Assembly: GCA_023954355.1 (NCBI GenBank)
Contig: JAMLID010000013.1
Coordinates: 1-64,000 of the forward strand
Direction: 5' to 3'
Origin: Oligoflexia bacterium
GTDB lineage: Bacteria > Bdellovibrionota > UBA1018 > CAIPTA01
Length of the DNA: 64,000 nt
Position numbers and translations under genes: made by a program. This document shows positions 1 through 64,000 of this stretch, in pieces. Below the pieces are notes generated by a model. It had not been told where the DNA came from and did no database searches. It saw nothing but the letters and a program-made list of their open reading frames with translations. How positions within the stretch are numbered: the first letter of the stretch is position 1; the number at the start of each line of letters is the position of its first letter.

Positions 1-11
1 TTCTCTGGGGT

Positions 12-54
12 GTAGTGCCTAAGGCTTTAGCGAGTTTTAGGCACTACTTTTTTT
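12..54 (+). terminator. Rho-independent terminator of an upstream gene
   Basis: A perfect 11-bp inverted repeat (12-22 with 37-47) encloses a 14-nt loop and is followed directly by seven T residues. This is the textbook intrinsic-terminator shape on the plus strand. It presumably ends a gene lying left of the window. The next gene starts 75 nt further on. Confidence 0.85.
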
Positions 55-129
55 ACTAAGTAGATAGGTTATGAGTAAACGTTTCTCTTTTTTTGGTCGA
101 TAAAGCATTAGAGGCAGGGGGAATTCAAT

Positions 130-435
130 ATGAAACAAAAAAATTTAAAATTAGGCGCAGTTCTATTTATTTGCCTCTCTATGGTATTTGTGGCGGCTTG
201 TAAGAAGAAAGATAAACCTGAAAAAGAATGTACCGTTCATACTCAAGATCAAAGAATGTGTAGTGATAATACGGCTGCGGTTTGGGACGAAAAAGAATGT
301 AAGTGGGTATGCCCTGAAGATAGCACAGCAACGGGTACTGTAACTTATACGGGAACAAATACCAATACGAGTACAGTAACGTATACAGCAACAAATACGG
401 CTACGAGTACGGTAACCTATACTGCTACACCATAA
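130..435 (+). CDS. Small lipoprotein with Thr-rich 12-residue repeat tail
   Basis: This is a 101-aa predicted lipoprotein of unknown function. The N-terminus is a type II signal peptide: Lys-rich start, hydrophobic core and a V-A-A-C lipobox placing the lipidated Cys at residue 24, followed by KKKDK. The middle holds four more Cys in two pairs (C-x8-C and C-x3-C), which could form disulfides. From residue 70 the protein is a tandem repeat of pattern T-V-T-Y-T-x-T-N-T-x-T-S, two full copies and one partial. The matching 36-bp DNA repeats (337-372, 373-408, 409-432) differ mostly at third positions, so the repeat is old and held at protein level. A GGGGG ribosome-binding site lies 8 nt upstream. 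The tail probably spans or decorates the cell surface; that is inference. Confidence 0.8.
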   Translation: MKQKNLKLGAVLFICLSMVFVAACKKKDKPEKECTVHTQDQRMCSDNTAAVWDEKECKWVCPEDSTATGTVTYTGTNTNTSTVTYTATNTATSTVTYTATP

Positions 436-447
436 TGAATATAAATT

Positions 448-1623
448 CTATGCGTTTATATTTTCAAAAAATAAACGCATAGATTCGCAGACCTCATCAT
501 TATTGTGATTATTAAAATCAAACCACAACATTAAGCGATCATCTTTATGAAAGCGCTTTTGCATTTCATCATTAATTTCTTCTGCATCTCCGACTAGGGC
601 ATTATCTACAGCATTTTGAATTTTTGCTGGATCAAGGGTGCCCTCTAAGGCCTTCCAATAATTTTCTAGAGCGTTTTGAGCCTTTTGGCGGGCTTTTTTT
701 CGGTCTTTATCAATAAATACTAAAACCGTTCTAGGCATTAAATCGCGCGACCAAGGGCCACCATCTTTATGGTAATGCTTCATCATTGCTTGGTGTGTTT
801 CTTCTATTTGCTTTGTGGGTGTTATAGATAAATTAAACACTCCACAAGGGTAGAAGGTATTTGCATAAATCTGTGTAGCTAAATCATGACAGCCAATGGT
901 TAGGCGTAAGTGCTCTAGAGGTGCCTCAAATGGGATGATTCCTATTTGGTCAAAATTCCAATAGGGATCAATTTTTATTTGGTCTGCGTTTTTGCCATAG
1001 GCCTTGAGGACTTTTTCCCAATCTTGGTCAGAGCGAAAGTCAGAGCGTGCTAAGATTTTTTCTCGTATATCTTTGGAAGCAAAAATATCACCTCGTATGC
1101 CACGAAGAAAAATCTCGGTGGCCTCTTGAAAAATTTTTCCTTTTAAAACGGGCCAGGCTGCTTCTTCCCAGGTGTTGCGAGGGTGTATTCCATAGGGAAT
1201 ATTCGAGAAGGGAAATCGCCCAGAAGCAAAACCAATTTCTAGGCGGCGAGGGTTTTGTTCTAGTCCTCGCAGGCTAAGCGCCATTCGTATAGCTTCGGCA
1301 TGGGCAATGGGGCCACCATTAGATTGAATATTCATGATGGCAGAGCCAATATTAATATTTTTTGTTTTTGCAAATAGTACATGTGCTAGTTGTAGCAGGT
1401 CGGTATTTAATCCAATTTCTCCCTGAAATTCTGGTACCACTGCTTGGGGATTTCTTTTTTGAATCTGGCACGAGAGATGTGTTTCTGCTACCCACGCCGT
1501 GCTAGCTCCAAGTTCATCAGCCAGCAAAGCCTGAGAGAAAAAATTTTGAAACATTGTCTTTTCATCTGGTGTGTATCCATCTACTGGGGTTTGGCAAATC
1601 GAGAAGAAGATATCAAACTTCAT
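448..1623 (-). CDS. Luciferase-like flavin-dependent monooxygenase (LLM family)
   Basis: The 391-aa protein fits the bacterial luciferase-like (LLM) flavin oxidoreductase family in length and layout. It has an N-terminal strand with FFSICQTP, a W-V-A-E-T-H-L motif near residue 45 typical of the TIM-barrel core, and an IGSAIMNI strand near residue 90. Such enzymes use FMN and a reductase partner to oxygenate organic substrates; the substrate cannot be read from sequence. Its ATG overlaps the TGA of the upstream tryptophan 2,3-dioxygenase gene by 4 nt, so the two are translationally coupled. This suggests that its substrate may be a tryptophan-derived or other aromatic compound, which is inference. 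No frame disruption is seen. Confidence 0.8.
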   Translation of the reverse strand: MKFDIFFSICQTPVDGYTPDEKTMFQNFFSQALLADELGASTAWVAETHLSCQIQKRNPQAVVPEFQGEIGLNTDLLQLAHVLFAKTKNINIGSAIMNIQSNGGPIAHAEAIRMALSLRGLEQNPRRLEIGFASGRFPFSNIPYGIHPRNTWEEAAWPVLKGKIFQEATEIFLRGIRGDIFASKDIREKILARSDFRSDQDWEKVLKAYGKNADQIKIDPYWNFDQIGIIPFEAPLEHLRLTIGCHDLATQIYANTFYPCGVFNLSITPTKQIEETHQAMMKHYHKDGGPWSRDLMPRTVLVFIDKDRKKARQKAQNALENYWKALEGTLDPAKIQNAVDNALVGDAEEINDEMQKRFHKDDRLMLWFDFNNHNNDEVCESMRLFFENINA

Positions 1624-2453
1624 GAATATTCACCGCCCACTTCGGTTCTAACCGCCCAAAGCTCGGGAAAAAATCGATGCTCTGCTCGCCCAGCTAAGAA
1701 ATTATAACCAGAGCTACCACCTGTACCCATTTTCATGCCAATGGTTCTTGCGACCATAAGCATATGTGTAGAGCGCCAGAGTGCGAATTTTTCGTCAAAG
1801 TCTAGCATCGATTCAAATAAAAGAACCCAGTGGTAGTTTTCTTTTGGATTCTCATAAATAGTTTTTATCGTTTGTACGAGCTCATCAGAAAGCTTCCAAG
1901 AAGTAGAGACATCGCGTTCCAAAATTTCCTTAGGAATAGAGAATCCGTTTCTATTCAGGCAAGCTAAGAACTCATCATAGACTGATTTTTTATCTTTTAT
2001 AGATTCTAAGATTTTCTTCTTTTCGGGCTCTTTTTCAAAGAAGCGAATAAAAAACTCTTCGCGAATACCGAAGGTAAATTCCATAACGCGAAATTGAATC
2101 GACTGAAATCCAGAGGCTGGTCGTAAGTGATCTCGAAAGCCCGCAAACTCTACAGGGGTTAGGGTGTTTAAAAGATTAATCTGTTTCACCATTAGATCCA
2201 TAACCCTTGTTAGGCGCTTTAGTTTTTTTAGCGCTCTAGAGACAGAGTTTTTTTGAAAATCATGAATGAGTCCATTCGTTTCATGAAGCATCAATTTAAA
2301 CCAAAGTTCAGCTGCTTGGTGGATGATAATAAAAAACATTTCATCATGATGAGGCGGGGTAGAGAGTTCTTTTTGCAGGTCTAATAGTTCTGGAACTTTT
2401 AAGTAAGAGTTATAATTTAGTTCTTTTAGTTCTAGTTTTTCGTATTCTTTCAT
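1620..2453 (-). CDS. kynA: Tryptophan 2,3-dioxygenase
   Basis: This haem enzyme opens the indole ring of L-tryptophan to N-formylkynurenine, the first step of the kynurenine pathway. The family signature is clear near the N-terminus: an L-N-Y-x-x-Y-L motif, then P-P-H-H-D-E-M-F-F-I-I-I-H-Q, in which the second His of HQAAELWFK is the expected distal region. The C-terminal part keeps the GTGGSSGYNFL loop that closes over substrate. Length (about 277 aa) matches bacterial enzymes. I chose ATG 2453 because GAGAAAG sits 6 nt upstream; an in-frame ATG at 2468 is the alternative but lacks a good ribosome-binding site. It is first in a two-gene operon with the flavin monooxygenase. No kynureninase or formamidase gene is in the window. 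Confidence 0.93.
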   Translation of the reverse strand: MKEYEKLELKELNYNSYLKVPELLDLQKELSTPPHHDEMFFIIIHQAAELWFKLMLHETNGLIHDFQKNSVSRALKKLKRLTRVMDLMVKQINLLNTLTPVEFAGFRDHLRPASGFQSIQFRVMEFTFGIREEFFIRFFEKEPEKKKILESIKDKKSVYDEFLACLNRNGFSIPKEILERDVSTSWKLSDELVQTIKTIYENPKENYHWVLLFESMLDFDEKFALWRSTHMLMVARTIGMKMGTGGSSGYNFLAGRAEHRFFPELWAVRTEVGGEYS

Positions 2454-2602
2454 AGTTTTCTTTCTCATGACGCTTCTAAATTTGAAAACACACCTATTAG
2501 AAGAAGCGCAATGAAGCTAACCTACACTAAAATAGTTTTCAACGCTTAGCAAAAAACAGGAAAATCCTTTGCAGATTTAGCGAAGAACAATAGATTGCTT
2601 TT

Positions 2603-3394
2603 ATGGATAATACAAAACTGCTGAAAATCGCACAGAATTTAATTCGCGCACGAGAGTCGTGCAAAGCAATAAAGCCCCTTTCTGAAACCGAAGATGAAAT
2701 TGGCATTCAAGAAGCGTATGAAATTTCAAAGCTTGTGATGAAAGAGCGCTTAGAAGGTTCTAATAATCGTCTCTTAGGGAAAAAAATTGGGCTCACTTCA
2801 CGAGCGGTGCAAAACCAATTGGGTGTAAAAGAGCCAGATTTTGGCTATTTAATTTCTGATATGGCTCTTGTCAGTGGAGCTGAGATTTCGCTCTCTACTT
2901 TGATTCAACCCAAGATAGAGGCAGAGGTTGCCTTTGTGCTAAAAAAAGATTTAGAAGGGCATAACTTAACTATAGTGGATGTAATGCAAGCGACAGATTT
3001 TGTATTGCCCGCTTTAGAGTTGATTGATTCAAGAATCATAGACTGGAAAATTAAAATCCAAGATACGATCGCAGATAATGCTTCTTCTTCTCATTTTATC
3101 TTAGGCACCGAACCTAGAAAACTTACGAGCCTTTCTCTTGAAACGAGTGGAATGGTTTTAAAACTTAATGGAGAAGTGGCTTCTACGGGCACCGGGGCTG
3201 CTTGCCTTGAACATCCGGCTATTGCAGTAGCTTGGTTAGCCAATACCATGAGCAAATTAGGGGAAGGGTTAAAAAAAGGAGAAATTATTTTATCTGGTGC
3301 CTTTGGACCCGTAGTACCTCTAACAGAGGATAGTTTCGTAGAGACAGAAATTTCTGGCCTTGGTCGCGTAAAAGCTTTTTTTAAGGAGAAATAA
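2603..3394 (+). CDS. dmpE: 2-oxopent-4-enoate hydratase family protein (DmpE/MhpD-like)
   Basis: A 263-aa member of the fumarylacetoacetate-hydrolase-fold hydratases of aromatic meta-cleavage pathways. Family features visible are IGLTS near residue 60, the metal-ligand stretch QPKIEAEVAFVL near 105, ALELIDSRI near 140 and TIADNASSS near 160. The match is closest to DmpE/XylJ, which hydrates 2-hydroxypenta-2,4-dienoate to 4-hydroxy-2-oxovalerate. The next gene starts one base after the stop and is the paralogous decarboxylase; in known pathways these two proteins form a physical complex. It is transcribed divergently from kynA, fitting a role late in tryptophan or anthranilate catabolism, but no ring-cleavage dioxygenase is present, so the pathway is inferred. 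Confidence 0.82.
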   Translation: MDNTKLLKIAQNLIRARESCKAIKPLSETEDEIGIQEAYEISKLVMKERLEGSNNRLLGKKIGLTSRAVQNQLGVKEPDFGYLISDMALVSGAEISLSTLIQPKIEAEVAFVLKKDLEGHNLTIVDVMQATDFVLPALELIDSRIIDWKIKIQDTIADNASSSHFILGTEPRKLTSLSLETSGMVLKLNGEVASTGTGAACLEHPAIAVAWLANTMSKLGEGLKKGEIILSGAFGPVVPLTEDSFVETEISGLGRVKAFFKEK

Positions 3395-3395
3395 G

Positions 3396-4169
3396 ATGGA
3401 TAAAAGAGAAATTGCCCACATTTTATTTCAGGCCGATCGCCAAGTCGAAGAGATCGAGCGCTTTACAAAAAAGTATCCTCAGTTTGGGGTAGAAGAGGGA
3501 TACGAAATTCAAGAAATCTTACTAGAGCATCATCTAAAAAAAGGATCCCACTTAGTTGGTTGGAAAATGGGTATGACCTCTTTGGCAAAAATGAGGCAGA
3601 TGAATTTAAAAGATCCGATCCATGGTTTTTTAACCGATGAAATGCAGGTGAGCGATAAAGGAGTGATGAGTGTTAAGAAAAGAATCCATCCCAAAGTAGA
3701 GCCCGAAATTGCCTTTCTCTTAAAGCAAGACGTGCATAAAGCATTATCTGCCCCTGAGGCCTTTTCGGTAATTTCTTGTATTGCTCCGGCCTTAGAAGTG
3801 ATTGATTCTCGGTTTAAAGATTTTGATTTTAAATTGCCTGATGTTGTTGCCGACAATTGTTCTTCTTCTGGTTTTGTCGTTGGTGGGGGTAGAACGCGTT
3901 TTCCTTCTCAGCGCCTTAAGAACTTAGGGATAGTATTAGAGATTAACGGCAAAGCCGTTCAGTTTGGATCATCAGCGGCGATTTTAGGTGATCCCATAAG
4001 CTCGCTAATCGAACTTTCTAAAATCAAAGAAAGAGAAGGCAAGGTATTGCGTGCTGGCGAAGTGATTTTAGCTGGTGGAGCAACTGCTGCCGTAACGTTT
4101 CAAGCGGGGGATCATGTACGAGCTTTAGTTGAAGGATTAGGGAGCGTAGAGTTTTTTGCTAAAGCTTAG
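3396..4169 (+). CDS. dmpH: 4-oxalocrotonate decarboxylase family protein (DmpH/XylI-like)
   Basis: This 257-aa paralogue of the preceding hydratase has the signatures of the decarboxylase branch: VGWKMGMTSLAKM near residue 48, DPIHGFL near 70, HPKVEPEIAFLL (Mg2+-binding Glu residues) near 100, ALEVIDSRFKDFDFKLPDVVADNCSS-type sequence near 130-155, and a C-terminal AGGATAAV. DmpH-type enzymes decarboxylate 4-oxalocrotonate to 2-hydroxypenta-2,4-dienoate, which DmpE then hydrates, so substrate can be channelled between the two products of this operon. An AAGGAG ribosome-binding site overlaps the end of the upstream gene. The stop lies one base from the convergent thyX stop. Substrate in this organism is inferred from family membership. 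Confidence 0.83.
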   Translation: MDKREIAHILFQADRQVEEIERFTKKYPQFGVEEGYEIQEILLEHHLKKGSHLVGWKMGMTSLAKMRQMNLKDPIHGFLTDEMQVSDKGVMSVKKRIHPKVEPEIAFLLKQDVHKALSAPEAFSVISCIAPALEVIDSRFKDFDFKLPDVVADNCSSSGFVVGGGRTRFPSQRLKNLGIVLEINGKAVQFGSSAAILGDPISSLIELSKIKEREGKVLRAGEVILAGGATAAVTFQAGDHVRALVEGLGSVEFFAKA

Positions 4170-4170
4170 C

Positions 4171-4833
4171 TTATACGAAGCTCTCTACTAGGCGCTCTTT
4201 ATATTCACTCTTCCACCCAAGTGCCTGAGCCACTAGAGGTAATTCTTGGATAAAAATTTGTTTACAACTTTCGGCAATTTCTCGATGCTCTTTTTGTGTA
4301 TCGGCTTTTGTGCGCAGTTGAATATAGTGAATCCATGAGCGAACGGTTCCATTCATATAGAGCCGAGTAGCGGTATTTAAGGGTAGAAGCGTTCTTGCAC
4401 ATTCTTTAGCAATGCCTTTTTCTAAGGCCGCTTGGTAGCGAGCAAAACAGAGCTCCCATATTTCGTTCTGCGATTGAAGAAACCAATCTTTTGTTTCTTG
4501 CGAGAGATCGTCAATAGAGTTTTGGCGATTTTTCTTATCTTGTCTTCTTGCTTCTTGAGGGATGTACTTATCTGCTACAGAATACCGCTGCGAAAATTCT
4601 TGAAAAGAAAACGATCGATGGCGAAGAATTTGTGGAGCCACGGCTCGACAGGTATTGATTTCAATAATCATATTGGCTTGCTCAAAAACCGACCAATGCC
4701 CGTGGTTGGCACAATACGAGAGAAGTTTAGCAATCTCGGGATTCTCTTGATTTGCTGGATTACTCACTCGGGCGCAATACGCCATGGTTTCTTCTGCCTT
4801 TGGTGTTAGGGAAATTAATTTTACGCTTTGCAT
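4171..4833 (-). CDS. thyX: FAD-dependent thymidylate synthase
   Basis: ThyX makes dTMP from dUMP using methylene-tetrahydrofolate and FAD/NADPH. The diagnostic RHR-x7-S motif is present as R71-H72-R73 with S81, inside a segment with Q78-E79-F80 and R83-Y84. Length (220 aa) is normal. An AAGGAG ribosome-binding site lies 7 nt before the ATG. The gene is single and convergent with the hydratase/decarboxylase operon. Presence of thyX suggests that the organism may lack thyA, which cannot be tested here. Confidence 0.96.
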
Positions 4834-4927
4834 GTAAGACTCCTTAATGTTCTCAGAATAAGGTGGTCCAGGGTTTTTAATAAGGAATATATCTTCAACT
4901 ATTTCATTCCATAAGTTATGAACAGGA

Positions 4928-5776
4928 ATGCAGAAAATTCCCTTACCTTTATTTGAAGCTATTTTGGCCTTTGCAGATGAGAAAAATATTGAAGCTGCCG
5001 CTAAAAAATTAGGGCTTACTCAGCCAGCGCTTTCGAAACAACTAAAGCGCCTTGAGTTGATGCTGCCTGAGCCAATTTTTTTTCTCCGAGGTAGGCGTAA
5101 AGAATTTACTCCCTTTGGTCGTGCGCTATGCTTACGATTACAAGAACGCTTAGGAGGTATTCAAACTGCCGTAGAAGAAGAGATCTTATTAGCAAGTTCT
5201 GCCACAGCTGCGAACATAAGAATTGCAGCAAGACGAGAAGTATTGCACAGAATTCTTAGAATTTCTTTTCAAGGAAGCCTTTCTTTTCAGGAAAGTTATC
5301 ATGAAGAGATTTTACAAAAAGTGAGCTCTCTAGAAGCCGAGGTAGGGATTACTTATAAAGTTCCAAAAACCTATGAGCTGATTGCCAAACCACTATTCAC
5401 AGAAAAATTTCAATTAGCTATACCCAAATCTTTTCTATCTAAACTATCACATAAATCTTATGAACAGCTTTTAGAATACCCTTGTCTTTCGTATGGTGAG
5501 AACGATGAATTATTAGAAAAATTTTTCGAGCATCATAACCTTAGAAAACCAAATGCCTTTCGGATGATGGAAGATTATGCGGCTCTAGCTTTGATGGTAG
5601 AAAAGGGCTTTGGGTGGGCACTATTGCCTTCTTATTTTTGTCCGAAAAATAGTTTGAGAATCGAAATTGCTCGTGAGCTTTTGCCAAGCAGAGAGTTTTA
5701 TCTAATCTATCGTTCAGAATATAAAAATATTTCTTGGTTTAAAAACCTGCTCAAAGAAATACAAAACTGTTTTTAA
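4928..5776 (+). CDS. LysR-family transcriptional regulator
   Basis: A 282-aa one-component regulator. The N-terminal winged helix-turn-helix is typical: F[19 protein letters not shown] followed by [14 protein letters not shown]. The C-terminal half (about residue 90 onward) is a shortened periplasmic-binding-type effector domain; this part is divergent. A partly symmetric CATAAGTTATG sequence (4910-4920) lies just before the start and fits a LysR-type T-N11-A operator for autoregulation, although at this position it would overlap the leader. The gene diverges from thyX and could control thyX or the aromatic-acid genes. The target is not identifiable from sequence. Confidence 0.9.
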
Positions 5777-5885
5777 TTTTTCTTAACTGCTAACGGTAAT
5801 ATAATTTGTTTTTTTTACATTAAGATACCAAATTGAAGATGTAAAAAATGAAAGACTCTAAGCGTCTTGGTTAAGAAAAATTAAA
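5772..5885. repeat. Nested AT-rich palindrome downstream of the LysR gene
   Basis: An outer perfect 16-bp inverted repeat (5772-5787 with 5870-5885) encloses an inner perfect 10-bp inverted repeat (5811-5820 with 5839-5848, 18-nt loop). Interior flanks are of similar size (23 and 21 nt), so the whole 114 bp could fold into one long interrupted hairpin. The outer left arm overlaps the LysR stop codon. It may act as a bidirectional terminator or be a relic of a miniature element; chance is possible because the arms are A/T-rich. Confidence 0.5.
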
Positions 5886-5955
5886 TGAAAAGATTTTGAT
5901 TGCTAATTTTTTTAGGTGCTCATTAGAATCTCTTTTACCGAAAATTAAAATTTCG

Positions 5956-5979
5956 TTTATTCGAAAGGATTCGAATAAA
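5956..5979. promoter_or_regulatory. 10-bp dyad just upstream of the surface-protein operon
   Basis: A perfect inverted repeat, TTTATTCGAA and TTCGAATAAA with a 4-nt spacer, ends 17 nt before the ATG at 5997 and just before the AGAGG ribosome-binding site. It has the size and symmetry of an operator for a dimeric repressor, or could form a small leader hairpin. No promoter boxes are convincing. This is the only sharp dyad next to the start of the four-gene operon. Confidence 0.45.
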
Positions 5980-5996
5980 AACTGTAGAGGTTACGG

Positions 5997-7163
5997 ATGA
6001 TCCGCTTAGGTTTGTTCTTTTTCTTTTTTGCTTTTTCACAGTACGCGCTAGGTTCAACACTTAGCTCTTCTAGGGTTGAGCCAAGTTCTCTAGAAGAGCT
6101 AAGTGAATCTAAGCTTCTAACATTTTTTAAAAATAAAGAAATTTTGAAGCAGGGAGATGAGTTAATCCTATTTTCTCAAACCACATTTTTGCCAACCCAT
6201 AATGAGTTCTATCTAGAATCAACTCTCGATGGAGTGAAGGTAGATATGATGCAATCTAGTGAATCGCTATGGCTGTCTAAATTTTCTGCCTTTAGTGAAG
6301 TAAAAGAGCATCTCTATAGCGTGAATATTTTTGCCATGAATAAGAAAGAAAAAAATAGAACCGAAAATGCTTTAAAACAACTTAAAAAAGAACTTCGTCT
6401 ACTCAAGAAAGCACTTTTAGTAGAAACAGACCCTGCTCGTATAGAGGCTTTAGAGAAAGAAAAAGCACAAAAAGAAGCGTATCGCGATTCTTTAGAAGAG
6501 GCTTTGGAGAATTTAAAAGTATTTGTAAAAACCGAAAGTTTTTCTTTTTCAGTAGAACAAAATACAGAGAATGGAAATTTTCCTTATCTTACGGCGATAT
6601 CACCTGGAGTTGGCTTAAATATTGGTGGCGGAGTATTAACGCTTTCTGGATTTAATTTTCTACCCAATTCGATAGTTAAAATTGGCGGAGTAAATGCGAG
6701 CGTTCTAAGCGAGAGTGCAAGTTCAATTCAAGTGATTTCTCCAACATTTGCTACCTTAGGCGTAAAAGAAGTAGAAGTCTCTTACCCTGTTGAGCAAAAA
6801 AATACTGTTTTAAAAAATTCATTCACCGTAACAGACCAAGGTATTTTGAAAAACTTAAGGCCTGTGGCTAATGCTCAAACCTATGTGACAGCGATACACC
6901 CTGTAACTAATCCAGTAGCACTAGATGCTTCTACTTCGTATGATGAAAATAATCCGAACGAGCTAGACTATGTCTGGACGGTAATTACTGCTCCCAATAA
7001 CTCAGGAGTCGTACCTGGAAGTACGTTGCCTAATCAGCCTAATCCTTCAGTGATGCCTGGGAAAAAAGGAACATACGTCTTTGAATTACGAGTGAGAGAG
7101 TCTAGCACCTCAGAACACTTAGAGAGTTTACCAATCAATATTATTTTAGAGGTCACAAAATGA
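5997..7163 (+). CDS. Exported protein: split coiled-coil module + IPT/TIG + PKD-like domain
   Basis: First gene of a four-gene operon of exported proteins, 388 aa. A Sec signal peptide (about residues 1-19, Phe-rich core, cleavage after Y-A-L-G) is followed by the shared module at about 49-187. The module has a beta-rich part with QGDELILFSQ and Y-S-V-N-I-F, interrupted by a charged helical hairpin at 117-175 with a V-E-T-D-P turn, and ends with an alternating strand, FSFSVE. Residues 196-279 look like an IPT/TIG immunoglobulin-like domain (ISPGVGLNIGGG, GFNF, IKIGG-type pattern), and 289-386 like a PKD/REJ-type domain (ANAQTYV, LDASTSYD, YVWTV, GTYVFEL). The exact function is unknown; architecture suggests adhesion or assembly at the cell surface. 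The stop overlaps the next start (ATGA). Confidence 0.82.
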   Translation: MIRLGLFFFFFAFSQYALGSTLSSSRVEPSSLEELSESKLLTFFKNKEILKQGDELILFSQTTFLPTHNEFYLESTLDGVKVDMMQSSESLWLSKFSAFSEVKEHLYSVNIFAMNKKEKNRTENALKQLKKELRLLKKALLVETDPARIEALEKEKAQKEAYRDSLEEALENLKVFVKTESFSFSVEQNTENGNFPYLTAISPGVGLNIGGGVLTLSGFNFLPNSIVKIGGVNASVLSESASSIQVISPTFATLGVKEVEVSYPVEQKNTVLKNSFTVTDQGILKNLRPVANAQTYVTAIHPVTNPVALDASTSYDENNPNELDYVWTVITAPNNSGVVPGSTLPNQPNPSVMPGKKGTYVFELRVRESSTSEHLESLPINIILEVTK

Positions 7164-7693
7164 AGCATGCGTTAAGTCTATTCTTATTATCTATTAGTTT
7201 ATTTAACCCCACTGTAAGAGCCACTGAAGTTCTGGACACAAAAATCATTGAAACCTATGTGGATGCTACTTACGATGAGGGAGACTCTGCGATTCTTAGA
7301 ACGCAGTTTTTCTCTAAACCCGATAATCAAAATCTAGAGTTTGATCTTATTAGCAAAATTAATGATGTAGAAATTTCTGTTCACAGAATAAATGATTTTG
7401 AAATCTTTTCTACCCTAGAAGATTTAGCCATCGGATCTTATACCTGGGCTGTACAAGTCGTTTTACAAGATAAACGCCTAGCCACAGATTTGAAAATAAG
7501 CCTAACTAACTTTGCCAATCGAATTTCAGAAATTGATACTGAATTATTAGATGCAACTGATCCCGAAGAAATTGCAGACCTAGAGGCCGAGAGAGCAGAA
7601 CTAGTAGAACTATCTTCTACGGTTCAAGATCAGTTAACAAAAATTAGAACCCCCTTCTTAAACCCCATTACTAAAACCTTTATCGTAGAATAG
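7160..7693 (+). CDS. Exported protein consisting of the split coiled-coil module alone
   Basis: This 177-aa protein has a signal peptide (residues 1-21, ending V-R-A) and then little more than the module shared by all four operon products (about 30-177). Visible parts are DEGDSAILRTQF (strands), IGSYTWAVQVVLQDKR (strand leading into the hairpin), a helical hairpin at about 104-165 with A-T-D-P-E-E-I at its turn, and TKTFIVE as the final strand. Because the module stands alone here, this protein best defines its limits. Translation is coupled to the preceding gene through an ATGA overlap, and the next gene follows after 8 nt. No function is recognised; it may be an adaptor or subunit binding the same modules in its neighbours (inference). 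Confidence 0.8.
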   Translation: MKHALSLFLLSISLFNPTVRATEVLDTKIIETYVDATYDEGDSAILRTQFFSKPDNQNLEFDLISKINDVEISVHRINDFEIFSTLEDLAIGSYTWAVQVVLQDKRLATDLKISLTNFANRISEIDTELLDATDPEEIADLEAERAELVELSSTVQDQLTKIRTPFLNPITKTFIVE

Positions 7694-7701
7694 GAAATTT
7701 T

Positions 7702-10644
7702 ATGAATTTTTTAAAAATCATCATCACTGTAGCGATAGCTTTATCTTTTTCCTTCAATTTGGAGGCAAAACCTACTAAGCAAGCCATAAGTCATCATAAA
7801 AAATCTGTACGATTTTCTCACGAGACAAATAAAAAAGTAGAAAGCCTTATTACGAAAATCCAAAACCGCATCTCAAAAGCGCGCTCACAAGTCAGTGACT
7901 CTTTATTTAAATTTTATCTTTCTCCTGAAAATCCCAAACAGGGCGAAGAGATTACTTTCTTTTTGCAACCAAGCTCTGGATTTACTGATCAAGAGAGCAT
8001 TGCCGAGGCAAGCTTTGAAAATACATCACTTGTATTAAATAAATACGGTGTTGATTTATTTGTTGGTGAAATTCTACCGCAATCTGAAATTCGCACCTAT
8101 AATTTAACGACTAAATTATATTTACAGGATAAATCTCAAGCGAAAGAAATTCGAGACTCTATTCTTATTTTAGAAGCTGAAATTCAGTCTCTAAATGATC
8201 AAATAGAAGAAGAAAGTGACCCGGATGTTCTTGAGCAGTTAATTGAAGAACGTGATGCAAAAATTGCTCTTAAAGATCAGCTCGTTGATGCATTAGAGAA
8301 TTTAAGACAACCAGTAGGGGAAGAAAATTTTTCTATAAAGGTAGAAGCAGAAGAAGATGATTTAACACTTCCAAAAGCTGTAGGTCTAAGCCCTGAGGTT
8401 ATAAATCCAAATACTACGGTTAATATTACTATTGATGGACTAAATTTTGATTATAACGCTCTTACCCCAGTTGTTATTTTAGGAGGAGTAGAAGCAAATA
8501 TTATAAGCATTAACTCTAATTCTATTCTTATATCTACAAGCCTAACAGGTCTTGGTATGCAAGATTTAGAGCTTCGCTATACTGATTCTGAAGGTAAAAT
8601 TACAAATTCTTATTTGAAAAATGCGCTTTTTGTAACAGATCAAGACCTTGGAGGTGGAGGAGGCGAAGTTTCACCCACAGCTCCGGTTGCCATCAATAAA
8701 GCCGTAAACACAAATATAAACTTAGGAGATTTAGCAGAATTTTCTTCTACAGGCTCATACGATATCAATAGCGATACGTTTTCTTATAGTTATCGATTAA
8801 TTTCAAAGCCAAGTGGCTCTTTATTAATGGTACCTACGAACCCGCCGGGTACTGACCCTAGCTATACGTTCACGCCAGATGTACCTGGAACCTATGTAAC
8901 AGAATTGGTGCTTCAAGATAATTCTGCTTTAAATTTAACAAGTGAGCCTAGCCTTGCTGTAGTTCAAGTGGCAGAAGGTACAAATCACCAGCCTGTTTTA
9001 AGTGCTAATGCTATAAATGTAGTGATTGATAGTTCTGGTACAACGCAAGTAAATGTAAGTGATCAAGACTTTTGGCAAAGACATGCCTATGTCATTACAA
9101 AGCAGGGAAGCTTAGGAACAGCTATCGTTTCTTCAAATGGCGTAGTTACCTATAATGCTGGATCAAATACAGGTACAGATCAAATTGAAGTGACTGCAAT
9201 CGATGATGGCGTGCCACAAATGATGGGTTCTGTAAATATCCCAATAAATATCATTGGTGGAAACTCAGCACCTCAAATGGACTTTATGTATAAGCTTCAG
9301 TACCTCGATGGAACTCCCATTCGTGTAGGTATAGGAGTAAACTCTCTTACTGATCCAGATGGAAATTTAAAATGTGTAAAAATTAATTTTGGCGATGGAT
9401 CAGAAGAGTTTGATGATAATAATGATGGTTTCTTATTTCATGAATATCGTCTTCCTGGAAGCTATACAGTTACCATTACAGCTGAAGATACTCTTGGGGC
9501 GATATCGACGCTGACGGATACTGTGGCTATTGTCCAAACAGATATCCCTCACCCTATTTTCCACGTGGATACTTTTAGTGGAACAACACCCTTAACTGTA
9601 AACTTTGATGCTTCAACTGCTAGTGATAGTGATGGCATTACAAGCTACCGTTGGAGGTTTGGAGATGGAACACCTGAGCTTAATGGCAACTATCCAACTA
9701 TAGCTCATACATTTACTAACCCAGGTGTTTATAACGTAAGGTTTAGAGTAAGAGATCAATATGCTTCAAATGGAGAGGCCTTTGTTCAAGTTTATGCGGG
9801 AGTTTCAGCCCCTCTAGAAGGCTCAAAACCAAATGCCTACTATATAGCAAACCCAAGTCGAGAAAATATACTTTCTCAATCAGTAAGCTTTGATGCGGGT
9901 AAATCATTTGATCCAAATCCATCAGGCTCAATTACGAATTATTCATGGCAGATGAATGATTGGCTTGGTTGTCCATTGGATGGATGTACATATTCAGGGC
10001 AAAACGTTAGTCATACGTTTAGTAATCCAACGAATTACTTCGTAGGTCTACAGGTAACTGGAGCCCTTGGAGCATTATCAAATTATCACTACCAAGAAGT
10101 TTTTGCTGTAAACCAAGGGATTGCGCCAAAAGCAATTATTGCAGCAAATACGCTTCAAGGAGTGGCACCGTTACAAGTTCAAGTAGACGGTACTAGATCT
10201 TATGATCTTGATGGTTCGATTGATCACTATCTATGGTATTTTGATGATTATAGTGCTTGCCCTACGGATGGCTGTTATTCTGAATTACCAATGGAGTCAC
10301 ATACCTATGTTGACCCAGGGGTTTATTTCTTAAATCTTACAGCGTTTGATAATGATGAAAACTTTTACAATCAGAATCAAACGGTGACGGTATACCCTTC
10401 ATATACTGAAATGGCAAAAGCCATATCTAAGAAAATAAAGGTTCTTAGTGATGATGAAGATAATGAAGAGCGCTTAAGAAGAAAGAAAAATCTTACAGGA
10501 GCTTGTGCTAGAAAAAATGCAGAAGCTTGCTACTACCTTGGCCTCATGTTTGAAGAAGAAGGCGATACATATACCAAGACAAAACTTTTCGAAAGATCAT
10601 GTAGCTTGGGTTATCAGCCAGCTTGTGGAACATTTGCGAAATAA
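7702..10644 (+). CDS. Large exported multi-domain protein: split module, IPT/TIG, PKD repeats, Hcp-like Sel1 tail
   Basis: A 980-aa exported protein (signal peptide 1-22, ending L-E-A). Order of parts: shared split module about 64-218, with helical hairpin 141-203 and turn E-S-D-P; IPT/TIG-like domain 224-313; Gly-rich linker GGGGGE near 317; a PKD/REJ-like domain about 327-424; a cadherin/Big-like domain about 430-520; then four PKD-type domains at about 525-612, 617-700, 708-803 and 808-900 (INFGDGS, WRFGDGT, WQMND, WYFDD strands). The last two PKD domains each carry a C-P-x-D-G-C insertion. Residues 925-978 resemble Sel1-like repeats with paired Cys eight residues apart, as in secreted Hcp proteins. 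This reads as an extended surface protein. No enzyme motif is seen. It is the third gene of the operon. Confidence 0.85.
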   Translation: MNFLKIIITVAIALSFSFNLEAKPTKQAISHHKKSVRFSHETNKKVESLITKIQNRISKARSQVSDSLFKFYLSPENPKQGEEITFFLQPSSGFTDQESIAEASFENTSLVLNKYGVDLFVGEILPQSEIRTYNLTTKLYLQDKSQAKEIRDSILILEAEIQSLNDQIEEESDPDVLEQLIEERDAKIALKDQLVDALENLRQPVGEENFSIKVEAEEDDLTLPKAVGLSPEVINPNTTVNITIDGLNFDYNALTPVVILGGVEANIISINSNSILISTSLTGLGMQDLELRYTDSEGKITNSYLKNALFVTDQDLGGGGGEVSPTAPVAINKAVNTNINLGDLAEFSSTGSYDINSDTFSYSYRLISKPSGSLLMVPTNPPGTDPSYTFTPDVPGTYVTELVLQDNSALNLTSEPSLAVVQVAEGTNHQPVLSANAINVVIDSSGTTQVNVSDQDFWQRHAYVITKQGSLGTAIVSSNGVVTYNAGSNTGTDQIEVTAIDDGVPQMMGSVNIPINIIGGNSAPQMDFMYKLQYLDGTPIRVGIGVNSLTDPDGNLKCVKINFGDGSEEFDDNNDGFLFHEYRLPGSYTVTITAEDTLGAISTLTDTVAIVQTDIPHPIFHVDTFSGTTPLTVNFDASTASDSDGITSYRWRFGDGTPELNGNYPTIAHTFTNPGVYNVRFRVRDQYASNGEAFVQVYAGVSAPLEGSKPNAYYIANPSRENILSQSVSFDAGKSFDPNPSGSITNYSWQMNDWLGCPLDGCTYSGQNVSHTFSNPTNYFVGLQVTGALGALSNYHYQEVFAVNQGIAPKAIIAANTLQGVAPLQVQVDGTRSYDLDGSIDHYLWYFDDYSACPTDGCYSELPMESHTYVDPGVYFLNLTAFDNDENFYNQNQTVTVYPSYTEMAKAISKKIKVLSDDEDNEERLRRKKNLTGACARKNAEACYYLGLMFEEEGDTYTKTKLFERSCSLGYQPACGTFAK

Positions 10645-10657
10645 GAAGGGATAAAAA

Positions 10658-13600
10658 ATGAAAAGAATAATTTTTCTAATTGGAACCTTTCTAGCTCTGC
10701 CGGTCTTCGCAAGCATGCCGACGAATACACATTATAAATATACGAAGGTGTATGAGGCTGCCTTTGCAGAGTCAGTTAGTTCAAAGCCTGCGATTAATTC
10801 AGAGCGAGATATCGTTTTCTTTAGAACAAACGTTAGTGGTGTGCAGCAGATTGTTTTATCTCCAGCTAATTCAGATGGTACAAGAGGAAGCCCAATAATA
10901 GTTGCTGATAGTACTCCTGGGATGAGTTTTGAGTTTGTTCAAAATGGCTTGCTTACAGAAAATAAAGAAATTTCTTTTAAATCAAAAAAAAATAAACTAA
11001 AAAAATTAGCTGCAGGAGATGCTGAGCCAGTAATATCTAGTCGAACTGGTAATTTTGTTTATATTGCATACTATGAAGGTGCTGGCATTGATGGCCATCC
11101 AATACCCCAAGTATCTGAGGCCTGTGGAACTATCTCATCACAAGTTTCATGGACTATGAGGTTTAATCTTTATAGAGCAAGGGTAAACATAGTAACTGGG
11201 GAAGTAGAAAAGACCTTAATCTTGGCAACTGGAAAATCATATTGCGATGGGCCAAGATACGATGTTGTATCTATACAGGCACCATTTTCAATTAATTCTT
11301 CTGGCCAAGTTGCTATCTCTGCCTATGTACACAGGCGAGAAGAGTTTTCTGTTAATGCATTTAGGCACATTTTAGTTTCTAGCCCTAGTGATCCTGCCGG
11401 TATCACAGGTATTCCACGGCCAAGAGTGGTTGTAGCAAGACATACCACGGAAGATGAAGGTGGCTATATATTTCACTCTTCACATGGATCTCCTCAGATT
11501 AATGATCTAGGTGATATTGCATTGCTAGCGACCTCATATGTTCCTGAAACCAATCCGCAAGTTGAAGGGAAGTTTTTATACTTTATTCCTAGTAATACAA
11601 GTACCTTAAAAAGACTAGCGGTAGAATCTAATGGATTGGATCCTGGTCATTATGCTCAGTTAAGTGGTAGGCCTTCTATTAATAACAGCAAACAAGTTGC
11701 TCTTTTTATAAGAAAAACAGAGGGAGAATTTCAGAATCCAGGAATTTTAATTGCAAATGCTAGTTGCGGTAGAAGTGGACAACCGAATTGCCCTCAAGGA
11801 GAGGAAGATTTTGATTGGATCATTGGTGATACAAGAAACAATGAAAATAAAATTATTGAAAAATATCAAGGGGAGTTTAAGGAGTATTCAAGAGATATTT
11901 TGCTAGGAGATAAAGCTACTAAAAAAAGTGGAGCAAATAATTCGGTGCTGTTTCCATATATGCAAGGATTTTCTTTTGGTGCAAATTCTTATGTGGAAAA
12001 AAGTAATAACGGCAATGAAGTTGGCGGAGAAATAATTGAAGACTCTATTTTTAGTTCTAATTTTTACAATCCTGATGGTGGGTTAATTTTACGCATGGGG
12101 AGTCGAATCAAAGGTCAAAATAATGACTTGATAGTTGATTACATAGGCTCTGGCAGATACAGCAATAATAAAAATGGTACGCTTGCCGTAGCAATTCAAG
12201 CTATTAGCCCTACTGAACCAATTGTGGAATTTGTTGATGCAATCTATGAGATTAGACCGTGTGAGGCTGATGGTGTTTGTATAGACTTTGGGCAAGCTAC
12301 ATTTGCTCCAGATGTGAATGGTGATGGAGTAGTGGATTTGTTGAGGCATAGACCAGTTGTAGCCCGTGTTAAGTTAACTGATAGCTCTAATGGTCTTGCT
12401 AAATCAATTGAAGCGATTCCCGATCCACTTTTTGTTGGAAGTGAGCCGTATTCTGCAAAAATCGGAGGCTCTGATTTTTCTGATTCTACTTATTATGAAA
12501 TCCCTGAATTCCTTGCTCTTAATAGTCAGTTAGACTTTTCATTCAGCACTACTATTGATAATGAAACGCATGCAAAAAGTGGTCACGTTGATATTTGGAC
12601 AAGAAAAAATAATAATTTCACGATTACGTATCTACCTTTGAATTGTCCAGTTTTCTTAAACTCTGCAACGAGTTGCGTAACTCCAGTGGTAGTTAATCCA
12701 AGTCTATTCGAGACGAAAAGTGTTTTGAATTTCAAGCAAATGTTTCCGGTATTGGAAGCGGATGTAGACTCAAAATTAATACCAGAAAGAAAAAATTCTT
12801 CGGGTATAACTGGGTTTGATGGAGTAGTAAATGATATCAAGAAGGTTTGGTTTGAAGCTAAAAATGCAAGTAGTAGAGGTTTTTATACGACAAGAGCAGG
12901 TATTGGAATAGTTCCAGACGGATACTTTGTCCATCGATTCGGAAATTCGAGCAGCAGCTTTAGTGGATATACTGTTCGTCCTATTAATGAGACGAAGAAA
13001 TTCGATTTAAAATTTGCCGATTTTGCTAGTTTGGTGGAAGAAAGTTATTTTGAATCATCAACACACGAATTTACTCATCTGTTTAGTCCTATTGGAGATT
13101 ACGCAAAAAAGCATATAGGGCGCGCAACGGTAGACGGCTATAACTTTTTCGTATCGGGCGAGCAAGTTCCTGCACCTGTTTGGAGGAGTCAAGAGATATT
13201 TCAAGCAGTTGATGGGCCAATAGGTCGTAGATGGCCAGGCAATCACTCGTGGGTAGATAACTTTATGGCACTTAATAAAAGATACATCGTTCTTAATGAG
13301 ACAAAAAAATTAGATTCAAATATTGAAAATATAGTTTTTGGATTTATTTTTGGAAGCAATTCTGTGCAATCAGTTGAAGGACTAAGGCAAACTGGGATAG
13401 AAGAATCCTATGAAGGTGATTCGAATCTGAGGGCAATTGTAAGAAATGCAAAAGGTGAGATAACAAAAAATATTCCACTACCAGCTGAATTTGAAGCTGA
13501 AGCATTAGTTGTAAACGAAGAAAACGGTAGTATATCTAAAAAACATTTTGATGTTAACTCCGGTCCATATGTTTTAAGTATTCCAGTTTCCATTTACGAC

Positions 13601-14425
13601 GCTAGTTATTCAATTGAGCTAAACGGGAGCCCTATTTTTTCAGAAAATATAAACCTACACGTCTTAGACACAATGATTGATTATATTCCAGATGATGGTT
13701 TTAAATCGAACCCAGAATTGAGTAGAGCAAATCTAAAAAATGCACTAGTGTCGTCAAAGAGCAAGGCAGCTAATTCAGACTATTCTGGTGCATCAATAGA
13801 TTTAAATAATAACTTTAAAAAATTGGTTAATCGTTTAGTCATAAATGTATCAAATAAGAAGTCAGAAGATGTTTTAGGTGTAAGATTTTATCTAGCTGAT
13901 ATTCTAGCTGAGGTTTCAACTGCAACCCAACGATTAGCGATCTCAGCTTCTGATGCGAATCAGCCAGTTCAATTGTTTGAAATTTCTTCAGATAAAGACA
14001 GTTATTCTAGCGGTGAAAGAGCGATTATAAAAGCACAAGAAATTATATCATTAGATGACAAAGAGTACGAATATGCATTAGTGGCAAAAGTAGATGGAAA
14101 TCCTCAACGAATAGATCGTATAAACGAAAAATTATTTCAATCGGAGACATCATCTCTTAGCACTGGTTTGCACGTATTTAGCATAGAGGTATTCAAGCAA
14201 AATAAACGGTTTGCAAAAAATATAGAAGAATCTATAAATAAAGTAGATGGTGAGATTTTATTTATAGATAGAGAATTAGAAAGAGAAACCGATCAAAGTA
14301 AAATAGATAAATTAGTAAAGAGGAGAAACCTTTTGCTACAGAGAAATGAATATTTGAAGAATAAACTCCAATCACAAAGAAAAAAATTAGGTTTAGAATA
14401 TGTATTTGAGTTTAATGTGAACTAA
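10658..14425 (+). CDS. Large exported putative zinc metallopeptidase with N-terminal propeller-like repeats and C-terminal split module
   Basis: A 1255-aa exported protein (signal peptide about 1-18, ending V-F-A). The N-terminal 350 residues carry spaced motifs such as PAINSERDIVF, FSINSSGQVAI, PQINDLGDIAL and PSINNSKQVAL. These resemble the I-N-x-x-G-x-V-A repeats of beta-propeller-like extracellular proteins. A DVNGDGVVD stretch (near 555) looks like a Ca2+ loop. At residues 803-807 lies H-E-F-T-H, a zincin HExxH motif, after S-S-T and before LFSPIGDYAKKH; the third ligand is not identified. Residues about 1106-1255 are the shared split module with helical hairpin 1184-1243 and turn E-T-D-Q. 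It is the last gene of the operon. Protease activity is inferred from the motif and export only. Confidence 0.75.
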   Translation: MKRIIFLIGTFLALPVFASMPTNTHYKYTKVYEAAFAESVSSKPAINSERDIVFFRTNVSGVQQIVLSPANSDGTRGSPIIVADSTPGMSFEFVQNGLLTENKEISFKSKKNKLKKLAAGDAEPVISSRTGNFVYIAYYEGAGIDGHPIPQVSEACGTISSQVSWTMRFNLYRARVNIVTGEVEKTLILATGKSYCDGPRYDVVSIQAPFSINSSGQVAISAYVHRREEFSVNAFRHILVSSPSDPAGITGIPRPRVVVARHTTEDEGGYIFHSSHGSPQINDLGDIALLATSYVPETNPQVEGKFLYFIPSNTSTLKRLAVESNGLDPGHYAQLSGRPSINNSKQVALFIRKTEGEFQNPGILIANASCGRSGQPNCPQGEEDFDWIIGDTRNNENKIIEKYQGEFKEYSRDILLGDKATKKSGANNSVLFPYMQGFSFGANSYVEKSNNGNEVGGEIIEDSIFSSNFYNPDGGLILRMGSRIKGQNNDLIVDYIGSGRYSNNKNGTLAVAIQAISPTEPIVEFVDAIYEIRPCEADGVCIDFGQATFAPDVNGDGVVDLLRHRPVVARVKLTDSSNGLAKSIEAIPDPLFVGSEPYSAKIGGSDFSDSTYYEIPEFLALNSQLDFSFSTTIDNETHAKSGHVDIWTRKNNNFTITYLPLNCPVFLNSATSCVTPVVVNPSLFETKSVLNFKQMFPVLEADVDSKLIPERKNSSGITGFDGVVNDIKKVWFEAKNASSRGFYTTRAGIGIVPDGYFVHRFGNSSSSFSGYTVRPINETKKFDLKFADFASLVEESYFESSTHEFTHLFSPIGDYAKKHIGRATVDGYNFFVSGEQVPAPVWRSQEIFQAVDGPIGRRWPGNHSWVDNFMALNKRYIVLNETKKLDSNIENIVFGFIFGSNSVQSVEGLRQTGIEESYEGDSNLRAIVRNAKGEITKNIPLPAEFEAEALVVNEENGSISKKHFDVNSGPYVLSIPVSIYDASYSIELNGSPIFSENINLHVLDTMIDYIPDDGFKSNPELSRANLKNALVSSKSKAANSDYSGASIDLNNNFKKLVNRLVINVSNKKSEDVLGVRFYLADILAEVSTATQRLAISASDANQPVQLFEISSDKDSYSSGERAIIKAQEIISLDDKEYEYALVAKVDGNPQRIDRINEKLFQSETSSLSTGLHVFSIEVFKQNKRFAKNIEESINKVDGEILFIDRELERETDQSKIDKLVKRRNLLLQRNEYLKNKLQSQRKKLGLEYVFEFNVN

Positions 14426-14514
14426 CTTTTATTTAATGCTTATTTTTTAAAATTATATAAAATTGACTTATATTATAAGAATCTTAAGTATGTTGTAAGC
14501 GAAAGGTAATTTAA

Positions 14515-14901
14515 ATGAAGAGCATTTTAAATAGTGTTTGGAGTAAAAATTTAACAATATTTGTCATTTTATTATTCGCTAACATTGATGCACTTGCAGG
14601 TTGTAAGCCGGGTCATGAAGGACCATGTAACGATGTAGGTTATATTTCTGATGATTATGTTTTTGTCGAAGAAAAACCAAAGACCACCGCTTCGAAAACA
14701 AATACTTCAACTGTTACAGAAGAAGCTACGAGCAAAATTGAAATTACTTCTTCAACTAATACAATTAATTCTGATCATATAGTAGATAAAAAAAATGACG
14801 AGAACCAAACTTCTGTTCCGATCTTAGTATTGTATGGGGTCATTGCTGCAATTTTAGGCGGTATTGGAGTCAAACTTTTCCTTTTCAGTAAGAATAAGTA
14901 A
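14515..14901 (+). CDS. Small exported Thr/Ser-rich protein with C-terminal membrane anchor
   Basis: This 128-aa protein is not recognised. It has a signal peptide (about residues 1-28, ending A-L-A), a short Cys-containing segment GCKPGHEGPCNDVG, a long Ser/Thr/Asn/Lys-rich and probably unstructured stretch (about 52-98), and one hydrophobic helix (101-123) followed by FSKNK. The layout is of a type I membrane protein with a small extracytoplasmic domain on a flexible stalk and a very short basic cytoplasmic tail. GAAAGG lies 8 nt before the ATG. A TTGACT sequence at 14463-14468 could be a -35 element, though a good -10 is not obvious. It follows the surface-protein operon after a gap of 89 nt and may belong to the same accessory block. 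Confidence 0.7.
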   Translation: MKSILNSVWSKNLTIFVILLFANIDALAGCKPGHEGPCNDVGYISDDYVFVEEKPKTTASKTNTSTVTEEATSKIEITSSTNTINSDHIVDKKNDENQTSVPILVLYGVIAAILGGIGVKLFLFSKNK

Positions 14902-15343
14902 TTCATTTTTAATTATATGTGCAATTAGTCCGCATTTCATTAAGTTGAGGCTATAAAATTTAAATGAATTTACCTGTGTCCTCGCACATAAATAAAAACT
15001 AAATCCAAATACTACTTTTGTATTGGTCACAATCCACACACAAGATCTACTTTCGTATTGGCTTCTTGGTAACGTACTCAGCTCGTCGTTGAGGCGTTCT
15101 GCTAGAGACTTCTGAACTTCGTATTTAAACTCTAGTAACCGTTGGTATACGTTTCTATTCCTTAAAAAACGATGTTCCCGGCTCCTGCCATGTCATATTA
15201 GTGAGTGCTAATATCCTTTCTTTCACAGTCCTCATAAGTTGAGTAACTTAAGAAAAATTTATAAGCGTCATTTTTCTCTCTTCATTTTTAGTTTCTTCTC
15301 GTTTCGCGAAAGAAACTAAAAATTCATCGAAAGGGAGAAATCT
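14902..15343. other. 442-bp stretch without a clear gene
   Basis: I see no convincing intact gene here. Contents: an imperfect direct repeat of 15 bp (15012-15026 and 15047-15061, one mismatch, 35 bp apart); a 7-bp inverted repeat with 6-nt loop (15195-15201 with 15208-15214); and, on the minus strand from about 15190 down to 14854, a stop-free run of about 110 codons without a good start. Its translation around 15060-15165 is strongly charged and helix-like (R-L-L-E-F-K-Y-E-V, S-L-A-E-R-L-N-D-E-L). This could be the remains of a gene, but I recognise no family. A strong hairpin at the right end is listed separately. Confidence 0.5.
15285..15322. repeat. Perfect 13-bp hairpin upstream of the four-helix-bundle gene
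   Basis: Arms 15285-15297 and 15310-15322 are perfectly complementary (TTTTTAGTTTCTT with AAGAAACTAAAAA) around a 12-nt loop containing CGTTTCGCG. The hairpin ends 21 nt before the ATG at 15344 and just upstream of the AAAGGGAG ribosome-binding site. It lacks a trailing T run, so it does not read as an ordinary terminator for the plus strand. Stem structures flank intervening sequences in 23S rRNA whose ORFs encode proteins of the same family, which makes the position noteworthy. Confidence 0.6.
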
Positions 15344-15664
15344 ATGCTAAAAAACTTTAAATGCTATCAATTAGCCGTTGAGCTACATCAACAATGTTTA
15401 TTATTAAAAGTTCCCTCTTATTTAAAAGATCAACTTTTTCGTGCTTCAAGTTCTGTAGCGTTAAATCTTGCTGAAGGCTCAGCAAAACCAACAAATCGAG
15501 ATAAAATTAAATTTTATTATATTGCTCTGGGTTCGCTTCGTGAAACTCAGGCCGCATTAGAGTTTATCAATTCAGAAAAGTCAGAAGTTTTATTATTAGC
15601 CGATAAACTTGGCGCTCATATCTATAAACTTATTCAAGCAAAGCTAAAGGCTAGAAAATGGTAA
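15344..15664 (+). CDS. Four-helix-bundle protein (23S rRNA IVP / Avd family)
   Basis: This 106-aa protein belongs to the S23/IVP four-helix-bundle family, seen in proteins encoded by intervening sequences in 23S rRNA and in the Avd accessory protein of diversity-generating retroelements. The core signature is clear: Q-L-F-R-A-S-S-S-V-A-L-N-L-A-E-G near residues 29-45, then F-Y-Y-I-A-L-G-S-L-R-E-T-Q near 60. Members form barrel-like pentamers that bind nucleic acid (family knowledge). AAAGGGAG provides the ribosome-binding site. No 23S rRNA, reverse transcriptase or template/variable repeat is present, so its partner is unknown. The stop overlaps the start of a 43-aa membrane protein. Confidence 0.88.
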   Translation: MLKNFKCYQLAVELHQQCLLLKVPSYLKDQLFRASSSVALNLAEGSAKPTNRDKIKFYYIALGSLRETQAALEFINSEKSEVLLLADKLGAHIYKLIQAKLKARKW

Positions 15665-15789
15665 GAAAAACATTTTTAGTATTCATCTACTTTTTCATAA
15701 TTCTTGCTTTGGCGTTATATGCAATTGTTTATATTCTCTTCTACTTCTATCAATACCGTAATTGGCTCAGCAGTAATCGCTATCATTAG
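15658..15789 (+). CDS. 43-aa single-pass membrane protein overlapping the IVP-like gene
   Basis: A short frame starting with ATG at 15658 overlaps the last codons and stop of the four-helix-bundle gene (ATGGTAA). It encodes M-V-R-K-T-F followed by an unbroken hydrophobic and aromatic helix of about 25 residues (F-I-Y-F-F-I-I-L-A-L to I-L-F-Y-F-Y) and a polar end Q-Y-R-N-W-L-S-S-N-R-Y-H. The basic start, clean transmembrane span, coupling overlap and a terminator beginning inside its last codons support a real small gene. Function is unknown. It could be a toxin-like or regulatory peptide, but nothing in the sequence proves that. Confidence 0.55.
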   Translation: MVRKTFLVFIYFFIILALALYAIVYILFYFYQYRNWLSSNRYH

Positions 15790-15830
15790 CGATTACTACT
15801 TTGGTCAAAAGCCTTTGGCTTTTGTTTTTA
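15772..15830 (+). terminator. Double hairpin intrinsic terminator
   Basis: Two consecutive stems are seen. AGTAATCGCT (15772-15781) pairs perfectly with 15788-15797 around a 6-nt loop. CAAAAGCC (15806-15813) pairs with GGCTTTTG (15817-15824) around TTT and is followed by five Ts. The second is a classical intrinsic terminator for the plus strand and ends the IVP-like/membrane-peptide pair. Confidence 0.85.
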
Positions 15831-15937
15831 TATTTTATCCGGTTCAGTGATCAGTAAAGGCCGTTATGCGGTGAGCAGAAAGCCGGGGAGAAAATAAAGG
15901 GGAATATTGAGATTTCAGAAGGTAGAGAGTCTAGAAG

Positions 15938-16849
15938 TTAAATTGAAGATTCTCTTAGTATAGGTTTTCTAGTTTTAGAGGTGGGGAGTAAAGATAAAAA
16001 GAATTTTTCTAAATTTTCGTTTACTAAATCTATTTGCTCCATTTGAGGGCAGTGAGAGCCTTCTTTGATCATGAGCATTTTCGAGTTAGGAATCAATTTA
16101 TGCATTATTTTCTGGTTTACGGGGGGAGTAATTAAATCTTTTTTCCCAGAGATGATCAAAGTCGGAGCTTTAATTTCATGAATCCAATGAGTGGCATCGT
16201 AGGCAATAAAATCATTCAAAAGATTTAGAAAGATATCAAGGTCCACTGTACTAGTTCGTCTCAGGTACTCATTAATATCTTTTCGATCTGCATATTTTAT
16301 GTTGAACCCTGCACGGGCAATAAACTCTTGGTTGATCAGATTTTCACCCTGAGATTTCCAAAACTTCGAAAGCACATCAGGGGCTAAATCATGTGCAAAG
16401 CGGATTAAAGGAAAAAGTACTTGAAGAAAATTATGATGAAACATGGTTTCAAATGGGTCTTTAGCTGTTCCATTGGCTAGAACAAGAGCCAATACCTTTT
16501 CAGGGGCCATTCGGTAAAGATCTAAAACGATATTTACTCCTAGAGAGTGTCCTAAAATGGGAGCACGTTTTATGTTTCTCTCGTGCATAAATTCTAAAAC
16601 ATCTTTGGCCAGTCTATGAATTGTTACTGTGCTGGCTTTCTCTGGGCGGTCGCTTTGTCCATGCCCTCTGTAGTCCATATAGTAAACGCGATAATTTTTT
16701 TTAAAATATTCCCATTGGTATTTCCATTGAAGCTTTGAGCAAACAAGCCCATAGCAAAAAATAAGTGGAGGGGCATTACTTGGGCCTTCTACAGAGTAAT
16801 AAAGTTTTACTCCATCAGATGATCGAAAATATCCTTGTTCTAAGCGCAT
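15938..16849 (-). CDS. Alpha/beta-hydrolase
   Basis: A 303-aa alpha/beta-hydrolase-fold enzyme. The catalytic triad can be assigned: nucleophile Ser102 in G-H-S-L-G, acid Asp238 in S-G-K-K-D, and His266 in G-S-H. The oxyanion region Y-G-L-V-C and the M-D-Y-R-G-H-G-Q-S-D motif (about 58-67) are typical of the family that includes esterases, haloperoxidase-like enzymes and C-C bond hydrolases. The substrate cannot be read. It has no signal peptide and is probably cytoplasmic. The start lies 9 nt after the stop of the FHA-like gene on the same strand, so the two form an operon. Confidence 0.88.
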   Translation of the reverse strand: MRLEQGYFRSSDGVKLYYSVEGPSNAPPLIFCYGLVCSKLQWKYQWEYFKKNYRVYYMDYRGHGQSDRPEKASTVTIHRLAKDVLEFMHERNIKRAPILGHSLGVNIVLDLYRMAPEKVLALVLANGTAKDPFETMFHHNFLQVLFPLIRFAHDLAPDVLSKFWKSQGENLINQEFIARAGFNIKYADRKDINEYLRRTSTVDLDIFLNLLNDFIAYDATHWIHEIKAPTLIISGKKDLITPPVNQKIMHKLIPNSKMLMIKEGSHCPQMEQIDLVNENLEKFFLSLLPTSKTRKPILRESSI

Positions 16850-16858
16850 GGGCTATCA

Positions 16859-17386
16859 TTAGCCTTTCTTCATGGGTGGTGGTACTGGGGGCATATTTTT
16901 AGCAGCTCCAGGTAGAGGAGGGGGTGTAGATGCACTAGGAAGAGGGGGAGGAGGTTTTTTTACAGAACCTCCTGAATGCTCTTTTGCTAAAAAATCTAAG
17001 ACATCTAAGATAGCAGATTCTTTTGTCTCTGGTGCAAAGCGATGTTCAGCCTGCGGATGCTCAAAAGGTGGTGGTGGAGAAGGGGGTAATTCATTTATTT
17101 TACTAAAATTAATCGTGGTGCGTGCCACAGATAAATTATCTTTGGCCTTTAAAGGGCTAGGCCCATCAATAGCTCGGCCATTGACTCGCAATTCAATCTC
17201 AGGGACGAGATTTTCTACAAAAGATTGCCCGCCCTGAGCAAAAACTCTAAATTGTACACTAGCTAAATCAGGGTCATCAATGACCATCTCAGCATCTTGA
17301 GAGCCAAATGTAAGGCTTGCTCCAGGGTGTATGTACGTTGCCTGTTGAGATCGATCAGATGTGGCTATAATTTTAAACTCAATCAT
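16859..17386 (-). CDS. FHA-like domain protein with proline-rich tail
   Basis: A 175-aa protein whose first about 95 residues look like a forkhead-associated (FHA) beta-sandwich: G-A-S-L-T-F-G-S at the first conserved loop, DDPDLASVQFRVFAQGGQSFVENL in place of the S-x-x-H region, and R-V-N-G-R-A-I near the conserved Asn-Gly. The usual His after Ser is replaced, so phosphothreonine binding is doubtful. The C-terminal 70 residues are dominated by Pro runs (P-P-S-P-P-P-P, K-K-P-P-P-P-L-P, V-P-P-P-M), likely disordered and possibly a ligand for SH3-like or EVH1-like partners. It lies upstream of the hydrolase and diverges from metH. The role is unknown. Confidence 0.7.
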   Translation of the reverse strand: MIEFKIIATSDRSQQATYIHPGASLTFGSQDAEMVIDDPDLASVQFRVFAQGGQSFVENLVPEIELRVNGRAIDGPSPLKAKDNLSVARTTINFSKINELPPSPPPPFEHPQAEHRFAPETKESAILDVLDFLAKEHSGGSVKKPPPPLPSASTPPPLPGAAKNMPPVPPPMKKG

Positions 17387-17453
17387 CTAAGATATAGTAT
17401 ATTCTTTAAGTTTTTTCTTTGCACTGCTTTTTGCATCGAATAGATTGTAAGAG

Positions 17454-20400
17454 ATGCAAAAGATTACCGATGAAGATAGAAAAAATAGGGTTGCTCAACT
17501 AAAAGGGCAGATACAGAAAAAAATTTTAGTTTTAGACGGTGCTACAGGTACGGCTCTACAAGATGCAGAGCTTGTAGCAGAAGATTTTGGTGGAGCAGAG
17601 CTAGAGGGCTGTAATGAGAATCTTGTCTTAACTCGTCCAGATGTAGTTAAAACAGTGCATCGCAAATATTTAGATGCTGGTGCTGATATCGTAGAAACGA
17701 ATACGTTTGGGGCAACTCCACTGGTTTTAGGTGAGTACGACCTAAGTGAAAAGGCATACGAAATTAATCGGGTAGCTGCGTTATTGGCGAGAGAAGTATG
17801 TGCAGAATTTGAAACAAAAGAATGGCCTCGCTTTGTAGCAGGTTCTATAGGACCAACGACAAAGTCTATCTCTCTTATGGGAAGCATTAGCTTTGATGAT
17901 CTTGCTGATCATTACTATGTGCAAGTAAAGGGGCTATATGATGGTGGTGCTGATTATTTTTTGATTGAAACTAGTAATGATACGGTGAATGTAAAAGCAT
18001 GTATCCATGCCATTGATCGCTTGCATGCAGAAGAGGGTAGATCGCCTTTACCGATTGCCGTTTCAGGAACCATCGAACCTATGGGAACTATGCTTGCTGG
18101 GCAAGGCGTTGATGCTCTTGCTACCGCTTTAGAAAATAGAGACTTACTCTATATCGGTCTTAACTGTGCTACAGGCCCAGAATTTATGACCGATCATATT
18201 CGTACGCTTTCTTCTATGGTGAAGGCTCCCATTTCTTGTGTGCCAAATGCAGGATTGCCTGATGAGAACGGAAAATATTTAGAAACACCAGAAATGCTCG
18301 CAACAGTGCTTGGTCGGTTTTTAGAAAAAGGTTGGATAAATGTAATTGGTGGCTGTTGTGGTACGCACTCTGGACATATTGAGCACTTAAGAAAGCTAGC
18401 TGACCAGTCTCGCCCTAACACAAGAGAAATAGCTTCTGCTTCTCGTTTATCGGGTATCGAATGTCTAGAAATTACCGATGAAATGCGCCCTATTCTTGTA
18501 GGAGAGAGAACGAACGTAATTGGATCAAAAAAATTTCGTGACCTAATTTCTTCTGATAAGTGGGAAGAGTCTGCAGAAGTTGGCCGAGCGCAAGTGAAAA
18601 AAGGTGCTCATATTGTTGATGTTTGTTTATCGAACCCTGATAGAGATGAGATGGCCGATTATAAAAAATTTCTCCCTGAAATTTTGAAGAAGGTAAAAGT
18701 TCCTATCATGATTGATTCTACCGATCATGATGTTATTGAGTATGCGCTTAAATACTGTCAGGGAAAAGCCATCATCAATTCTATCAACTTAGAAGATGGA
18801 CTAGAGCGCTTTGAAAAGGTGGTTCCCTTAGCAAAAGCCTATGGTGCCGCCTTAGTGGTTGGATGTATTGATGATGATCCTCAACAGGGCATGGGAGTCA
18901 CAAGGCAAAGAAAGTTAGAAATAGCTGAACGTGAGTACGAAATTTTAACCAAAACATATGGCATTAAGCCTCATGATATTTACTGGGATGCATTGGTTTT
19001 TCCCTGCGGCACCGGCGATGCGCAATATGTAGGATCAGCCGTAGAAACCATAGAGGGAGTAAGGTTATTAAAACAAAAGTATCCAGAATCTAAAACCGTA
19101 CTTGGAGTTTCAAACGTAAGCTTTGGATTACCAACTAGTGGTAGAGAAGTTTTAAATGCTGTCTTTTTATACCACTGTGTTCAAGCTGGTTTAGATTTAG
19201 CTATTGTGAATAGTGAAAAAATTCCTAGATACGGCTCATTAACAACAGATGAAATTAAAATCTGCGAAGATTTACTATGGAATCGTGGAGATGACCCTGT
19301 TGCGGCATTTGCTGCCTTTTTTCGATCAAGAAAACCTAAGGCCAAAGAAGTAAAAAAAGAACTGGCCTTGGATGACCGCCTAGCACAATACATTATAGAA
19401 GGCACAAAAGAAGGTCTTTATGAAGACCTTGAATTAAAATTAAAAGAATCCAAGCCTCTAGAAATTATCAATGGCCCACTTATGAATGGGATGGATACTG
19501 TAGGTAGATTATTTAATAAAAATGAAATGATCGTAGCCGAAGTTTTACAAAGCGCAGAAGCGATGAAGGCAGCTGTTGCCTACCTTGAGCCTAAAATGGA
19601 GAAGAAAGATAGTTCTCTTCGAGGGAAAATCGTTTTAGCCACTGTTAAAGGTGATGTTCATGATATTGGTAAAAACTTAGTAGAAATTATTTTGTCGAAT
19701 AATGGTTTTCAAGTCATAAATTTAGGAATCAAAATTCCCTCAGAGCAGTTAATTAAAGCTGCAAAAGAGCATAAGCCAGATCTATTGGGTCTTTCAGGAT
19801 TGTTAGTAAAGAGCGCCCAACAGATGGAAATTTCTGCCGGCGATTTAGCTACTGCGGGAATCAATGTTCCAATCCTAGTTGGTGGAGCAGCCTTATCAGA
19901 AGGGTTTACCGATAAGCGTATTGCAAAGGCTTACCAAGGTGGTGTTGTTGCCTACGCAAAAGATGCTATGGAAGGATTAAATCTTGCAAAGCAACTAGTA
20001 GACAGTAATCAAAAAGAGAAATTAATTGAATCACTACGTAATAGACAAAAGAACACTCAGGCAGAGCAGGTGTCGCAAGTAAAGCCACAAACGAAAATGA
20101 GTACTACTAGATCTAAATTAGTAGAAGCGCTTAGTGATTTTCCTCATCCAAAAGACTTGAGTCGCAGGATTTTAAAAGACGAAAGCCTTGATCGAATCTG
20201 GTCGTTTGTAAACTATCATGTTTTGTTTTACCGACACTTAGGCTTGCCTGGTGATGTAGTAAAGCTTTGGATTCAAAAAGACAAAAAAGCACTTCAGTCC
20301 CATGCCTCTGGCCAAAAAATGCTAGAGTTTGCTGATGAAATCCAAAAAATAAAAGATGAAGTAAAAGCTCAGGGTCTGATGAAACCAAGAGCGGTATTTC

Positions 20401-20960
20401 AGTTTTTTCGCTCCTATAGTGAGGGGAATCAGCTATTTCTTTGTTCAGAGAAAGACGAACTTAAATTTACTTTTCCAAGGCAAAATAAAGAAGACGGTCT
20501 GTGTATTTCTGATTTCACATCTGCCAATAAAACAGATGGTGATACCGTAGCTTTATTTTGTGTAACTGCAGGCGATGGAATCCGCCAAGAATCAACTAGA
20601 CTTAAAGAGAAGGGCGAGTATTTTCGCTCTCATGCTTTAGCAGCTTTAGCCCTAGAAACCGCTGAAGCTTATGCCGAACTTTTACACTCTCAAATTAGGT
20701 CGTTATGGGGATTTGCTGATCCACTAGAAATGACTATGATGGAAAGATTTCAAGCAAAATACCGTGGTTGTAGGTATTCTTTTGGATACCCCGCCTGCCC
20801 TAATTTAGAAGATCAGGCACTATTGTGGAAGCTGATTCGCCCTGAAGAAATTGGAGTAAAATTAACGGATGGATTTATGATGGATCCTGAAGCTTCTGTT
20901 TCTGCGATTGTATTTCATCATCCGAATGCGAAATATTTTGGAGTAGGAGAGATAAGTTGA
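17454..20960 (+). CDS. metH: Cobalamin-dependent methionine synthase
   Basis: MetH (1168 aa, slightly shorter than the usual about 1230) transfers a methyl group from methyltetrahydrofolate to homocysteine through B12. All four modules are visible: the homocysteine domain with zinc ligands Cys238 and Cys301-Cys302 (in G-G-C-C-G-T); the pterin domain starting near ILVGERTNVIGS (about residue 343); the B12-binding domain with D734-x-H736-x-x-G739, whose His is the lower axial ligand; and the C-terminal AdoMet reactivation domain with Y-R-G-C-R-Y-S-F-G-Y-P-A-C-P. Reactivation is therefore by the normal SAM/flavodoxin route. Only about 67 nt separate it from the divergent FHA gene, leaving no room for a cobalamin or SAM riboswitch. 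The start has no clear ribosome-binding site. Confidence 0.97.
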   Translation: MQKITDEDRKNRVAQLKGQIQKKILVLDGATGTALQDAELVAEDFGGAELEGCNENLVLTRPDVVKTVHRKYLDAGADIVETNTFGATPLVLGEYDLSEKAYEINRVAALLAREVCAEFETKEWPRFVAGSIGPTTKSISLMGSISFDDLADHYYVQVKGLYDGGADYFLIETSNDTVNVKACIHAIDRLHAEEGRSPLPIAVSGTIEPMGTMLAGQGVDALATALENRDLLYIGLNCATGPEFMTDHIRTLSSMVKAPISCVPNAGLPDENGKYLETPEMLATVLGRFLEKGWINVIGGCCGTHSGHIEHLRKLADQSRPNTREIASASRLSGIECLEITDEMRPILVGERTNVIGSKKFRDLISSDKWEESAEVGRAQVKKGAHIVDVCLSNPDRDEMADYKKFLPEILKKVKVPIMIDSTDHDVIEYALKYCQGKAIINSINLEDGLERFEKVVPLAKAYGAALVVGCIDDDPQQGMGVTRQRKLEIAEREYEILTKTYGIKPHDIYWDALVFPCGTGDAQYVGSAVETIEGVRLLKQKYPESKTVLGVSNVSFGLPTSGREVLNAVFLYHCVQAGLDLAIVNSEKIPRYGSLTTDEIKICEDLLWNRGDDPVAAFAAFFRSRKPKAKEVKKELALDDRLAQYIIEGTKEGLYEDLELKLKESKPLEIINGPLMNGMDTVGRLFNKNEMIVAEVLQSAEAMKAAVAYLEPKMEKKDSSLRGKIVLATVKGDVHDIGKNLVEIILSNNGFQVINLGIKIPSEQLIKAAKEHKPDLLGLSGLLVKSAQQMEISAGDLATAGINVPILVGGAALSEGFTDKRIAKAYQGGVVAYAKDAMEGLNLAKQLVDSNQKEKLIESLRNRQKNTQAEQVSQVKPQTKMSTTRSKLVEALSDFPHPKDLSRRILKDESLDRIWSFVNYHVLFYRHLGLPGDVVKLWIQKDKKALQSHASGQKMLEFADEIQKIKDEVKAQGLMKPRAVFQFFRSYSEGNQLFLCSEKDELKFTFPRQNKEDGLCISDFTSANKTDGDTVALFCVTAGDGIRQESTRLKEKGEYFRSHALAALALETAEAYAELLHSQIRSLWGFADPLEMTMMERFQAKYRGCRYSFGYPACPNLEDQALLWKLIRPEEIGVKLTDGFMMDPEASVSAIVFHHPNAKYFGVGEIS

Positions 20961-21451
20961 AGCTCGTATATGTAATCATGGTTAGTATTGGTGTGCTTGT
21001 AGGTGTTGGTTATGTGGTCTTACACACTAGAAACTTACCTTTAGTGATTAAAGAAGAGCCAATACTGGTTCAAGACCAGTTGGTAAGCCATAGTGCTAGT
21101 GTAGAAAAGTCTTCAGAAATGAATAGAAAAGAATTTATTTATCTTACTATGCAGGCAATGAAATCATTACCCAAAATTCGAAGATTTCAATCAGAAGAAG
21201 AGCGTAAACAGCTTACAGTGATAGCTGCGGCAAAAGTATTAGACGAAGTGATGCAAGCTGAACAAAAGTATCCTGAATTTTCAAAAGAAGCCGAAGATTT
21301 TTATAAAGAATGTGCTTCAGCTTCACAAATACACTCTAGTGCAAGAGCTATTTGTTATTGGGTTTTGAAAAGAGATGTCGAAAATAAGCGAAATATTGGA
21401 GTTTGGGCTTCTAGAGAAATGAAGCAGTTTATTGAGATCTCTGAGAATTAA
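20957..21451 (+). CDS. Membrane-anchored protein of unknown function coupled to metH
   Basis: The TTG start at 20957 overlaps the metH stop (TTGA), and GGAG lies 8 nt upstream, which supports translation coupling. The 164-aa product has an N-terminal transmembrane helix (about residues 3-22) and a soluble, charged, mostly helical domain. That domain includes Q-S-E-E-E-R-K-Q-L and a C-terminal C-A-S-A-S-Q-I-H-S-S-A-R-A-I-C-Y-W motif with two Cys 14 residues apart. I do not recognise the family. A functional link to methionine synthesis is not implied by sequence; coupling may only ensure expression. It is convergent with recG, 8 nt away. Confidence 0.7.
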   Translation: MKLVYVIMVSIGVLVGVGYVVLHTRNLPLVIKEEPILVQDQLVSHSASVEKSSEMNRKEFIYLTMQAMKSLPKIRRFQSEEERKQLTVIAAAKVLDEVMQAEQKYPEFSKEAEDFYKECASASQIHSSARAICYWVLKRDVENKRNIGVWASREMKQFIEISEN

Positions 21452-21459
21452 GATTTAAC

Positions 21460-23667
21460 TTATCCACTTTTTAAGTTTTTAGAAGCGGCTTCTAGCACTT
21501 TGCTTGACCATTTTTTTAAATTTGTATGTTCCGCATTAGACAGATTTGGATCATCTTGTAAAATGAGATCTGCTGCGTTTCTTGCATTTTCCAGTAAATC
21601 GATATCACGGACTAAGTCGGCTAAGCGAAATGTTGGTGAACCACTCTGCTTTGTTCCGAAAAAATCTCCTGGTCCACGAAGTTTTAGATCGAATTCAGAA
21701 ATCTCAAAACCACTAGTAGAAATTTCTAATTTTTGTAGGCGTACCCATGGGCTTTCTTCTTCTACACCCTCTTCTAAATCAAAATTCGCTTGCGAGGTAG
21801 AGGGAGGCTTAGAGTCAGTTACTAATACGCAGTAGCCCTGGTGTTTTCCTCTACCGATGCGCCCTCGTAATTGGTGCAGTTGAGAAAGCCCAAATCGTTC
21901 GGCATTCTCTATTCCCATGACGGTTGCATTGGGCACATCTACACCAACTTCAATAACCGTTGTAGATAAAAGTACATGAACTTTACCTTCTTTAAATTCG
22001 TTCATGATTTTTAGGCGCTCTTCGTTAGGAAGTTTACCGTGAACAAAAGCAATGTTTAATTCGGCCAACGGCCCATTCTTGAGACGGACAAACTCTTTTT
22101 CTACACTTTTTAAGTGTTCGAATCCTTCTGACTCTGATTCACTTACTAATGGATATACTAAGTAGGCTTGTCTACCAGTAGACACTTCTTTTTTAATCAG
22201 ATTATACAGTTTATTTCTCTCTGAACCTGCGATTACTTTTGTTTTAATAGGAGATCTACCTGCTGGTAGTTCTGTAATGGTGCTTACTTGTAGCTCACCA
22301 AATACTGTAAGTGCTAATGATCTAGGAATCGGTGTGGCTGTCATTGTTACCATATGTGGAGAAAGATTACTTCCTGGCTGCGCCAAGAATTGTGTGCGTT
22401 GATTTACTCCAAATCGATGTTGCTCATCAATAATGACAAGGCCTAAATTATTCCACTGTACTGAGGCTTGAATTAGGGCGTGAGTACCTACGACAAAATG
22501 ATAATGGCCTTCACGTATACCTAGTTGAATTTTTTCTTTTTCTTTTTTTGGTAAACTACCGGTTAGTAGCGCGACACGAATAGAGCTATTTTCAAATAGG
22601 CTTTGTACTAATCGATAGTGTTGCTCCGCAAGAATTTCCGTTGGAGCCATGAGTGCCACTTGTGCATTTTGGTCTAGTATATTGCACGCAGATAGTATTG
22701 CTACTAGGGTTTTTCCAGATCCAACATCACCTTGTACAATACGATTCATAGCAATAGGTTCAGCTACATCTTTTCGAATTTCTTCTATGGCTTGCTTTTG
22801 TCCCTGGGTAAGTTCAAAGGGTAGTTGCGCTTTAATTAGTTCGAATAGCTCATTTTTTCCACTAAAGCTTTGTGCGGGAAGTTTTTTGATTTTAGTGCGA
22901 TCCATTTTCAAAATTAGTTGAAATTTAAAAAACTCTTCAAAAATAAATCTTCGATAAGCTGGTGGTAGGTTATTGCTACTTATTTGATCAATAGCAAAAT
23001 AATTTGAAGGGAAATGAATTTCCTTAAAGGCATCTTGTATTGAAATCAATTGATGCTTTTCACGAACTTGATCGGGTAATAAATCGTTTAATTGAGGTAC
23101 AGCGATTTCTAGGCAATGGAACAAAGTTTCGCGGATAAATTTTTGGCTTAAAATTTCTGACCTTGAGTAAATAGGTACTACTCTTCCCCAGTGAATGGAT
23201 TTTTTTTGTTTCTTTGAAGTACTTGCTGTTTGTAGTTCAAACTCTGGGTGAATGATTTGAGGAGCTCCACGAAATTTTTTGAGCTTGCCTTGGAAGATAA
23301 ATTTTTTTCCAATCTCTAATTTTTCTTTTAATCCCTTATAGGATTGAAACCAGGTACATGATAGAAGGCCTCCATCATCACCTATGGCTACTAATTCAAT
23401 GAGGCGGCTCTTTTTACCTTTCAAAGGAATTTCTCGAACAGACTGAATCGTAGCTAGAACAGAGATTGAGGTACCTTCTTCTACTTTGTATAGATCTTTC
23501 GGGCCACAGATACGAGTACGGTCTTCATATCGAAGGGGAAAGTAATATAAAGCATCCTCTAATGACTGGATTCCTTTTCTCTGAAATTCTTGGGCGCGTT
23601 TCGGCCCAACACCTTTCATGTATTGAATGGGAGAGTCTAATAGAATTTTTTTATTATTTGTACTCAA
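21460..23667 (-). CDS. recG: ATP-dependent DNA helicase RecG
   Basis: RecG remodels stalled replication forks and branched DNA. The 735-aa protein has the wedge/OB domain in the first about 250 residues (YMKGVGPKRA, FPLRYEDR), Walker A GDVGSGKT, the DEQHRFG box (motif II), MTATPIPRSLALT (motif III) and the C-terminal helicase motif QLRGRIGRG. The start is TTG at 23667, overlapping the 3' end of greA by 14 nt; the homologous N-terminus L-L-D-S-P-I-Q-Y-M-K-G-V-G-P follows, which supports this start. It is therefore the second gene of a greA-recG operon. Confidence 0.97.
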   Translation of the reverse strand: MSTNNKKILLDSPIQYMKGVGPKRAQEFQRKGIQSLEDALYYFPLRYEDRTRICGPKDLYKVEEGTSISVLATIQSVREIPLKGKKSRLIELVAIGDDGGLLSCTWFQSYKGLKEKLEIGKKFIFQGKLKKFRGAPQIIHPEFELQTASTSKKQKKSIHWGRVVPIYSRSEILSQKFIRETLFHCLEIAVPQLNDLLPDQVREKHQLISIQDAFKEIHFPSNYFAIDQISSNNLPPAYRRFIFEEFFKFQLILKMDRTKIKKLPAQSFSGKNELFELIKAQLPFELTQGQKQAIEEIRKDVAEPIAMNRIVQGDVGSGKTLVAILSACNILDQNAQVALMAPTEILAEQHYRLVQSLFENSSIRVALLTGSLPKKEKEKIQLGIREGHYHFVVGTHALIQASVQWNNLGLVIIDEQHRFGVNQRTQFLAQPGSNLSPHMVTMTATPIPRSLALTVFGELQVSTITELPAGRSPIKTKVIAGSERNKLYNLIKKEVSTGRQAYLVYPLVSESESEGFEHLKSVEKEFVRLKNGPLAELNIAFVHGKLPNEERLKIMNEFKEGKVHVLLSTTVIEVGVDVPNATVMGIENAERFGLSQLHQLRGRIGRGKHQGYCVLVTDSKPPSTSQANFDLEEGVEEESPWVRLQKLEISTSGFEISEFDLKLRGPGDFFGTKQSGSPTFRLADLVRDIDLLENARNAADLILQDDPNLSNAEHTNLKKWSSKVLEAASKNLKSG

Positions 23668-24136
23668 CGTTACAAATTTCGTAAGCAGTTTTGCCTTTAG
23701 GGGTTACCACTTGTACTTCGTCACCAACTTTTTTACCGATTAGAGCTCTAGCAATAGGTGAGGCAATGCTGATTTTACTTTTAGAAATATCTGCCTCATC
23801 TATACCGACAATTTGATAAGTAATTTCATTGCCTGATTCTAGCTCTTCTAAAGATACAAGAGCACCAAAAACTATGTGACCATATGTCAATGTGCTTGGG
23901 TCGATAACTTGTGCGCCAGCAATGGTTGCATTAATGTATTGAATTCTACCTTCAATAAATGCTTGTTTTTCTTTGGCTGCGGCATATTCAGCATTTTCTT
24001 TTAAATCACCATGTGCGCGCGCCTCTTCAATTGCTTGAATTACGGTGGGACGCTCAACAGTTATCAGATGTTTTAATTCTGATTCGAGTTGTTTTTTTCC
24101 TTGTACAGTTACTGGATATATTTTGTCATCTTGCAT
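23654..24136 (-). CDS. greA: Transcription elongation factor GreA
   Basis: GreA (160 aa) rescues backtracked RNA polymerase by stimulating transcript cleavage. The N-terminal coiled coil carries the catalytic-tip region A-R-A-H-G-D-L-K-E-N-A-E-Y (about residues 39-51), with the acidic residues D and E present. The C-terminal FKBP-like domain has SIASPIARALIGKKVGDEV. Length is standard. Its last codons overlap the recG start in another frame. Confidence 0.97.
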   Translation of the reverse strand: MQDDKIYPVTVQGKKQLESELKHLITVERPTVIQAIEEARAHGDLKENAEYAAAKEKQAFIEGRIQYINATIAGAQVIDPSTLTYGHIVFGALVSLEELESGNEITYQIVGIDEADISKSKISIASPIARALIGKKVGDEVQVVTPKGKTAYEICNVEYK

Positions 24137-24235
24137 AGTTAAATTTAGTAGTACTTCTAGGGTAGAAAAACGTCAATACTTCCGTATAAATTAGTGCGTA
24201 AGATTTCACGTAAATGGATTTTGCGGAGGTAGTTT

Positions 24236-24526
24236 ATGTCAGAGAAGGTTTTTCAAGCGGGAATCACTAGAGAATCAGGTTACTTATACTTCTTAGATAA
24301 AAAAGGTTTTATTTGTAAGGTTAAAATGGCTAGAGGTCATGGTGGCTCAAAACCAAGCCCAGCAAGAATCATGCAAACAAATATAATACGTCAACCTGGC
24401 TTTTTATATTATGTAGATAAAGGTGGAGACGTTTCTATGGTCAAAATGTCTCGATCGGGAAGAAAAAAGCAAAGCGTAAATAAGAAAGTAGCGCGTAAAA
24501 AAACACTTATTGAGAGTAATCCATAA
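24236..24526 (+). CDS. Small basic protein with internally duplicated about-40-residue unit
   Basis: This 96-aa protein consists of two copies of one unit: I-T-R-E-S-G-Y-L-Y-F-L-D-K-K-G-F followed by K-V-K-M-A-R (about 9-33), and I-I-R-Q-P-G-F-L-Y-Y-V-D-K-G-G-D followed by M-V-K-M-S-R (about 49-73). A Lys/Arg-rich tail (G-R-K-K-Q, K-K-V-A-R-K-K) follows. The consensus is R-x-x-G-[YF]-L-Y-[FY]-[LV]-D-K-x-G-x5-V-K-M-[AS]-R. Four strands per unit seem likely. The basic tail suggests nucleic-acid or ribosome binding (inference). A strong GCGGAGG ribosome-binding site suggests good expression. It diverges from greA and converges with the zinc-ribbon gene 2 bp away. I cannot name the family. Confidence 0.75.
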   Translation: MSEKVFQAGITRESGYLYFLDKKGFICKVKMARGHGGSKPSPARIMQTNIIRQPGFLYYVDKGGDVSMVKMSRSGRKKQSVNKKVARKKTLIESNP

Positions 24527-24528
24527 GT

Positions 24529-24816
24529 TTATTTTTTCTTAAAAAGATTTTCAGCTATAGATTTTAAATCTTGTGAATTTTTATTAATATCTTGTTTGCC
24601 AACTTTGGCCTGAAACCAATCACAGAAATTTGCTTTTTCTTTCTCTACTTGTCTTGGTGCCTGTTCTTCAAGGCATTCATTATTGCGTGTTTTATCGTAG
24701 TTTTTACAGTTTTTACAAACCCTTGTATCTCGCATGCATTTTGGGCATTCATCTCTTCTGCCAAAATTAGTTTCTTCTAATTCTGATTGGCAGTTATAGC
24801 AGAAATGAGAGCTCAT
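24529..24816 (-). CDS. Small zinc-ribbon protein downstream of carB
   Basis: A 95-aa Cys-rich protein. Paired Cys motifs are C-Y-N-C (6-9), C-P-K-C (24-27) and C-K-N-C (34-37), with further single Cys in N-N-E-C-L-E and F-C-D-W-F. This is enough for two structural zinc sites. The C-terminal 25 residues are Lys/Asn-rich and helical ([10 protein letters not shown]). Its ATG overlaps the carB stop (ATGA), so it is co-expressed with carbamoyl-phosphate synthase, probably only for genomic reasons. The exact function is unknown; zinc-ribbon proteins of this size often bind RNA or protein. Confidence 0.75.
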
Positions 24817-27800
24817 AGTGGTTGTACCTGAAGCTCTTCAACGGTTTTTTCATAAGCTTTAATCAACGCTTGTGCTTCTGAAATTGTGGTAATGCAGGGG
24901 ATTTTTGTTTCTAGAGATGATCTTCTAATTAAAAAAGAATCTTTCACTGCTTGCTCATCACTAGTCGTATTAATTACTAGTTGAAATTCCCTCATACGAA
25001 TCATGTCCACACAATTTGGTGATCCTTGCTGGTATTTCTTAACGGTAACTGTCTCAACTTCGTGTTCATTTAAAAAATTACTTGTTCCGTCTGTTGCAAA
25101 TATTTTTAATCCAATTTTTTGTAATTCTTTTGCGATGGCTAAAATATGGCGTTTATCCTCATTTCTTACCGAAATAAAGACATTCCCTTTTCGTGGTAGA
25201 ATCATTTTGTTTCCGATTAAGGCTTTGGCAAAGGCCGCACCAAAAGTAGGTGCTCTACCCATAACTTCACCAGTAGAGCGCATCTCTGGACCTAAAATTG
25301 TGTCGGTATTATCAAAACGGTTAAATGGAAAAACTGCGCCCTTTACATGATATTGATCTAAGTTTTCATCTAGTGCTTTAGGTAAGCCAAAAGAAGATAG
25401 TTTTTTTCCTAGCATGATAGAGGCCGCAATTTTTGCTAGAGGTTTCCCAATAGCTTTACTTACAAAAGGTACTGTTCTTGAAGCTCTGGGGTTAACTTCT
25501 ATTAAATAAATTTCATTATTTTGAACTGCAAACTGGGCATTCATTAAGCCTTTTACTTGAAAAGAAAGGGCCAGTTCGCTGGCTAAGCGCCTGATTTGAT
25601 CAGAGATTAATGGTGAAAGTGAGAATACTGGAATCGCGCAAGAAGAATCTCCTGAGTGGATTCCTGCTTCTTCAATATGCTCCATTAATCCACCTACAAC
25701 AGTGGTTTCTCCATCACATAATACATCTACATCTACTTCAATAGCGTCTTTTAAAAAGCGATCCATGAAAAGTGGTCGGCCTTCGGTAATTTGAATAGCA
25801 TCAGATGCAAAGGTTGCCAGTGATGTTTCATTATAGGCAATTTTCATCGCTTGGCCACCGAGTACGTAGCTAGGTCGAACTAAAATCGGATAGCCCAAGG
25901 TTTTTGCCATAGAAATCGCTTCATCTACTGTTCTTACCACTCCATTTTCTGGTTGTCTTAAGCCGAGCTTTTTTGCTAGTGCCTCGCACTTTTCTCTGTC
26001 TTCGGCCATGTCGATGGATGCCACAGAGGTTCCTAAGATTGTTAGGCCTGAAGCTTCTAATGAATGAGCAATTTTCAAAGGAGTTTGTCCGCCAAATTGT
26101 ACGATTGCGCCTTGTGGTGTTTCTACTCGTGAGATTTCTAAAACCGCTTCTGCTGTTACAGGCTCAAAATATAATCGGTCAGAAATATCAAAGTCTGTAC
26201 TAACCGTTTCTGGATTACAGTTAATCATAATTACTCGAAAGCCGTCATTTCGCAGCGACATGGCTCCATGAACGCAGCAATAATCAAACTCAATCCCTTG
26301 TCCAATACGATTGGGGCCACCGCCTAAAATCATCACGGACTTTTTTTCTTTTGGAAAAGTCACTTCAGGGTAGAGGTCTCTATTCCACGAATTTTGATAG
26401 GTGCTATATAAATAGGGAGTCTCAGCGAAAAACTCAGCGGCACAAGTATCTACAGCTCGAAAACGAGGATGTATTTGAAGTTTGGTTCTAAGTTCACGAA
26501 CTTCAGACTCAGATGTATTAAAAATTTCTGCTAGATAGCGATCAGAAAATCCATAGGCTTTTATTTTAGAAAATAGAGAACTGTCTTTTTTAAATGTTTC
26601 CGAAGCAGTTTTCCAGCCCAGTGCCTCAAGCTCTTTTTCGGCATGAATAATTTCATTGATCTGTCGTAAGAACCATGGATCAACGTGGGTAATTTTATGA
26701 ATTTCTTCTACCGATATTTTATTACGTAAGGCAGAGGCTATATAAAAAAGTCTTTGATAGTGCGGAGTTTTTAATTTTGCTTTTAGACTAGAAATCGTAT
26801 TTTCAGTTTCAGGCTCTAGATCAAAGTCTGTTTTTTTCAACCAAGTATATTTATTCTCCATAGAAGAAAGAGCTTTTAGAAGAGCTTCTTTAAACGTTGC
26901 TCCTATGGCCATTACTTCACCGATTGATTTCATCGTGGTGTTGAGATGGGGGGTAGAATTTTTAAATTTATCAAAATCAAAGCGAGGGATTTTAACAACA
27001 ACATAGTCTAATGTAGGCTCAAAGCTTGCTGGTGTTGTTTTCGTAATATCATTTTTTAATTCATCCAGCGTATACCCTACAGACAATCTAGCGGCCACTT
27101 TCGCTATAGGAAAACCAGTAGCTTTCGAAGCAAGAGCAGATGATCTTGATACTCTTGGGTTCATTTCTATTACAATTACTCTTCCTGTTTCTGGATGTAT
27201 GGCAAATTGAATATTTGATCCACCAGTATCGACTCCAATTTCTCGAATGATACGAATCGATTGGTCTCTTAGCACTTGGTATTCTTGATCGGTTAGGGTT
27301 TGGGCTGGGGCAACAGTAATAGAATCACCTGTATGAATACCCATGGGGTCTAAATTCTCAATAGAACAAACAATGATTACATTGTCTTTACAGTCGCGAA
27401 CAACCTCTAGTTCATATTCTTTCCATCCGATTAAACTTTCTTCTACAAGAACTTCATTTACGGGCGATAGTTCTAAACCTTTTTTGAGATATTGAAGAAA
27501 CTCCTCACGGTTATTGGCTGTACCACCACCTTCACCACCCAGCGTGAATGATGGACGCAATATTACTGGGAAAGGAATTTCACGAACGGTATCTAAGCCT
27601 TCTTCGATCGATTTAACTGTTCTGCTTTTTGGTATATCGAGCCCAGCCTTGATCATTGTTTGTCGAAACAACTCTCGGTCTTCAGCTTTTTTAATAGAAT
27701 CTATGTTTGCCCCTATTAGTTCGATACCATATTTCTCTAAAATTCCTTTTTCTGCTAGTGATACGGCTAGATTGAGCGCTGTTTGCCCACCCATGGTTGG

Positions 27801-28061
27801 AAGAATGGCATCAGGACGTTCTTTTGCGATAATCTTCTCTAAAAACTCTGGTGTCAGTGGTTCAACATACACAGCATCTGCCGTTTCGGGGTCGGTCATA
27901 ATGGTTGCAGGATTCGAATTTACTAAAATTGTCCGATAGCCTTCTTGTTTTAGAGCATGTAGAGCTTGATTACCTGAGTAATCGAATTCACAAGCTTGGC
28001 CAATAACAATCGGGCCACTGCCCACAACTAAAATAGAATGTATGTCAGTTCTCTTTGGCAT
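24813..28061 (-). CDS. carB: Carbamoyl-phosphate synthase large subunit
   Basis: CarB (1082 aa, normal length) makes carbamoyl phosphate for pyrimidine and arginine synthesis using ammonia from CarA. The duplicated ATP-grasp halves are visible: the first with [17 protein letters not shown] and LGGEGGGTA, the second with [16 protein letters not shown] and [13 protein letters not shown]. The C-terminal allosteric MGS-like domain is present (ATDGTSNFL). The start overlaps the end of the preceding unknown gene by 17 nt, and the stop overlaps the zinc-ribbon gene by 4 nt. carA is not in the window. Confidence 0.97.
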
Positions 28062-28626
28062 CTGGAAATCCTCCTAAGTTTGATTCTGAGGCATCATGGG
28101 GCAATATTTTTGTTTTGCTAACACGATTAAACTCTTCAACGGATAAGAATAATTCTTTTTTTGCTCTACTAGTAGCTTTCCAGCTAGAAACTGCTGAGGC
28201 AAGAAAAAGCCCAGCTGTCGCATAGTTTGGAACATCATAGTCTCTTCGATTGTTTTCACTCTTTTGTCGAGATTGTAAAATTCTAGAAACAAGAAACCCA
28301 CTGATAAAAATACTTGCCATAAATGTATGGAACTTTGCTTCTTTGAGTTTGTAGTCTACTTGCTTAAGGTGCTTATTCGATTCTGGAACTCTTTCCAAAA
28401 TATAACGCAAGTCAGTGTCAATGGGCCTAGAAAGCGCAGCTCTAGTAAGAGGTGCTAAGTCATAGGTTTTTCCTTTGTAAGTGACGAGCCAGTTACAATC
28501 TGAAAGAGTCTCTTCTGTAAGAGCGTATGCTTTTGTTTGAAAGAGAAAAAAAGAAAATAGACTAAGGAGGAGAATGAAATTTCTTACTACTTTCGTTAGC
28601 CTAATCACTTCGAATAGGAGTAACAT
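28045..28626 (-). CDS. Exported or membrane protein of unknown function upstream of carB
   Basis: A 193-aa protein that I do not recognise. It has an N-terminal hydrophobic segment with a probable signal peptide ([13 protein letters not shown] ending A-Y-A, about residue 35) and a second hydrophobic stretch [12 protein letters not shown] (about 102-113). A weaker third lies at [11 protein letters not shown]. The start is uncertain because neither ATG 28626 nor the downstream GTG has a good ribosome-binding site. Its last 17 nt overlap the carB start, so carB may be translated by coupling to it. Confidence 0.6.
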
Positions 28627-28663
28627 AAATTAGATAAGAAATGCACTATTGTGCGGTGTGATA

Positions 28664-29959
28664 ATGACAGAATTTACAAAAGAAAATCAGGGACAGATAT
28701 GGCGCTGGGCTTTAGCAACCTACGGCATGCTTTCATTAAGCAGTATGGCAGGCATGGGAATAGGTGGAGCATTGTTCATTCTATGCACATTAGTGCTTAT
28801 GGTCGTTGATAAGTCATTAAGAGAAAGCTTTTTTCTCGCTTTACGTACTGAGAGAGCTTTTTTATACGCTAGTGGATTTATTTTTCTTTCTGCGGCTCTT
28901 TCTTTGTTTGCAGCAAAGATATGGCCCCCTGACCCACAATTGGAAGGGTTTAAAGAACTTAAGAAGTTTCACTATTTTCTTTACCCATTTTTCATAGGTT
29001 TTGCTCTTAAGAAAGGGGCAGACCAGATAGAGCGGCACCCATTTTGGTTTTTTTATGGCTTGGCTTTTATGCTTTGTGGTGTCATTGCTGGAGTACAGTT
29101 TTTTGCCAAAGATTTATTCCCTGCAGAATGGCTATCACACCGTTTTTTTCGTAGCTCGGGAAACACTGGTCGCTATCATGGGCAAGGCTTAATGTTTTTT
29201 CATCTAAGTTTTGCCTCTGCCATGACCTTTGGTGTTGCTTTAGGGCTTTCTAGACTTCTATGGCCACTTAAGTGGGAAAAGCTTAAAAGTCGTCTCTACT
29301 GGACTGCTGTTGCTATTCTTTCTTCTCTAGGACTCTACTTTTCTTTTTCTAGAATTGGTCTTTTAGCTTTAGTTAGTGTGATTGTTTTTTTACTTTTTCT
29401 AAAAAAACCTAAAATAGGGTTAATAGGGGTGGTCTTAACTGCTTTGTTAATTTTTGGTTTATGGACAAATTCAACTTCTTTGCGAGATCGCTTTCTTGAA
29501 AGCCGAGCTGGAATGACAGAAAGAGTTTATCTATGGGCAGCTTCGTGGGAGATGTTTATAGATCGCCCCATTGTAGGTTTTGGATTCGGCAGGTCTGCCT
29601 CTTATACACCAAAGTATATTGATAAAATTTTAAATGGCGAAAAACCAAATATGACGAGCCATGCACATAATAATATTTTAGACACTTTGGCTTCAACAGG
29701 CCTAGTAGGGGTATTAGCGTATTTTTTATGGTTTGGTTTGTTGATTTCTTTTGGAATTCGAGCTTTTCTGAAAAGTGAAAATCATATGCGTTGGCTATCT
29801 GCTGCGGCTTTAGCAGGGATGCTAGGATTTCAGATCAATGGATTAACACAAGTTAATTTTTGGGACGGAAAATCTCAACATTCGCTGATGATTTGGGCTG
29901 GAATTTTAGTAGCGCTTAATTTGCGAACTAAGAAAGTTTTTCCAGAACAGAAGAAATAA
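28664..29959 (+). CDS. O-antigen ligase / Wzy-type polymerase family membrane protein
   Basis: A polytopic inner-membrane protein (about 431 aa, 10-12 predicted helices) of the O-antigen ligase/polymerase superfamily. The large periplasmic loop ends with S-H-A-H-N-N-I-L-D-T-L-A-S-T-G-L, the conserved His-x-His-Asn-Asn motif of these enzymes, and an upstream R-I-G-L-L-A helix carries the usual Arg. It joins sugar repeat units to each other or to lipid A-core; ligase versus polymerase cannot be decided from sequence. I preferred ATG 28664 over the TTG at 28649. Its 3' end overlaps the convergent glycosyltransferase gene by 32 bp. Confidence 0.85.
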   Translation: MTEFTKENQGQIWRWALATYGMLSLSSMAGMGIGGALFILCTLVLMVVDKSLRESFFLALRTERAFLYASGFIFLSAALSLFAAKIWPPDPQLEGFKELKKFHYFLYPFFIGFALKKGADQIERHPFWFFYGLAFMLCGVIAGVQFFAKDLFPAEWLSHRFFRSSGNTGRYHGQGLMFFHLSFASAMTFGVALGLSRLLWPLKWEKLKSRLYWTAVAILSSLGLYFSFSRIGLLALVSVIVFLLFLKKPKIGLIGVVLTALLIFGLWTNSTSLRDRFLESRAGMTERVYLWAASWEMFIDRPIVGFGFGRSASYTPKYIDKILNGEKPNMTSHAHNNILDTLASTGLVGVLAYFLWFGLLISFGIRAFLKSENHMRWLSAAALAGMLGFQINGLTQVNFWDGKSQHSLMIWAGILVALNLRTKKVFPEQKK

Positions 29960-30998
29960 CCGAATAGAAAGCATTGATTTGGTTTTTTGAGCTATAGGTT
30001 TCTAGCAATTTTTTCTGTTCTTCCTCTATAGGCTTTCTGATATTTTTGTAGTTTTTGAGATGCTCTTTCCAAGCACCTTTTGAGTTTGTTTCTATAAAGT
30101 ACACCCCAGACTTATCACCAATATTTTCTTTAAAAATGTCTAATTTATTCAAAGCAATCGGAGCATTTTGTAAATAGGCTTCCATGGGTGGGAGCCCAAA
30201 TCCCTCATAAAGTGAAGGGTATAAAAATTGATTAGAGTTTTTATAGAGGATATTTTTTTCTATATCGCTTAGTTTAGGAATTCGAATAATTTTCGAATGA
30301 GAGTCTCCCTGTTGATTTGTAACTAGAGGGGGCATTTCAAGTTCTTTAGTGACTTCTTTATAAAGACTTTCTAACCAAAGCATATTCTTATGGGGTTTTG
30401 GATTACCTAAGGTGAAAAAATAATTTTGAGGTGTTAGCTGATAGGTTCTTAGTACCAAAGCTTCTTTTTCTGATTCAATACTTGGTTTAGTAATGACATT
30501 CGGTATAAGAGAAATTTTTTTTGAAATATTAAAAGATGACAGCCACTCTTGGATTTCATTTTTAGAAAAATTTGAAACACCAGCAATGGCAGCAGCATTT
30601 TTTAAAGAACGTAAAACTAAAAAGCGATAGTAGAGTTTTTTATCTATACTGCCGTAGATTAAGTGATTCAAATCGTGAAGAATTTGTACATATGGCCTAG
30701 GGTAATAAAGCAAACTAGAAAAGCTAGGACTAACATAAATAGTATGTTCAATCTTTGTAAGAAATCTAGGTAATGAAATAGCTTCTAAGGGCGACAAAAA
30801 CGGAATAGAGCAAGGAATGCAGGTAAATTTTTTAAGAGCAGATGATAGAGCGAGCTCATTTGTTGTTAAAAAGATAGGTTTAAAATGTGGTGAGTTTTGG
30901 GTAAATCCCTCAGTTAATTGCTCAAGGTATGTAGCAATTCCATGATTGCTAGCACCAACCATTCTGGCATCAATCAGTACTGAGGGGCTTTGTTCCAC
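29928..30998 (-). CDS. GT4-family glycosyltransferase
   Basis: This 356-aa GT-B enzyme fits glycosyltransferase family 4. The N-terminus has V-L-I-D-A-R-M-V-G and H-G-I-A-T-Y, the classical acceptor-domain start. The C-terminal donor domain holds T-L-G-N-P-K-P-H-K-N-M (a variant of the G-x-x-x-x-x-K-N motif) and Y-P-S-L-Y-E-G-F-G-L-P-P-M-E-A, the E-x7-E nucleotide-sugar-binding motif. The start is GTG. It lies within a polysaccharide cluster but on the opposite strand to its neighbours. The donor sugar is unknown. Confidence 0.88.
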   Translation of the reverse strand: MEQSPSVLIDARMVGASNHGIATYLEQLTEGFTQNSPHFKPIFLTTNELALSSALKKFTCIPCSIPFLSPLEAISLPRFLTKIEHTIYVSPSFSSLLYYPRPYVQILHDLNHLIYGSIDKKLYYRFLVLRSLKNAAAIAGVSNFSKNEIQEWLSSFNISKKISLIPNVITKPSIESEKEALVLRTYQLTPQNYFFTLGNPKPHKNMLWLESLYKEVTKELEMPPLVTNQQGDSHSKIIRIPKLSDIEKNILYKNSNQFLYPSLYEGFGLPPMEAYLQNAPIALNKLDIFKENIGDKSGVYFIETNSKGAWKEHLKNYKNIRKPIEEEQKKLLETYSSKNQINAFYSVISSVLEKLS

Positions 30999-31088
30999 AG
31001 CTCATTAAACCTTTTTCGGCAGATGAGCGCAACTATAATGCCTTGCAGAAAGCTTTTCACTTTGCCCGTTTCGGGTTATGCAAGGGGG

Positions 31089-32039
31089 ATGGGAAAAAAA
31101 ACGATTTTAGTAACTGGGGCATCTGGGTTTGTTGGTTCGCACTTGTGTGAACGTTTTTTAGAAGAGGGCTACCGAGTATACGGTGTTGATAATCTTTTGA
31201 CAGGAAGAGAGCAAAATTTAAGTACATGCTTAAAGCATCCTGATTTTCGATTTGATAAATTAGATGTCATTAAAGAACAAAAAATAAAATCACCTTTTGG
31301 CGATAAATTTTTCTTTATTCATCATTTTGCCTGTCCAGCAAGTCCAATTGATTTTGAAGAGCTATCTTTAGAAATCTTAGAAGTAGACTCTAAGGGAACA
31401 TTAAATCTTTTAGAAATTGCCAGAGAAGATAATGCTGGATTCTTTTTAGCAAGCACATCTGAAGTGTATGGTGATCCACTAGTTCATCCACAAAAAGAAT
31501 CTTATTGGGGTAATGTGAGTTGTACAGGTTTACGTTCTTGTTACGATGAAACAAAAAGATTTTCTGAAGCTGCTGTTAAAGTTTATGAAAGAAAATATGG
31601 GATAGATTCAAGAATTGTGCGTATTTTTAATACATATGGTCCAAGAATGAGATTGAACGATGGCAGAGTTGTTCCACAACTATGTTCACAAATTTTAAAG
31701 GGTGAGCCGCTGACTGTACATGGCGATGGTACGCAAACTAGATCGTTTTGTTTTGTAAGTGATCTTGTTGATGGAATATATCGCCTAACTCATTACAAAG
31801 ATCATGATCCATTTAATATAGGTAATCCCGTAGAGTACTCGTTGAATGAATTTGCTAGAGAAGTAATGAACATTGCTGGTACGAAAAGTGAAATTCGTTA
31901 TTTAGAGGCAAGACCGGACGATCCTAGAAAACGATGCCCTGACATTACAAGAGCCAAAACACTTTTAGGCTGGGAGCCAAAGGTGAGTCTAGCTGATGGA
32001 TTAAAACGAACACTAGAATCTTTTCGCGCTGACTTATGA
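31089..32039 (+). CDS. NAD-dependent epimerase/dehydratase, UDP-glucuronate decarboxylase-like
   Basis: An extended short-chain dehydrogenase of about 316 aa. Rossmann motif T-G-A-S-G-F-V-G-S-H lies at the N-terminus, an S-T-S-E-V-Y-G motif supplies the catalytic Ser/Thr, and Y-D-E-T-K is the catalytic Y-x3-K. The R-I-F-N-T-Y-G-P-R-M and GDGTQTRSFCFV-type segments match UDP-glucuronate decarboxylase (UXS) and related UDP-sugar enzymes, which convert UDP-glucuronate to UDP-xylose. Homology places the start at M-G-K-K (31089) although GGGGG lies directly against it; an in-frame ATG at 31038 is an alternative. The stop overlaps the following glycosyltransferase start, so the two are coupled. Confidence 0.85.
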   Translation: MGKKTILVTGASGFVGSHLCERFLEEGYRVYGVDNLLTGREQNLSTCLKHPDFRFDKLDVIKEQKIKSPFGDKFFFIHHFACPASPIDFEELSLEILEVDSKGTLNLLEIAREDNAGFFLASTSEVYGDPLVHPQKESYWGNVSCTGLRSCYDETKRFSEAAVKVYERKYGIDSRIVRIFNTYGPRMRLNDGRVVPQLCSQILKGEPLTVHGDGTQTRSFCFVSDLVDGIYRLTHYKDHDPFNIGNPVEYSLNEFAREVMNIAGTKSEIRYLEARPDDPRKRCPDITRAKTLLGWEPKVSLADGLKRTLESFRADL

Positions 32040-33181
32040 TCTTGCCTGATTTGGCAACTAAGAACACAAATCTTCGTGTTGCAATTGTTCACGACTGGTT
32101 GACTGGTATGCGTGGAGGCGAGGCAATTCTTGATGCCATTTGTGAACTCTACCCAGAAGCCGATCTTTATACTCTTTTACAAACTGATTATCATATGAGT
32201 GATAAAATACTGAATGGGCGAATGGTTAAAACTTCTTTTTTACAAAAGTTTATGAAGTTACCTAGATTTCAGTCGGGTTATCGTTCGCTTCTACCCCTTT
32301 TTCCAAAAGCAATCGCCGGCTTTGATTTATCATCTTATGATCTTGTTTTATCAAATTCTACCTGCGTGGCTAAAGCGGTGAAAGTAGGGCTACATACAAA
32401 ACATCTTTCTTATATTTCATCTCCTATGCGCTATGTGTGGGATATGTATGACGAATACTTTGGGCCGGGCAAGAGTTCGGCTCTAGTTTCGTTGGCCGCT
32501 TCTATTGCGCGAAAACCGTTACAGGATTGGGATAAGAGTACGAATGAGGATGTAGATCTTTTTTTAGCGAACTCTAATTTTGTAAAAAATCGTATTTACA
32601 ATTGTTGGCAAAAAGATTCTGTTGTTGTTCATCCCTTTATGGAGCCTGAAAAGTTTATAGACAAATTTGAAAAGCCTGGGGATTATTATTTAATCCTTTC
32701 AGCGTTTGCTCCTTATAAGCGAATCGATTTAGCTGTGGATGTATTTAAGGAAAACAAAAAAAACCTTATCATTATCGGTAAAGGTCAAGATGAATACAAG
32801 CTCAGAGCAAAAGCCAAGGGATTTTCGAATATTCGGTTTCTTGGAGCCCTTTCAGATGAGGCTATTGGAGAGTTTTACCGAAAGGCGAAGGCTTTTTTGT
32901 TTCCTGGCTTAGAGGACTTCGGCATTACGCCTTTAGAGTCTCTTTACAATGGTCGGCCTGTTATAGCTTATGGTAAAGGGGGTATTTTAGATACCATGAC
33001 ATGTGATACAGCTATTTTTTTTAAAGAACAGACAGTTAGTGCATTATCAGAAGCAGTTGATAAAATGGAAGATCAATATATGCAGTATGATTCTTCAGTA
33101 TTAAGAAAACAGTCAATGCAATTTTCGCGCGATCGTTTTTTACATTCTTATATTGCGAGCTTGAATTCTCTTTTTGAGTAG
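32036..33181 (+). CDS. GT4-family glycosyltransferase
   Basis: The 381-aa GT-B fold enzyme begins V-A-I-V-H-D-W-L-T-G-M-R-G-G-E, the start typical of GT4 enzymes such as mannosyltransferases of polysaccharide synthesis. The C-terminal nucleotide-sugar site is F-P-G-L-E-D-F-G-I-T-P-L-E-S, giving an E-x7-E pair. The Y-V-W-D-M-Y region and S-P-M-R-Y are also conserved in this subgroup. Its ATG overlaps the stop of the epimerase gene (ATGA). It probably uses a GDP- or UDP-sugar supplied locally, but the donor is unknown. Confidence 0.88.
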   Translation: MILPDLATKNTNLRVAIVHDWLTGMRGGEAILDAICELYPEADLYTLLQTDYHMSDKILNGRMVKTSFLQKFMKLPRFQSGYRSLLPLFPKAIAGFDLSSYDLVLSNSTCVAKAVKVGLHTKHLSYISSPMRYVWDMYDEYFGPGKSSALVSLAASIARKPLQDWDKSTNEDVDLFLANSNFVKNRIYNCWQKDSVVVHPFMEPEKFIDKFEKPGDYYLILSAFAPYKRIDLAVDVFKENKKNLIIIGKGQDEYKLRAKAKGFSNIRFLGALSDEAIGEFYRKAKAFLFPGLEDFGITPLESLYNGRPVIAYGKGGILDTMTCDTAIFFKEQTVSALSEAVDKMEDQYMQYDSSVLRKQSMQFSRDRFLHSYIASLNSLFE

Positions 33182-33190
33182 CATTGACGT

Positions 33191-33517
33191 TTAAGCGACT
33201 AGCTTATCGATTTCATCTTCCCAATCTTCTTCTCGAAAATCAGTCGAATTAGATTCGGTTTCAAATAGAATTTCTGGAATGTTTGCACTTAAGATGCATT
33301 TATTTGATAAAATCACTACATATGGTGCAGATTCGTATTGTGTATTATTTGTGGTTTCTGAGAAAATAGGTAACAACTGGCCGTGGTAAGGCACCAGTCC
33401 AAGAACATCAGATCGTAAGTGAGGCGATCTAATCATTTTAGACGTAGGCAGTACTTCCCTTACTAGGTCTTTTGCAAGCTCAAGCGTGCTTCCATCCATG
33501 AGAGTGACACGAATCAT
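33191..33517 (-). CDS. Short CheW-like protein
   Basis: This protein of about 108 aa resembles a minimal CheW domain: L-E-L-A-K-D-L-V-R-E-V near the start, then V-L-G-L-V-P-Y-H-G-Q-L-L-P-I-F, which matches the conserved CheW core strand and turn (G-x-V-x-x-R-G-x-x-L-P-I). It is shorter than chemotaxis CheW (about 150 aa) and has an acidic C-terminus, E-E-D-W-E-D-E-I-D. It could scaffold a receptor-kinase complex or be a diverged partner. I used ATG 33517 rather than TTG 33523. It lies between polysaccharide genes and a decayed IS. Confidence 0.6.
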   Translation of the reverse strand: MIRVTLMDGSTLELAKDLVREVLPTSKMIRSPHLRSDVLGLVPYHGQLLPIFSETTNNTQYESAPYVVILSNKCILSANIPEILFETESNSTDFREEDWEDEIDKLVA

Positions 33518-33643
33518 AAACAAGGTATCGGTTCTTTTAGCAATAAACTTAATACTTTGAGTATCGCTTCGAATTGAATCATAAATAATGTTACCGAAAA
33601 GGGATTTTGAGAATTGATTGACGCAATGGTTGAATCAAAACTC

Positions 33644-34895
33644 TGTTACCCAAAGAGAACTTGCGTAACCTATTGAAATGCAAGGATGCTTTCGAATGAG
33701 TGAGTATAGTAGAAAAGAATATTTTCGAGTTTTAGCTGAACGTTACCGAAGTGAGGGTACAAAAAAGGGCCGCAGTCAGATTATAGATGAAGCGTGTAAG
33801 AATACGGGTCACATCGGAAAAGTGTAATAAAGAGCCTTTGGCGCAGTATAGTTGGCCATGACAAAATAGTTAGAGTTGGAAGGCCTAGGAAGTTTAGTGC
33901 AGGAGCTATATTTGCGCTAAAACGGCTCTATCGTGAGTCTGACTACCAATGCTCTGGGAAGCTACATTCGATGATACCCATCTTGATTGAGCAATTAAAC
34001 TTGCAAATCAAAAGAGGTATTGATAGAGCTCAAGAGTATATCGCAAGCATCTATAGATCGATATTTGAAAAATACAGAAAACTACAGTCTGTGAAGAAAA
34101 GAACGTTTACGAGAAAAGGTTCAAGAGTTTTTAGGCGAATGATTCCACTTAAGAGTCTCAGTAATATAGCGCAGCTCCCGGGTAATGGAAGCCGATACGG
34201 TTGGTCATTGCGGTGAGAAAGCGCTGCTGGAGAATTTGCCTTTAGCTTAACTATGACAGACGAGTTTACAGGTTGACTCGTAATGGAGCTATGGTGAATA
34301 AGAGTGCAATTCGGGTTCAGCCCGTTATTGAAAGACTGGTTAATGAGTTGCCCTTTGACTTAAGTTTAATAAATTTTGACAATGGAAGTGAGCCAATCAT
34401 GTGGTTCATGGGTATTTTGTAGGTTACGCTAAGAGAAAAGGGTTTCCATTTCCTATGACAAGATCAAGAAGTTATCACAAGAACGATAATCCAAGGGCTG
34501 AGCAAAAAAACTGGACTCATGTTAGACAGCTATTTGGCTATGACCGAATTGACGATATTCGGTTAGTAGATTTAATGAACGAAATCTATGAAGTGCAGAA
34601 TTTAATCCAAAACTTTCATTCCTCAGTACAAACTTAAATCTAAAGTACGAGTAGGGGCTAAAATAAAGAAAAAGTATGATAAACCAAAAAACGCCATACC
34701 AAAGGCTTTTAGAAAGTACTATTCCTGAAGAGAATAAACAAAAGCTTAGAGACCAATATGCATCTTTAAACTACTCAGACCTAAAACGAAAAAGGGAAGA
34801 ATTATTAAATGCTTTTATAAAATTACAAGAGAAGATAAAATTAGAAAAAAGGGCACTGTAAGCAAGTTCCAGCTATGCCCTTCCTTTCGGTAACA
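33644..34895. mobile_element. Decayed IS element with candidate terminal inverted repeats
   Basis: A region of about 1.25 kb bounded by TGTTACCCAAAG (33644-33655) and its near-perfect inverse CTTTCGGTAACA (34884-34895), 11 of 12 positions matching. It encloses a frame-broken integrase-type transposase. Weaker similarity continues outward on both sides. Target-site duplications were not identified. The element lies in non-essential space between the CheW-like gene and fliL. Confidence 0.55.
33696..34861 (+). pseudogene. Integrase-core (DDE) transposase, multiply frameshifted
   Basis: Pieces of one transposase are found in order in different frames. The N-terminus (M-S-E-Y-S-R-K-E-Y-F) is stopped near 33826. 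A middle part runs K-L-H-S-M-I-P-I-L. The first catalytic Asp lies in E-A-D-T-V-G-H-C-G-E near 34185. T-M-T-D-E-F-T-G is followed by a stop, the second Asp lies in I-N-F-D-N-G-S-E near 34380, and then come S-Y-H-K-N-D-N-P-R-A-E-Q-K-N-W-T and K-K-K-Y-D-K-P-K-T-P-Y-Q-R-L-L-E. At least five frame breaks or stops are present, so the gene is dead. The order of motifs matches integrase-catalytic-core transposases of the ISNCY type. Confidence 0.85.
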
Positions 34896-34937
34896 CCTAA
34901 TTATGATTTAATAGGGCTTGCGCTCTACACGGAAGCG

Positions 34938-35474
34938 CTATTGAATAATGAAGTTAGTGAATAAAAAATCTTTAAGAATCGCTTCTTTTAAGAACTTATT
35001 AATTTCTGTAGTAATTTCGTGCTTAACTCGAAACTTCACCTCAAGTGAGCTTAGCTCAGTATAGCTTCGCCGGCTAACAGCCGTTTGTACGATATCGTCT
35101 ACCTTGGCTTGATTGCTTTTAACTTGTTGAAGGCAAGATTCATTACCACAGACTAGAGCAAATTCAATGAGTGCGTAATGTAGCTTTCCACCTTTAGGTC
35201 CAGTCAGTGTAATGGTTCTTTCTTGGTACTGTTCAACTAGGTAGGCTTCTCCGACTTCAACTGCTTTTTGAACAGACTTTTTGATTTCTTCTTGAGCCGC
35301 ATGTTCTGTAATCATAGGCGGCTTATACACTAATGAAACCCAGTAAATATAACCAAAGCCACCAAGAACAATGAGAGTGTTTATTGCTAATAGTAAAAAA
35401 GAAATAAGGGGCAGGCCCATGATCATTTTAGGGCCTTTTGGCGCTTCTACAGCTTCTACTTTTTCTTCAGCCAT
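34938..35474 (-). CDS. fliL: FliL-like flagellar basal-body protein
   Basis: A 178-aa single-pass inner-membrane protein. The acidic start M-A-E-E-K-V-E is followed by one transmembrane helix (about 18-45), and the C-terminal periplasmic domain has the FliL pattern: L-H-Y-A-L-I-E-F-A-L strands, then V-S-R-R-S-Y-T-E-L-S-S and a final F-L-F-T-N-F-I-I-Q strand. FliL rings surround stators and support motor torque. No other flagellar gene adjoins it, so it is an isolated copy or a second FliL paralogue. It follows the ald gene on the same strand, separated by a terminator. Confidence 0.82.
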   Translation of the reverse strand: MAEEKVEAVEAPKGPKMIMGLPLISFLLLAINTLIVLGGFGYIYWVSLVYKPPMITEHAAQEEIKKSVQKAVEVGEAYLVEQYQERTITLTGPKGGKLHYALIEFALVCGNESCLQQVKSNQAKVDDIVQTAVSRRSYTELSSLEVKFRVKHEITTEINKFLKEAILKDFLFTNFIIQ

Positions 35475-35523
35475 AAGTAATTCTAAACAGCTTAAAGGTA
35501 GATGGCAAGAAAAGCTAAATAGG

Positions 35524-35555
35524 AAAAAGGTGAGTATTTTCTACTCACCTTTTTT
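35524..35555. terminator. Intrinsic terminator between ald and fliL
   Basis: A perfect 13-bp stem (35524-35536 with 35542-35554) around a 5-nt loop is flanked by A residues on one side and T residues on the other. Because the genes on both sides run on the minus strand, it most likely terminates ald transcripts; its A/T flanks would also let it work in the other direction. Confidence 0.85.
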
Positions 35556-35573
35556 ATAGATTCGTTTTTATGC

Positions 35574-36680
35574 TTAAAGTGGTGCAGCTTCGTATGGTAG
35601 GCCCAAATCATCTGCTACTTGCTTATAGGCAACTTTACCGTTGTAAACGTTTACTCCCTTGTAAAGTGCTTTGTCAGAGCTAATGGCCTTTTGAAAGCCC
35701 AAGTCTGCAATCATCATCGCATATTTTAGTGTGCGATTTGTAAGAGCATAAGTAGATGTTTGCGCTACAGCGCCAGGCATATTGGTAACACCATAGTGGA
35801 TTACATTTTCTTCTCTAAAGATCGGATCAGAATGAGAAGTTGGTCTAATGGTTTCGATACACCCACCTTGGTCAATAGATACATCTACAACAACAGAATT
35901 AGGTTCCATTTTTTTAATCATTTCTCTGGTAACTAGTTTTGGTGCTTTTGCGCCAGCAATTAGAACAGTGCCTACAACTAAGTCAGCTTCAGCAACGGCG
36001 GTTTCTACGTTTACTGGGTTTGAATAAAGAGTATTGATAGAGTTTCCAAAAATATCATCAAGATATTGTAGTCTATTCATGTTCACATCAAGAATAGTTA
36101 CTTGAGCGCCCATTCCCATTGCAATTACTGCTGCACTTGTACCGGCAACTCCACCACCGATGATAGCTACTTTTCCTCTTCTTACGCCAGGGACACCAGA
36201 AAGAAGAATTCCTTTACCACCTTCATTTTTTTGTAAATAGCGAGCGCCTACTTGTGTGGCCATTCTTCCAGCAACTTCACTCATTGGTGTAAGAAGAGGT
36301 AAAGAACGATCCTCTAGTTGGATTGTTTCGTATGCAATAGCAGAAACTTTTCTTTCCATTAATTGCTTGGTTAATTCTGGCTCTGCGGCAAGGTGTAGGT
36401 AGGTGTATAGAATTAATCCCGGTTTCATCAACGCATACTCTGGCTGAATAGGCTCTTTAACCTTGATAACCATTTCTGAATTTTCCCAGATTTCTTTCGC
36501 GGTATTTACGATAGTTGCACCAGCTTTTTCATACATTTGGTCTGCGCAGCCAATTCCTAATCCAGCTTTTGTTTCAATGAATACTTTATGCCCCTTGGTG
36601 ATTAGGGCTTGTGCGCCACCAGGGGTTAAGCCTACGCGGTTTTCATTGTTTTTTATTTCTTTTGGAACACCTATTATCAT
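35574..36680 (-). CDS. ald: Alanine dehydrogenase
   Basis: Ald (368 aa) interconverts L-alanine and pyruvate with NAD. Diagnostic parts: [14 protein letters not shown] at the start, a catalytic-domain K-V-K-E-P, the H-L-A-A-E-P-E-L segment with catalytic His near residue 96, and a Rossmann motif I-G-G-G-V-A-G-T (about 174). D-V-S-I-D-Q-G-G-C and [11 protein letters not shown] close the active site. Length is standard. An AGG-rich ribosome-binding site (CCGGAGGAAAT, complement) precedes the ATG. It is a monocistronic unit with its own terminator. Confidence 0.96.
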
Positions 36681-36820
36681 ATTTCCTCCGGCTTTCGCCT
36701 AATGGGTCTAAGGGGTAATTTTCGAATTAGATTATGTACTTCGATAACTCCCTATTTTCACGTATTTCTACTGCAAATTTTAGATTTTAGCTATAGCTTG
36801 CTAGTGACTTTCTAAGGTCT

Positions 36821-37660
36821 TTAAATTGAGGGGATTTCAAAGCGCATCCCATCGTAGGCTGGCTCTATTCCTTCAGGAAGCTGATTACGAAACTCTTCAT
36901 ATTCTAGGTCTTCGTTCATATGGATAAAAATGGTCTTTTTGGCACCAATTTTTCGTGCATACTCTAGGGATAGGTCTACATGCATATGGGTTGTATGAGG
37001 TTTGGGTCTAAGGCAGTCTAAAAAAAGCAGATCGAGATTTTTCATTTTACTCAAAGCATTTTCAGGAATCTCACTACAATCGGTGGCATAGGCCATTGAC
37101 CCAATGCGGTAACCTAGAGTTTCAATCGATCCATGCCTAAGAAATAGGGGGGTGATAGAAAGCGATTTGAGAGACTCTTCAGAGCATTCTTTAAGAGTAA
37201 AATCATCTTTAGAAATAGAAACTAATTCGAGTCTGGGTTTTCCTCCTCCTTCTTGAGTAGGCAAAAAAATATAAGAAAACTTACGCTCCACTTCTTTTAC
37301 ATATTCGGAACTACTGTATAGAGGGATGGCCTCTTTTTGGTAAAAGTTAAATGGCCGAATGTCGTCTAGGCCATGTAAATGATCAGCATGTGTGTGCGTT
37401 AATAAAACTGCATCAAGTCGAGGATTTTCTGTAGGAAAATAGCGAAGAGCTTGCTCTCTAAAGTCAGGGCTTGTATCGATGACAATTGCCGGGCCGCCCC
37501 TACCAAAAGGCTCAATAAGCAGGCTAGAGCGCAGGCGGTGATTTTTGGGGTTTTTAAACTGTGGAAGTGTTTGTCTTCCAATCATTGGAGATCCTACAGA
37601 AGTACCGCAGCCTAGTATGGTTACAACCATTGGTTTTTTATCCATAAATTTTTTTAACAT
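36821..37660 (-). CDS. MBL-fold metal-dependent hydrolase (PhnP-like)
   Basis: A metallo-beta-lactamase-fold enzyme of about 279 aa. The metal-binding motif is T-H-T-H-A-D-H-L-H-G, with further ligands in R-H-G-S, A-T-D-C-S and F-I-H-M-N. The N-terminal V-T-I-L-G-C-G-T-S-V-G-S-P is typical of the PhnP/RNase Z-like phosphodiesterase branch. It probably hydrolyses a cyclic or linear phosphodiester; the exact substrate is unknown. The open frame extends to a TTG at 37723, only 9 bp from the divergent gene and without a ribosome-binding site, so I placed the start at ATG 37660; ATGs at 37645 and 37630 are possible too. Confidence 0.85.
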   Translation of the reverse strand: MLKKFMDKKPMVVTILGCGTSVGSPMIGRQTLPQFKNPKNHRLRSSLLIEPFGRGGPAIVIDTSPDFREQALRYFPTENPRLDAVLLTHTHADHLHGLDDIRPFNFYQKEAIPLYSSSEYVKEVERKFSYIFLPTQEGGGKPRLELVSISKDDFTLKECSEESLKSLSITPLFLRHGSIETLGYRIGSMAYATDCSEIPENALSKMKNLDLLFLDCLRPKPHTTHMHVDLSLEYARKIGAKKTIFIHMNEDLEYEEFRNQLPEGIEPAYDGMRFEIPSI

Positions 37661-37732
37661 TTGAAAAAGAAGAAATCGATCAGAATTGTGAATCTTGTGA
37701 CTTTTGCGTATGTTGGTTAGCAAGGGGATATT

Positions 37733-38716
37733 ATGAAAGTTTTAGTTACCGGTGCTACAGGATTCGTAGGTAGTCATTTGGCTGATGAACTATTTCGCCA
37801 GGGACACGAAGTGTCTATTTTGGTTAGATCTACGAGTTCACTGCTCAATATAGAAAATGCAGAAAAAATGGAACGCATTTTGGGATCACTCTCTGATCTA
37901 AATTCTCTTAAAGAGGCTGTGAAAGGTAAGGATGTAGTATTCCATTTAGCCGGCGTGGTAAGTGCGAAAAATCGTGAAGAGTATTTTACGGCAAACGTTG
38001 ATGGACTTAAAAAGCTTCTAGATGTTTGTAAGACTGAAAATCCTAGCGTTAAATTCATTTTAGTTAGTTCTCTTGCGGCTGCGGGACCATCTACGAAAGA
38101 TCAGCCTAGGAAAGAAAATGAAGCCTCATCGCCCGTGTCTTTTTATGGAGAAAGTAAGCTCGCTGGAGAATCTCTTGCATTACAAGAAGTAGAGCGAATG
38201 AAACTGGCTATTATTCGTCCTCCAGCAGTTTATGGTCCAAAAGATACAGGAGTTTTTTCTTTTTTTCAGATCATTAATAAGGGCGTAATGCCTCTTATTG
38301 GTAAAGACAAAAAATATAGTTTCGTTCATGTAGATGATTTGGTTTCAGGGCTTATTCTTTTGATGAATAAAATGGATACTCTTTCTTCGGGAGAAGTGTT
38401 TTATTTATCGGAAGAAAAAACGTATCAATGGGAAGAAGCCATGCAGTTAATTGCAAGATCCTTAGAGAAGAAAGTGATTCGATTCAATCTGCCCATTTTT
38501 GCTCTGTACTTTGCTGGTTTTTTAGGAACCCTTGCGTCTAAAGCTAGTAAAAAAGCACCGCCACTGACTTTAGATAAAGTGAAAGAAATTACAGCGCCTT
38601 CATGGACTTGCAGTAACCAAAAGGCAAAGAAAATATTAGGCTATGAACCTCGCTGGAGTCTTTCTAATGGCTTTGAGCAGACGGCAGCTTGGTACCGTGA
38701 GAATGGCTGGTTGTAG
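37733..38716 (+). CDS. NAD(P)-dependent epimerase/dehydratase (extended SDR)
   Basis: A 327-aa extended short-chain dehydrogenase. The Rossmann motif is V-T-G-A-T-G-F-V-G-S-H (5-15), followed by H-L-A-G-V-V-S near 74-80, V-S-S-L-A-A-A-G for the catalytic Ser region and Y-G-E-S-K for Tyr-x3-Lys (about 140-144). It resembles 3-beta-hydroxysteroid dehydrogenase/dihydroflavonol reductase-like enzymes more than sugar epimerases. The substrate is unknown. The 3' end lies antisense to the end of the bactofilin gene over 53 bp. Confidence 0.87.
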   Translation: MKVLVTGATGFVGSHLADELFRQGHEVSILVRSTSSLLNIENAEKMERILGSLSDLNSLKEAVKGKDVVFHLAGVVSAKNREEYFTANVDGLKKLLDVCKTENPSVKFILVSSLAAAGPSTKDQPRKENEASSPVSFYGESKLAGESLALQEVERMKLAIIRPPAVYGPKDTGVFSFFQIINKGVMPLIGKDKKYSFVHVDDLVSGLILLMNKMDTLSSGEVFYLSEEKTYQWEEAMQLIARSLEKKVIRFNLPIFALYFAGFLGTLASKASKKAPPLTLDKVKEITAPSWTCSNQKAKKILGYEPRWSLSNGFEQTAAWYRENGWL

Positions 38717-39056
38717 CTTTTCCTTCTAAGTAAGCACCAAATTTAATCTCTAGCTGAAGGGCTTTGATAGATCCTAAAACACGTCCCGTTTCTGACACGA
38801 TTACTTTTTTGTTCGCATAGATGTTTCCATGCACAAACCCATCTATCACTAAATCTTCACCGTGAATTTCACCATGAACTGTAGCATTTTCACCGACGAC
38901 AATAAAGCTACCTGAAAGTCCTGTTATTTTACCCTCAATGCGCCCGTGAATTCTTGTATAACGATCAAACTCGCAATCCCCTTTAATGTAGGCACCTTCG
39001 CCGATAAGCGTTAAATCGGATTCAATTTCTTTTCCAGGAACAAAAGAAAAGCTCAT
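38664..39056 (-). CDS. Bactofilin
   Basis: A 130-aa bactofilin, a bacterial cytoskeletal protein that polymerises without nucleotides into filaments through a right-handed beta-helix. The regular six-residue periodicity of Gly and hydrophobic residues is plain: Y-I-K-G-D-C, I-H-G-R-I-E-G-K-I, V-H-G-E-I-H-G, V-H-G-N-I-Y-A, V-L-G-S-I-K-A. The C-terminal tail is His/Ser-rich (S-H-S-H-G). The start overlaps the stop of the upstream membrane protein gene (ATGA), suggesting that the two act together at the membrane. The last 53 bp are antisense to the SDR gene. Confidence 0.93.
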   Translation of the reverse strand: MSFSFVPGKEIESDLTLIGEGAYIKGDCEFDRYTRIHGRIEGKITGLSGSFIVVGENATVHGEIHGEDLVIDGFVHGNIYANKKVIVSETGRVLGSIKALQLEIKFGAYLEGKATTSHSHGTKLPSAQSH

Positions 39057-39931
39057 TTTTTCTCTCCCTTGTAGTGATAGTTAACAAGAATTTTTCCGCT
39101 TGTACTAATTAAGAAAATTTGAAGACTTACATCAGAAAAGTTTTTCGGAAGATCAAATGTTGCTCGAGCAACTCGAAATCTCGATACAGCAAATGTTTCG
39201 CCCTTTGTGTAGCGGATTAAAATATTATCGTTTGGTGTCATCGCGGATTGAGGGTAGATAAATAAACCCTTAGATGATTTGGCGAGCGCAACGATATAAC
39301 CACGAATTTGTCTTTGTTGTGAATTTGTATTGTAGATTTCAAAGTCTAAAACCAATTGATTATTGTTGTCGTTATAAAATGATTTAGGATTTTCTATTTT
39401 TATTTCTGGATTGATTTCTTGCGCTAAGTTGTTTCCGAATAAAAGAAGAGATTCTTGTGTATTTGTATTAGTAGAGAGCTCTTGTCTCTTTTCAAGTTTA
39501 TTGTGTATTTCTTCTAATTCTGTACGAAGGCCTTGTACTTCTTTTTGAAGTTCTTCGTCTGTGGGTTGTGAGTTTCCAGAAAATATAGATTGAATCGAGC
39601 TTATCCAGCCGCTGGTTGGTTTATTTGTCACGGCCTCTTTATTTTCTTCTAAGCTGCTTTCTGTAGTTTCTATCGGTTTAGAAGAGTTAATTGTTTGTGT
39701 ATTCTGATCTATTGCCGGATTAGGGCTTGATGAGCCTTCGAACCAAAAAGAGGCAAAGGCGATAATTAAGACAAATACGATGCCAATAATGCCTATTCCA
39801 AGGGTAGAGAAGGCTTTTTGGATCTGTTCTACACTTAAACGGATAGTCTTGGGGCTTCCGTTACCTCTCAAAAGGATAATAGTTAAGTCGTCAGACGGTC
39901 TGGTGGCTATATTTTTGTCATTTTGATTCAA
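39053..39931 (-). CDS. Single-pass membrane protein coupled to the bactofilin
   Basis: This 292-aa protein has a cytoplasmic N-terminus of about 43 residues, one transmembrane helix (about 44-66), a Ser/Thr/Asn-rich linker, a short coiled coil (E-E-L-Q-K-E-V-Q-G-L-R-T-E-L-E-E-I-H, about 123-150) and a C-terminal beta-rich domain (from about 170). I do not recognise the extracytoplasmic domain. Translation is coupled to the bactofilin downstream, so this protein may anchor the bactofilin filament to the inner membrane or link it to the envelope (inference from context). Confidence 0.75.
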   Translation of the reverse strand: MNQNDKNIATRPSDDLTIILLRGNGSPKTIRLSVEQIQKAFSTLGIGIIGIVFVLIIAFASFWFEGSSSPNPAIDQNTQTINSSKPIETTESSLEENKEAVTNKPTSGWISSIQSIFSGNSQPTDEELQKEVQGLRTELEEIHNKLEKRQELSTNTNTQESLLLFGNNLAQEINPEIKIENPKSFYNDNNNQLVLDFEIYNTNSQQRQIRGYIVALAKSSKGLFIYPQSAMTPNDNILIRYTKGETFAVSRFRVARATFDLPKNFSDVSLQIFLISTSGKILVNYHYKGEKK

Positions 39932-40069
39932 GTAAAAGGGTCCCTTTCACCGATAGGCTAAGGAAAACAAATATTTCTGTCAAACTTTGATTTTTGACAG
40001 GGTGTGAATGCGGGAAGTAAACTGTTCATTAGGGAGCAGGAGGCTTCCTTCAAAAGGAGTAAGCACAGG

Positions 40070-41443
40070 ATGCGCGTTCTATGGGTAGATAGTGATAAAT
40101 CCCCTTGGACTGATACCAACGGCTGGAAAGTTGTTGAAGAATTTGGCCTTAAAATTAGGCAATTGGATAATTCTGTTCTTTTATCCCAAGCAATACAGCA
40201 AAGAGATTATGAATTACTAATTCTGCGCGTCGAAGATTCAGCATTTGAAGCTAATTTAAAAATCGCAAAAAGTTTTTTAAAGAATGATCCTAGAAAAATT
40301 ATTGTTTGTTCTTCGGATTGGAAAAAAGAAGATTTTAAGCAGCACGCTAAGACGGCACTGGGCGCAGATCGCTATGCTAAAGTGCCTATGCCTCCTGAAG
40401 GGTTTCTAGGGTTAGTTGCTGATTTGTTCGGTTTGTCTATTGATGAAATAGGGGAGTTTGAGTTTCCTAAAGAAATGCATTCAAAGTCTGAAGTAGTAGA
40501 GCCTAAAGCACCATTGCCTAAGAAAACAGTGAAGCCAAAGATCCCTTTTTCACAATCAGAAGACATTGAGACTTTAAGAAAATATTTAAAAATAAAAGAA
40601 GAACAACTAGCAATTGCTGATAGCGAAAGAGAAGAGCTTTCTATCGAAAGAGAGAGACTTACAAAAGAAATACAAATTCTTAGTTCGCGTTTAAGAGAGG
40701 CAGAGCATGGTCGCAGTGAAATTCAGAGGCGCTATAATAATTTAGAAGAAGAAAAAGAAGAGATTTCAAAGATTGCGGCCTTAGAAAGAGAAGATTTAGA
40801 AAGACTTAATAAGCAACAGACAGATCGTATACGCGCTCTAGAAAAAGAGAGTAGACAAGTAAAAGATCGCTATGAAGAGCTTCGTATTCGCGTACGTAAA
40901 GATATTCGAAAGATTCGTTCGAATGAAAGAGACTTAGAGGCCCGACTTGAACTCTTAAGAAAAGATTCTGAAACTCTGTTGCAAGCTCGTGATTTGAAAG
41001 TTTTAGAGATGCAGAGAAAAATTGATGCTTTAGAGTTTGATTTAGATCAGGTTCAAGATAGCAGGGTGCAAGCACAGATTGAGTCAGATCGATACTTAAG
41101 TAAGCTCAGTAAAGTTGCAAGAGCATTAAATTTAGCAATTGGCCTCGTAGAAGAAGAGCAAAAAGAAGAAGACCTATTTGAAGATGATCCAATACTTGGT
41201 GGAGCTGCTTTAGCAGAAGAAGAAATTCACGAAGCTCCGTCTCTTGCAGAAAAAGTTGCAGAATCTGTAGATGCGCAAGCAGATGCTCCCAATGAGGCAG
41301 ATGCACCAGCAGAGTCTTTAGAAAATTTAGAAGAAGTTGGAGCTGATTTAGATGCACTAGCAAATGATGGTGATCCAACAAAAATGGTGAATTTGGAGTC
41401 GATAGGTGACTTCAATGATGAGCCAGAAAGCTCTTCGGGGTAG
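40070..41443 (+). CDS. Pseudo-receiver plus long coiled-coil protein (FrzS/polarity-like architecture)
   Basis: A protein of about 457 aa. The first about 120 residues fold like a response-regulator receiver: V-D-S-D acidic pair at 7-9, I-V-C-S-S at 78-82, and Lys104 in Y-A-K-V-P. The phospho-acceptor position after L-L-I-L is Arg53, not Asp, so it cannot be phosphorylated in the normal way. A linker with K-P-K-I-P-F leads into a coiled coil of over 200 residues (about 165-375) and an acidic Ala/Asp/Glu-rich tail. The same architecture occurs in polarity and motility proteins such as Myxococcus FrzS. I prefer ATG 40070 (AAGGAG upstream) over GTG 40004. It is followed by a diguanylate cyclase in the same operon. 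Confidence 0.78.
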   Translation: MRVLWVDSDKSPWTDTNGWKVVEEFGLKIRQLDNSVLLSQAIQQRDYELLILRVEDSAFEANLKIAKSFLKNDPRKIIVCSSDWKKEDFKQHAKTALGADRYAKVPMPPEGFLGLVADLFGLSIDEIGEFEFPKEMHSKSEVVEPKAPLPKKTVKPKIPFSQSEDIETLRKYLKIKEEQLAIADSEREELSIERERLTKEIQILSSRLREAEHGRSEIQRRYNNLEEEKEEISKIAALEREDLERLNKQQTDRIRALEKESRQVKDRYEELRIRVRKDIRKIRSNERDLEARLELLRKDSETLLQARDLKVLEMQRKIDALEFDLDQVQDSRVQAQIESDRYLSKLSKVARALNLAIGLVEEEQKEEDLFEDDPILGGAALAEEEIHEAPSLAEKVAESVDAQADAPNEADAPAESLENLEEVGADLDALANDGDPTKMVNLESIGDFNDEPESSSG

Positions 41444-41450
41444 TTAGATT

Positions 41451-42293
41451 ATGTCTCATAAACATTTACTTAATTTCTCTATAGAACTACATGCCGCAAG
41501 AGAAGATTTAGCTGTTGTAGATGCATTTTCTCGCTATTTACAAGAAAGATTTCCAAACTCTACTGTATCGCATGAGCAGCTTTTAGAGGGTGAGAAAGCC
41601 GTAGATTTTTACGTATGCCAAGATTCAAGCCACTACGTATGCGTAGATTTGTCTCAGTCTGTTAAGTTTGTGATAAAAGATTGTAATCAAAAGCTTGATG
41701 TTGAAGAAATCGATTTGCTTCAAAAAATTTTTCAATCCTATACCACTAAAATGGAAGATATGGCACGCCTTAGAGGGCTAACTTACACTGATGATGTAAC
41801 GGGCCTTTTTAATCAGCGCTATTTAGAGGTTATTTTAGACCGTGAAATATCATTGGCTAAAAGAAACGACACACAATTTTCTGTTTTATTTTTAGATTTA
41901 GATCACTTTAAAAAAATTAATGATTCGCATGGGCATTTAGTGGGAAGTAAAATCTTATTTGAAGTCGGCATCGAAATTAAAAAAACTCTTAGAGAAAGTG
42001 ATATTACTTTTCGCTACGGTGGAGACGAATTTGTCGTGATACTTTCACATACTGGCCTTGAAGATGCTGTATTTGTGGCTGAAAGAATTCGTCAGCAAAT
42101 TGAGAAAAAACGTTTTTTAGCGCGTGAGTCTTTAGATATTCGCTTGACTGCTAGCATAGGCGTTGCCACGGTGCCAATTCATGCAGTGTCGAAATCAGAA
42201 ATTTTAAAAGCAGCAGATGAAGCTCTTTATGGAGTAAAGAAAGCAGTTCGTAATAAAGTAATTGCTGCGACCTCTTCTAAGTCGGAGGGGTAA
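41451..42293 (+). CDS. GGDEF diguanylate cyclase
   Basis: This 280-aa protein has an unrecognised N-terminal domain (about 1-105) and a complete GGDEF domain. The catalytic motif is intact as G190-G-D-E-F194 and the inhibitory I-site RxxD is present five residues before it (R181-E-S-D184), so it should make cyclic di-GMP and be feedback-controlled. D-L-D-H-F-K-K-I-N-D (149-158) is the metal/GTP-binding segment. It has no membrane segment. It lies 7 nt after the pseudo-receiver/coiled-coil gene and abuts the phosphoesterase gene, suggesting a common process such as surface motility or division. Confidence 0.95.
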   Translation: MSHKHLLNFSIELHAAREDLAVVDAFSRYLQERFPNSTVSHEQLLEGEKAVDFYVCQDSSHYVCVDLSQSVKFVIKDCNQKLDVEEIDLLQKIFQSYTTKMEDMARLRGLTYTDDVTGLFNQRYLEVILDREISLAKRNDTQFSVLFLDLDHFKKINDSHGHLVGSKILFEVGIEIKKTLRESDITFRYGGDEFVVILSHTGLEDAVFVAERIRQQIEKKRFLARESLDIRLTASIGVATVPIHAVSKSEILKAADEALYGVKKAVRNKVIAATSSKSEG

Positions 42294-43400
42294 TTGAGAA
42301 AAGTAAAAATTATCGTCAACGATTTTCACTTAGGTAAGGGGCCCGTCCTGAAGGATGGCACTCTAAATATTTTAGAAGATTTTCGATTTGGAAGAAAGTT
42401 CGTAGAGTTTTTAGCATACTATAGCTCTGGTGAGTATGAAGATTGTCATGTCGAATTAATCATTAATGGCGATTTTTTGAATTTGCTACAAATTGATTAT
42501 TTAGGTGTTCATACCTATTTGATGACTGAAAAAATGATGGCGCATTGTGTACGCTCAATTATATCAGGGCATTCAGAAGTTTTTGATGCTTTAAAAAATT
42601 TTGCTTCTCAGCCTAAAAAAGAAATTGCCTATATTATTGGAAATCATGACATTGGATTGTTATTTGATGAGCCAAGAAAAGTATTAAGAGAGGCGGTTGG
42701 TAAAAATTTACGTTTTTATGACACTTATTATGAGTTTAACGGCGTACGCGTAGAGCATGGTCATATGTATGAGGCGATCAATGCAACTCACCCACAAAAA
42801 TTTAAAGTAAAAGACCCTGATTTTCCGGATCCTGTTTTAAACTTACCTTGGGCATCACTATTTGTGGCCAGTTTTTTACCCAAGATTAAAAAAGAAAGGC
42901 CATTTGTAGACAAGGTAAAACCATTTACTGGATATATGAGGTGGGCTCTTCTTCACGATACTTTATTTGCTTTAAGAACATTTTTCTTTATTACCTTTTC
43001 TTTTATCCGAATGTTTTTCTTAGCTCGCAGGCATCCACTTTTAGATTTCAATGTGAATTGGGCGAAAATTAAAGGTACAACGATCTATCCAAGCTTTGTA
43101 AAAGAAGCGAGAAAAATTCTTAAGCAAAACTCTCATTTGAATGCAGTTATTTTTGGACATACTCATGTGCTTCGCTATCGTCAGTGGGGCGGCGGAAAAG
43201 AATATTTTAATACAGGAACTTGGAATGAGGTTACGAGCTTAGATATAGCCGATTTTGGTCTACAAACTTTACTAACCTATGGATATGTTGAGCTTTTTGA
43301 TGGTTCTCTGGCCTCTCAGAAGCCTCAAATTCGTTTAAAAGAGTGGAAAGGTGAATGGAGGCCTGAAGAAGAAACCTCAATTATGCCGATAGGGAAGTAA
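42294..43400 (+). CDS. Calcineurin-type metallophosphoesterase
   Basis: A 368-aa metallophosphoesterase. The five blocks are visible: N-D-F-H-L (variant of D-x-H), I-N-G-D-F-L-N, I-G-N-H-D, V-E-H-G-H and F-G-H-T-H. A hydrophobic segment F-F-F-I-T-F-S-F-I-R-M-F-F (about 225-240) may anchor it to the membrane. The layout recalls UDP-2,3-diacylglucosamine hydrolase-like and other membrane-associated phosphoesterases, but the substrate is not clear. It starts with TTG directly after the cyclase stop, with GGAGGGG as ribosome-binding site. Confidence 0.88.
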   Translation: MRKVKIIVNDFHLGKGPVLKDGTLNILEDFRFGRKFVEFLAYYSSGEYEDCHVELIINGDFLNLLQIDYLGVHTYLMTEKMMAHCVRSIISGHSEVFDALKNFASQPKKEIAYIIGNHDIGLLFDEPRKVLREAVGKNLRFYDTYYEFNGVRVEHGHMYEAINATHPQKFKVKDPDFPDPVLNLPWASLFVASFLPKIKKERPFVDKVKPFTGYMRWALLHDTLFALRTFFFITFSFIRMFFLARRHPLLDFNVNWAKIKGTTIYPSFVKEARKILKQNSHLNAVIFGHTHVLRYRQWGGGKEYFNTGTWNEVTSLDIADFGLQTLLTYGYVELFDGSLASQKPQIRLKEWKGEWRPEEETSIMPIGK

Positions 43401-43461
43401 GGGGAATTTTTTTACCTGTATCATAGAAGAGACAGGCAATGGGAGAGAGACGGGGGATTTC

Positions 43462-44784
43462 GTGAATCGATTTCATTTAGAGAGAAGAGGGAAACAAGTA
43501 GCCTTGATTTGCTCTATGCTTTCTTTTGTATTAAGTCCTTCTGCTTTTGGGATGGTTTTAGAGATTGATACAATTCCTATGGCACAAGCAAGTAGCCCTC
43601 CTTGTTCTAGCCCAAGTTCATATTTTGAATTTCAAACGTTTCCAAACAAGACAGGTCCTTATATGGCAGCGAATTGTCAGAGTGGGTGCCAAATGGCAGC
43701 ACAACAAGAGCCAGCCAATGCAAATAGTATTTTAGCACAAGCCAAAGCCCAGAATGCGCAAATTAATGCCACAAATGCTACTGGTTCGAACGGGCTACAG
43801 GCGGCTACAGCTAATAATCAATTGGATCCCCAGCAAAAGGTAGATAGCTTAAATAGTCTTGGAAACAATTCTGCAAGCCAACAAGCGCAACTTGCAACAG
43901 CCGTTTCTCAAGCCATGAGGCAATGTGCACAGAATATTCGCAATCAATGTCAAAGCGGCGTCGACTCTCAAGATACACAAATCGGTGAGCAGGCGGCTAA
44001 GTCTTGTGAAGATGCTGCTAATAAAGCAGATCAAGTTGCTGCGGATAAAATGGCCAAAGCAGGAGAGATGGGGCAAAACGGGAATCAAGCTGGTCAAAAT
44101 GGCCAAGGAATGGGAATGCCACAAATGCCACAAGGTGGTGGAGCTGAGCCGGTGAGTAGTGATCCAGCTAAAGGCTCGACGGTGAATCAGACTTCAGGGG
44201 GTAACTCTAATCTTCAAGCTGATAATGCAAATGGAACATCGTTTGGAGATTCTATCGATAGCAATCAAAGTACAATTACTCCTGGTGAATTCAATAGCTC
44301 AGGCTCAAATAGCGTGGCTGGCGGTGATCAGAATATTGGATCAAGAAATCCAACCTCTGCTGGTAGTGATGATGCTTCGGGCGCTGGCTCTAGTACAGGT
44401 TATTCTGGATCGAGTGGCTCTACTGGGGCTACATCTGCTCAGAGCGCAATGCCAGGTTCGGGTGATGCTCTAGCAAAAGAAGAGGCAGCATTAAATGGCT
44501 TAGAGGTTAAGGCGGGAGATGAGGCAGTAGCGCCAACTGCTGGCGGGGTTAAGCCTGCTTTTATTGGCTTAAATAATAATGCTAGTCCTACAGACATTTT
44601 AGGTTTGACGGCAAATGAAGCAGGATCTGCTGGAGCGAGTAAAGATAAGCTTTCTGGCCAATCGGGAAAATTTGGAAGTGGCCCCTTAGCACAATCGGCA
44701 AATGATCCCATGCTTGATTTTAGCTTATTTCATAGAATTAAATCGAAGCTAACAACGATCTCAAAAGAAATGCATATGCAGTAA
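43462..44784 (+). CDS. Exported low-complexity Gln/Asn/Ser/Gly-rich protein
   Basis: A 440-aa exported protein of no recognised family. The GTG start is backed by GACGGGGG. A signal peptide covers about residues 1-30 (ending S-A-F-G). Then comes a Cys-containing segment (S-P-P-C-S-S, N-C-Q-S-G-C), an Ala/Gln/Asn-rich helical stretch with further Cys (about 85-190), a Gly/Met/Gln-rich linker (G-M-G-M-P-Q-M-P-Q-G-G-G), a Ser/Gly-rich disordered region (about 225-330) and a more ordered C-terminus. Such composition suits secreted or surface matrix proteins. It is the last gene before the LPS/nucleotide operon and could be a separate unit. Confidence 0.75.
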   Translation: MNRFHLERRGKQVALICSMLSFVLSPSAFGMVLEIDTIPMAQASSPPCSSPSSYFEFQTFPNKTGPYMAANCQSGCQMAAQQEPANANSILAQAKAQNAQINATNATGSNGLQAATANNQLDPQQKVDSLNSLGNNSASQQAQLATAVSQAMRQCAQNIRNQCQSGVDSQDTQIGEQAAKSCEDAANKADQVAADKMAKAGEMGQNGNQAGQNGQGMGMPQMPQGGGAEPVSSDPAKGSTVNQTSGGNSNLQADNANGTSFGDSIDSNQSTITPGEFNSSGSNSVAGGDQNIGSRNPTSAGSDDASGAGSSTGYSGSSGSTGATSAQSAMPGSGDALAKEEAALNGLEVKAGDEAVAPTAGGVKPAFIGLNNNASPTDILGLTANEAGSAGASKDKLSGQSGKFGSGPLAQSANDPMLDFSLFHRIKSKLTTISKEMHMQ

Positions 44785-44873
44785 AGAGAGGGTTTTACCT
44801 TTAATTTAACTTTCTACTCTTTTAGTCTGAAAAAGCTTTACCCCGAGCATGAATTTGAATACTATGAAGCCCC

Positions 44874-45631
44874 ATGAGTGAGGTTGCTATTATTATTCCT
44901 TCTCGCCTTGGGAGTTCTCGTTTACCAGAAAAATCCTTAGCTGAGATTGCCAAAAGCCCATGGTTGTACAGGCTGCCTATCGGGCCAGAGAGGCTATCCC
45001 TAACGCTAGAATTATCGTAGCCACAGATGCCGAAAAAATTAAGCAAGCTGTTGAATCTCATGGTTTTGAAGCTCAAATGAGTCCAAGTTCAATTCCTTCA
45101 GGTACAGAAAGAGTTGCTTATGTAGCTAAAGATTTGCCTGAAAGTATAATTGTAAACTTACAAGGGGATGAGCCGCTTATAGAACCCAGTGTTATTAAAG
45201 CTGCACTCCAGCAAGTTCAAGAAAAGAACTTTCCTATGGGCTCGGCCTATTCGTCTTTTCGAAATTTAGACGAAGTAAGCTCTGCTTCTAATGTAAAAGT
45301 TCTTGTAGATAAAAATCAGAAGGCATTACTTTTTTCTCGCGCAATGCTTCCTTACCAACAAATAAAGGTAGACGATGAGCAAAAATTTCTCGCAAACCCT
45401 TATTGGGGAAAACATATAGGTATTTATGTTTTCCAAAAAAATATTTTATTGCAGTACCCAAAATTAGAGCCATCGCCCTTTGAAAAAATAGAAAATTTAG
45501 AGCAACTAAGGGCGCTTCATCATGGTATAGAAATAGGAATGGGGTATGTACAGTCGCAAAGCATAGGTGTTGATACTCTAGCAGATTTAGAAAAAGTACG
45601 AAAAATATTTGAGGAGCAAGGCAATGGCTAA
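44874..45631 (+). pseudogene. kdsB: CMP-KDO synthetase, frameshifted near the N-terminus
   Basis: KdsB activates KDO for LPS core synthesis. The N-terminus from ATG 44874 reads M-S-E-V-A-I-I-I-P-S-R-L-G-S-S-R-L-P-E-K, the nucleotide-binding signature, up to A-K-S-P. At the CCC run 44957-44959 the frame changes, and the rest continues from 44960 as M-V-V-Q-A-A-Y-R-A-R-E-A with the family motifs I-V-A-T-D, S-G-T-E-R and N-L-Q-G-D-E-P. One base is missing (as if CCCC had become CCC). A protein started at the internal ATG would lack the substrate-binding loop. Since kdsA, kdsC, lptC/A and lptB follow intact, a sequencing error or a very recent mutation is likely. Its 3' end overlaps pyrG by 8 nt. 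Confidence 0.88.
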
Positions 45632-47252
45632 ACCGCGTAAGTATATATTTGTAACCGGTGGGGTAGTTAGCTCTTTAGGTAAAGGTTTAGCTGCGGCTTC
45701 TATAGGTGCGTTGTTAGAGGCAAGAGGAGTAAAAGTTACTCTTCTAAAAATGGATCCTTATATTAATGTTGATCCAGGCACTATGAATCCCACACAGCAT
45801 GGAGAAGTTTTTGTTTTAGAAGATGGTAGTGAATGTGACTTAGATTTAGGACACTACGAAAGATTTACTTCTGTTGAACTCTCAAAGCGTAATAATTTTA
45901 CCACAGGTCAGGTTTACGACACCGTTATTCAGAACGAGAGAAAAGGTAAGTATCTAGGTCAAACTGTACAAGTGATTCCTCATGTGACCGATGAGATCAA
46001 GAGAAGAATTCATGAGGCAGCCGATGGTTGTGATGTAGCTATCGTAGAGGTAGGCGGTACTGTAGGAGATATTGAATCTCTCCCCTATGTAGAAGCTATT
46101 CGGCAAATGAAATTTGATCTTGGTAGAGAGAATATTTTATACATTCATTTGACTTTGATTCCCTATATTGCCGCGGCGGGAGAGCTAAAAACAAAGCCAA
46201 CCCAACACTCAGTAGCGCAGCTTCGTCACGAAGGAATCGACGCTGACATTTTACTTTGTAGAACCGATCGTCCACTTTCAAAAGAGATTAAATCAAAAAT
46301 AGGTTTATTCTGTAATTTAGAGCCTTCAAGAGTATTTACAGCCGAAGATGCGAAGTCAATTTATGAGGTGCCATTAAATCTACATGGCGAAGGTTTAGAT
46401 GATAAAATTGTCGAGCTCTTAAATATGTGGACGGCGAATCCTGCGATAGCTCCGTGGAGAGAAATTATAAAGACACTACAATCACCAAAAAACCATGTGA
46501 AGATAGGGATTGTAGGTAAGTATACCGACCTTCATGAGAGTTATAAAAGTTTAAACGAAGCACTCATTCATGGTGGATTAGCGAATCAGGCAAAAGTTGA
46601 TTTAGAGTTTATAGATTCTGAAGAGTTGATGAAAAAAAATGATCCATCTGCTGTGCTTAGCTCGGTCGATGGCATTTTGGTTCCTGGTGGTTTTGGGTCT
46701 AGAGGGATAGAGGGAAAAATAACAGCTGCGAAATACGCTAGAGAAAATAAAATACCATATTTCGGTATCTGTCTTGGTATGCAAGTCGCTGTCATTGAGT
46801 TCGCTCGTAATGTTGTTGGATGGAAAGATGCCTCATCTGCAGAATTCGGAGAAAAATCTTCTCACCAGGTGATTGATTTTATGGAAGAGCAAAAAAATAT
46901 TAAATTGCTTGGCGGAACCATGCGCCTAGGTAGCTGGGAATGTGATTTAGAACCGAATAGTCTTGCAGCTAAAGCTTACCAACAGAAAAAAATTCATGAA
47001 CGACATCGACACCGATATGAAGTTTCTAATGAATTTATTAGCGAGCTTCGCGAAAAGGGTTTGAAGATTTCTGGATACAGTAAAGATTCACGCTTAAAAA
47101 ATGAAGACGGTTTAGTTGAAATAATCGAATTAGATAACCATCCATATTTTTTAGGTTGTCAGTTTCATCCCGAGTTTAAATCTAAACCGTTAAAGCCTCA
47201 TCCGCTTTTTCAGTCGTTTATCCAAGCCGCAGTAAAGAAGAAGGGTCAATAG
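45624..47252 (+). CDS. pyrG: CTP synthase
   Basis: PyrG converts UTP to CTP with glutamine nitrogen. The synthetase domain begins [16 protein letters not shown] (P-loop-like), and the C-terminal class I amidotransferase has nucleophile Cys in G-I-C-L-G-M-Q and the His-Glu pair in H-P-E-F. Length (542 aa) is standard. ATG 45624 is chosen because GAGGAG precedes it and M-A-K-P-R-K-Y-I-F matches the family start; the open frame runs back to a TTG. In many proteobacteria pyrG neighbours kdsA, as here, and CTP is the co-substrate of KdsB. Confidence 0.97.
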
Positions 47253-47253
47253 A

Positions 47254-47619
47254 ATGAAAGATAGACGCTTCTGGGGGTTTACAGCAGTTGGCTTTATTTC
47301 TCTTGCAGGCGGTATTTTTATTTTTGCTTCTTTCGTTCCCAATCGACATGAAAACTTACCACCTCGAGATGTAAGTCTTATGATGTCGTCGGTTTTTCAT
47401 AGACAAAATATTTTATTTACAGAAACAGGCAGGTATAGCCCAGAGATGAGCAAATTAGAGGTAGATAAGCGCTTATGCGAGCGCTATAGCTGCTTGGTAC
47501 AAGTTCCAGAGAAAGGCAATTTTTACCGTTTTATTGTTAATGTGAATGGAATTCGTTGGTTTGTAAGCTCAAAGTCATTGGTGCCTAAAATTTTAAAAGA
47601 AGGAGAACTCAATGAGTAA
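47254..47619 (+). CDS. Small membrane-anchored protein between pyrG and kdsA
   Basis: A 121-aa protein with an N-terminal transmembrane helix (about 8-27) and a small periplasmic domain of about 90 residues. This has two Cys (R-L-C-E-R-Y-S-C, six residues apart) and several predicted strands (Y-R-F-I-V-N-V-N-G-I-R-W-F-V). I do not recognise it. It starts 1 nt after the pyrG stop, and its end overlaps kdsA by 8 nt, so it is a full member of the operon. A role in envelope biogenesis would fit the neighbours but is not shown. Confidence 0.7.
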   Translation: MKDRRFWGFTAVGFISLAGGIFIFASFVPNRHENLPPRDVSLMMSSVFHRQNILFTETGRYSPEMSKLEVDKRLCERYSCLVQVPEKGNFYRFIVNVNGIRWFVSSKSLVPKILKEGELNE

Positions 47620-48466
47620 TGTTCTTAAATTAAAAAATTCTTCCTGGTCAATTGGAGGGGAAACTCTAGGATATATGCTGGGGATGAATGTTTTAGAAGA
47701 CGAAGCTTTAGCTTTTGAGGTAGCACAAGAGATTTCAAAAGTGATGAAGCGTTTAGAGCGTCCCTTCGTTTTTAAAGCAAGTTTTGATAAAGCGAACCGA
47801 TCTTCAATTAAGAGTTTTCGTGGGCCTGGACTAGAAAAGGGCTTAAAAATTTTAGAAAAAGTTAAGACTGAATTATCACTTCCTATCATTACGGACATTC
47901 ATGAGCTTGATCAAGCTGAAGCGGTAGCGCAGGTGGCAGATATCGTACAAATACCTGCTTTTTTGTGCAGGCAAACTGATTTATTGCTGGCGGCCTGTAA
48001 GTCAGTAGAGAAAAATGGTGGTTTACTTCATGTAAAGAAAGGGCAGTTTCTGGCACCTTGGGACTGTAAAAATATTGCTGACAAAGTAAAAGAAGTGATT
48101 CCTGATCGTGAGATTCTTATTCTCTGTGAGCGAGGAGTTTCTTTTGGATACAATAACCTAATTGTTGATCTATTAGGAATCCAAGAAATGAAGAAACTAG
48201 CCCCCGTCACCATAGATGCAACACATGCTGTACAATTACCGGGTGCAGGCAGAGGTGAGGGTGGTCAAAGCACTGCAACCGGCGGTAGAAGAGAAGGTGT
48301 TGAAATTCTCGCTTTAGGCGCTGTTGTTGCAGGTGCAGACGGAGTGTTTTTGGAATTTCACCCGGAACCGCAAAAAGCAAAGTGCGATGGTCCGTCTTGT
48401 CTAGCTTTAAGCGATTTAGAGCGAATCATTAAGAAAATAGAGGCAGTTCACTCTTCAATTCGCTAG
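47612..48466 (+). CDS. kdsA: 3-deoxy-8-phosphooctulonate (KDO-8-P) synthase
   Basis: KdsA condenses phosphoenolpyruvate with arabinose-5-phosphate. The 284-aa TIM barrel shows F-K-A-S-F-D-K-A-N-R-S-S, F-R-G-P-G-L-E-K-G-L, D-I-H-E (about 90), Q-I-P-A-F-L-C-R-Q-T-D-L-L and D-A-T-H-A-V-Q. C-E-R-G-V-S-F-G-Y has Cys-Glu-Arg followed by G-Y-N-N. The length is normal. It overlaps the preceding gene by 8 nt. Confidence 0.96.
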   Translation: MSNVLKLKNSSWSIGGETLGYMLGMNVLEDEALAFEVAQEISKVMKRLERPFVFKASFDKANRSSIKSFRGPGLEKGLKILEKVKTELSLPIITDIHELDQAEAVAQVADIVQIPAFLCRQTDLLLAACKSVEKNGGLLHVKKGQFLAPWDCKNIADKVKEVIPDREILILCERGVSFGYNNLIVDLLGIQEMKKLAPVTIDATHAVQLPGAGRGEGGQSTATGGRREGVEILALGAVVAGADGVFLEFHPEPQKAKCDGPSCLALSDLERIIKKIEAVHSSIR

Positions 48467-48475
48467 AATCGTTCT

Positions 48476-48973
48476 ATGAAGAAAAAAGCTGTAAGTCTTA
48501 AATCCATTAAAGTTGTTATTTTCGATATAGATGGCGTTTTAACTGATGGAAGAATTTTTTATTCTGACAAAATTGGATGGGGAGCTTTTTATTCTGTTTT
48601 AGATGGATACGGAATCAGGCAATTACAAAAAAACGGCATAGAAGTTTGCTTTATATCCGGTGGTGCCTTTGAGAGTCATAAAGAGAGAGCAAAGACCTTA
48701 AAGATTCGTCATGCTTATTTTGGAAATGAAGACAAAGTAGGCGCCTTTGAAACTATTTTAAAAGATTTGTCAGTAAGCGAAAAAGAATGTGCATATATGG
48801 GCGACGAGCTTTTTGATATGCCTATCTTAGAAAGAGTAGGCTTTGCCGCAACTGTTATGCACGCACCTTCAAAAGTTAAAAAGCTTTGTCACTATGTAGC
48901 TAAGCGGCCAGGTGGTAATGGTGCTGCAAGAGAACTATGTGATTTAATTCTCTCAAAAAGAGAGCGTGTGTGA
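48476..48973 (+). CDS. kdsC: KDO-8-phosphate phosphatase
   Basis: KdsC is a small HAD hydrolase (165 aa) removing phosphate from KDO-8-P. Nucleophile Asp17 and acid/base Asp19 lie in F-D-I-D-G-V-L-T-D-G; the third motif has Lys in E-D-K-V, and the metal-binding motif is M-G-D-E-L-F-D-M-P. The C-terminal A-K-R-P-G-G-N-G-A-A-R-E matches the conserved tail of the tetrameric YrbI type. The stop overlaps the GTG start of the LptC-like gene. Confidence 0.95.
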   Translation: MKKKAVSLKSIKVVIFDIDGVLTDGRIFYSDKIGWGAFYSVLDGYGIRQLQKNGIEVCFISGGAFESHKERAKTLKIRHAYFGNEDKVGAFETILKDLSVSEKECAYMGDELFDMPILERVGFAATVMHAPSKVKKLCHYVAKRPGGNGAARELCDLILSKRERV

Positions 48974-49965
48974 TTTTTTTTTCTTTTCTTAGAAAAATAA
49001 CAGCAGTCGCTTTGTTTTTGAGCCTATGGTTATTTTGGCCACGCAACTTAGATACTTTGATTTCGACGGCAAAGGGATTCGCCTATGTTCCTGATTATGT
49101 GATGAGAGACGTTCGATATGTTTCTGTAAGAGCGGGCTCTTTAGAGATAGAGATGAATGCAAAAGATGCCTCTTTTGACATAGAGAAGGGAACGTTGTTA
49201 GCTAAAAACATTGTGGCTGACCTATATAATCAGAAACAAGAAAAAACTCTATTGCTTTCTAATCAAGGAGAGTTTTTTCAGAATGAACAAATCTTACACT
49301 TAACGGGAGACGTGCATAGTACTTCTCCTGATGGGTTTGTTGTAACAGGCCCCAAGGCTAGATATTTAATAGAGAAGCGATTTTTTGTTGCCGAAAGTTC
49401 GATACATGGTTTCTCTAAAGATCAAAAATTAAAAGTATGGGGAGACAGGGCAGAGAGTAGAATAGATGATAATATAATTGATATTATTGGAAATGCACGA
49501 TCAGTTACAGAGAGTAAAAAAGATGGCGCAACAGAAATACTAGGCGACTACGCAAAAGTGTATAGAGATACAAAAAAAGTAAATTTTCGTTCAAACGTAA
49601 ATGTTAAACAAAAAGAAATATTAGGTGAAAGTGAAGAGGCAGAAATTTTCTATTCAGATAAAGAAAAAGCCATTGGGTATTTATCTTTGATAAGAGATGT
49701 AAAAATTAAAGACCGTGAGGGGCGTTTTACTAGATCACAAGTGGCTGAGTTTTTTTCTAATACGAATTCTATCGTATTAAGTGGATACCCAGCTGTTTTT
49801 GATGGTGATGACGCAGTAACCGGAGATAAAATTACTTTGTTTCGTTCTACAGGAGTTGTAGAAGTAACAAGTACAAACGCTGCTGGTGGAATTTCTACCC
49901 AAAATGAGCCTGTAGATGGTGGTAAAGTAGAAATCACGGAAGAGGATAAGGAGCTAGCAAGGTGA
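48970..49965 (+). CDS. lptC: LptC-like protein with LptA/OstA-like C-terminal extension
   Basis: LptC anchors the LPS transport bridge in the inner membrane, and LptA forms the periplasmic bridge. This 331-aa protein has an N-terminal transmembrane helix (about 8-24). An LptC-like half follows (about 45-165: Y-V-S-V-R-A-G-S-L-E-I-E-M, N-E-Q-I-L-H-L-T-G-D-V, F-V-V-T-G-P-K-A-R-Y). The other half (about 165-310) shows OstA/LptA-like repeats: W-G-D-R-A-E-S-R, G-D-Y-A-K-V-Y-R-D, F-R-S-N-V-N-V and S-G-Y-P-A-V-F-D-G-D. LptC alone is usually about 190 aa, and no separate lptA lies between it and lptB. GTG start, coupled to kdsC and to lptB. Confidence 0.82.
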   Translation: MIFFSFLRKITAVALFLSLWLFWPRNLDTLISTAKGFAYVPDYVMRDVRYVSVRAGSLEIEMNAKDASFDIEKGTLLAKNIVADLYNQKQEKTLLLSNQGEFFQNEQILHLTGDVHSTSPDGFVVTGPKARYLIEKRFFVAESSIHGFSKDQKLKVWGDRAESRIDDNIIDIIGNARSVTESKKDGATEILGDYAKVYRDTKKVNFRSNVNVKQKEILGESEEAEIFYSDKEKAIGYLSLIRDVKIKDREGRFTRSQVAEFFSNTNSIVLSGYPAVFDGDDAVTGDKITLFRSTGVVEVTSTNAAGGISTQNEPVDGGKVEITEEDKELAR

Positions 49966-50684
49966 AAAAGCTTATTGCAAAAGGGTTAAAGAAAAGTTTC
50001 AAAGAGCATATTGCTGTAAAAGGTGTTTCCTTTGAAGTTCCTCAAGGTAAAGTTGTTGGGTTATTGGGGCCTAACGGAGCCGGAAAAACCACAAGTTTTT
50101 ATATGGTCGTAGGTTTAACGGTCCCTGATGAAGGAACAATTTTAGTCGATGATACAGACATTACGTCTTTGGCTATGCACCAAAGAGCTAGAGTTGGTTT
50201 AGGGTATTTGCCTCAAGAGGCTTCCGTATTCAGGCGCTTAACTGTTTATGAAAATATTTATTCTGTATTAGAGGCTCAAGATATTCCGTCTTCAGAGTGC
50301 GAGCAAAGAACCAAATCTTTACTAGATGAATTTTCTTTGCAAAGGGTGGCAAATACCTATGGATCACTGCTTTCTGGTGGTGAGCGCAGAAGAGTAGAGA
50401 TTGCCCGTGCCTTAGCTCTAAAGCCTGATTTTCTTTTATTGGATGAGCCTTTTGCAGGAATTGACCCTATAGCGGTAGCCGATATTCAAAAGTTGATCGC
50501 TGGTCTACGAGATAGAGGGGTTGGGATTTTAATTACTGACCATAATGTAAGAGAAACCTTAAAGATCTGTGATTACGCCTATATTTTAATAAGTGGCAAT
50601 ATTGAAGAATACGGCTTGCCCTCTGATATAGCTAAAAGTGAGAAGGCTAGAGCAAATTACCTGGGACAAGATTTTCAGCTCTAA
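49962..50684 (+). CDS. lptB: LPS export ABC transporter ATPase
   Basis: LptB (240 aa) powers LPS extraction through LptFG. Walker A is G-P-N-G-A-G-K-T-T (about 36-44), the signature is L-S-G-G-E-R-R-R-V-E-I-A-R, and Walker B L-L-D-E-P-F-A-G-I-D-P. The Q-loop reads Y-L-P-Q-E-A-S-V-F-R, diagnostic for LptB, and H-loop His is in I-T-D-H-N-V. The GTG start overlaps the LptC/A stop. lptF and lptG are not in the window. Confidence 0.96.
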   Translation: MKKLIAKGLKKSFKEHIAVKGVSFEVPQGKVVGLLGPNGAGKTTSFYMVVGLTVPDEGTILVDDTDITSLAMHQRARVGLGYLPQEASVFRRLTVYENIYSVLEAQDIPSSECEQRTKSLLDEFSLQRVANTYGSLLSGGERRRVEIARALALKPDFLLLDEPFAGIDPIAVADIQKLIAGLRDRGVGILITDHNVRETLKICDYAYILISGNIEEYGLPSDIAKSEKARANYLGQDFQL

Positions 50685-50796
50685 AATTACCCATTAGTCA
50701 ATGTGAAAAAAAATTAGACGTATTGCCGCGCATAAAGTTTCTATCCAAACAGATTCTTGGCTGCGACATGAGGAGCTATCCTGTATACTAGGGATA

Positions 50797-52311
50797 ATGG
50801 CAATAGAATTTAAGCAGACACTAAAGTTAGGCCAAAGCCTTGTAATGACACCTCAGTTGCAACAGGCGATTAAGCTTTTGCAGTTGAATCGATTAGAAAT
50901 GCAAGAACTGATCAATCAAGAGTTGGTTGAGAACCCTTGCCTAGAAGAAGTTTCTGAGATCGATGCTTACCAAGATGACGAAGGCTCAGGTGACTCTCAT
51001 TTAGAGAATATGGAAAATAGAGAGGCTGAAGGTTTAACGTCTGAAGAAATGATGACCCCACAAGGTGACGATAAAGTCATTGATGGTAAGGGAGAAATTG
51101 ATTGGGAAGAGTACATGGAAAGCTTTGCCTCAGCTGGTCCGTCCCTTCCAAGCACTAAAGAATTGCCTGATGAACTTCCGAATTATGAAAATATGGTGGC
51201 TGCCAGCACCGATCTTGTTAGTCATTTAGAGTGGCAAATATCTATGTCTGACTTAACAGACCATGAAAAAATTTTGGCGCGTTTGATTATTGGTAACTTA
51301 AGCGAAGATGGTTTCTTTATCGCGTCTTTAGAAGATGTGGCAAGAGAAGCTGATATAGAACTTGAGGATGCAGAAGAAATTATAAAAATCATTCAAAGAT
51401 TTGATCCAGTAGGAGTTGCTTCAAGAAATTTAAGAGAGTGCCTTCTTGTCCAGGCATCATTTCTCTACGATAAAGATACGTTAGTAATGAAAATTATTGA
51501 AAGACATCTCGAAGATCTTGAAAAACGTAATATCGCTGCAATTTGTAAGGCTACAGGTGCCAATGATGAGGATGTAAAGGAAGCGGCTCGATTAATTAAA
51601 GAAGAATTTGATCCGAAACCAGCGCGTTCATACGCTAGCGGAAGTGACAATCACTATATTGTGCCTGATGTTTACGTATATAAGGTTGGTGACGATTATG
51701 CCATTCAATTGAATGAAGATGGTGTTCCTCGCCTTAGAGTTTCTGCATATTATAGAAAAATCTTATCGCAAGCAAAAATGGAAGCAAAAGCTCAGGCTAA
51801 GGGAGATCCTAAACTCACAAGAAACTACCTGCAAGATAAGTTAAGAGCGGCAGTATGGTTAATAAAATCAATACATAATAGACAAAAAACGATTTATCGC
51901 GTGATGGAATCTATTGTGAAACACCAGAGAGATTTTTTTGATAAAGGGGTTCATTTTTTAAAGCCCATGGTGTTGCGTGAAGTGGCTGAGGATCTAGGCG
52001 TGCATGAAAGCACAATTTCTCGAGTGACAACAAATAAATATGTACATACACCTGTAGGTACGTTTGAGTTAAAATATTTTTTCAACAGTGGAATTTCAAG
52101 TGGAGATGGTACTGGGGATGTTGCGAGTGAGAGTGTGAAAGAAAAAATTAGATCCCTAATAGCGAAAGAAGACCCAAAAAGACCACTTTCTGATCAGAAG
52201 CTAGTAGAGCTTTTGAAAGAGGATGGTATCGATATCGCTAGACGAACAGTAGCAAAGTATAGAGAAGGGCTTAATATTCTAAGCTCTGCCAGAAGAAAAA
52301 AATTGTTTTAA
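50797..52311 (+). CDS. rpoN: RNA polymerase sigma-54 factor
   Basis: The 504-aa protein has all RpoN regions: the Gln-rich region I (M-T-P-Q-L-Q-Q-A-I-K-L-L-Q-L), an acidic spacer, a core-binding domain, and the RpoN box A-R-R-T-V-A-K-Y-R-E near the C-terminus that recognises the -24 element. An H-E-S-T-I-S-R-V helix-turn-helix lies before it. The place directly after lptB and before hpf is conserved in many proteobacteria. A TATACT at 50784-50789 with weak -35 might give a separate transcript close to the start. Confidence 0.97.
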   Translation: MAIEFKQTLKLGQSLVMTPQLQQAIKLLQLNRLEMQELINQELVENPCLEEVSEIDAYQDDEGSGDSHLENMENREAEGLTSEEMMTPQGDDKVIDGKGEIDWEEYMESFASAGPSLPSTKELPDELPNYENMVAASTDLVSHLEWQISMSDLTDHEKILARLIIGNLSEDGFFIASLEDVAREADIELEDAEEIIKIIQRFDPVGVASRNLRECLLVQASFLYDKDTLVMKIIERHLEDLEKRNIAAICKATGANDEDVKEAARLIKEEFDPKPARSYASGSDNHYIVPDVYVYKVGDDYAIQLNEDGVPRLRVSAYYRKILSQAKMEAKAQAKGDPKLTRNYLQDKLRAAVWLIKSIHNRQKTIYRVMESIVKHQRDFFDKGVHFLKPMVLREVAEDLGVHESTISRVTTNKYVHTPVGTFELKYFFNSGISSGDGTGDVASESVKEKIRSLIAKEDPKRPLSDQKLVELLKEDGIDIARRTVAKYREGLNILSSARRKKLF

Positions 52312-52325
52312 AATAGGAGAATTGT

Positions 52326-52625
52326 ATGCAAATCGATTTTGTATTGAAAAATACCCATACTAAAGGTTCTGATATTAAAGAATTTTTAGAAGATAAAACT
52401 AGAAAAATAGAAAAATATTTTGATGGAAAATTGCATGCAAAGTGGACGATTTCATATGAACATGAAGAGCACATTTCTCACTTGCATGTAACCGGAAACC
52501 ATATTGAGCTTTTCGGAGAGGCTAAAGAGCATAATTTGTATACTTCAATTGAAGAGGCTATTGATAAAGTCGAAAGACAACTGGTTAAGCAAAAAGAAAT
52601 TCTTAAAGATCACCATCGCACTTAA
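52326..52625 (+). CDS. hpf: Ribosome hibernation promoting factor (short form)
   Basis: A 99-aa HPF/YfiA-family protein that inactivates ribosomes in stationary phase. Family marks are N-T-H-T-K-G-S-D-I-K-E-F near the start, R-K-I-E-K-Y-F, H-I-S-H-L-H-V strands and I-D-K-V-E-R-Q-L-V-K-Q-K-E near the end. It has only the ribosome-binding domain and no dimerisation tail, so it is the short type. AGGAG lies 7 nt before the ATG. It is located after rpoN as in many proteobacteria (sigma-54 modulation protein). Confidence 0.93.
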   Translation: MQIDFVLKNTHTKGSDIKEFLEDKTRKIEKYFDGKLHAKWTISYEHEEHISHLHVTGNHIELFGEAKEHNLYTSIEEAIDKVERQLVKQKEILKDHHRT

Positions 52626-52628
52626 GTA

Positions 52629-53546
52629 TTGAGTAAGGTTATGAAGCAGAGTCGTAAGCTTTTAATTTTGTCGAGAAATAAGAGTTTGCACTCTGTGCAA
52701 AGAATTATTCTAGAGGCCAAAAAGAGAAAGCTAGAAGCTATTGTTGTTGATCCTATTCGTTGCCAGCTTTTAATTGAGGGTAATATTCCTCGTGTATATG
52801 TGAGAGGAAAGCTTTTAGAAAATATCAGCATGGTTTTACCAAGAATAGGTACGAGTATAACCGAGTATGGACTTTTAGTTGTTCGTCAGTTTGAGTCTAT
52901 GGGGATTCCATCGGTAAATTCTTCTGACGCTATTTTGAATTCTAGAAATAAATTTCGTTCACTACAAGCCTGTGCAAAAGCGGGTCTTGCGGTTCCTTCT
53001 TCTGCTATGTCTAGAAACCCTACAGATATAAAATTTTTAATTAGAAAACTACGACCTTTTCCTATGATTATGAAGTTATTGCAGGGTTCTCAAGGTGTTG
53101 GTGTAATGTTGGGGAGCGACCCCTCTTCGATAGAAAGTATTACAGCTACTTGTCTACAATTAGAAAAAGATCTGATTTTACAAAAATTTATTCGAGAAAG
53201 TGCTGGTAGAGACATTCGAGTTTTTGTTGTGAACGGCAAGGTAATCGCCGCAATGAGAAGAGTGGCTAAGCGTGGCGATTTTCGCGCAAATGTTCACCGC
53301 GGCGGATGGGGAGAGCACATTAAACAGCTTCCTAAAAATTATGAAAAATTAGCGATACAGGCTACTGCAGCTGTAGGATTGAATATAGCTGGAGTAGACT
53401 TAATAGAAACAACTCTTGGTCCGATGGTCTTAGAGATAAATTCATCACCAGGGTTTGAAGAGCTCGAAAAAGCTACTCGAGTGAATGTCGCTAAGGCAAT
53501 CGTTGATATGGCTTTACTGGTAGAAAAAAAACAAAAACGTAAGTAA
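52629..53546 (+). CDS. rimK: RimK-type ATP-grasp ligase
   Basis: A 305-aa ATP-grasp enzyme. Typical segments are N-S-R-N-K-F-R-S-L-Q-A-C-A-K-A-G-L, M-K-L-L-Q-G-S-Q-G-V-G-V (the glycine-rich phosphate loop), L-Q-K-F-I-R-E-S-A-G-R-D-I-R, R-A-N-V-H-R-G-G and E-I-N-S-S-P-G-F-E (metal ligands). RimK adds glutamates to ribosomal protein S6; other members act on different peptides or small molecules, so the substrate is not certain. TTG start 3 nt after hpf, placing two ribosome-acting genes together. Confidence 0.87.
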   Translation: MSKVMKQSRKLLILSRNKSLHSVQRIILEAKKRKLEAIVVDPIRCQLLIEGNIPRVYVRGKLLENISMVLPRIGTSITEYGLLVVRQFESMGIPSVNSSDAILNSRNKFRSLQACAKAGLAVPSSAMSRNPTDIKFLIRKLRPFPMIMKLLQGSQGVGVMLGSDPSSIESITATCLQLEKDLILQKFIRESAGRDIRVFVVNGKVIAAMRRVAKRGDFRANVHRGGWGEHIKQLPKNYEKLAIQATAAVGLNIAGVDLIETTLGPMVLEINSSPGFEELEKATRVNVAKAIVDMALLVEKKQKRK

Positions 53547-53582
53547 ATAATTTGCTCGACAATAAACAAAAGGAGAGTGACT

Positions 53583-54050
53583 GTGTTTAAATTTTTTCTC
53601 GGGTGGTTTTTAGGAGCTTTTGGGTTTCTAGGAATCGCCTTATTTCTTGGTGGCTTTTGGTTATGGGGGCAGTGGCAGAACCCCACGGTATTACCCAAAA
53701 ATTGGAATCAGCCGCAAGCATACGCCATATCGTCTGCTAATTGCTACCGTGCATTTGAAGGACTGCTCCAGGTGTCATCTACAGAAATTAAAGAAAGAAT
53801 CACGGTACTTAATGAAGAGTGTCCGATATTGCCACGGTCTGTAAAAATAGCAAAAGAGGCAACTGAAGCTGCATGTTCGATGAATGAGAAGCTTAGTTGT
53901 GACAAGGCCAAGGCCACGCTATACCAAAAGTGGCAAATGGCTAAGACTGAGGTAGGTCAAGTGCAGTCTAAATCGAAAATATTTCTAGAAAGTGTATCGC
54001 ACTTAACAAGATCAATAGTAGAAAAAATTAAATTGAAGTTGGCTAACTAG
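53583..54050 (+). CDS. Small membrane-anchored protein, unknown
   Basis: A protein of about 155 aa with one N-terminal transmembrane helix rich in Gly and aromatic residues (F-F-L-G-W-F-L-G-A-F to G-F-W-L-W-G), then a soluble helical domain with four Cys (N-C-Y-R, E-E-C-P, A-A-C-S, S-C-D-K) that could form two disulfides. The family is unknown to me. GTG 53583 is preferred since AGGAG is 7 nt upstream; the open frame also has GTG 53577. The stop codon is immediately next to the left end of the IS element. Confidence 0.65.
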   Translation: MFKFFLGWFLGAFGFLGIALFLGGFWLWGQWQNPTVLPKNWNQPQAYAISSANCYRAFEGLLQVSSTEIKERITVLNEECPILPRSVKIAKEATEAACSMNEKLSCDKAKATLYQKWQMAKTEVGQVQSKSKIFLESVSHLTRSIVEKIKLKLAN

Positions 54051-55043
54051 CTGGCCTACAAGGTTGCGTTTTTTTAGGCTGTAGTTAACTAAATAGAGTC
54101 TAGAAAGTTTTTAGATTAGTGTTTCGTTGTGAAATCTAGCGTAGATCATTAAATGAGCGTACAAACACTCTTTCTTTTTAGTAGTGCACCATGTTTTTCG
54201 AAAAAGCCGATTAATATTTGCTCTTAACATGGCGCAAGTATGATTTAAGCTAAACAAGGGATCATAGATTAATTTCTTTAACTCACCTTGGCCTGTTCCA
54301 GCTCCTCTGGCACCTATGTATTGAACATACTTAGCCTTTGAAAAATAGTGTTTTACATCTCTTCGATAATAGGGATTTGAATCTGATTGGATAATGGGGG
54401 TTTCTATAGTCAATTGCTGAAGCTTCTTTAGTAAGCGTCTTCTTGCATTTTTTCTCTCGTCTTTTCTGTGGCCATATTTTTTTGCTTTGTATGCATGTAA
54501 TCCCTTGGCGGCCATTTGAGAGACTTCAATACCTAAAATTCTTCTCGTATCTGTCTCGACTGACAACGTAACAGATAGGGGTTTATACTTTGTTTTCTCA
54601 AATGTCTCTAAGTCATCAAACTGAATACTAATAGCCTTCTTTTTTTGTAAATTAGCTAGATTAAAATAGTACTCTGATTCAATCCCAAGAAAGAGAAATT
54701 TTCTTACTACTGTGATTCTGTGAATGTGTAGAAGTATTGCAGCTCTTCTTAATGAAATCCCTGAAGATAACAGCTTTCTTAGAGCCTCATTCTTATGTCT
54801 TTTTTTTTGTTTATAGCAGGATTGGAAAGTTGCATTAGAAAAACTGTGCGAACAATCTACGCATTTATATCTTTGGATCCATTTAGAATCTGATGTTCGA
54901 TAATAAGATCCCTGGCGATGGATTTTTGACGAAGATTTGCTCTCTAGTCGACATTTAGGGCAGTATATTTTTGTCACTACATGAGGGAGGCAAAAATAAT
55001 GCCCAAACTATTATGGCTATTTTCCCACAGTCAAATAGGCCAG
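54051..55043. mobile_element. IS1-like insertion sequence (about 993 bp)
   Basis: CTGGCCTA at 54051-54058 is repeated inverted as TAGGCCAG at 55036-55043, with looser matching for about ten further bases inward, giving plausible terminal inverted repeats around a complete transposase. The left end touches the stop codon of the upstream gene and the right end lies 3 nt from the stop of the convergent gene. A target duplication is not evident. Length matches the family. Confidence 0.6.
54111..54977 (-). CDS. IS1-like transposase with InsA-type zinc ribbon
   Basis: A 288-aa single-frame transposase. The N-terminus is a zinc ribbon (C-P-K-C near 6-9 and C-V-D-C near 38-41), followed by a helix-turn-helix (L-R-R-A-A-I-L-L-H-I-H-R-I-T-V-V-R-K) and the catalytic part: I-Q-F-D-D-L-E-T-F-E for the first Asp, I-I-Q-S-D-S-N-P-Y-Y for the second, and G-Q-G-E-L-K-K for the Glu. 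Unlike IS1 itself, where InsA and InsB are joined by frameshifting, both parts are in one frame. The frame is intact, so the element may be active. Homologues are frequent in delta-proteobacterial genomes (general knowledge). Confidence 0.88.
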   Translation of the reverse strand: MTKIYCPKCRLESKSSSKIHRQGSYYRTSDSKWIQRYKCVDCSHSFSNATFQSCYKQKKRHKNEALRKLLSSGISLRRAAILLHIHRITVVRKFLFLGIESEYYFNLANLQKKKAISIQFDDLETFEKTKYKPLSVTLSVETDTRRILGIEVSQMAAKGLHAYKAKKYGHRKDERKNARRRLLKKLQQLTIETPIIQSDSNPYYRRDVKHYFSKAKYVQYIGARGAGTGQGELKKLIYDPLFSLNHTCAMLRANINRLFRKTWCTTKKKECLYAHLMIYARFHNETLI

Positions 55044-55046
55044 TTG

Positions 55047-55406
55047 TTATCCGGTAAGCTTTTGGTATCTACGACGAGAGTTCTTTTTCGCAGGAAGCAG
55101 TTCTTCACTTTCTTCTTGTTTCTTTTTAAATTCTTCTACAGTGAGACAACCATACAGTCGGCGTACTAGCATATCAGAAACCTCATCACCCAAGCTTTTT
55201 TCTAGTTGAGCTTTCCAGATTGTGGGAACAACCACTTTCTGACTTGTGAGATGATCTAGGTATTCTTCAACCACTGCCTTGATGAAAACCTCTCTGCTTT
55301 CGTAATTGAAGTCATATAAATGCTTTTCAAAAATAATAAAAAGAGGATCCCACTTCTGAACAGAAAACTTATGTGCTTTTCTATTTTTTCTTTTTCTAAG
55401 AACCAT
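55047..55406 (-). CDS. Small basic protein of unknown function next to the IS
   Basis: A 119-aa protein, rich in Lys/Arg at both ends (V-L-R-K-R-K-N-R-K-A, K-K-N-S-R-R-R-Y-Q-K). The centre is helical and hydrophobic (P-L-F-I-I-F-E-K-H-L, V-F-I-K-A-V-V-E-E-Y-L). I cannot assign a family. ATG 55406 was preferred over the upstream TTG because AGG lies before it. Its stop is 3 nt from the IS end, so the element did not disrupt it, though its transcript now runs into the IS. Confidence 0.6.
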   Translation of the reverse strand: MVLRKRKNRKAHKFSVQKWDPLFIIFEKHLYDFNYESREVFIKAVVEEYLDHLTSQKVVVPTIWKAQLEKSLGDEVSDMLVRRLYGCLTVEEFKKKQEESEELLPAKKNSRRRYQKLTG

Positions 55407-55564
55407 TACCAACCTATCGGCCTAATAGTTTGCTGCTTAAGAAAAAAATGCTGTTTAAGGCTTGGTCAGACTGTCTAAGTTTATTACGCTATGCTTCATA
55501 AAAACTTGAATTTATTGACTTTTTTGCGATGAATATTAGAGTTTAGCTAAGAAAAGGAGGCCCT

Positions 55565-56206
55565 ATGCGTCCAATGAATGTATTGGTGTTAGCGAGTCTT
55601 AATCGAGGTAAAGAAGAAGAATTTTCTCAGATACTTTCTCGCTTTAACTATCAGCTTGGATCAATAGAAGATTTTATTCGAAATTATAAACAGCTTGCTC
55701 TTGTAGAGAATGAAAAAGAGGGAGCGACTTATATAGAGAATGCTCTTCGAAAGTGTAAGGCAGCATTTTATGCAGCTAAAGCACCAACTATCGCCGATGA
55801 TTCTGGCCTAGAAATAGAAGCTTTAGAAGGCAAGCCAGGTGTTCACTCTGCACATTTTGCAAAACCAAATGCTCGTGAAAGTCAAAGTGCAGCTAATCGC
55901 CGTCACGTTCTAGAGCTTTTAGAGGGTAAATCTAATCGAAAAGCCTCAATGAAGTGTGTAATTGTTTTTATGCTTGAGGGTGTAGAGCTTATTGCCACAG
56001 GTGAATGTAAAGGGGCAATCGCATTGAAAGAGCAAGGCTCTGGTGGGTTCGGTTACGACTCAATCTTTTTACCCGAAGGGTTTAACGGAAAATCGTTTGC
56101 TGAAATATCAGTGGACGAAAAAAATAGAATCAGTCATCGTGCTATGGCTATTGAAAATTTAATTCACCAAATTCAAAAAAATGAAATTCAATTAGTGAGG
56201 CCATAA
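55565..56206 (+). CDS. rdgB: XTP/dITP diphosphatase (RdgB/HAM1 family)
   Basis: A 213-aa nucleotide-pool sanitising enzyme that removes deaminated purine triphosphates. Motifs: L-A-S-L-N-R-G-K at the N-terminus, T-Y-I-E-N-A-L-R-K, A-D-D-S-G-L-E-I-E-A-L near 78-88 (catalytic Asp), F-G-Y-D-S-I-F and the C-terminal S-H-R-A-M-A. AAAGGAGG ribosome-binding site is strong. It heads an operon with the Gld-type exporter, which begins 2 nt after its stop. Confidence 0.93.
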   Translation: MRPMNVLVLASLNRGKEEEFSQILSRFNYQLGSIEDFIRNYKQLALVENEKEGATYIENALRKCKAAFYAAKAPTIADDSGLEIEALEGKPGVHSAHFAKPNARESQSAANRRHVLELLEGKSNRKASMKCVIVFMLEGVELIATGECKGAIALKEQGSGGFGYDSIFLPEGFNGKSFAEISVDEKNRISHRAMAIENLIHQIQKNEIQLVRP

Positions 56207-56208
56207 AT

Positions 56209-57183
56209 ATGATCGAAGTCTCTAACCTTGTAAAAAAGTATAACGAAAGAACGGCAGTAAGTGGTGTTTCTTTTTCGGTAAAAAAAGGTGAAATTCTCGG
56301 CTTTCTTGGACCAAATGGTGCTGGTAAAAGCACGACTATGAAAATTCTTTCGGCTTTCATTGAGGCTAGTGCCGGCACTGTTACGGTTAATGGTTTTAAT
56401 GTTGCAAGTGAGCCGCGCAAAGTGAAAGCCTCTATTGGCTATCTACCAGAGAACCCTCCGGTATATACGGGTATGGAAGTAGAAAGTTACCTTAGGTTTG
56501 CTGCTCGAATCCATGGGGTTGAAAAAACGAATGTAAAAAAATCTGTTGAAGCGGCTATGGAGAAATGCGGTATTTCAGATGTTCGTAATCGCTTAATCGG
56601 TAACCTTTCTAAGGGATATCGGCAAAGAGTGGGCCTAGCGCAAGCAATTGCTCATAATCCACCTGTGTTAATTTTAGATGAGCCTACGGTTGGTCTAGAT
56701 CCAAGGCAGATTATTGAGATACGTAACTTGATACAAAGCCTTGGGGGTGAGCACACGGTTATTTTATCTACTCACATTTTACCAGAGGTACAGGCTACCT
56801 GTTCTAGAGTAGTGGTTATTGATAAAGGTAAAGTAGTGGCTGAAGATACTTTAGATGGAATCGCCGCTCGTATGCAATCAAATGCAAGATTAACTATTAC
56901 TACTGCTAAAGATCCAAAAAACTTGCTTCCAGAGATTCAAAAGCTCGATGGAGTGGTTTCGACTTCTGTTGGTAAGACAGCAACAGAGGGTGAGTTTGTT
57001 GTTTATGTAGAGTGCCAAAAGGGCTCAGACATTAGATCTATGATTTCAGAAAAGATTGTTCATGCAAATTTATCACTTCTTGGTCTGTTTCAAGAAAAAC
57101 TCAGTTTAGAAGATGCATTTGTTCGATTGATTACAGTAGATGAGAATTTAGACTTTAAGCGAGAGGATACTCAACATGTTTAA
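56209..57183 (+). CDS. ABC transporter ATPase, GldA/NosF-like
   Basis: A 324-aa ABC ATPase with extended C-terminal domain. Walker A G-P-N-G-A-G-K-S-T-T (about 36-45), signature L-S-K-G-Y-R-Q-R-V-G-L-A-Q-A, Walker B L-I-L-D-E-P-T-V-G-L-D-P and S-T-H-I-L-P-E-V H-loop. The Y-L-P-E-N-P-P-V-Y Q-loop is typical of the GldA group found with GldF/GldG permeases in gliding bacteria. It overlaps the permease gene by 8 nt. Transported substrate unknown. Confidence 0.9.
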   Translation: MIEVSNLVKKYNERTAVSGVSFSVKKGEILGFLGPNGAGKSTTMKILSAFIEASAGTVTVNGFNVASEPRKVKASIGYLPENPPVYTGMEVESYLRFAARIHGVEKTNVKKSVEAAMEKCGISDVRNRLIGNLSKGYRQRVGLAQAIAHNPPVLILDEPTVGLDPRQIIEIRNLIQSLGGEHTVILSTHILPEVQATCSRVVVIDKGKVVAEDTLDGIAARMQSNARLTITTAKDPKNLLPEIQKLDGVVSTSVGKTATEGEFVVYVECQKGSDIRSMISEKIVHANLSLLGLFQEKLSLEDAFVRLITVDENLDFKREDTQHV

Positions 57184-57934
57184 AAATATTTCATTGATTG
57201 CGGGTAGAGATCTTCGTTCTTATTTTTATACACCAATAGCTTATATAGTAATTGCTATGTTTTTGATTCTAATTGGGTGGATGTTCTCTCAGTTGCTTTC
57301 TTTTTATGCGCAGCAAGTAAGCCAATATGCTGCACTCAGTTTTGGTGAAAAACCAAAACTTGTAGATTCGGTGATTCGCCCGCTTTTTGGAAACGTAAAT
57401 GTGATTTTATTATTCGTTGCTCCTTTTATAACAATGAGACTTCTCGCTGAAGAGAAAAAAGATCATACGATAGAGCTATTAAAGACTGCGCCTGTTCGTC
57501 CGATTGAGATTGTTTTGGGTAAATTTTTAGCTGGGTTTATTTTACTACTAATAATGATAGCGATTACATTTGTTTACCCAGCCATTTTGTATTTTATTAG
57601 TCGGCCTGACTGGGGAGTCGTGCTTGCTTGTTATATTGGTATTGCTTGTGTGAGTGCGGTTTATATTTCTGTTGGGTTATTTTGGAGTTCAAGAACAGAA
57701 AATCAAATTGTAGCTGCGGTATTAACTTTTGGAACCTTGCTTTTCTTTTGGTTAATTGGCTGGGCATCACATCGAGCTGGGCCAGTATGGAGTGATGTTT
57801 TAAACCATTTATCCATCATTGGTCATTATTCAAATTTTGCGCAAGGCCTATTAGATACGACCGATTTTGTTTTTTACTTTTCTTTTGTAGGCTTTGCACT
57901 TTTTCTCACAAATCTATCTGTTAGGGGAGAATAG
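57176..57934 (+). CDS. ABC transporter permease, GldF-like
   Basis: A 252-aa integral membrane protein with about six helices. The first, Y-F-Y-T-P-I-A-Y-I-V-I-A-M-F, is the conserved start of the GldF/ABC-2 permeases, and R-L-L-A-E-E-K-K-D-H-T-I-E-L-L-K-T-A-P (about 97-115) is the ATPase-coupling helix motif of this group. It sits between the ATPase and the GldG-like gene, so the three form one exporter. Confidence 0.9.
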   Translation: MFKNISLIAGRDLRSYFYTPIAYIVIAMFLILIGWMFSQLLSFYAQQVSQYAALSFGEKPKLVDSVIRPLFGNVNVILLFVAPFITMRLLAEEKKDHTIELLKTAPVRPIEIVLGKFLAGFILLLIMIAITFVYPAILYFISRPDWGVVLACYIGIACVSAVYISVGLFWSSRTENQIVAAVLTFGTLLFFWLIGWASHRAGPVWSDVLNHLSIIGHYSNFAQGLLDTTDFVFYFSFVGFALFLTNLSVRGE

Positions 57935-57939
57935 TTTTT

Positions 57940-59520
57940 ATGAAAATGCTTTCCAATATTTTATTAATCACTTCATTTCTACTCTTCTGCTTGGGATTAG
58001 TTCTTTGGGTAGGAGGTACAGAGACGTTAGTGTATGGAGGCGTTTGGGCGGCTTGTATTGCCTCACTTTTTGGGTGGGTTTTCTTGAATCGGCAAGCTTG
58101 TCTGGATTTTTTTACAAAAAAATCTACCTATAGTGGAGCTAATCTCGGCTTTTCTATTGTACTTGTATTAGCTATTCTCACCTTTATAAATATTTTAGGT
58201 GTCGATTATCACTGGCGAAAAGATATTTCTTTTTCACAAGAAAATTCCCTCAGTCAGCAAACAGTGCAAGTGCTTGGAAGTTTGCCATCTGATATTAAAG
58301 TATATTACTTTAATGACCTTGCAGAAAAAGAGAGAAAAGAACCGATTTTCAAAAACTATCAATATTATACGAAAAAAATTCAATATGAATTCGTAGATAC
58401 GAAGAAACGCCCTACTTTTGTGAAAACGATGGGAGTTAATAAAAATGACACTACAATTTTTGTACTCGAAGGCACGAACAAAAAAGTTTCTGTAGATGGC
58501 TCATCTGAAGAGAAGTTAACGAACGGTTTGCTTAAATTATTAAAGGCAAAAGAACAGATTGTTTACTTTATTGTTGGTCATAAAGAAAGATCAATTGAAT
58601 CTAGTGAGGCACTTGGGTTTTCTGTACTAAAATCTGAATTAGAAAAACAAGGTTTTACAGCGAAAGAATTAAGTATACTTAGTACGGGTAAAATTCCTGA
58701 TGATGCAGCATCGATTGTAGTTGCTGGACCAGAATCTGCATTTTTTCCAAAAGAAATAGAGATTTTAAATTCTTGGATTAATGAAGGTGGTTCTGCTCTT
58801 TTTGCATTAGACTTGAATCCTGTTGATAATGGGCTTGCTAAAGGTAGTAAGCAGATTGCAGAGATGCTAGTTCCCTTCGGTATTTCAGTTCAATCAAGAA
58901 TGCTCGTAGATCCAATGAGTAAAGCCGCTAATGTTGAGCCACAGGTTTTACTAGGCTTTTCAGGATCAAAAACCCATCCGATCTCAAAAGATTTTGCTTT
59001 TTCTAACATAGCAGCTAATTTTTTATTCCCTTTAAGCACCTTTATTCAAATAGTGCCAAATGAGCAATTTGAGCTAACTGCCATAGTTAAGACTTCTCCA
59101 AATGCCTGGGCAGAAAGTGACTGGAATAGCTTAAAACAAGGCGTGGTTACATTTAACCAGAATAGTGATTATCGCGGACAAATGGATCTAGCCGTAGCCG
59201 TAGAGCAAAAAACATCTAGTGAATCCTCTGATACAAAACATCAGAAAAAGGCGAGAGTGGTTGTTTTTTCTACTTCAACTTTTGCGTCAAATACAATGAT
59301 TGATAAAATTGGTAATAGAGACTTGTTTATAAATAGTTTGGCCTGGCTAGTAGGCGATGAAAGCGCAATTACTATTCGACCAAAAGAAGATGGAGCAGAA
59401 ACTATTCTTCAGGCAAATGGGAATGTCGTAAGTGTCGTGTTGCTCATAACAGTTTTTTTAGTTCCATTGATTATTGTTACTATTGGTGTGGTAGTTTGGT
59501 GGAGGAGGTCTAAGCGGTGA
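57940..59520 (+). CDS. GldG-like auxiliary ABC component (ABC-type uncharacterised transport, DUF4350/GldG family)
   Basis: A 526-aa protein with two helices in the first 85 residues, a large extracytoplasmic domain and one C-terminal helix (about 500-520, followed by W-W-R-R-S-K-R). Family marks: S-Q-E-N-S-L-S-Q-Q-T near 95, I-K-V-Y-Y-F, V-Y-F-I-V-G-H-K-E-R and a G-G-S-A-L-F-A-L-D segment of the GldG domain. In Bacteroidetes GldG partners GldA/GldF in gliding. Here the exporter's role is unknown. It is coupled to the next gene by overlapping TGA/GTG. Confidence 0.88.
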   Translation: MKMLSNILLITSFLLFCLGLVLWVGGTETLVYGGVWAACIASLFGWVFLNRQACLDFFTKKSTYSGANLGFSIVLVLAILTFINILGVDYHWRKDISFSQENSLSQQTVQVLGSLPSDIKVYYFNDLAEKERKEPIFKNYQYYTKKIQYEFVDTKKRPTFVKTMGVNKNDTTIFVLEGTNKKVSVDGSSEEKLTNGLLKLLKAKEQIVYFIVGHKERSIESSEALGFSVLKSELEKQGFTAKELSILSTGKIPDDAASIVVAGPESAFFPKEIEILNSWINEGGSALFALDLNPVDNGLAKGSKQIAEMLVPFGISVQSRMLVDPMSKAANVEPQVLLGFSGSKTHPISKDFAFSNIAANFLFPLSTFIQIVPNEQFELTAIVKTSPNAWAESDWNSLKQGVVTFNQNSDYRGQMDLAVAVEQKTSSESSDTKHQKKARVVVFSTSTFASNTMIDKIGNRDLFINSLAWLVGDESAITIRPKEDGAETILQANGNVVSVVLLITVFLVPLIIVTIGVVVWWRRSKR

Positions 59521-60950
59521 GCCCAAAGACAACTTTATTTTTAATGCTTGCCACTATCGCAATAGGTAGTGCAGCTTTTTATTCTCATTTTTATGAAAGA
59601 GAAAGAAGAGACGAGCAGGAGAGAAAAGACAAAAAAATCTTTTTACTTGAAGACAAAAAGCTTCAATCGATAAAAATCACTGAAAGTAATTCGATCACCC
59701 AATTGGAATGTGCAAATTCAGAAGGATGTCCATTTAATGGAACAGGGGAATGGAAAATAGAGTCTCCAGTAAAAGCTTTAGGAGACTCTTCGAGTATTGG
59801 TTCATTGGCATCTTCGATATTAAATCTTCAACTTAATGATAAAATCGAATTCGAAGGCGAGATAAATTCTAACGAATTTGGCTTTGGTTCATTTCAATTA
59901 GAAATTAAGCTGATGGGGCAAGAACAACCAATCGTTGTAACTTTCGGCGAAGCCTCTCCAGTTACTTCGGATATATACTTACAAACATCGACTCAACCTA
60001 AAACGGTATATCTTGTTCCTTCTTTTCTTAAAGAACAGCTCAAAAAAGATTTGTTCCATTGGCAGAACAAAAAAATTATTCCTGAGATGAAGTCAGATTC
60101 CATTCAAAAAATTTCTTGGATAGGTAAAGTGTCTTTTTCTTTTGAGCAATCTGACGGTGAGTGGTTGATCACTAAACCTGCTAAGCTCTTGGCAAACGTA
60201 GAAATGATAGACGGTTTAGCTAATGGAATAGCTCTTTTAGAGGCAAAAAAAATACAAATAAATCAAGCAGCGTCACTGAAAAATAAAAAGCCAGACTTGA
60301 AAATTATATTAACTTCAGATGAGAAAAAAAGCGCTAGCTTGAGTTTTTTTATAGTGCCGAAAACGTCTGAAGTTTTAGTGATTAACGAAGAGAGTAAAGA
60401 TTTGTTTTCTATTGAAAAGAGTTTTTTAGAAAGATTTGAAAAACCAATAGATGAATATCGATCAAGAAAACTGGTGAGCGCAAAGAATTTTTCTCTATTA
60501 GACAAAGTAGTTTTTACTTTTCCGAAAGAAAAAAGTGAGGCAGTGTTTGATTATAAAGATAGTAAGTGGCACTTTAATGGAACTACTGCTGATGAGTTTT
60601 CTCTAGAGCGGGTAGAAAATATAATTAATCAGCTTATCGAATCAGATATAAAGAGTTTCCATAAGATAGGAGCATCTGAATATAAAGTATTAGAAACACC
60701 CGATCTTATCATTGATGGATATAGTAAAGACAGTAAGCTTTTTAGCAGAGAATTTACTGTCTTTAAAAATACTGAATTAATCTCAAAGGGTGAGCTCTCT
60801 AATGAAGTGCTTAGATTTACGGAGGCATTTAGCCGTGTATACCCGGTACGACTAACAGATCTTTACAAGAAAAATAATAAAACTGTGATACACTCTGATG
60901 AAGTAGAAGAAAAGAAAGAAGACCACTCACACCATGGACACAATCATTAA
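59517..60950 (+). CDS. DUF4340-family membrane-anchored protein with His-rich C-terminus
   Basis: A 477-aa protein with an N-terminal transmembrane helix (about 7-22) and a repetitive beta-rich extracytoplasmic region. The pattern L-q-s-I-k-I-t, W-k-I-e-S-P-v, W-L-I-T-K-P-A and F-N-G-T typical of DUF4340 recurs. Such proteins regularly follow GldFG-type permeases. The last residues are H-S-H-H-G-H-N-H after an acidic run, a possible metal-binding tail. GTG start with GGAGGAGG upstream. The 3' 17 nt overlap the next gene in another frame. Confidence 0.82.
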   Translation: MSPKTTLFLMLATIAIGSAAFYSHFYERERRDEQERKDKKIFLLEDKKLQSIKITESNSITQLECANSEGCPFNGTGEWKIESPVKALGDSSSIGSLASSILNLQLNDKIEFEGEINSNEFGFGSFQLEIKLMGQEQPIVVTFGEASPVTSDIYLQTSTQPKTVYLVPSFLKEQLKKDLFHWQNKKIIPEMKSDSIQKISWIGKVSFSFEQSDGEWLITKPAKLLANVEMIDGLANGIALLEAKKIQINQAASLKNKKPDLKIILTSDEKKSASLSFFIVPKTSEVLVINEESKDLFSIEKSFLERFEKPIDEYRSRKLVSAKNFSLLDKVVFTFPKEKSEAVFDYKDSKWHFNGTTADEFSLERVENIINQLIESDIKSFHKIGASEYKVLETPDLIIDGYSKDSKLFSREFTVFKNTELISKGELSNEVLRFTEAFSRVYPVRLTDLYKKNNKTVIHSDEVEEKKEDHSHHGHNH

Positions 60951-61665
60951 TTTAGAATCACGCTCTGGATCTTCCAATGTTTTTAAAAACTTTTGGGATA
61001 GGCTAAGTAAGGTTTTATTTCATGCCTCAGCTTTTTTTCGTTTCGATATAGGTAGACTAAGTTTAAGTGATACGATGGCGTTTGGTGCGATTAATTTTTG
61101 GATAGCCACAGTTATAAGCTTTTTTATTTCTACTGTATATTCTGTAGTATTAGTAAAATTTTTCGAAGAATGGGTTCAGCGTTTGATTATCTCTGAAACT
61201 AATATTTCATTAGATTTATTCCCATCAGAGAGTCTTTTGTGGCAAGCAGGATTCGTTGTCTTAGCCCCCTTTATTTTCTTTCTAAGAGCAATTTTTTCTA
61301 CTTTAGTTCTATATGTCTTTGCGAAAATTTTTATTGAAGATGATCATAGGGGCTTAGAGAAGCTAAACTATAAAAACTTACTTAGAATTCAGTCCGTCTC
61401 CATAGTCAGTGAGTGGTATAAAGTTGTTCCTATTTTCGGCAGTGTGTTGGCGTTTATTGTACATAAAATACTATTGATAACAGGGCTGCGCGAGAGATAT
61501 TCAATAAGCACGAAAAGAGCCTTAGCGGTAGTTATTGGTCCATATGTGATTCTATTTTTCTTTGCTCTTATGATTTTGTCTTTGTTTATCATTGGCTTGT
61601 CTCAATTGCCATTTGATCAGCTTTTAGATACTAGTTTTCTAGAAGCCAATGACCTACCGTTTTAG
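60934..61665 (+). CDS. YIP1-like polytopic membrane protein
   Basis: A 243-aa membrane protein with about five helices and a pattern like the YIP1 domain family: early amphipathic segment, then A-F-G-A-I-N-F-W-I-A, a long loop, F-V-V-L-A-P-F-I-F-F-L-R-A, a W-Y-K-V-V-P-I-F-G-S turn and a K-R-A-L-A-V-V-I-G-P-Y helix. In YIP1 proteins the loop after the fourth region usually reads W-x-x-x-x, matching here. Function unknown, often near exporters. It closes the rdgB-gld operon, starting inside the end of the DUF4340 gene. Confidence 0.72.
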   Translation: MDTIINLESRSGSSNVFKNFWDRLSKVLFHASAFFRFDIGRLSLSDTMAFGAINFWIATVISFFISTVYSVVLVKFFEEWVQRLIISETNISLDLFPSESLLWQAGFVVLAPFIFFLRAIFSTLVLYVFAKIFIEDDHRGLEKLNYKNLLRIQSVSIVSEWYKVVPIFGSVLAFIVHKILLITGLRERYSISTKRALAVVIGPYVILFFFALMILSLFIIGLSQLPFDQLLDTSFLEANDLPF

Positions 61666-61727
61666 GCGGTAGCTCTTTCATTTGCAATTTTCTTTACGAA
61701 CTTTTCCAGTCTTGAGAGAATGTTAGC

Positions 61728-63032
61728 ATGAAATTTTTTCATCAAATTATATTCGCTACTATCACTTTTTTTATACTTTTATCCTGCTCACATAACGCAC
61801 GAACTGTTCGTGAGCCAACATCTATTGACTTAGGCTATAAGCCAATATTAGCCGAAGATTTTGATAGGAGATCTCTAGTAACACAAAATGAACTAAATAA
61901 TAACGGCCTCAGTGCAGATGACTTGTACCAGTTTGTTGGTGCATACAATAATGTTGAGTATACGCCTTTGGTTGATTTAATTAGACTAGCTAAAAAATCT
62001 ATCGATATTGAAATATATGAAATGACAGACCACTCCGTATTAAAAGAATTAAAAAATGCTATAGATAGGGGCGTTAGAGTAAGAATTGTTAAAGATCCAA
62101 GTCCAGTGAACGCTAAATGCAATCTATTTAGTATAAGCCAAGACACAGTTCAGAAAAAAGATTCTCGTAGCTGTTTAAGAGAAAAAGAATTTGTAGCCTA
62201 TGTGAAAAACTCGAAAGGTGGAGCTTTTGTTCCTTTTGTGAAGTCAGAGCTTTGTGGAAAGTCAGCAGAAGAGGTAAGAGGTGTTTGTTATCAGCACGGG
62301 AAAATGGTTATTGTTGATGAAAGAGTTGTTTTACTTAGCACAGGTAATTTTAGTGCATCAAACTTGTGTAGTGGTTCGACAAGCAAATGCAATCGCGATT
62401 TTACATACGTCACGAGAGATTCAGATGTGGTTTCTGGACTGCAGCACGTATTTGAAAATGATTTGAATCAAAAAAGATATTTATTAAAAGATCAACTAGA
62501 TAGAGCATCTGGTTTTGATCAAAAATTTACGGTTAGCCCATATTCGCTCGAGCCTTTGATTCAGATGGTTCGAGAAGCAAAACATAGCTTACAAATACAA
62601 AATCAGTATATGAAAGAAAAAAACTGGAACCAAGCGATAAAAGATGCGGCTCGGAGAGGAGTTAGAGTTGAGTTGATGATGACAAGCGCTTGCGCTTTTG
62701 CACCACCGAAAGGCAAAGATAAAAAAAATCTTGCTGCTTTATACCAAGATTTTGAAAACTCGGGAGTGAGTCTAAGATTTTTTACAAGCCAAATGGAACA
62801 AAATGGGCGCAAAGGATATTTGCACTCGAAAATAATGATTGTTGATGCAGAGAAGGTTTGGATTGGATCTGTGAATGGTTCAACTAGTGCTACTTCATAC
62901 AATAGAGAATTTGGAATATTTTTTAATCATCCAGATAGAGTAAAAAAACTTGTGAGTGTTTTGCAGCAAGATTTTACACATGAAAAAAGCGAAAATTGGC
63001 AAGAAACACTTAACTGTGTAAAAGATCGGTAG
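61728..63032 (+). CDS. Phospholipase D-like lipoprotein with two HKD motifs
   Basis: A 434-aa predicted lipoprotein: signal peptide with lipobox L-L-S-C (Cys20). Both PLD-superfamily motifs are complete: H190-G-K-M-V-I-V-D followed by S-T-G-N-F-S, and H366-S-K-I-M-I-V-D followed by G-S-V-N-G-S. It should act as a phosphodiesterase on phospholipid or nucleic acid from the envelope side. Cys residues cluster between 131 and 221, suggesting disulfides. The substrate and physiological role (cardiolipin synthesis, lipid turnover or a secreted effector) are not determined by sequence. Confidence 0.9.
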   Translation: MKFFHQIIFATITFFILLSCSHNARTVREPTSIDLGYKPILAEDFDRRSLVTQNELNNNGLSADDLYQFVGAYNNVEYTPLVDLIRLAKKSIDIEIYEMTDHSVLKELKNAIDRGVRVRIVKDPSPVNAKCNLFSISQDTVQKKDSRSCLREKEFVAYVKNSKGGAFVPFVKSELCGKSAEEVRGVCYQHGKMVIVDERVVLLSTGNFSASNLCSGSTSKCNRDFTYVTRDSDVVSGLQHVFENDLNQKRYLLKDQLDRASGFDQKFTVSPYSLEPLIQMVREAKHSLQIQNQYMKEKNWNQAIKDAARRGVRVELMMTSACAFAPPKGKDKKNLAALYQDFENSGVSLRFFTSQMEQNGRKGYLHSKIMIVDAEKVWIGSVNGSTSATSYNREFGIFFNHPDRVKKLVSVLQQDFTHEKSENWQETLNCVKDR

Positions 63033-63102
63033 TTCTAAAGTAAATCACTCATATATAGAATAGAGGTTTCAAGTTCGGTGTCTTATTTGCCGATTTTAGA
63101 TT

Positions 63103-63828
63103 GTGGGTATATTTTTTTTGATTTTCAATCTTTCTGTCTCAGTAGTGTCTTTTGCAGCTGAGTGCAATCTTGATAGTTCTGACTTATCAAGATGGAAAAA
63201 CCGCGACACCGACCCTGAGATTCGCTCTACTTTAGCGAAGTGCTTTATTCACAATTATTTAGCAAATAATTCTGTTTCTCATACAGCCGTACAAATTTTA
63301 AAAGATAAGAGTGAAGATCTCTTTCTTAGAGAAGATATAGTTGCGTCGTTCGGCGAGGTTGATTTTAGAAAAAGAGTAATTGTTTCTGGCGTTAAAGCAA
63401 AAAAACTGTCAGATCAAGACCAGGCAGCCATCGATAGAACAGTTGCTAGTGCAAATGATCTATTGGCGGTTGCGCAATCGATTACAGAAATGGAAGAAAT
63501 TTCTTCTGTGACAACTTATGAAAAAGAAATTTTTAGAGCCATTAGTCAGGTAGCACTAGATCAAGACAATCATATTATATTAAGAGAGATGGCTGTAAGA
63601 ACTTTAGAAAATGCTCTCAAGTCTGTTGTAAAGAGTGGAATGTATGATGAGCGCCTAGTAAAAATCTCAAAAGATACATTCAATCGTCTTTCTATAGATA
63701 AAGACAGCAGTTTGCTTCAAGTAGACTCGTCTATTGAACGCTTGGCGAATCTTGGGATTCCATCTTTTCGAGCGATTCAGAGTGGTCGTGCAATTTCTTC
63801 GATAAAAAAGAAACCAATTAGCGAATAA
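63103..63828 (+). CDS. Exported helical-repeat protein of unknown function
   Basis: A 241-aa protein from GTG 63103 with a signal peptide (about 1-19, ending S-F-A-A). The rest is alpha-helical with HEAT/ARM-like spacing (D-P-E-I-R-S-T-L-A-K-C-F; I-L-R-E-M-A-V-R-T-L-E-N-A-L). Two Cys (C21 and C47) could pair. A flexible basic tail S-I-K-K-K-P-I-S-E ends it. I do not recognise the family. It follows the PLD lipoprotein by 70 nt and converges with the ComEC-like gene. Confidence 0.65.
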   Translation: MGIFFLIFNLSVSVVSFAAECNLDSSDLSRWKNRDTDPEIRSTLAKCFIHNYLANNSVSHTAVQILKDKSEDLFLREDIVASFGEVDFRKRVIVSGVKAKKLSDQDQAAIDRTVASANDLLAVAQSITEMEEISSVTTYEKEIFRAISQVALDQDNHIILREMAVRTLENALKSVVKSGMYDERLVKISKDTFNRLSIDKDSSLLQVDSSIERLANLGIPSFRAIQSGRAISSIKKKPISE

Positions 63829-63838
63829 ATGTAAGATT

Positions 63839-64000
63839 TTAAAAAATATGAATGCTTCCACTTTCGTCGGTACGCATAATCTCAAAATTTAATTTTTTTA
63901 GTCGATGAATTACATCGGGGTGAGGATGTCCGTAATTATTTTTTCCTACAGAAATTAAAGCTGTTTTTGCTCGAGTGTTTTTAAGCCATGCGTTTGAGCT
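63839..64000 (-). CDS. ComEC/Rec2-like protein, C-terminal fragment (5' end outside window)
   Basis: On the minus strand the last 53 codons of a gene are visible, entering from the right edge. The residues include T-A-L-I-S-V-G-K-N-N-Y-G-H-P-H-P-D-V, then R-L-K-K-L-N-F-E-I and R-T-D-E-S-G-S-I. This is the characteristic end of the beta-lactamase-like domain of the DNA-uptake channel ComEC. The stop is at 63839-63841. Only this end is in the window. Confidence 0.8.
   Translation of the reverse strand, partial: SSNAWLKNTRAKTALISVGKNNYGHPHPDVIHRLKKLNFEIMRTDESGSIHIF

Follow-up and report, generated by a model that had tools for sequence, protein, structure and literature searches.

A beta-sandwich split by a helical insert has been described in the maltosyltransferase GlgE, where domain N comprises residues 1-122 and 205-220, the insert forms domain S (residues 123-204), and the dimer contacts come mostly from domain N (PMC4663749). 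In the phylum of the predatory bacteria, two papers tie an RHS protein to the lifestyle switch and to pili (PMC3818213, PMC4267844): one implicates Bd0109, an RHS protein of B. bacteriovorus, in the control of pili (PMC3818213), and the other proposes that it encapsulates Bd0108 (PMC4267844). We analyzed a locus at positions 5997-14425 of the window, a 64,000-nucleotide stretch of DNA from an Oligoflexia bacterium. Four ORFs called on the + strand (genes 1-4) are separated by -4, 8, and 13 bp, short spacings that agree with the coupled operon proposed in an initial annotation, and they look like a single transcription unit. Each product starts with a hydrophobic stretch that, judged by eye, resembles a Sec signal peptide.

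Gene 1 (5997-7163, +) encodes 388 aa with a signal peptide, a module of the alpha type (aa 39-189), an IPT/TIG domain, and a PKD-like domain; the Pfam matches are TIG at 2.1e-6 and K319L-like PKD at 1.4e-5, the latter slightly below the cut-off. Gene 2 (7160-7693, +; 177 aa) consists of a signal peptide and the module (aa 28-177), with no other domain. In the 980-aa product of gene 3 (7702-10644, +), a signal peptide and an alpha-type module (aa 66-217) are followed by IPT/TIG and Big_9-like domains, four PKD repeats, and a tail that looks Sel1-like by eye. The IPT and PKD domains had been read as a fibre, for which we found no support. Gene 4 (10658-14425, +; 1255 aa) contains a signal peptide, an N-terminal half that is DUF7453-like (below the cut-off), a HExxH region, and a beta-like module at the C-terminus (aa 1103-1255). 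Its putative zinc-peptidase motif, HEFTHLF (aa 803-809; 13064-13084, +), lies in a region with no Pfam or PDB match, and HE-x-x-H is invariant in three copies of gene 4, two of them further near-full copies on another contig of the same genome (C39; 59-61% identity). Downstream, gene 5 (14515-14901, +) encodes 128 aa with a signal peptide, a Ser/Thr-rich linker, and a C-terminal hydrophobic helix; it carries no module, and we can only guess that it is a companion of the system. Small exported proteins related to gene 5 also occur on C39.

Each of the four products contains one module of 150-153 residues, N-terminal in genes 1 and 3, nearly the whole of gene 2, and C-terminal in gene 4, as the initial annotation had placed it. 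For all six module pairs, the score is higher than in any of 500 full or 500 local shuffles (z 6-21 overall; 8-21 against full shuffles alone), with the closest pairs being genes 1/3 and genes 2/4. The beta part by itself is significant in pairs 1-3, 1-4, and 2-4 and weakly so in 1-2, indicating that the similarity is not merely one of coiled-coil composition. Thus, as judged from these alignments, genes 1-4 share a homologous module. The motifs suggested for it hold with small exceptions: the turn in gene 2 reads A-T-D-P instead of [ET][ST]D[PQ], and the motif given for the last strand is only loosely kept. An HMM built from the four segments recovers more copies, both in the same genome and in others.

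AlphaFold2 predicts the gene 2 module with high confidence (pLDDT 93.9) as an Ig-like sandwich in which a two-helix hairpin sits just before the last strand, the arrangement that had been proposed. In this model the chain runs from the second-last strand through a helical hairpin of 27 + 28 residues (7472-7645, +; helices 7472-7552 and 7562-7645) into the last strand (7667-7687). Alignment to the model places the corresponding hairpins at 6342-6515 in gene 1, 8131-8304 in gene 3, and 14204-14377 in gene 4 (all +), within about 10 bases of the positions first given. A natural two-module protein is predicted with a pLDDT of 90.3 and a pTM of 0.78, the latter suggesting that such a chain would have a defined arrangement. 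At fold level the sandwich is Ig-like, with Foldseek matches to many Ig domains, and a search of a viral fold library likewise gave generic Ig matches, a single one of them at E<=0.001. As far as the searches and models used here go, the four segments neither fall into different known domains nor lack a common fold.

We then asked whether the module has a name. No family covering it was found in curated Pfam or NCBIfam, in keeping with the initial annotation, whose author knew of no named domain of this kind, and literature searches found no description. PDB sequence searches returned coiled coils and one weak match to an Ig domain of SiiE; the keratin, GCN4, lamin, and fosB entries we put down to coiled-coil composition, and the matches in PADLOC and PHROGs were weak only and taken as coiled-coil chance. 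Viral contigs, plasmids, and phages yielded no module match. A search of the genome for the CHU_C sorting domain was without match, as were its controls. We also considered an HlyD/MFP periplasmic adaptor, with its hairpin in a lipoyl domain, but the Ig-like character of the beta part led us to reject this reading; neither a lipoyl domain nor an HlyD-type Pfam family appears among the matches listed. The shared segment thus appears to be a domain unnamed in the libraries searched, the in-depth search having covered Bdellovibrionota.

Clear full-length copies are present in 11 of 369 Bdellovibrionota genomes, 10 of which hold at least three copies each, so that the multi-gene system proposed for this locus is recurrent, with related clusters in other members of the phylum carrying several copies. 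Partial matches in further genomes (G121, G130, G192, G225, G238, G256, G258, G281, and G335) were left out of this count; those of G121, located where contigs end, may be genuine. A search of genome contigs with query A4 returned four loci, and the close-genus query A3 returned none. The modules divide into subtypes, supported by UFBoot values of 99 for alpha, 100 for gamma, 83-86 for delta, and weakly for beta. The alpha subtype takes in genes 1 and 3 and has members in three lineages; genes 2 and 4 are beta-like, with low placement support (57-62). Identity across genomes is 22-28% within a subtype versus 15-18% between subtypes, and the phylogeny indicates that the subtypes are old and predate species divergence. 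Gene order recurs in the clusters as alpha, beta-gamma, delta. Helix 2 has 11 hydrophobic positions out of 27 in gamma versus 4 in alpha, 5 in beta, and 7 in delta, as expected if the gamma helix were buried in a larger bundle.

These data bear on two explanations that dispense with a complex. Ig-like domains are widespread and prone to duplication, and this genome holds a gene 3 remnant besides its several gene 4 copies, as would be seen if the modules were unremarkable Ig-like paralogues that duplication has multiplied, with a helical insert of no significance and no function in common. However, the insert is kept at one place in 64 aligned copies from several lineages, and the subtypes are older than the species that carry them, which already disfavours this account and makes it very improbable. 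Alternatively, the module might be a binding domain duplicated along the operon, with each protein recognizing a surface ligand alone (for example, prey envelope or polysaccharide) in an adhesive or ligand-recognition role and the hairpin serving as a spacer. It also counts against docking that duplication alone can yield paralogous modules that do not bind one another. The adhesion-type companions (PKD, TIG, LamG, and propellers), the patchy presence within one genus (7 of 24 species), and Foldseek matches of the two-module model to adhesion molecules and SiiE are consistent with such a role. But these matches are to generic Ig domains at low TM-score, gene 2 is a single module with no domain attached, and the gamma hairpins have an extra hydrophobic face. 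Old conserved subtypes, recurring order, and multi-copy clusters suggest instead a division of labour, and we regard independent binding as unlikely.

Relatives of the window cluster are linked to RHS/YD-shell genes: of the 10 clusters that could be judged, 8 have such a gene close by or fused. RHS/TEN_YD-shell is fused to module genes twice in G098, where a delta module is N-terminal to RHS, and RHS genes neighbour module genes in G045 (contig C37), G196 (twice), G197, G202, and G211. On complete chromosomes, five of six clusters are within 7 kb of an RHS gene (a cut-off picked after the loci were inspected), compared with about 0.08 expected and at most four in 200,000 random placements. No RHS gene is found in the window cluster, whose own genome has RHS matches only on contig C18, or in the G209 cluster. 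This proximity, together with the N-terminal delta module of the fusion, would also fit a polymorphic-toxin locus in which the module proteins are an accessory set of chaperones or export/anchoring factors, escorting or capping the cage of an RHS-type cargo, which would be the RHS protein itself or whatever the last gene encodes. Small genes lie near RHS genes, as immunity genes would, including a 123-aa gene directly 3' of RHS in G211; no toxin domain is among the Pfam matches of the RHS loci at E<=0.01. We consider this explanation unlikely as well, given that module proteins, unlike chaperones, bear large displayed domains (RCC1, PQQ, and PKD), that modules are absent around many of the RHS genes in these genomes, and that the two clusters above are without RHS.

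The several copies per cluster and the usual position beside giant RHS proteins suggest that the module may hold together an undescribed surface machine. We favour, at slightly better than even odds (about 0.55), the reading that it is an assembly (docking) domain of an exported multi-protein complex presenting an RHS cage, propeller, or peptidase. Proteins of one operon, exported through Sec, would bear different subtypes (alpha, beta, gamma, and delta), whose sandwiches and hairpins would pack together into a heteromeric complex, either at the cell surface or beyond it. The parts without a module (beta-propellers, PKD/TIG/LamG domains, and a toroid-like domain) would be the working ends, and the last gene would supply a large functional protein, RHS/YD-shell in most relatives and the HExxH protein in the window. 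More tentatively, and short of even odds, this could be an undescribed extracellular assembly system in which subtype-specific Ig-hairpin modules lock via their hairpins into a heteromeric platform. This platform would display an interchangeable terminal piece, be it an RHS cage, a propeller, or a peptidase, and might serve to contact prey or competitors. The fold has precedent and the function is one we infer; within these limits, our results define a domain without a name in the libraries searched, a recurrent gene cluster built on it, and a genomic link to RHS in a phylum of predatory bacteria, and they raise the question of which partners exported RHS proteins have there.

We compared the module with the known systems that it most resembles. 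The MtxA Ig-like domain (PF22433) resembles the sandwich part of gene 4's module weakly (E 9e-4), its score of 19.5 bits falling short of the curated threshold of 26, and it matches 3 of 18 modules, always excluding the hairpin. SiiE (PDB 2yn3) offers Ig-like domains in an exported adhesin and a weak profile match (E 0.013), which is restricted to the sandwich and leaves out the hairpin. RHS/YD-shell secreted proteins such as Bd0109 are related by context, in that RHS genes adjoin or fuse with module genes in relatives, whereas the passages on Bd0109 (PMC3818213, PMC4267844) describe no Ig-hairpin partners. GlgE (3zss, 5cgm) is the best PDB fold match (Foldseek E 1.1e-5), with TM-scores of 0.36-0.44 and an rmsd of 10-12 A, values so low and so high, respectively, that we read the likeness as an analogy of topology. 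GlgE is absent among the best 25 of 65 families when 49 modules were scanned at E<=10 (HMMER filters on), and no GlgE chain is among the PDB sequence matches. It differs further in being a metabolic enzyme, with a GH13 catalytic domain following (Pfam scans of the module proteins gave no GH13), and in the four helices of domain S in M. thermoresistibile versus two in the module. Nevertheless, its domain N places the last sandwich segment after a helical insertion, the same insertion topology as in the module, and GlgE domains N and S are thus a structural precedent for it.

The four ORFs proposed by the initial annotation are all present on the + strand (gene 1, 5997-7163; gene 2, 7160-7693; gene 3, 7702-10644; gene 4, 10658-14425), and their spacings of -4, 8 and 13 bp are consistent with a single operon. 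Read by eye, each product carries a signal-peptide-like hydrophobic N-terminal stretch. In the four products, segments of 150-153 residues can be aligned over their whole length, and each pairwise score exceeds those of 500 full and 500 local shuffles, bearing out the common module. Genes 1 and 3 form the top pair (score 160, z 21), followed by genes 2 and 4 (135, z 18), and the remaining pairs reach 82-98 (full-shuffle z 8-9). Without the hairpin, the beta part is significant for pairs 1-3, 1-4 and 2-4, weakly so for 1-2, and not significant for 2-3 and 3-4 in the shuffle test; the case for homology of all four is therefore made by the full-length segments and the profile. A profile built from the four modules picks up further copies, and the hairpin coordinates originally read from the sequence agree with the alignment-derived ones to about 10 bases.

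The AlphaFold2 model of gene 2, computed with 23 aligned modules (mean pLDDT 93.9, pTM 0.79), contains strands at residues 11-14, 25-31, 40-48, 51-53, 62-67 and 73-85, helices at 86-112 and 116-143 directly after strand 73-85, and a last strand at 151-157, reproducing the expected hairpin before the final strand of a sandwich. A natural two-module protein from Bdellovibrio sp. NC_groundwater_449 (locus L065) is predicted to have the same pattern twice (AlphaFold2; pLDDT 90.3, pTM 0.78). The module had no convincing counterpart in Pfam, NCBIfam, PADLOC or PHROGs. Among Ig-type Pfam families, the one matched most often, MtxA_IG-like, scored 19.5 bits where the cut-off is 26, and this identity was rejected because of that score. 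PDB sequence profile searches returned coiled coils and a single weak sandwich match to SiiE. Within the scope of these searches, neither the module, a domain family at the level of the Ig-like fold, nor the recurrent gene cluster has been described before; the accessible portions of three Bdellovibrio papers (PMC3818213, PMC4267844, PMC5941755) hold no description of the module.

Besides the four modules of the window, its genome (G000) has full copies as the C-terminal parts of two gene 4 paralogs on contig C39; another copy is in a partial gene with which contig C71 begins, and C39 also carries fragments. Among 58 relatives, the module occurs in Bdellovibrionales bacterium RIFOXYD1_FULL_53_11 (G045) only, where a first pass counted nine copies. 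Clear full-length matches, a count that leaves out partial matches restricted to helices or contig edges, occur in 11 of 369 genomes of the phylum to which Bdellovibrio belongs (G000, G045, G098, G195, G196, G197, G199, G202, G209, G211 and G233), and within a single genus 7 of 24 species have the module. At least three clustered copies are present in 10 of the 11; G233, the sole single-copy genome, encodes a lone 172-aa module protein on a long branch, outside any cluster (L064 7011-7529).

A tree of 64 modules resolves alpha (15 sequences, UFBoot 99), gamma (18, UFBoot 100) and delta (4-5, UFBoot 83-86) subtypes, together with beta, the first modules of two-module proteins (19, UFBoot 59). 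Alpha unites the window's gene 1 and gene 3 modules with members from G045, G098 (Bdellovibrio sp. NC_groundwater_449) and the g89 genus, and is thus older than the split of those lineages or was moved between them as a set. The gene 2 and gene 4 modules form a weak group (57) placed between beta and alpha, and we therefore term them beta-like. The order alpha, beta-gamma protein(s), delta, RHS recurs in G045 (contig C37), G098 and G202; the RHS gene precedes alpha in the first G196 locus, G197 and G211, and is divergent in the second G196 locus. The window order is alpha, beta-like, alpha, beta-like, the last being the C-terminus of gene 4.

We favor the reading, at a probability of roughly 0.55, that the module serves assembly. 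The modules come in clusters per genome rather than singly, the subtypes are old and ordered, and gene 2 is a module alone, as expected of a linker; each of these argues for assembly, and duplication of modules without meaning is very improbable. Helix 2 of the gamma hairpin has 11 hydrophobic positions of 27 (4-7 in the other subtypes), a number beyond the needs of a two-helix hairpin standing by itself, which also points to assembly. The products, probably exported by Sec as judged by eye, would lie on the outside and dock through their modules, perhaps in predation or competition.

Pfam scans of neighbors place an RHS_repeat and/or TEN_YD-shell gene close to the clusters of G045 C37, the second G196 locus, G197, G202 and G211. 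In the first G196 locus a few small genes separate it from the cluster, and in both G098 clusters RHS/TEN_YD-shell is fused behind the delta module. RHS is thus near or fused in 8 of 10 judgeable clusters, those of G199, G195 and G045 C107 lying at contig edges. On five complete chromosomes, an RHS match lies within 7 kb of 5 of 6 clusters, a limit chosen after the loci had been seen; none of 200,000 random placements of as many RHS loci reached 5 (expected about 0.08). The module proteins might accordingly be read as escorts of RHS proteins, but we consider this unlikely: the same scans found no RHS beside the G209 and window clusters. The association runs one way only, since other RHS genes in these genomes lie away from any modules. 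An RHS polymorphic-toxin locus was rejected for the window, which has no RHS. In Bdellovibrio, published work links Bd0109, an RHS protein, with pili and with the lifestyle switch, and proposes encapsulation of Bd0108 by it (PMC3818213, PMC4267844). The RHS protein beside the G045 C37 cluster (L023 1-4686) has a transglutaminase-like domain (Transglut_core, 5.5e-10) in its N-terminal part, followed by DUF6531 and RHS repeats.

The module-free parts contain RCC1 propellers in G199 (Pfam) and in G202, G209 and G211 (by eye), a PQQ-type propeller in G045, and PKD, TIG, LamG, PEGA and CarboxypepD_reg domains (Pfam). That the modules are independent binding domains beside such parts is fairly unlikely. 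Two-module proteins with RCC1-type propellers repeat YCWG (L055 4707-7172, L056 8806-11265, L057 10575-13043, L058 6245-8683); according to one report, proteins annotated as RTX toxins in soil Bdellovibrio consist of RCC1-repeat proteins (PMC5941755). The last G209 gene has M15-peptidase-like motifs (SGHQTGNSID, HVH) in its C-terminal region, with a Pfam match of only E 0.14. A HEFTHLF motif occurs at residue 803 of window gene 4. The HE-x-x-H pattern does not vary among three gene 4 copies, its flanks belong to the protein's more variable parts, and neither Pfam nor PDB offers a supporting family for this putative peptidase. Across the copies, alignment columns of about 200-500 are well conserved and those of about 600-900 only about 35-55% identical. 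Contig C39 (L019/L020) carries two tandem gene 4 paralogs (59-61% identity) and a gene 3 remnant (154 aa of the C-terminus, nearly identical to the window copy) at 15254-18967, 18981-19445 and 20209-23877. Small exported proteins recur near gene 4 paralogs (gene 5, window 14515-14901; L019 3224-4042 and 2504-3013), with a Ser/Thr-rich linker and/or a C-terminal hydrophobic helix and, in one C39 protein, an extra domain; they are possible anchors. Near-identical 106-aa proteins, which we take to be of the four-helix-bundle/23S intervening-sequence type, follow gene 5 or a gene-5-like ORF (window 15344-15664, L021 1710-2030); that the window and the C71 module locus share them suggests that the cluster tail was duplicated.

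Foldseek ranks GlgE first among PDB matches to the gene 2 model (E 1.1e-5, probability 1.00; query-normalised TM 0.36-0.44 over the GlgE hits), followed by generic Ig domains. In M. thermoresistibile GlgE, domain N (residues 1-122 and 205-220) is split by helical domain S (123-204), which places the helices ahead of its final segment, and the dimer contacts are mostly from domain N, with domain S contributing (PMC4663749). Membership in GlgE was rejected, since the module has no sequence match to GlgE among the matches listed, two inserted helices rather than four, and no GH13 domain. Because GlgE dimerises through a similar split sandwich, this nearest structural precedent, a sandwich with helices before its last segment, hints by analogy at association of the modules.
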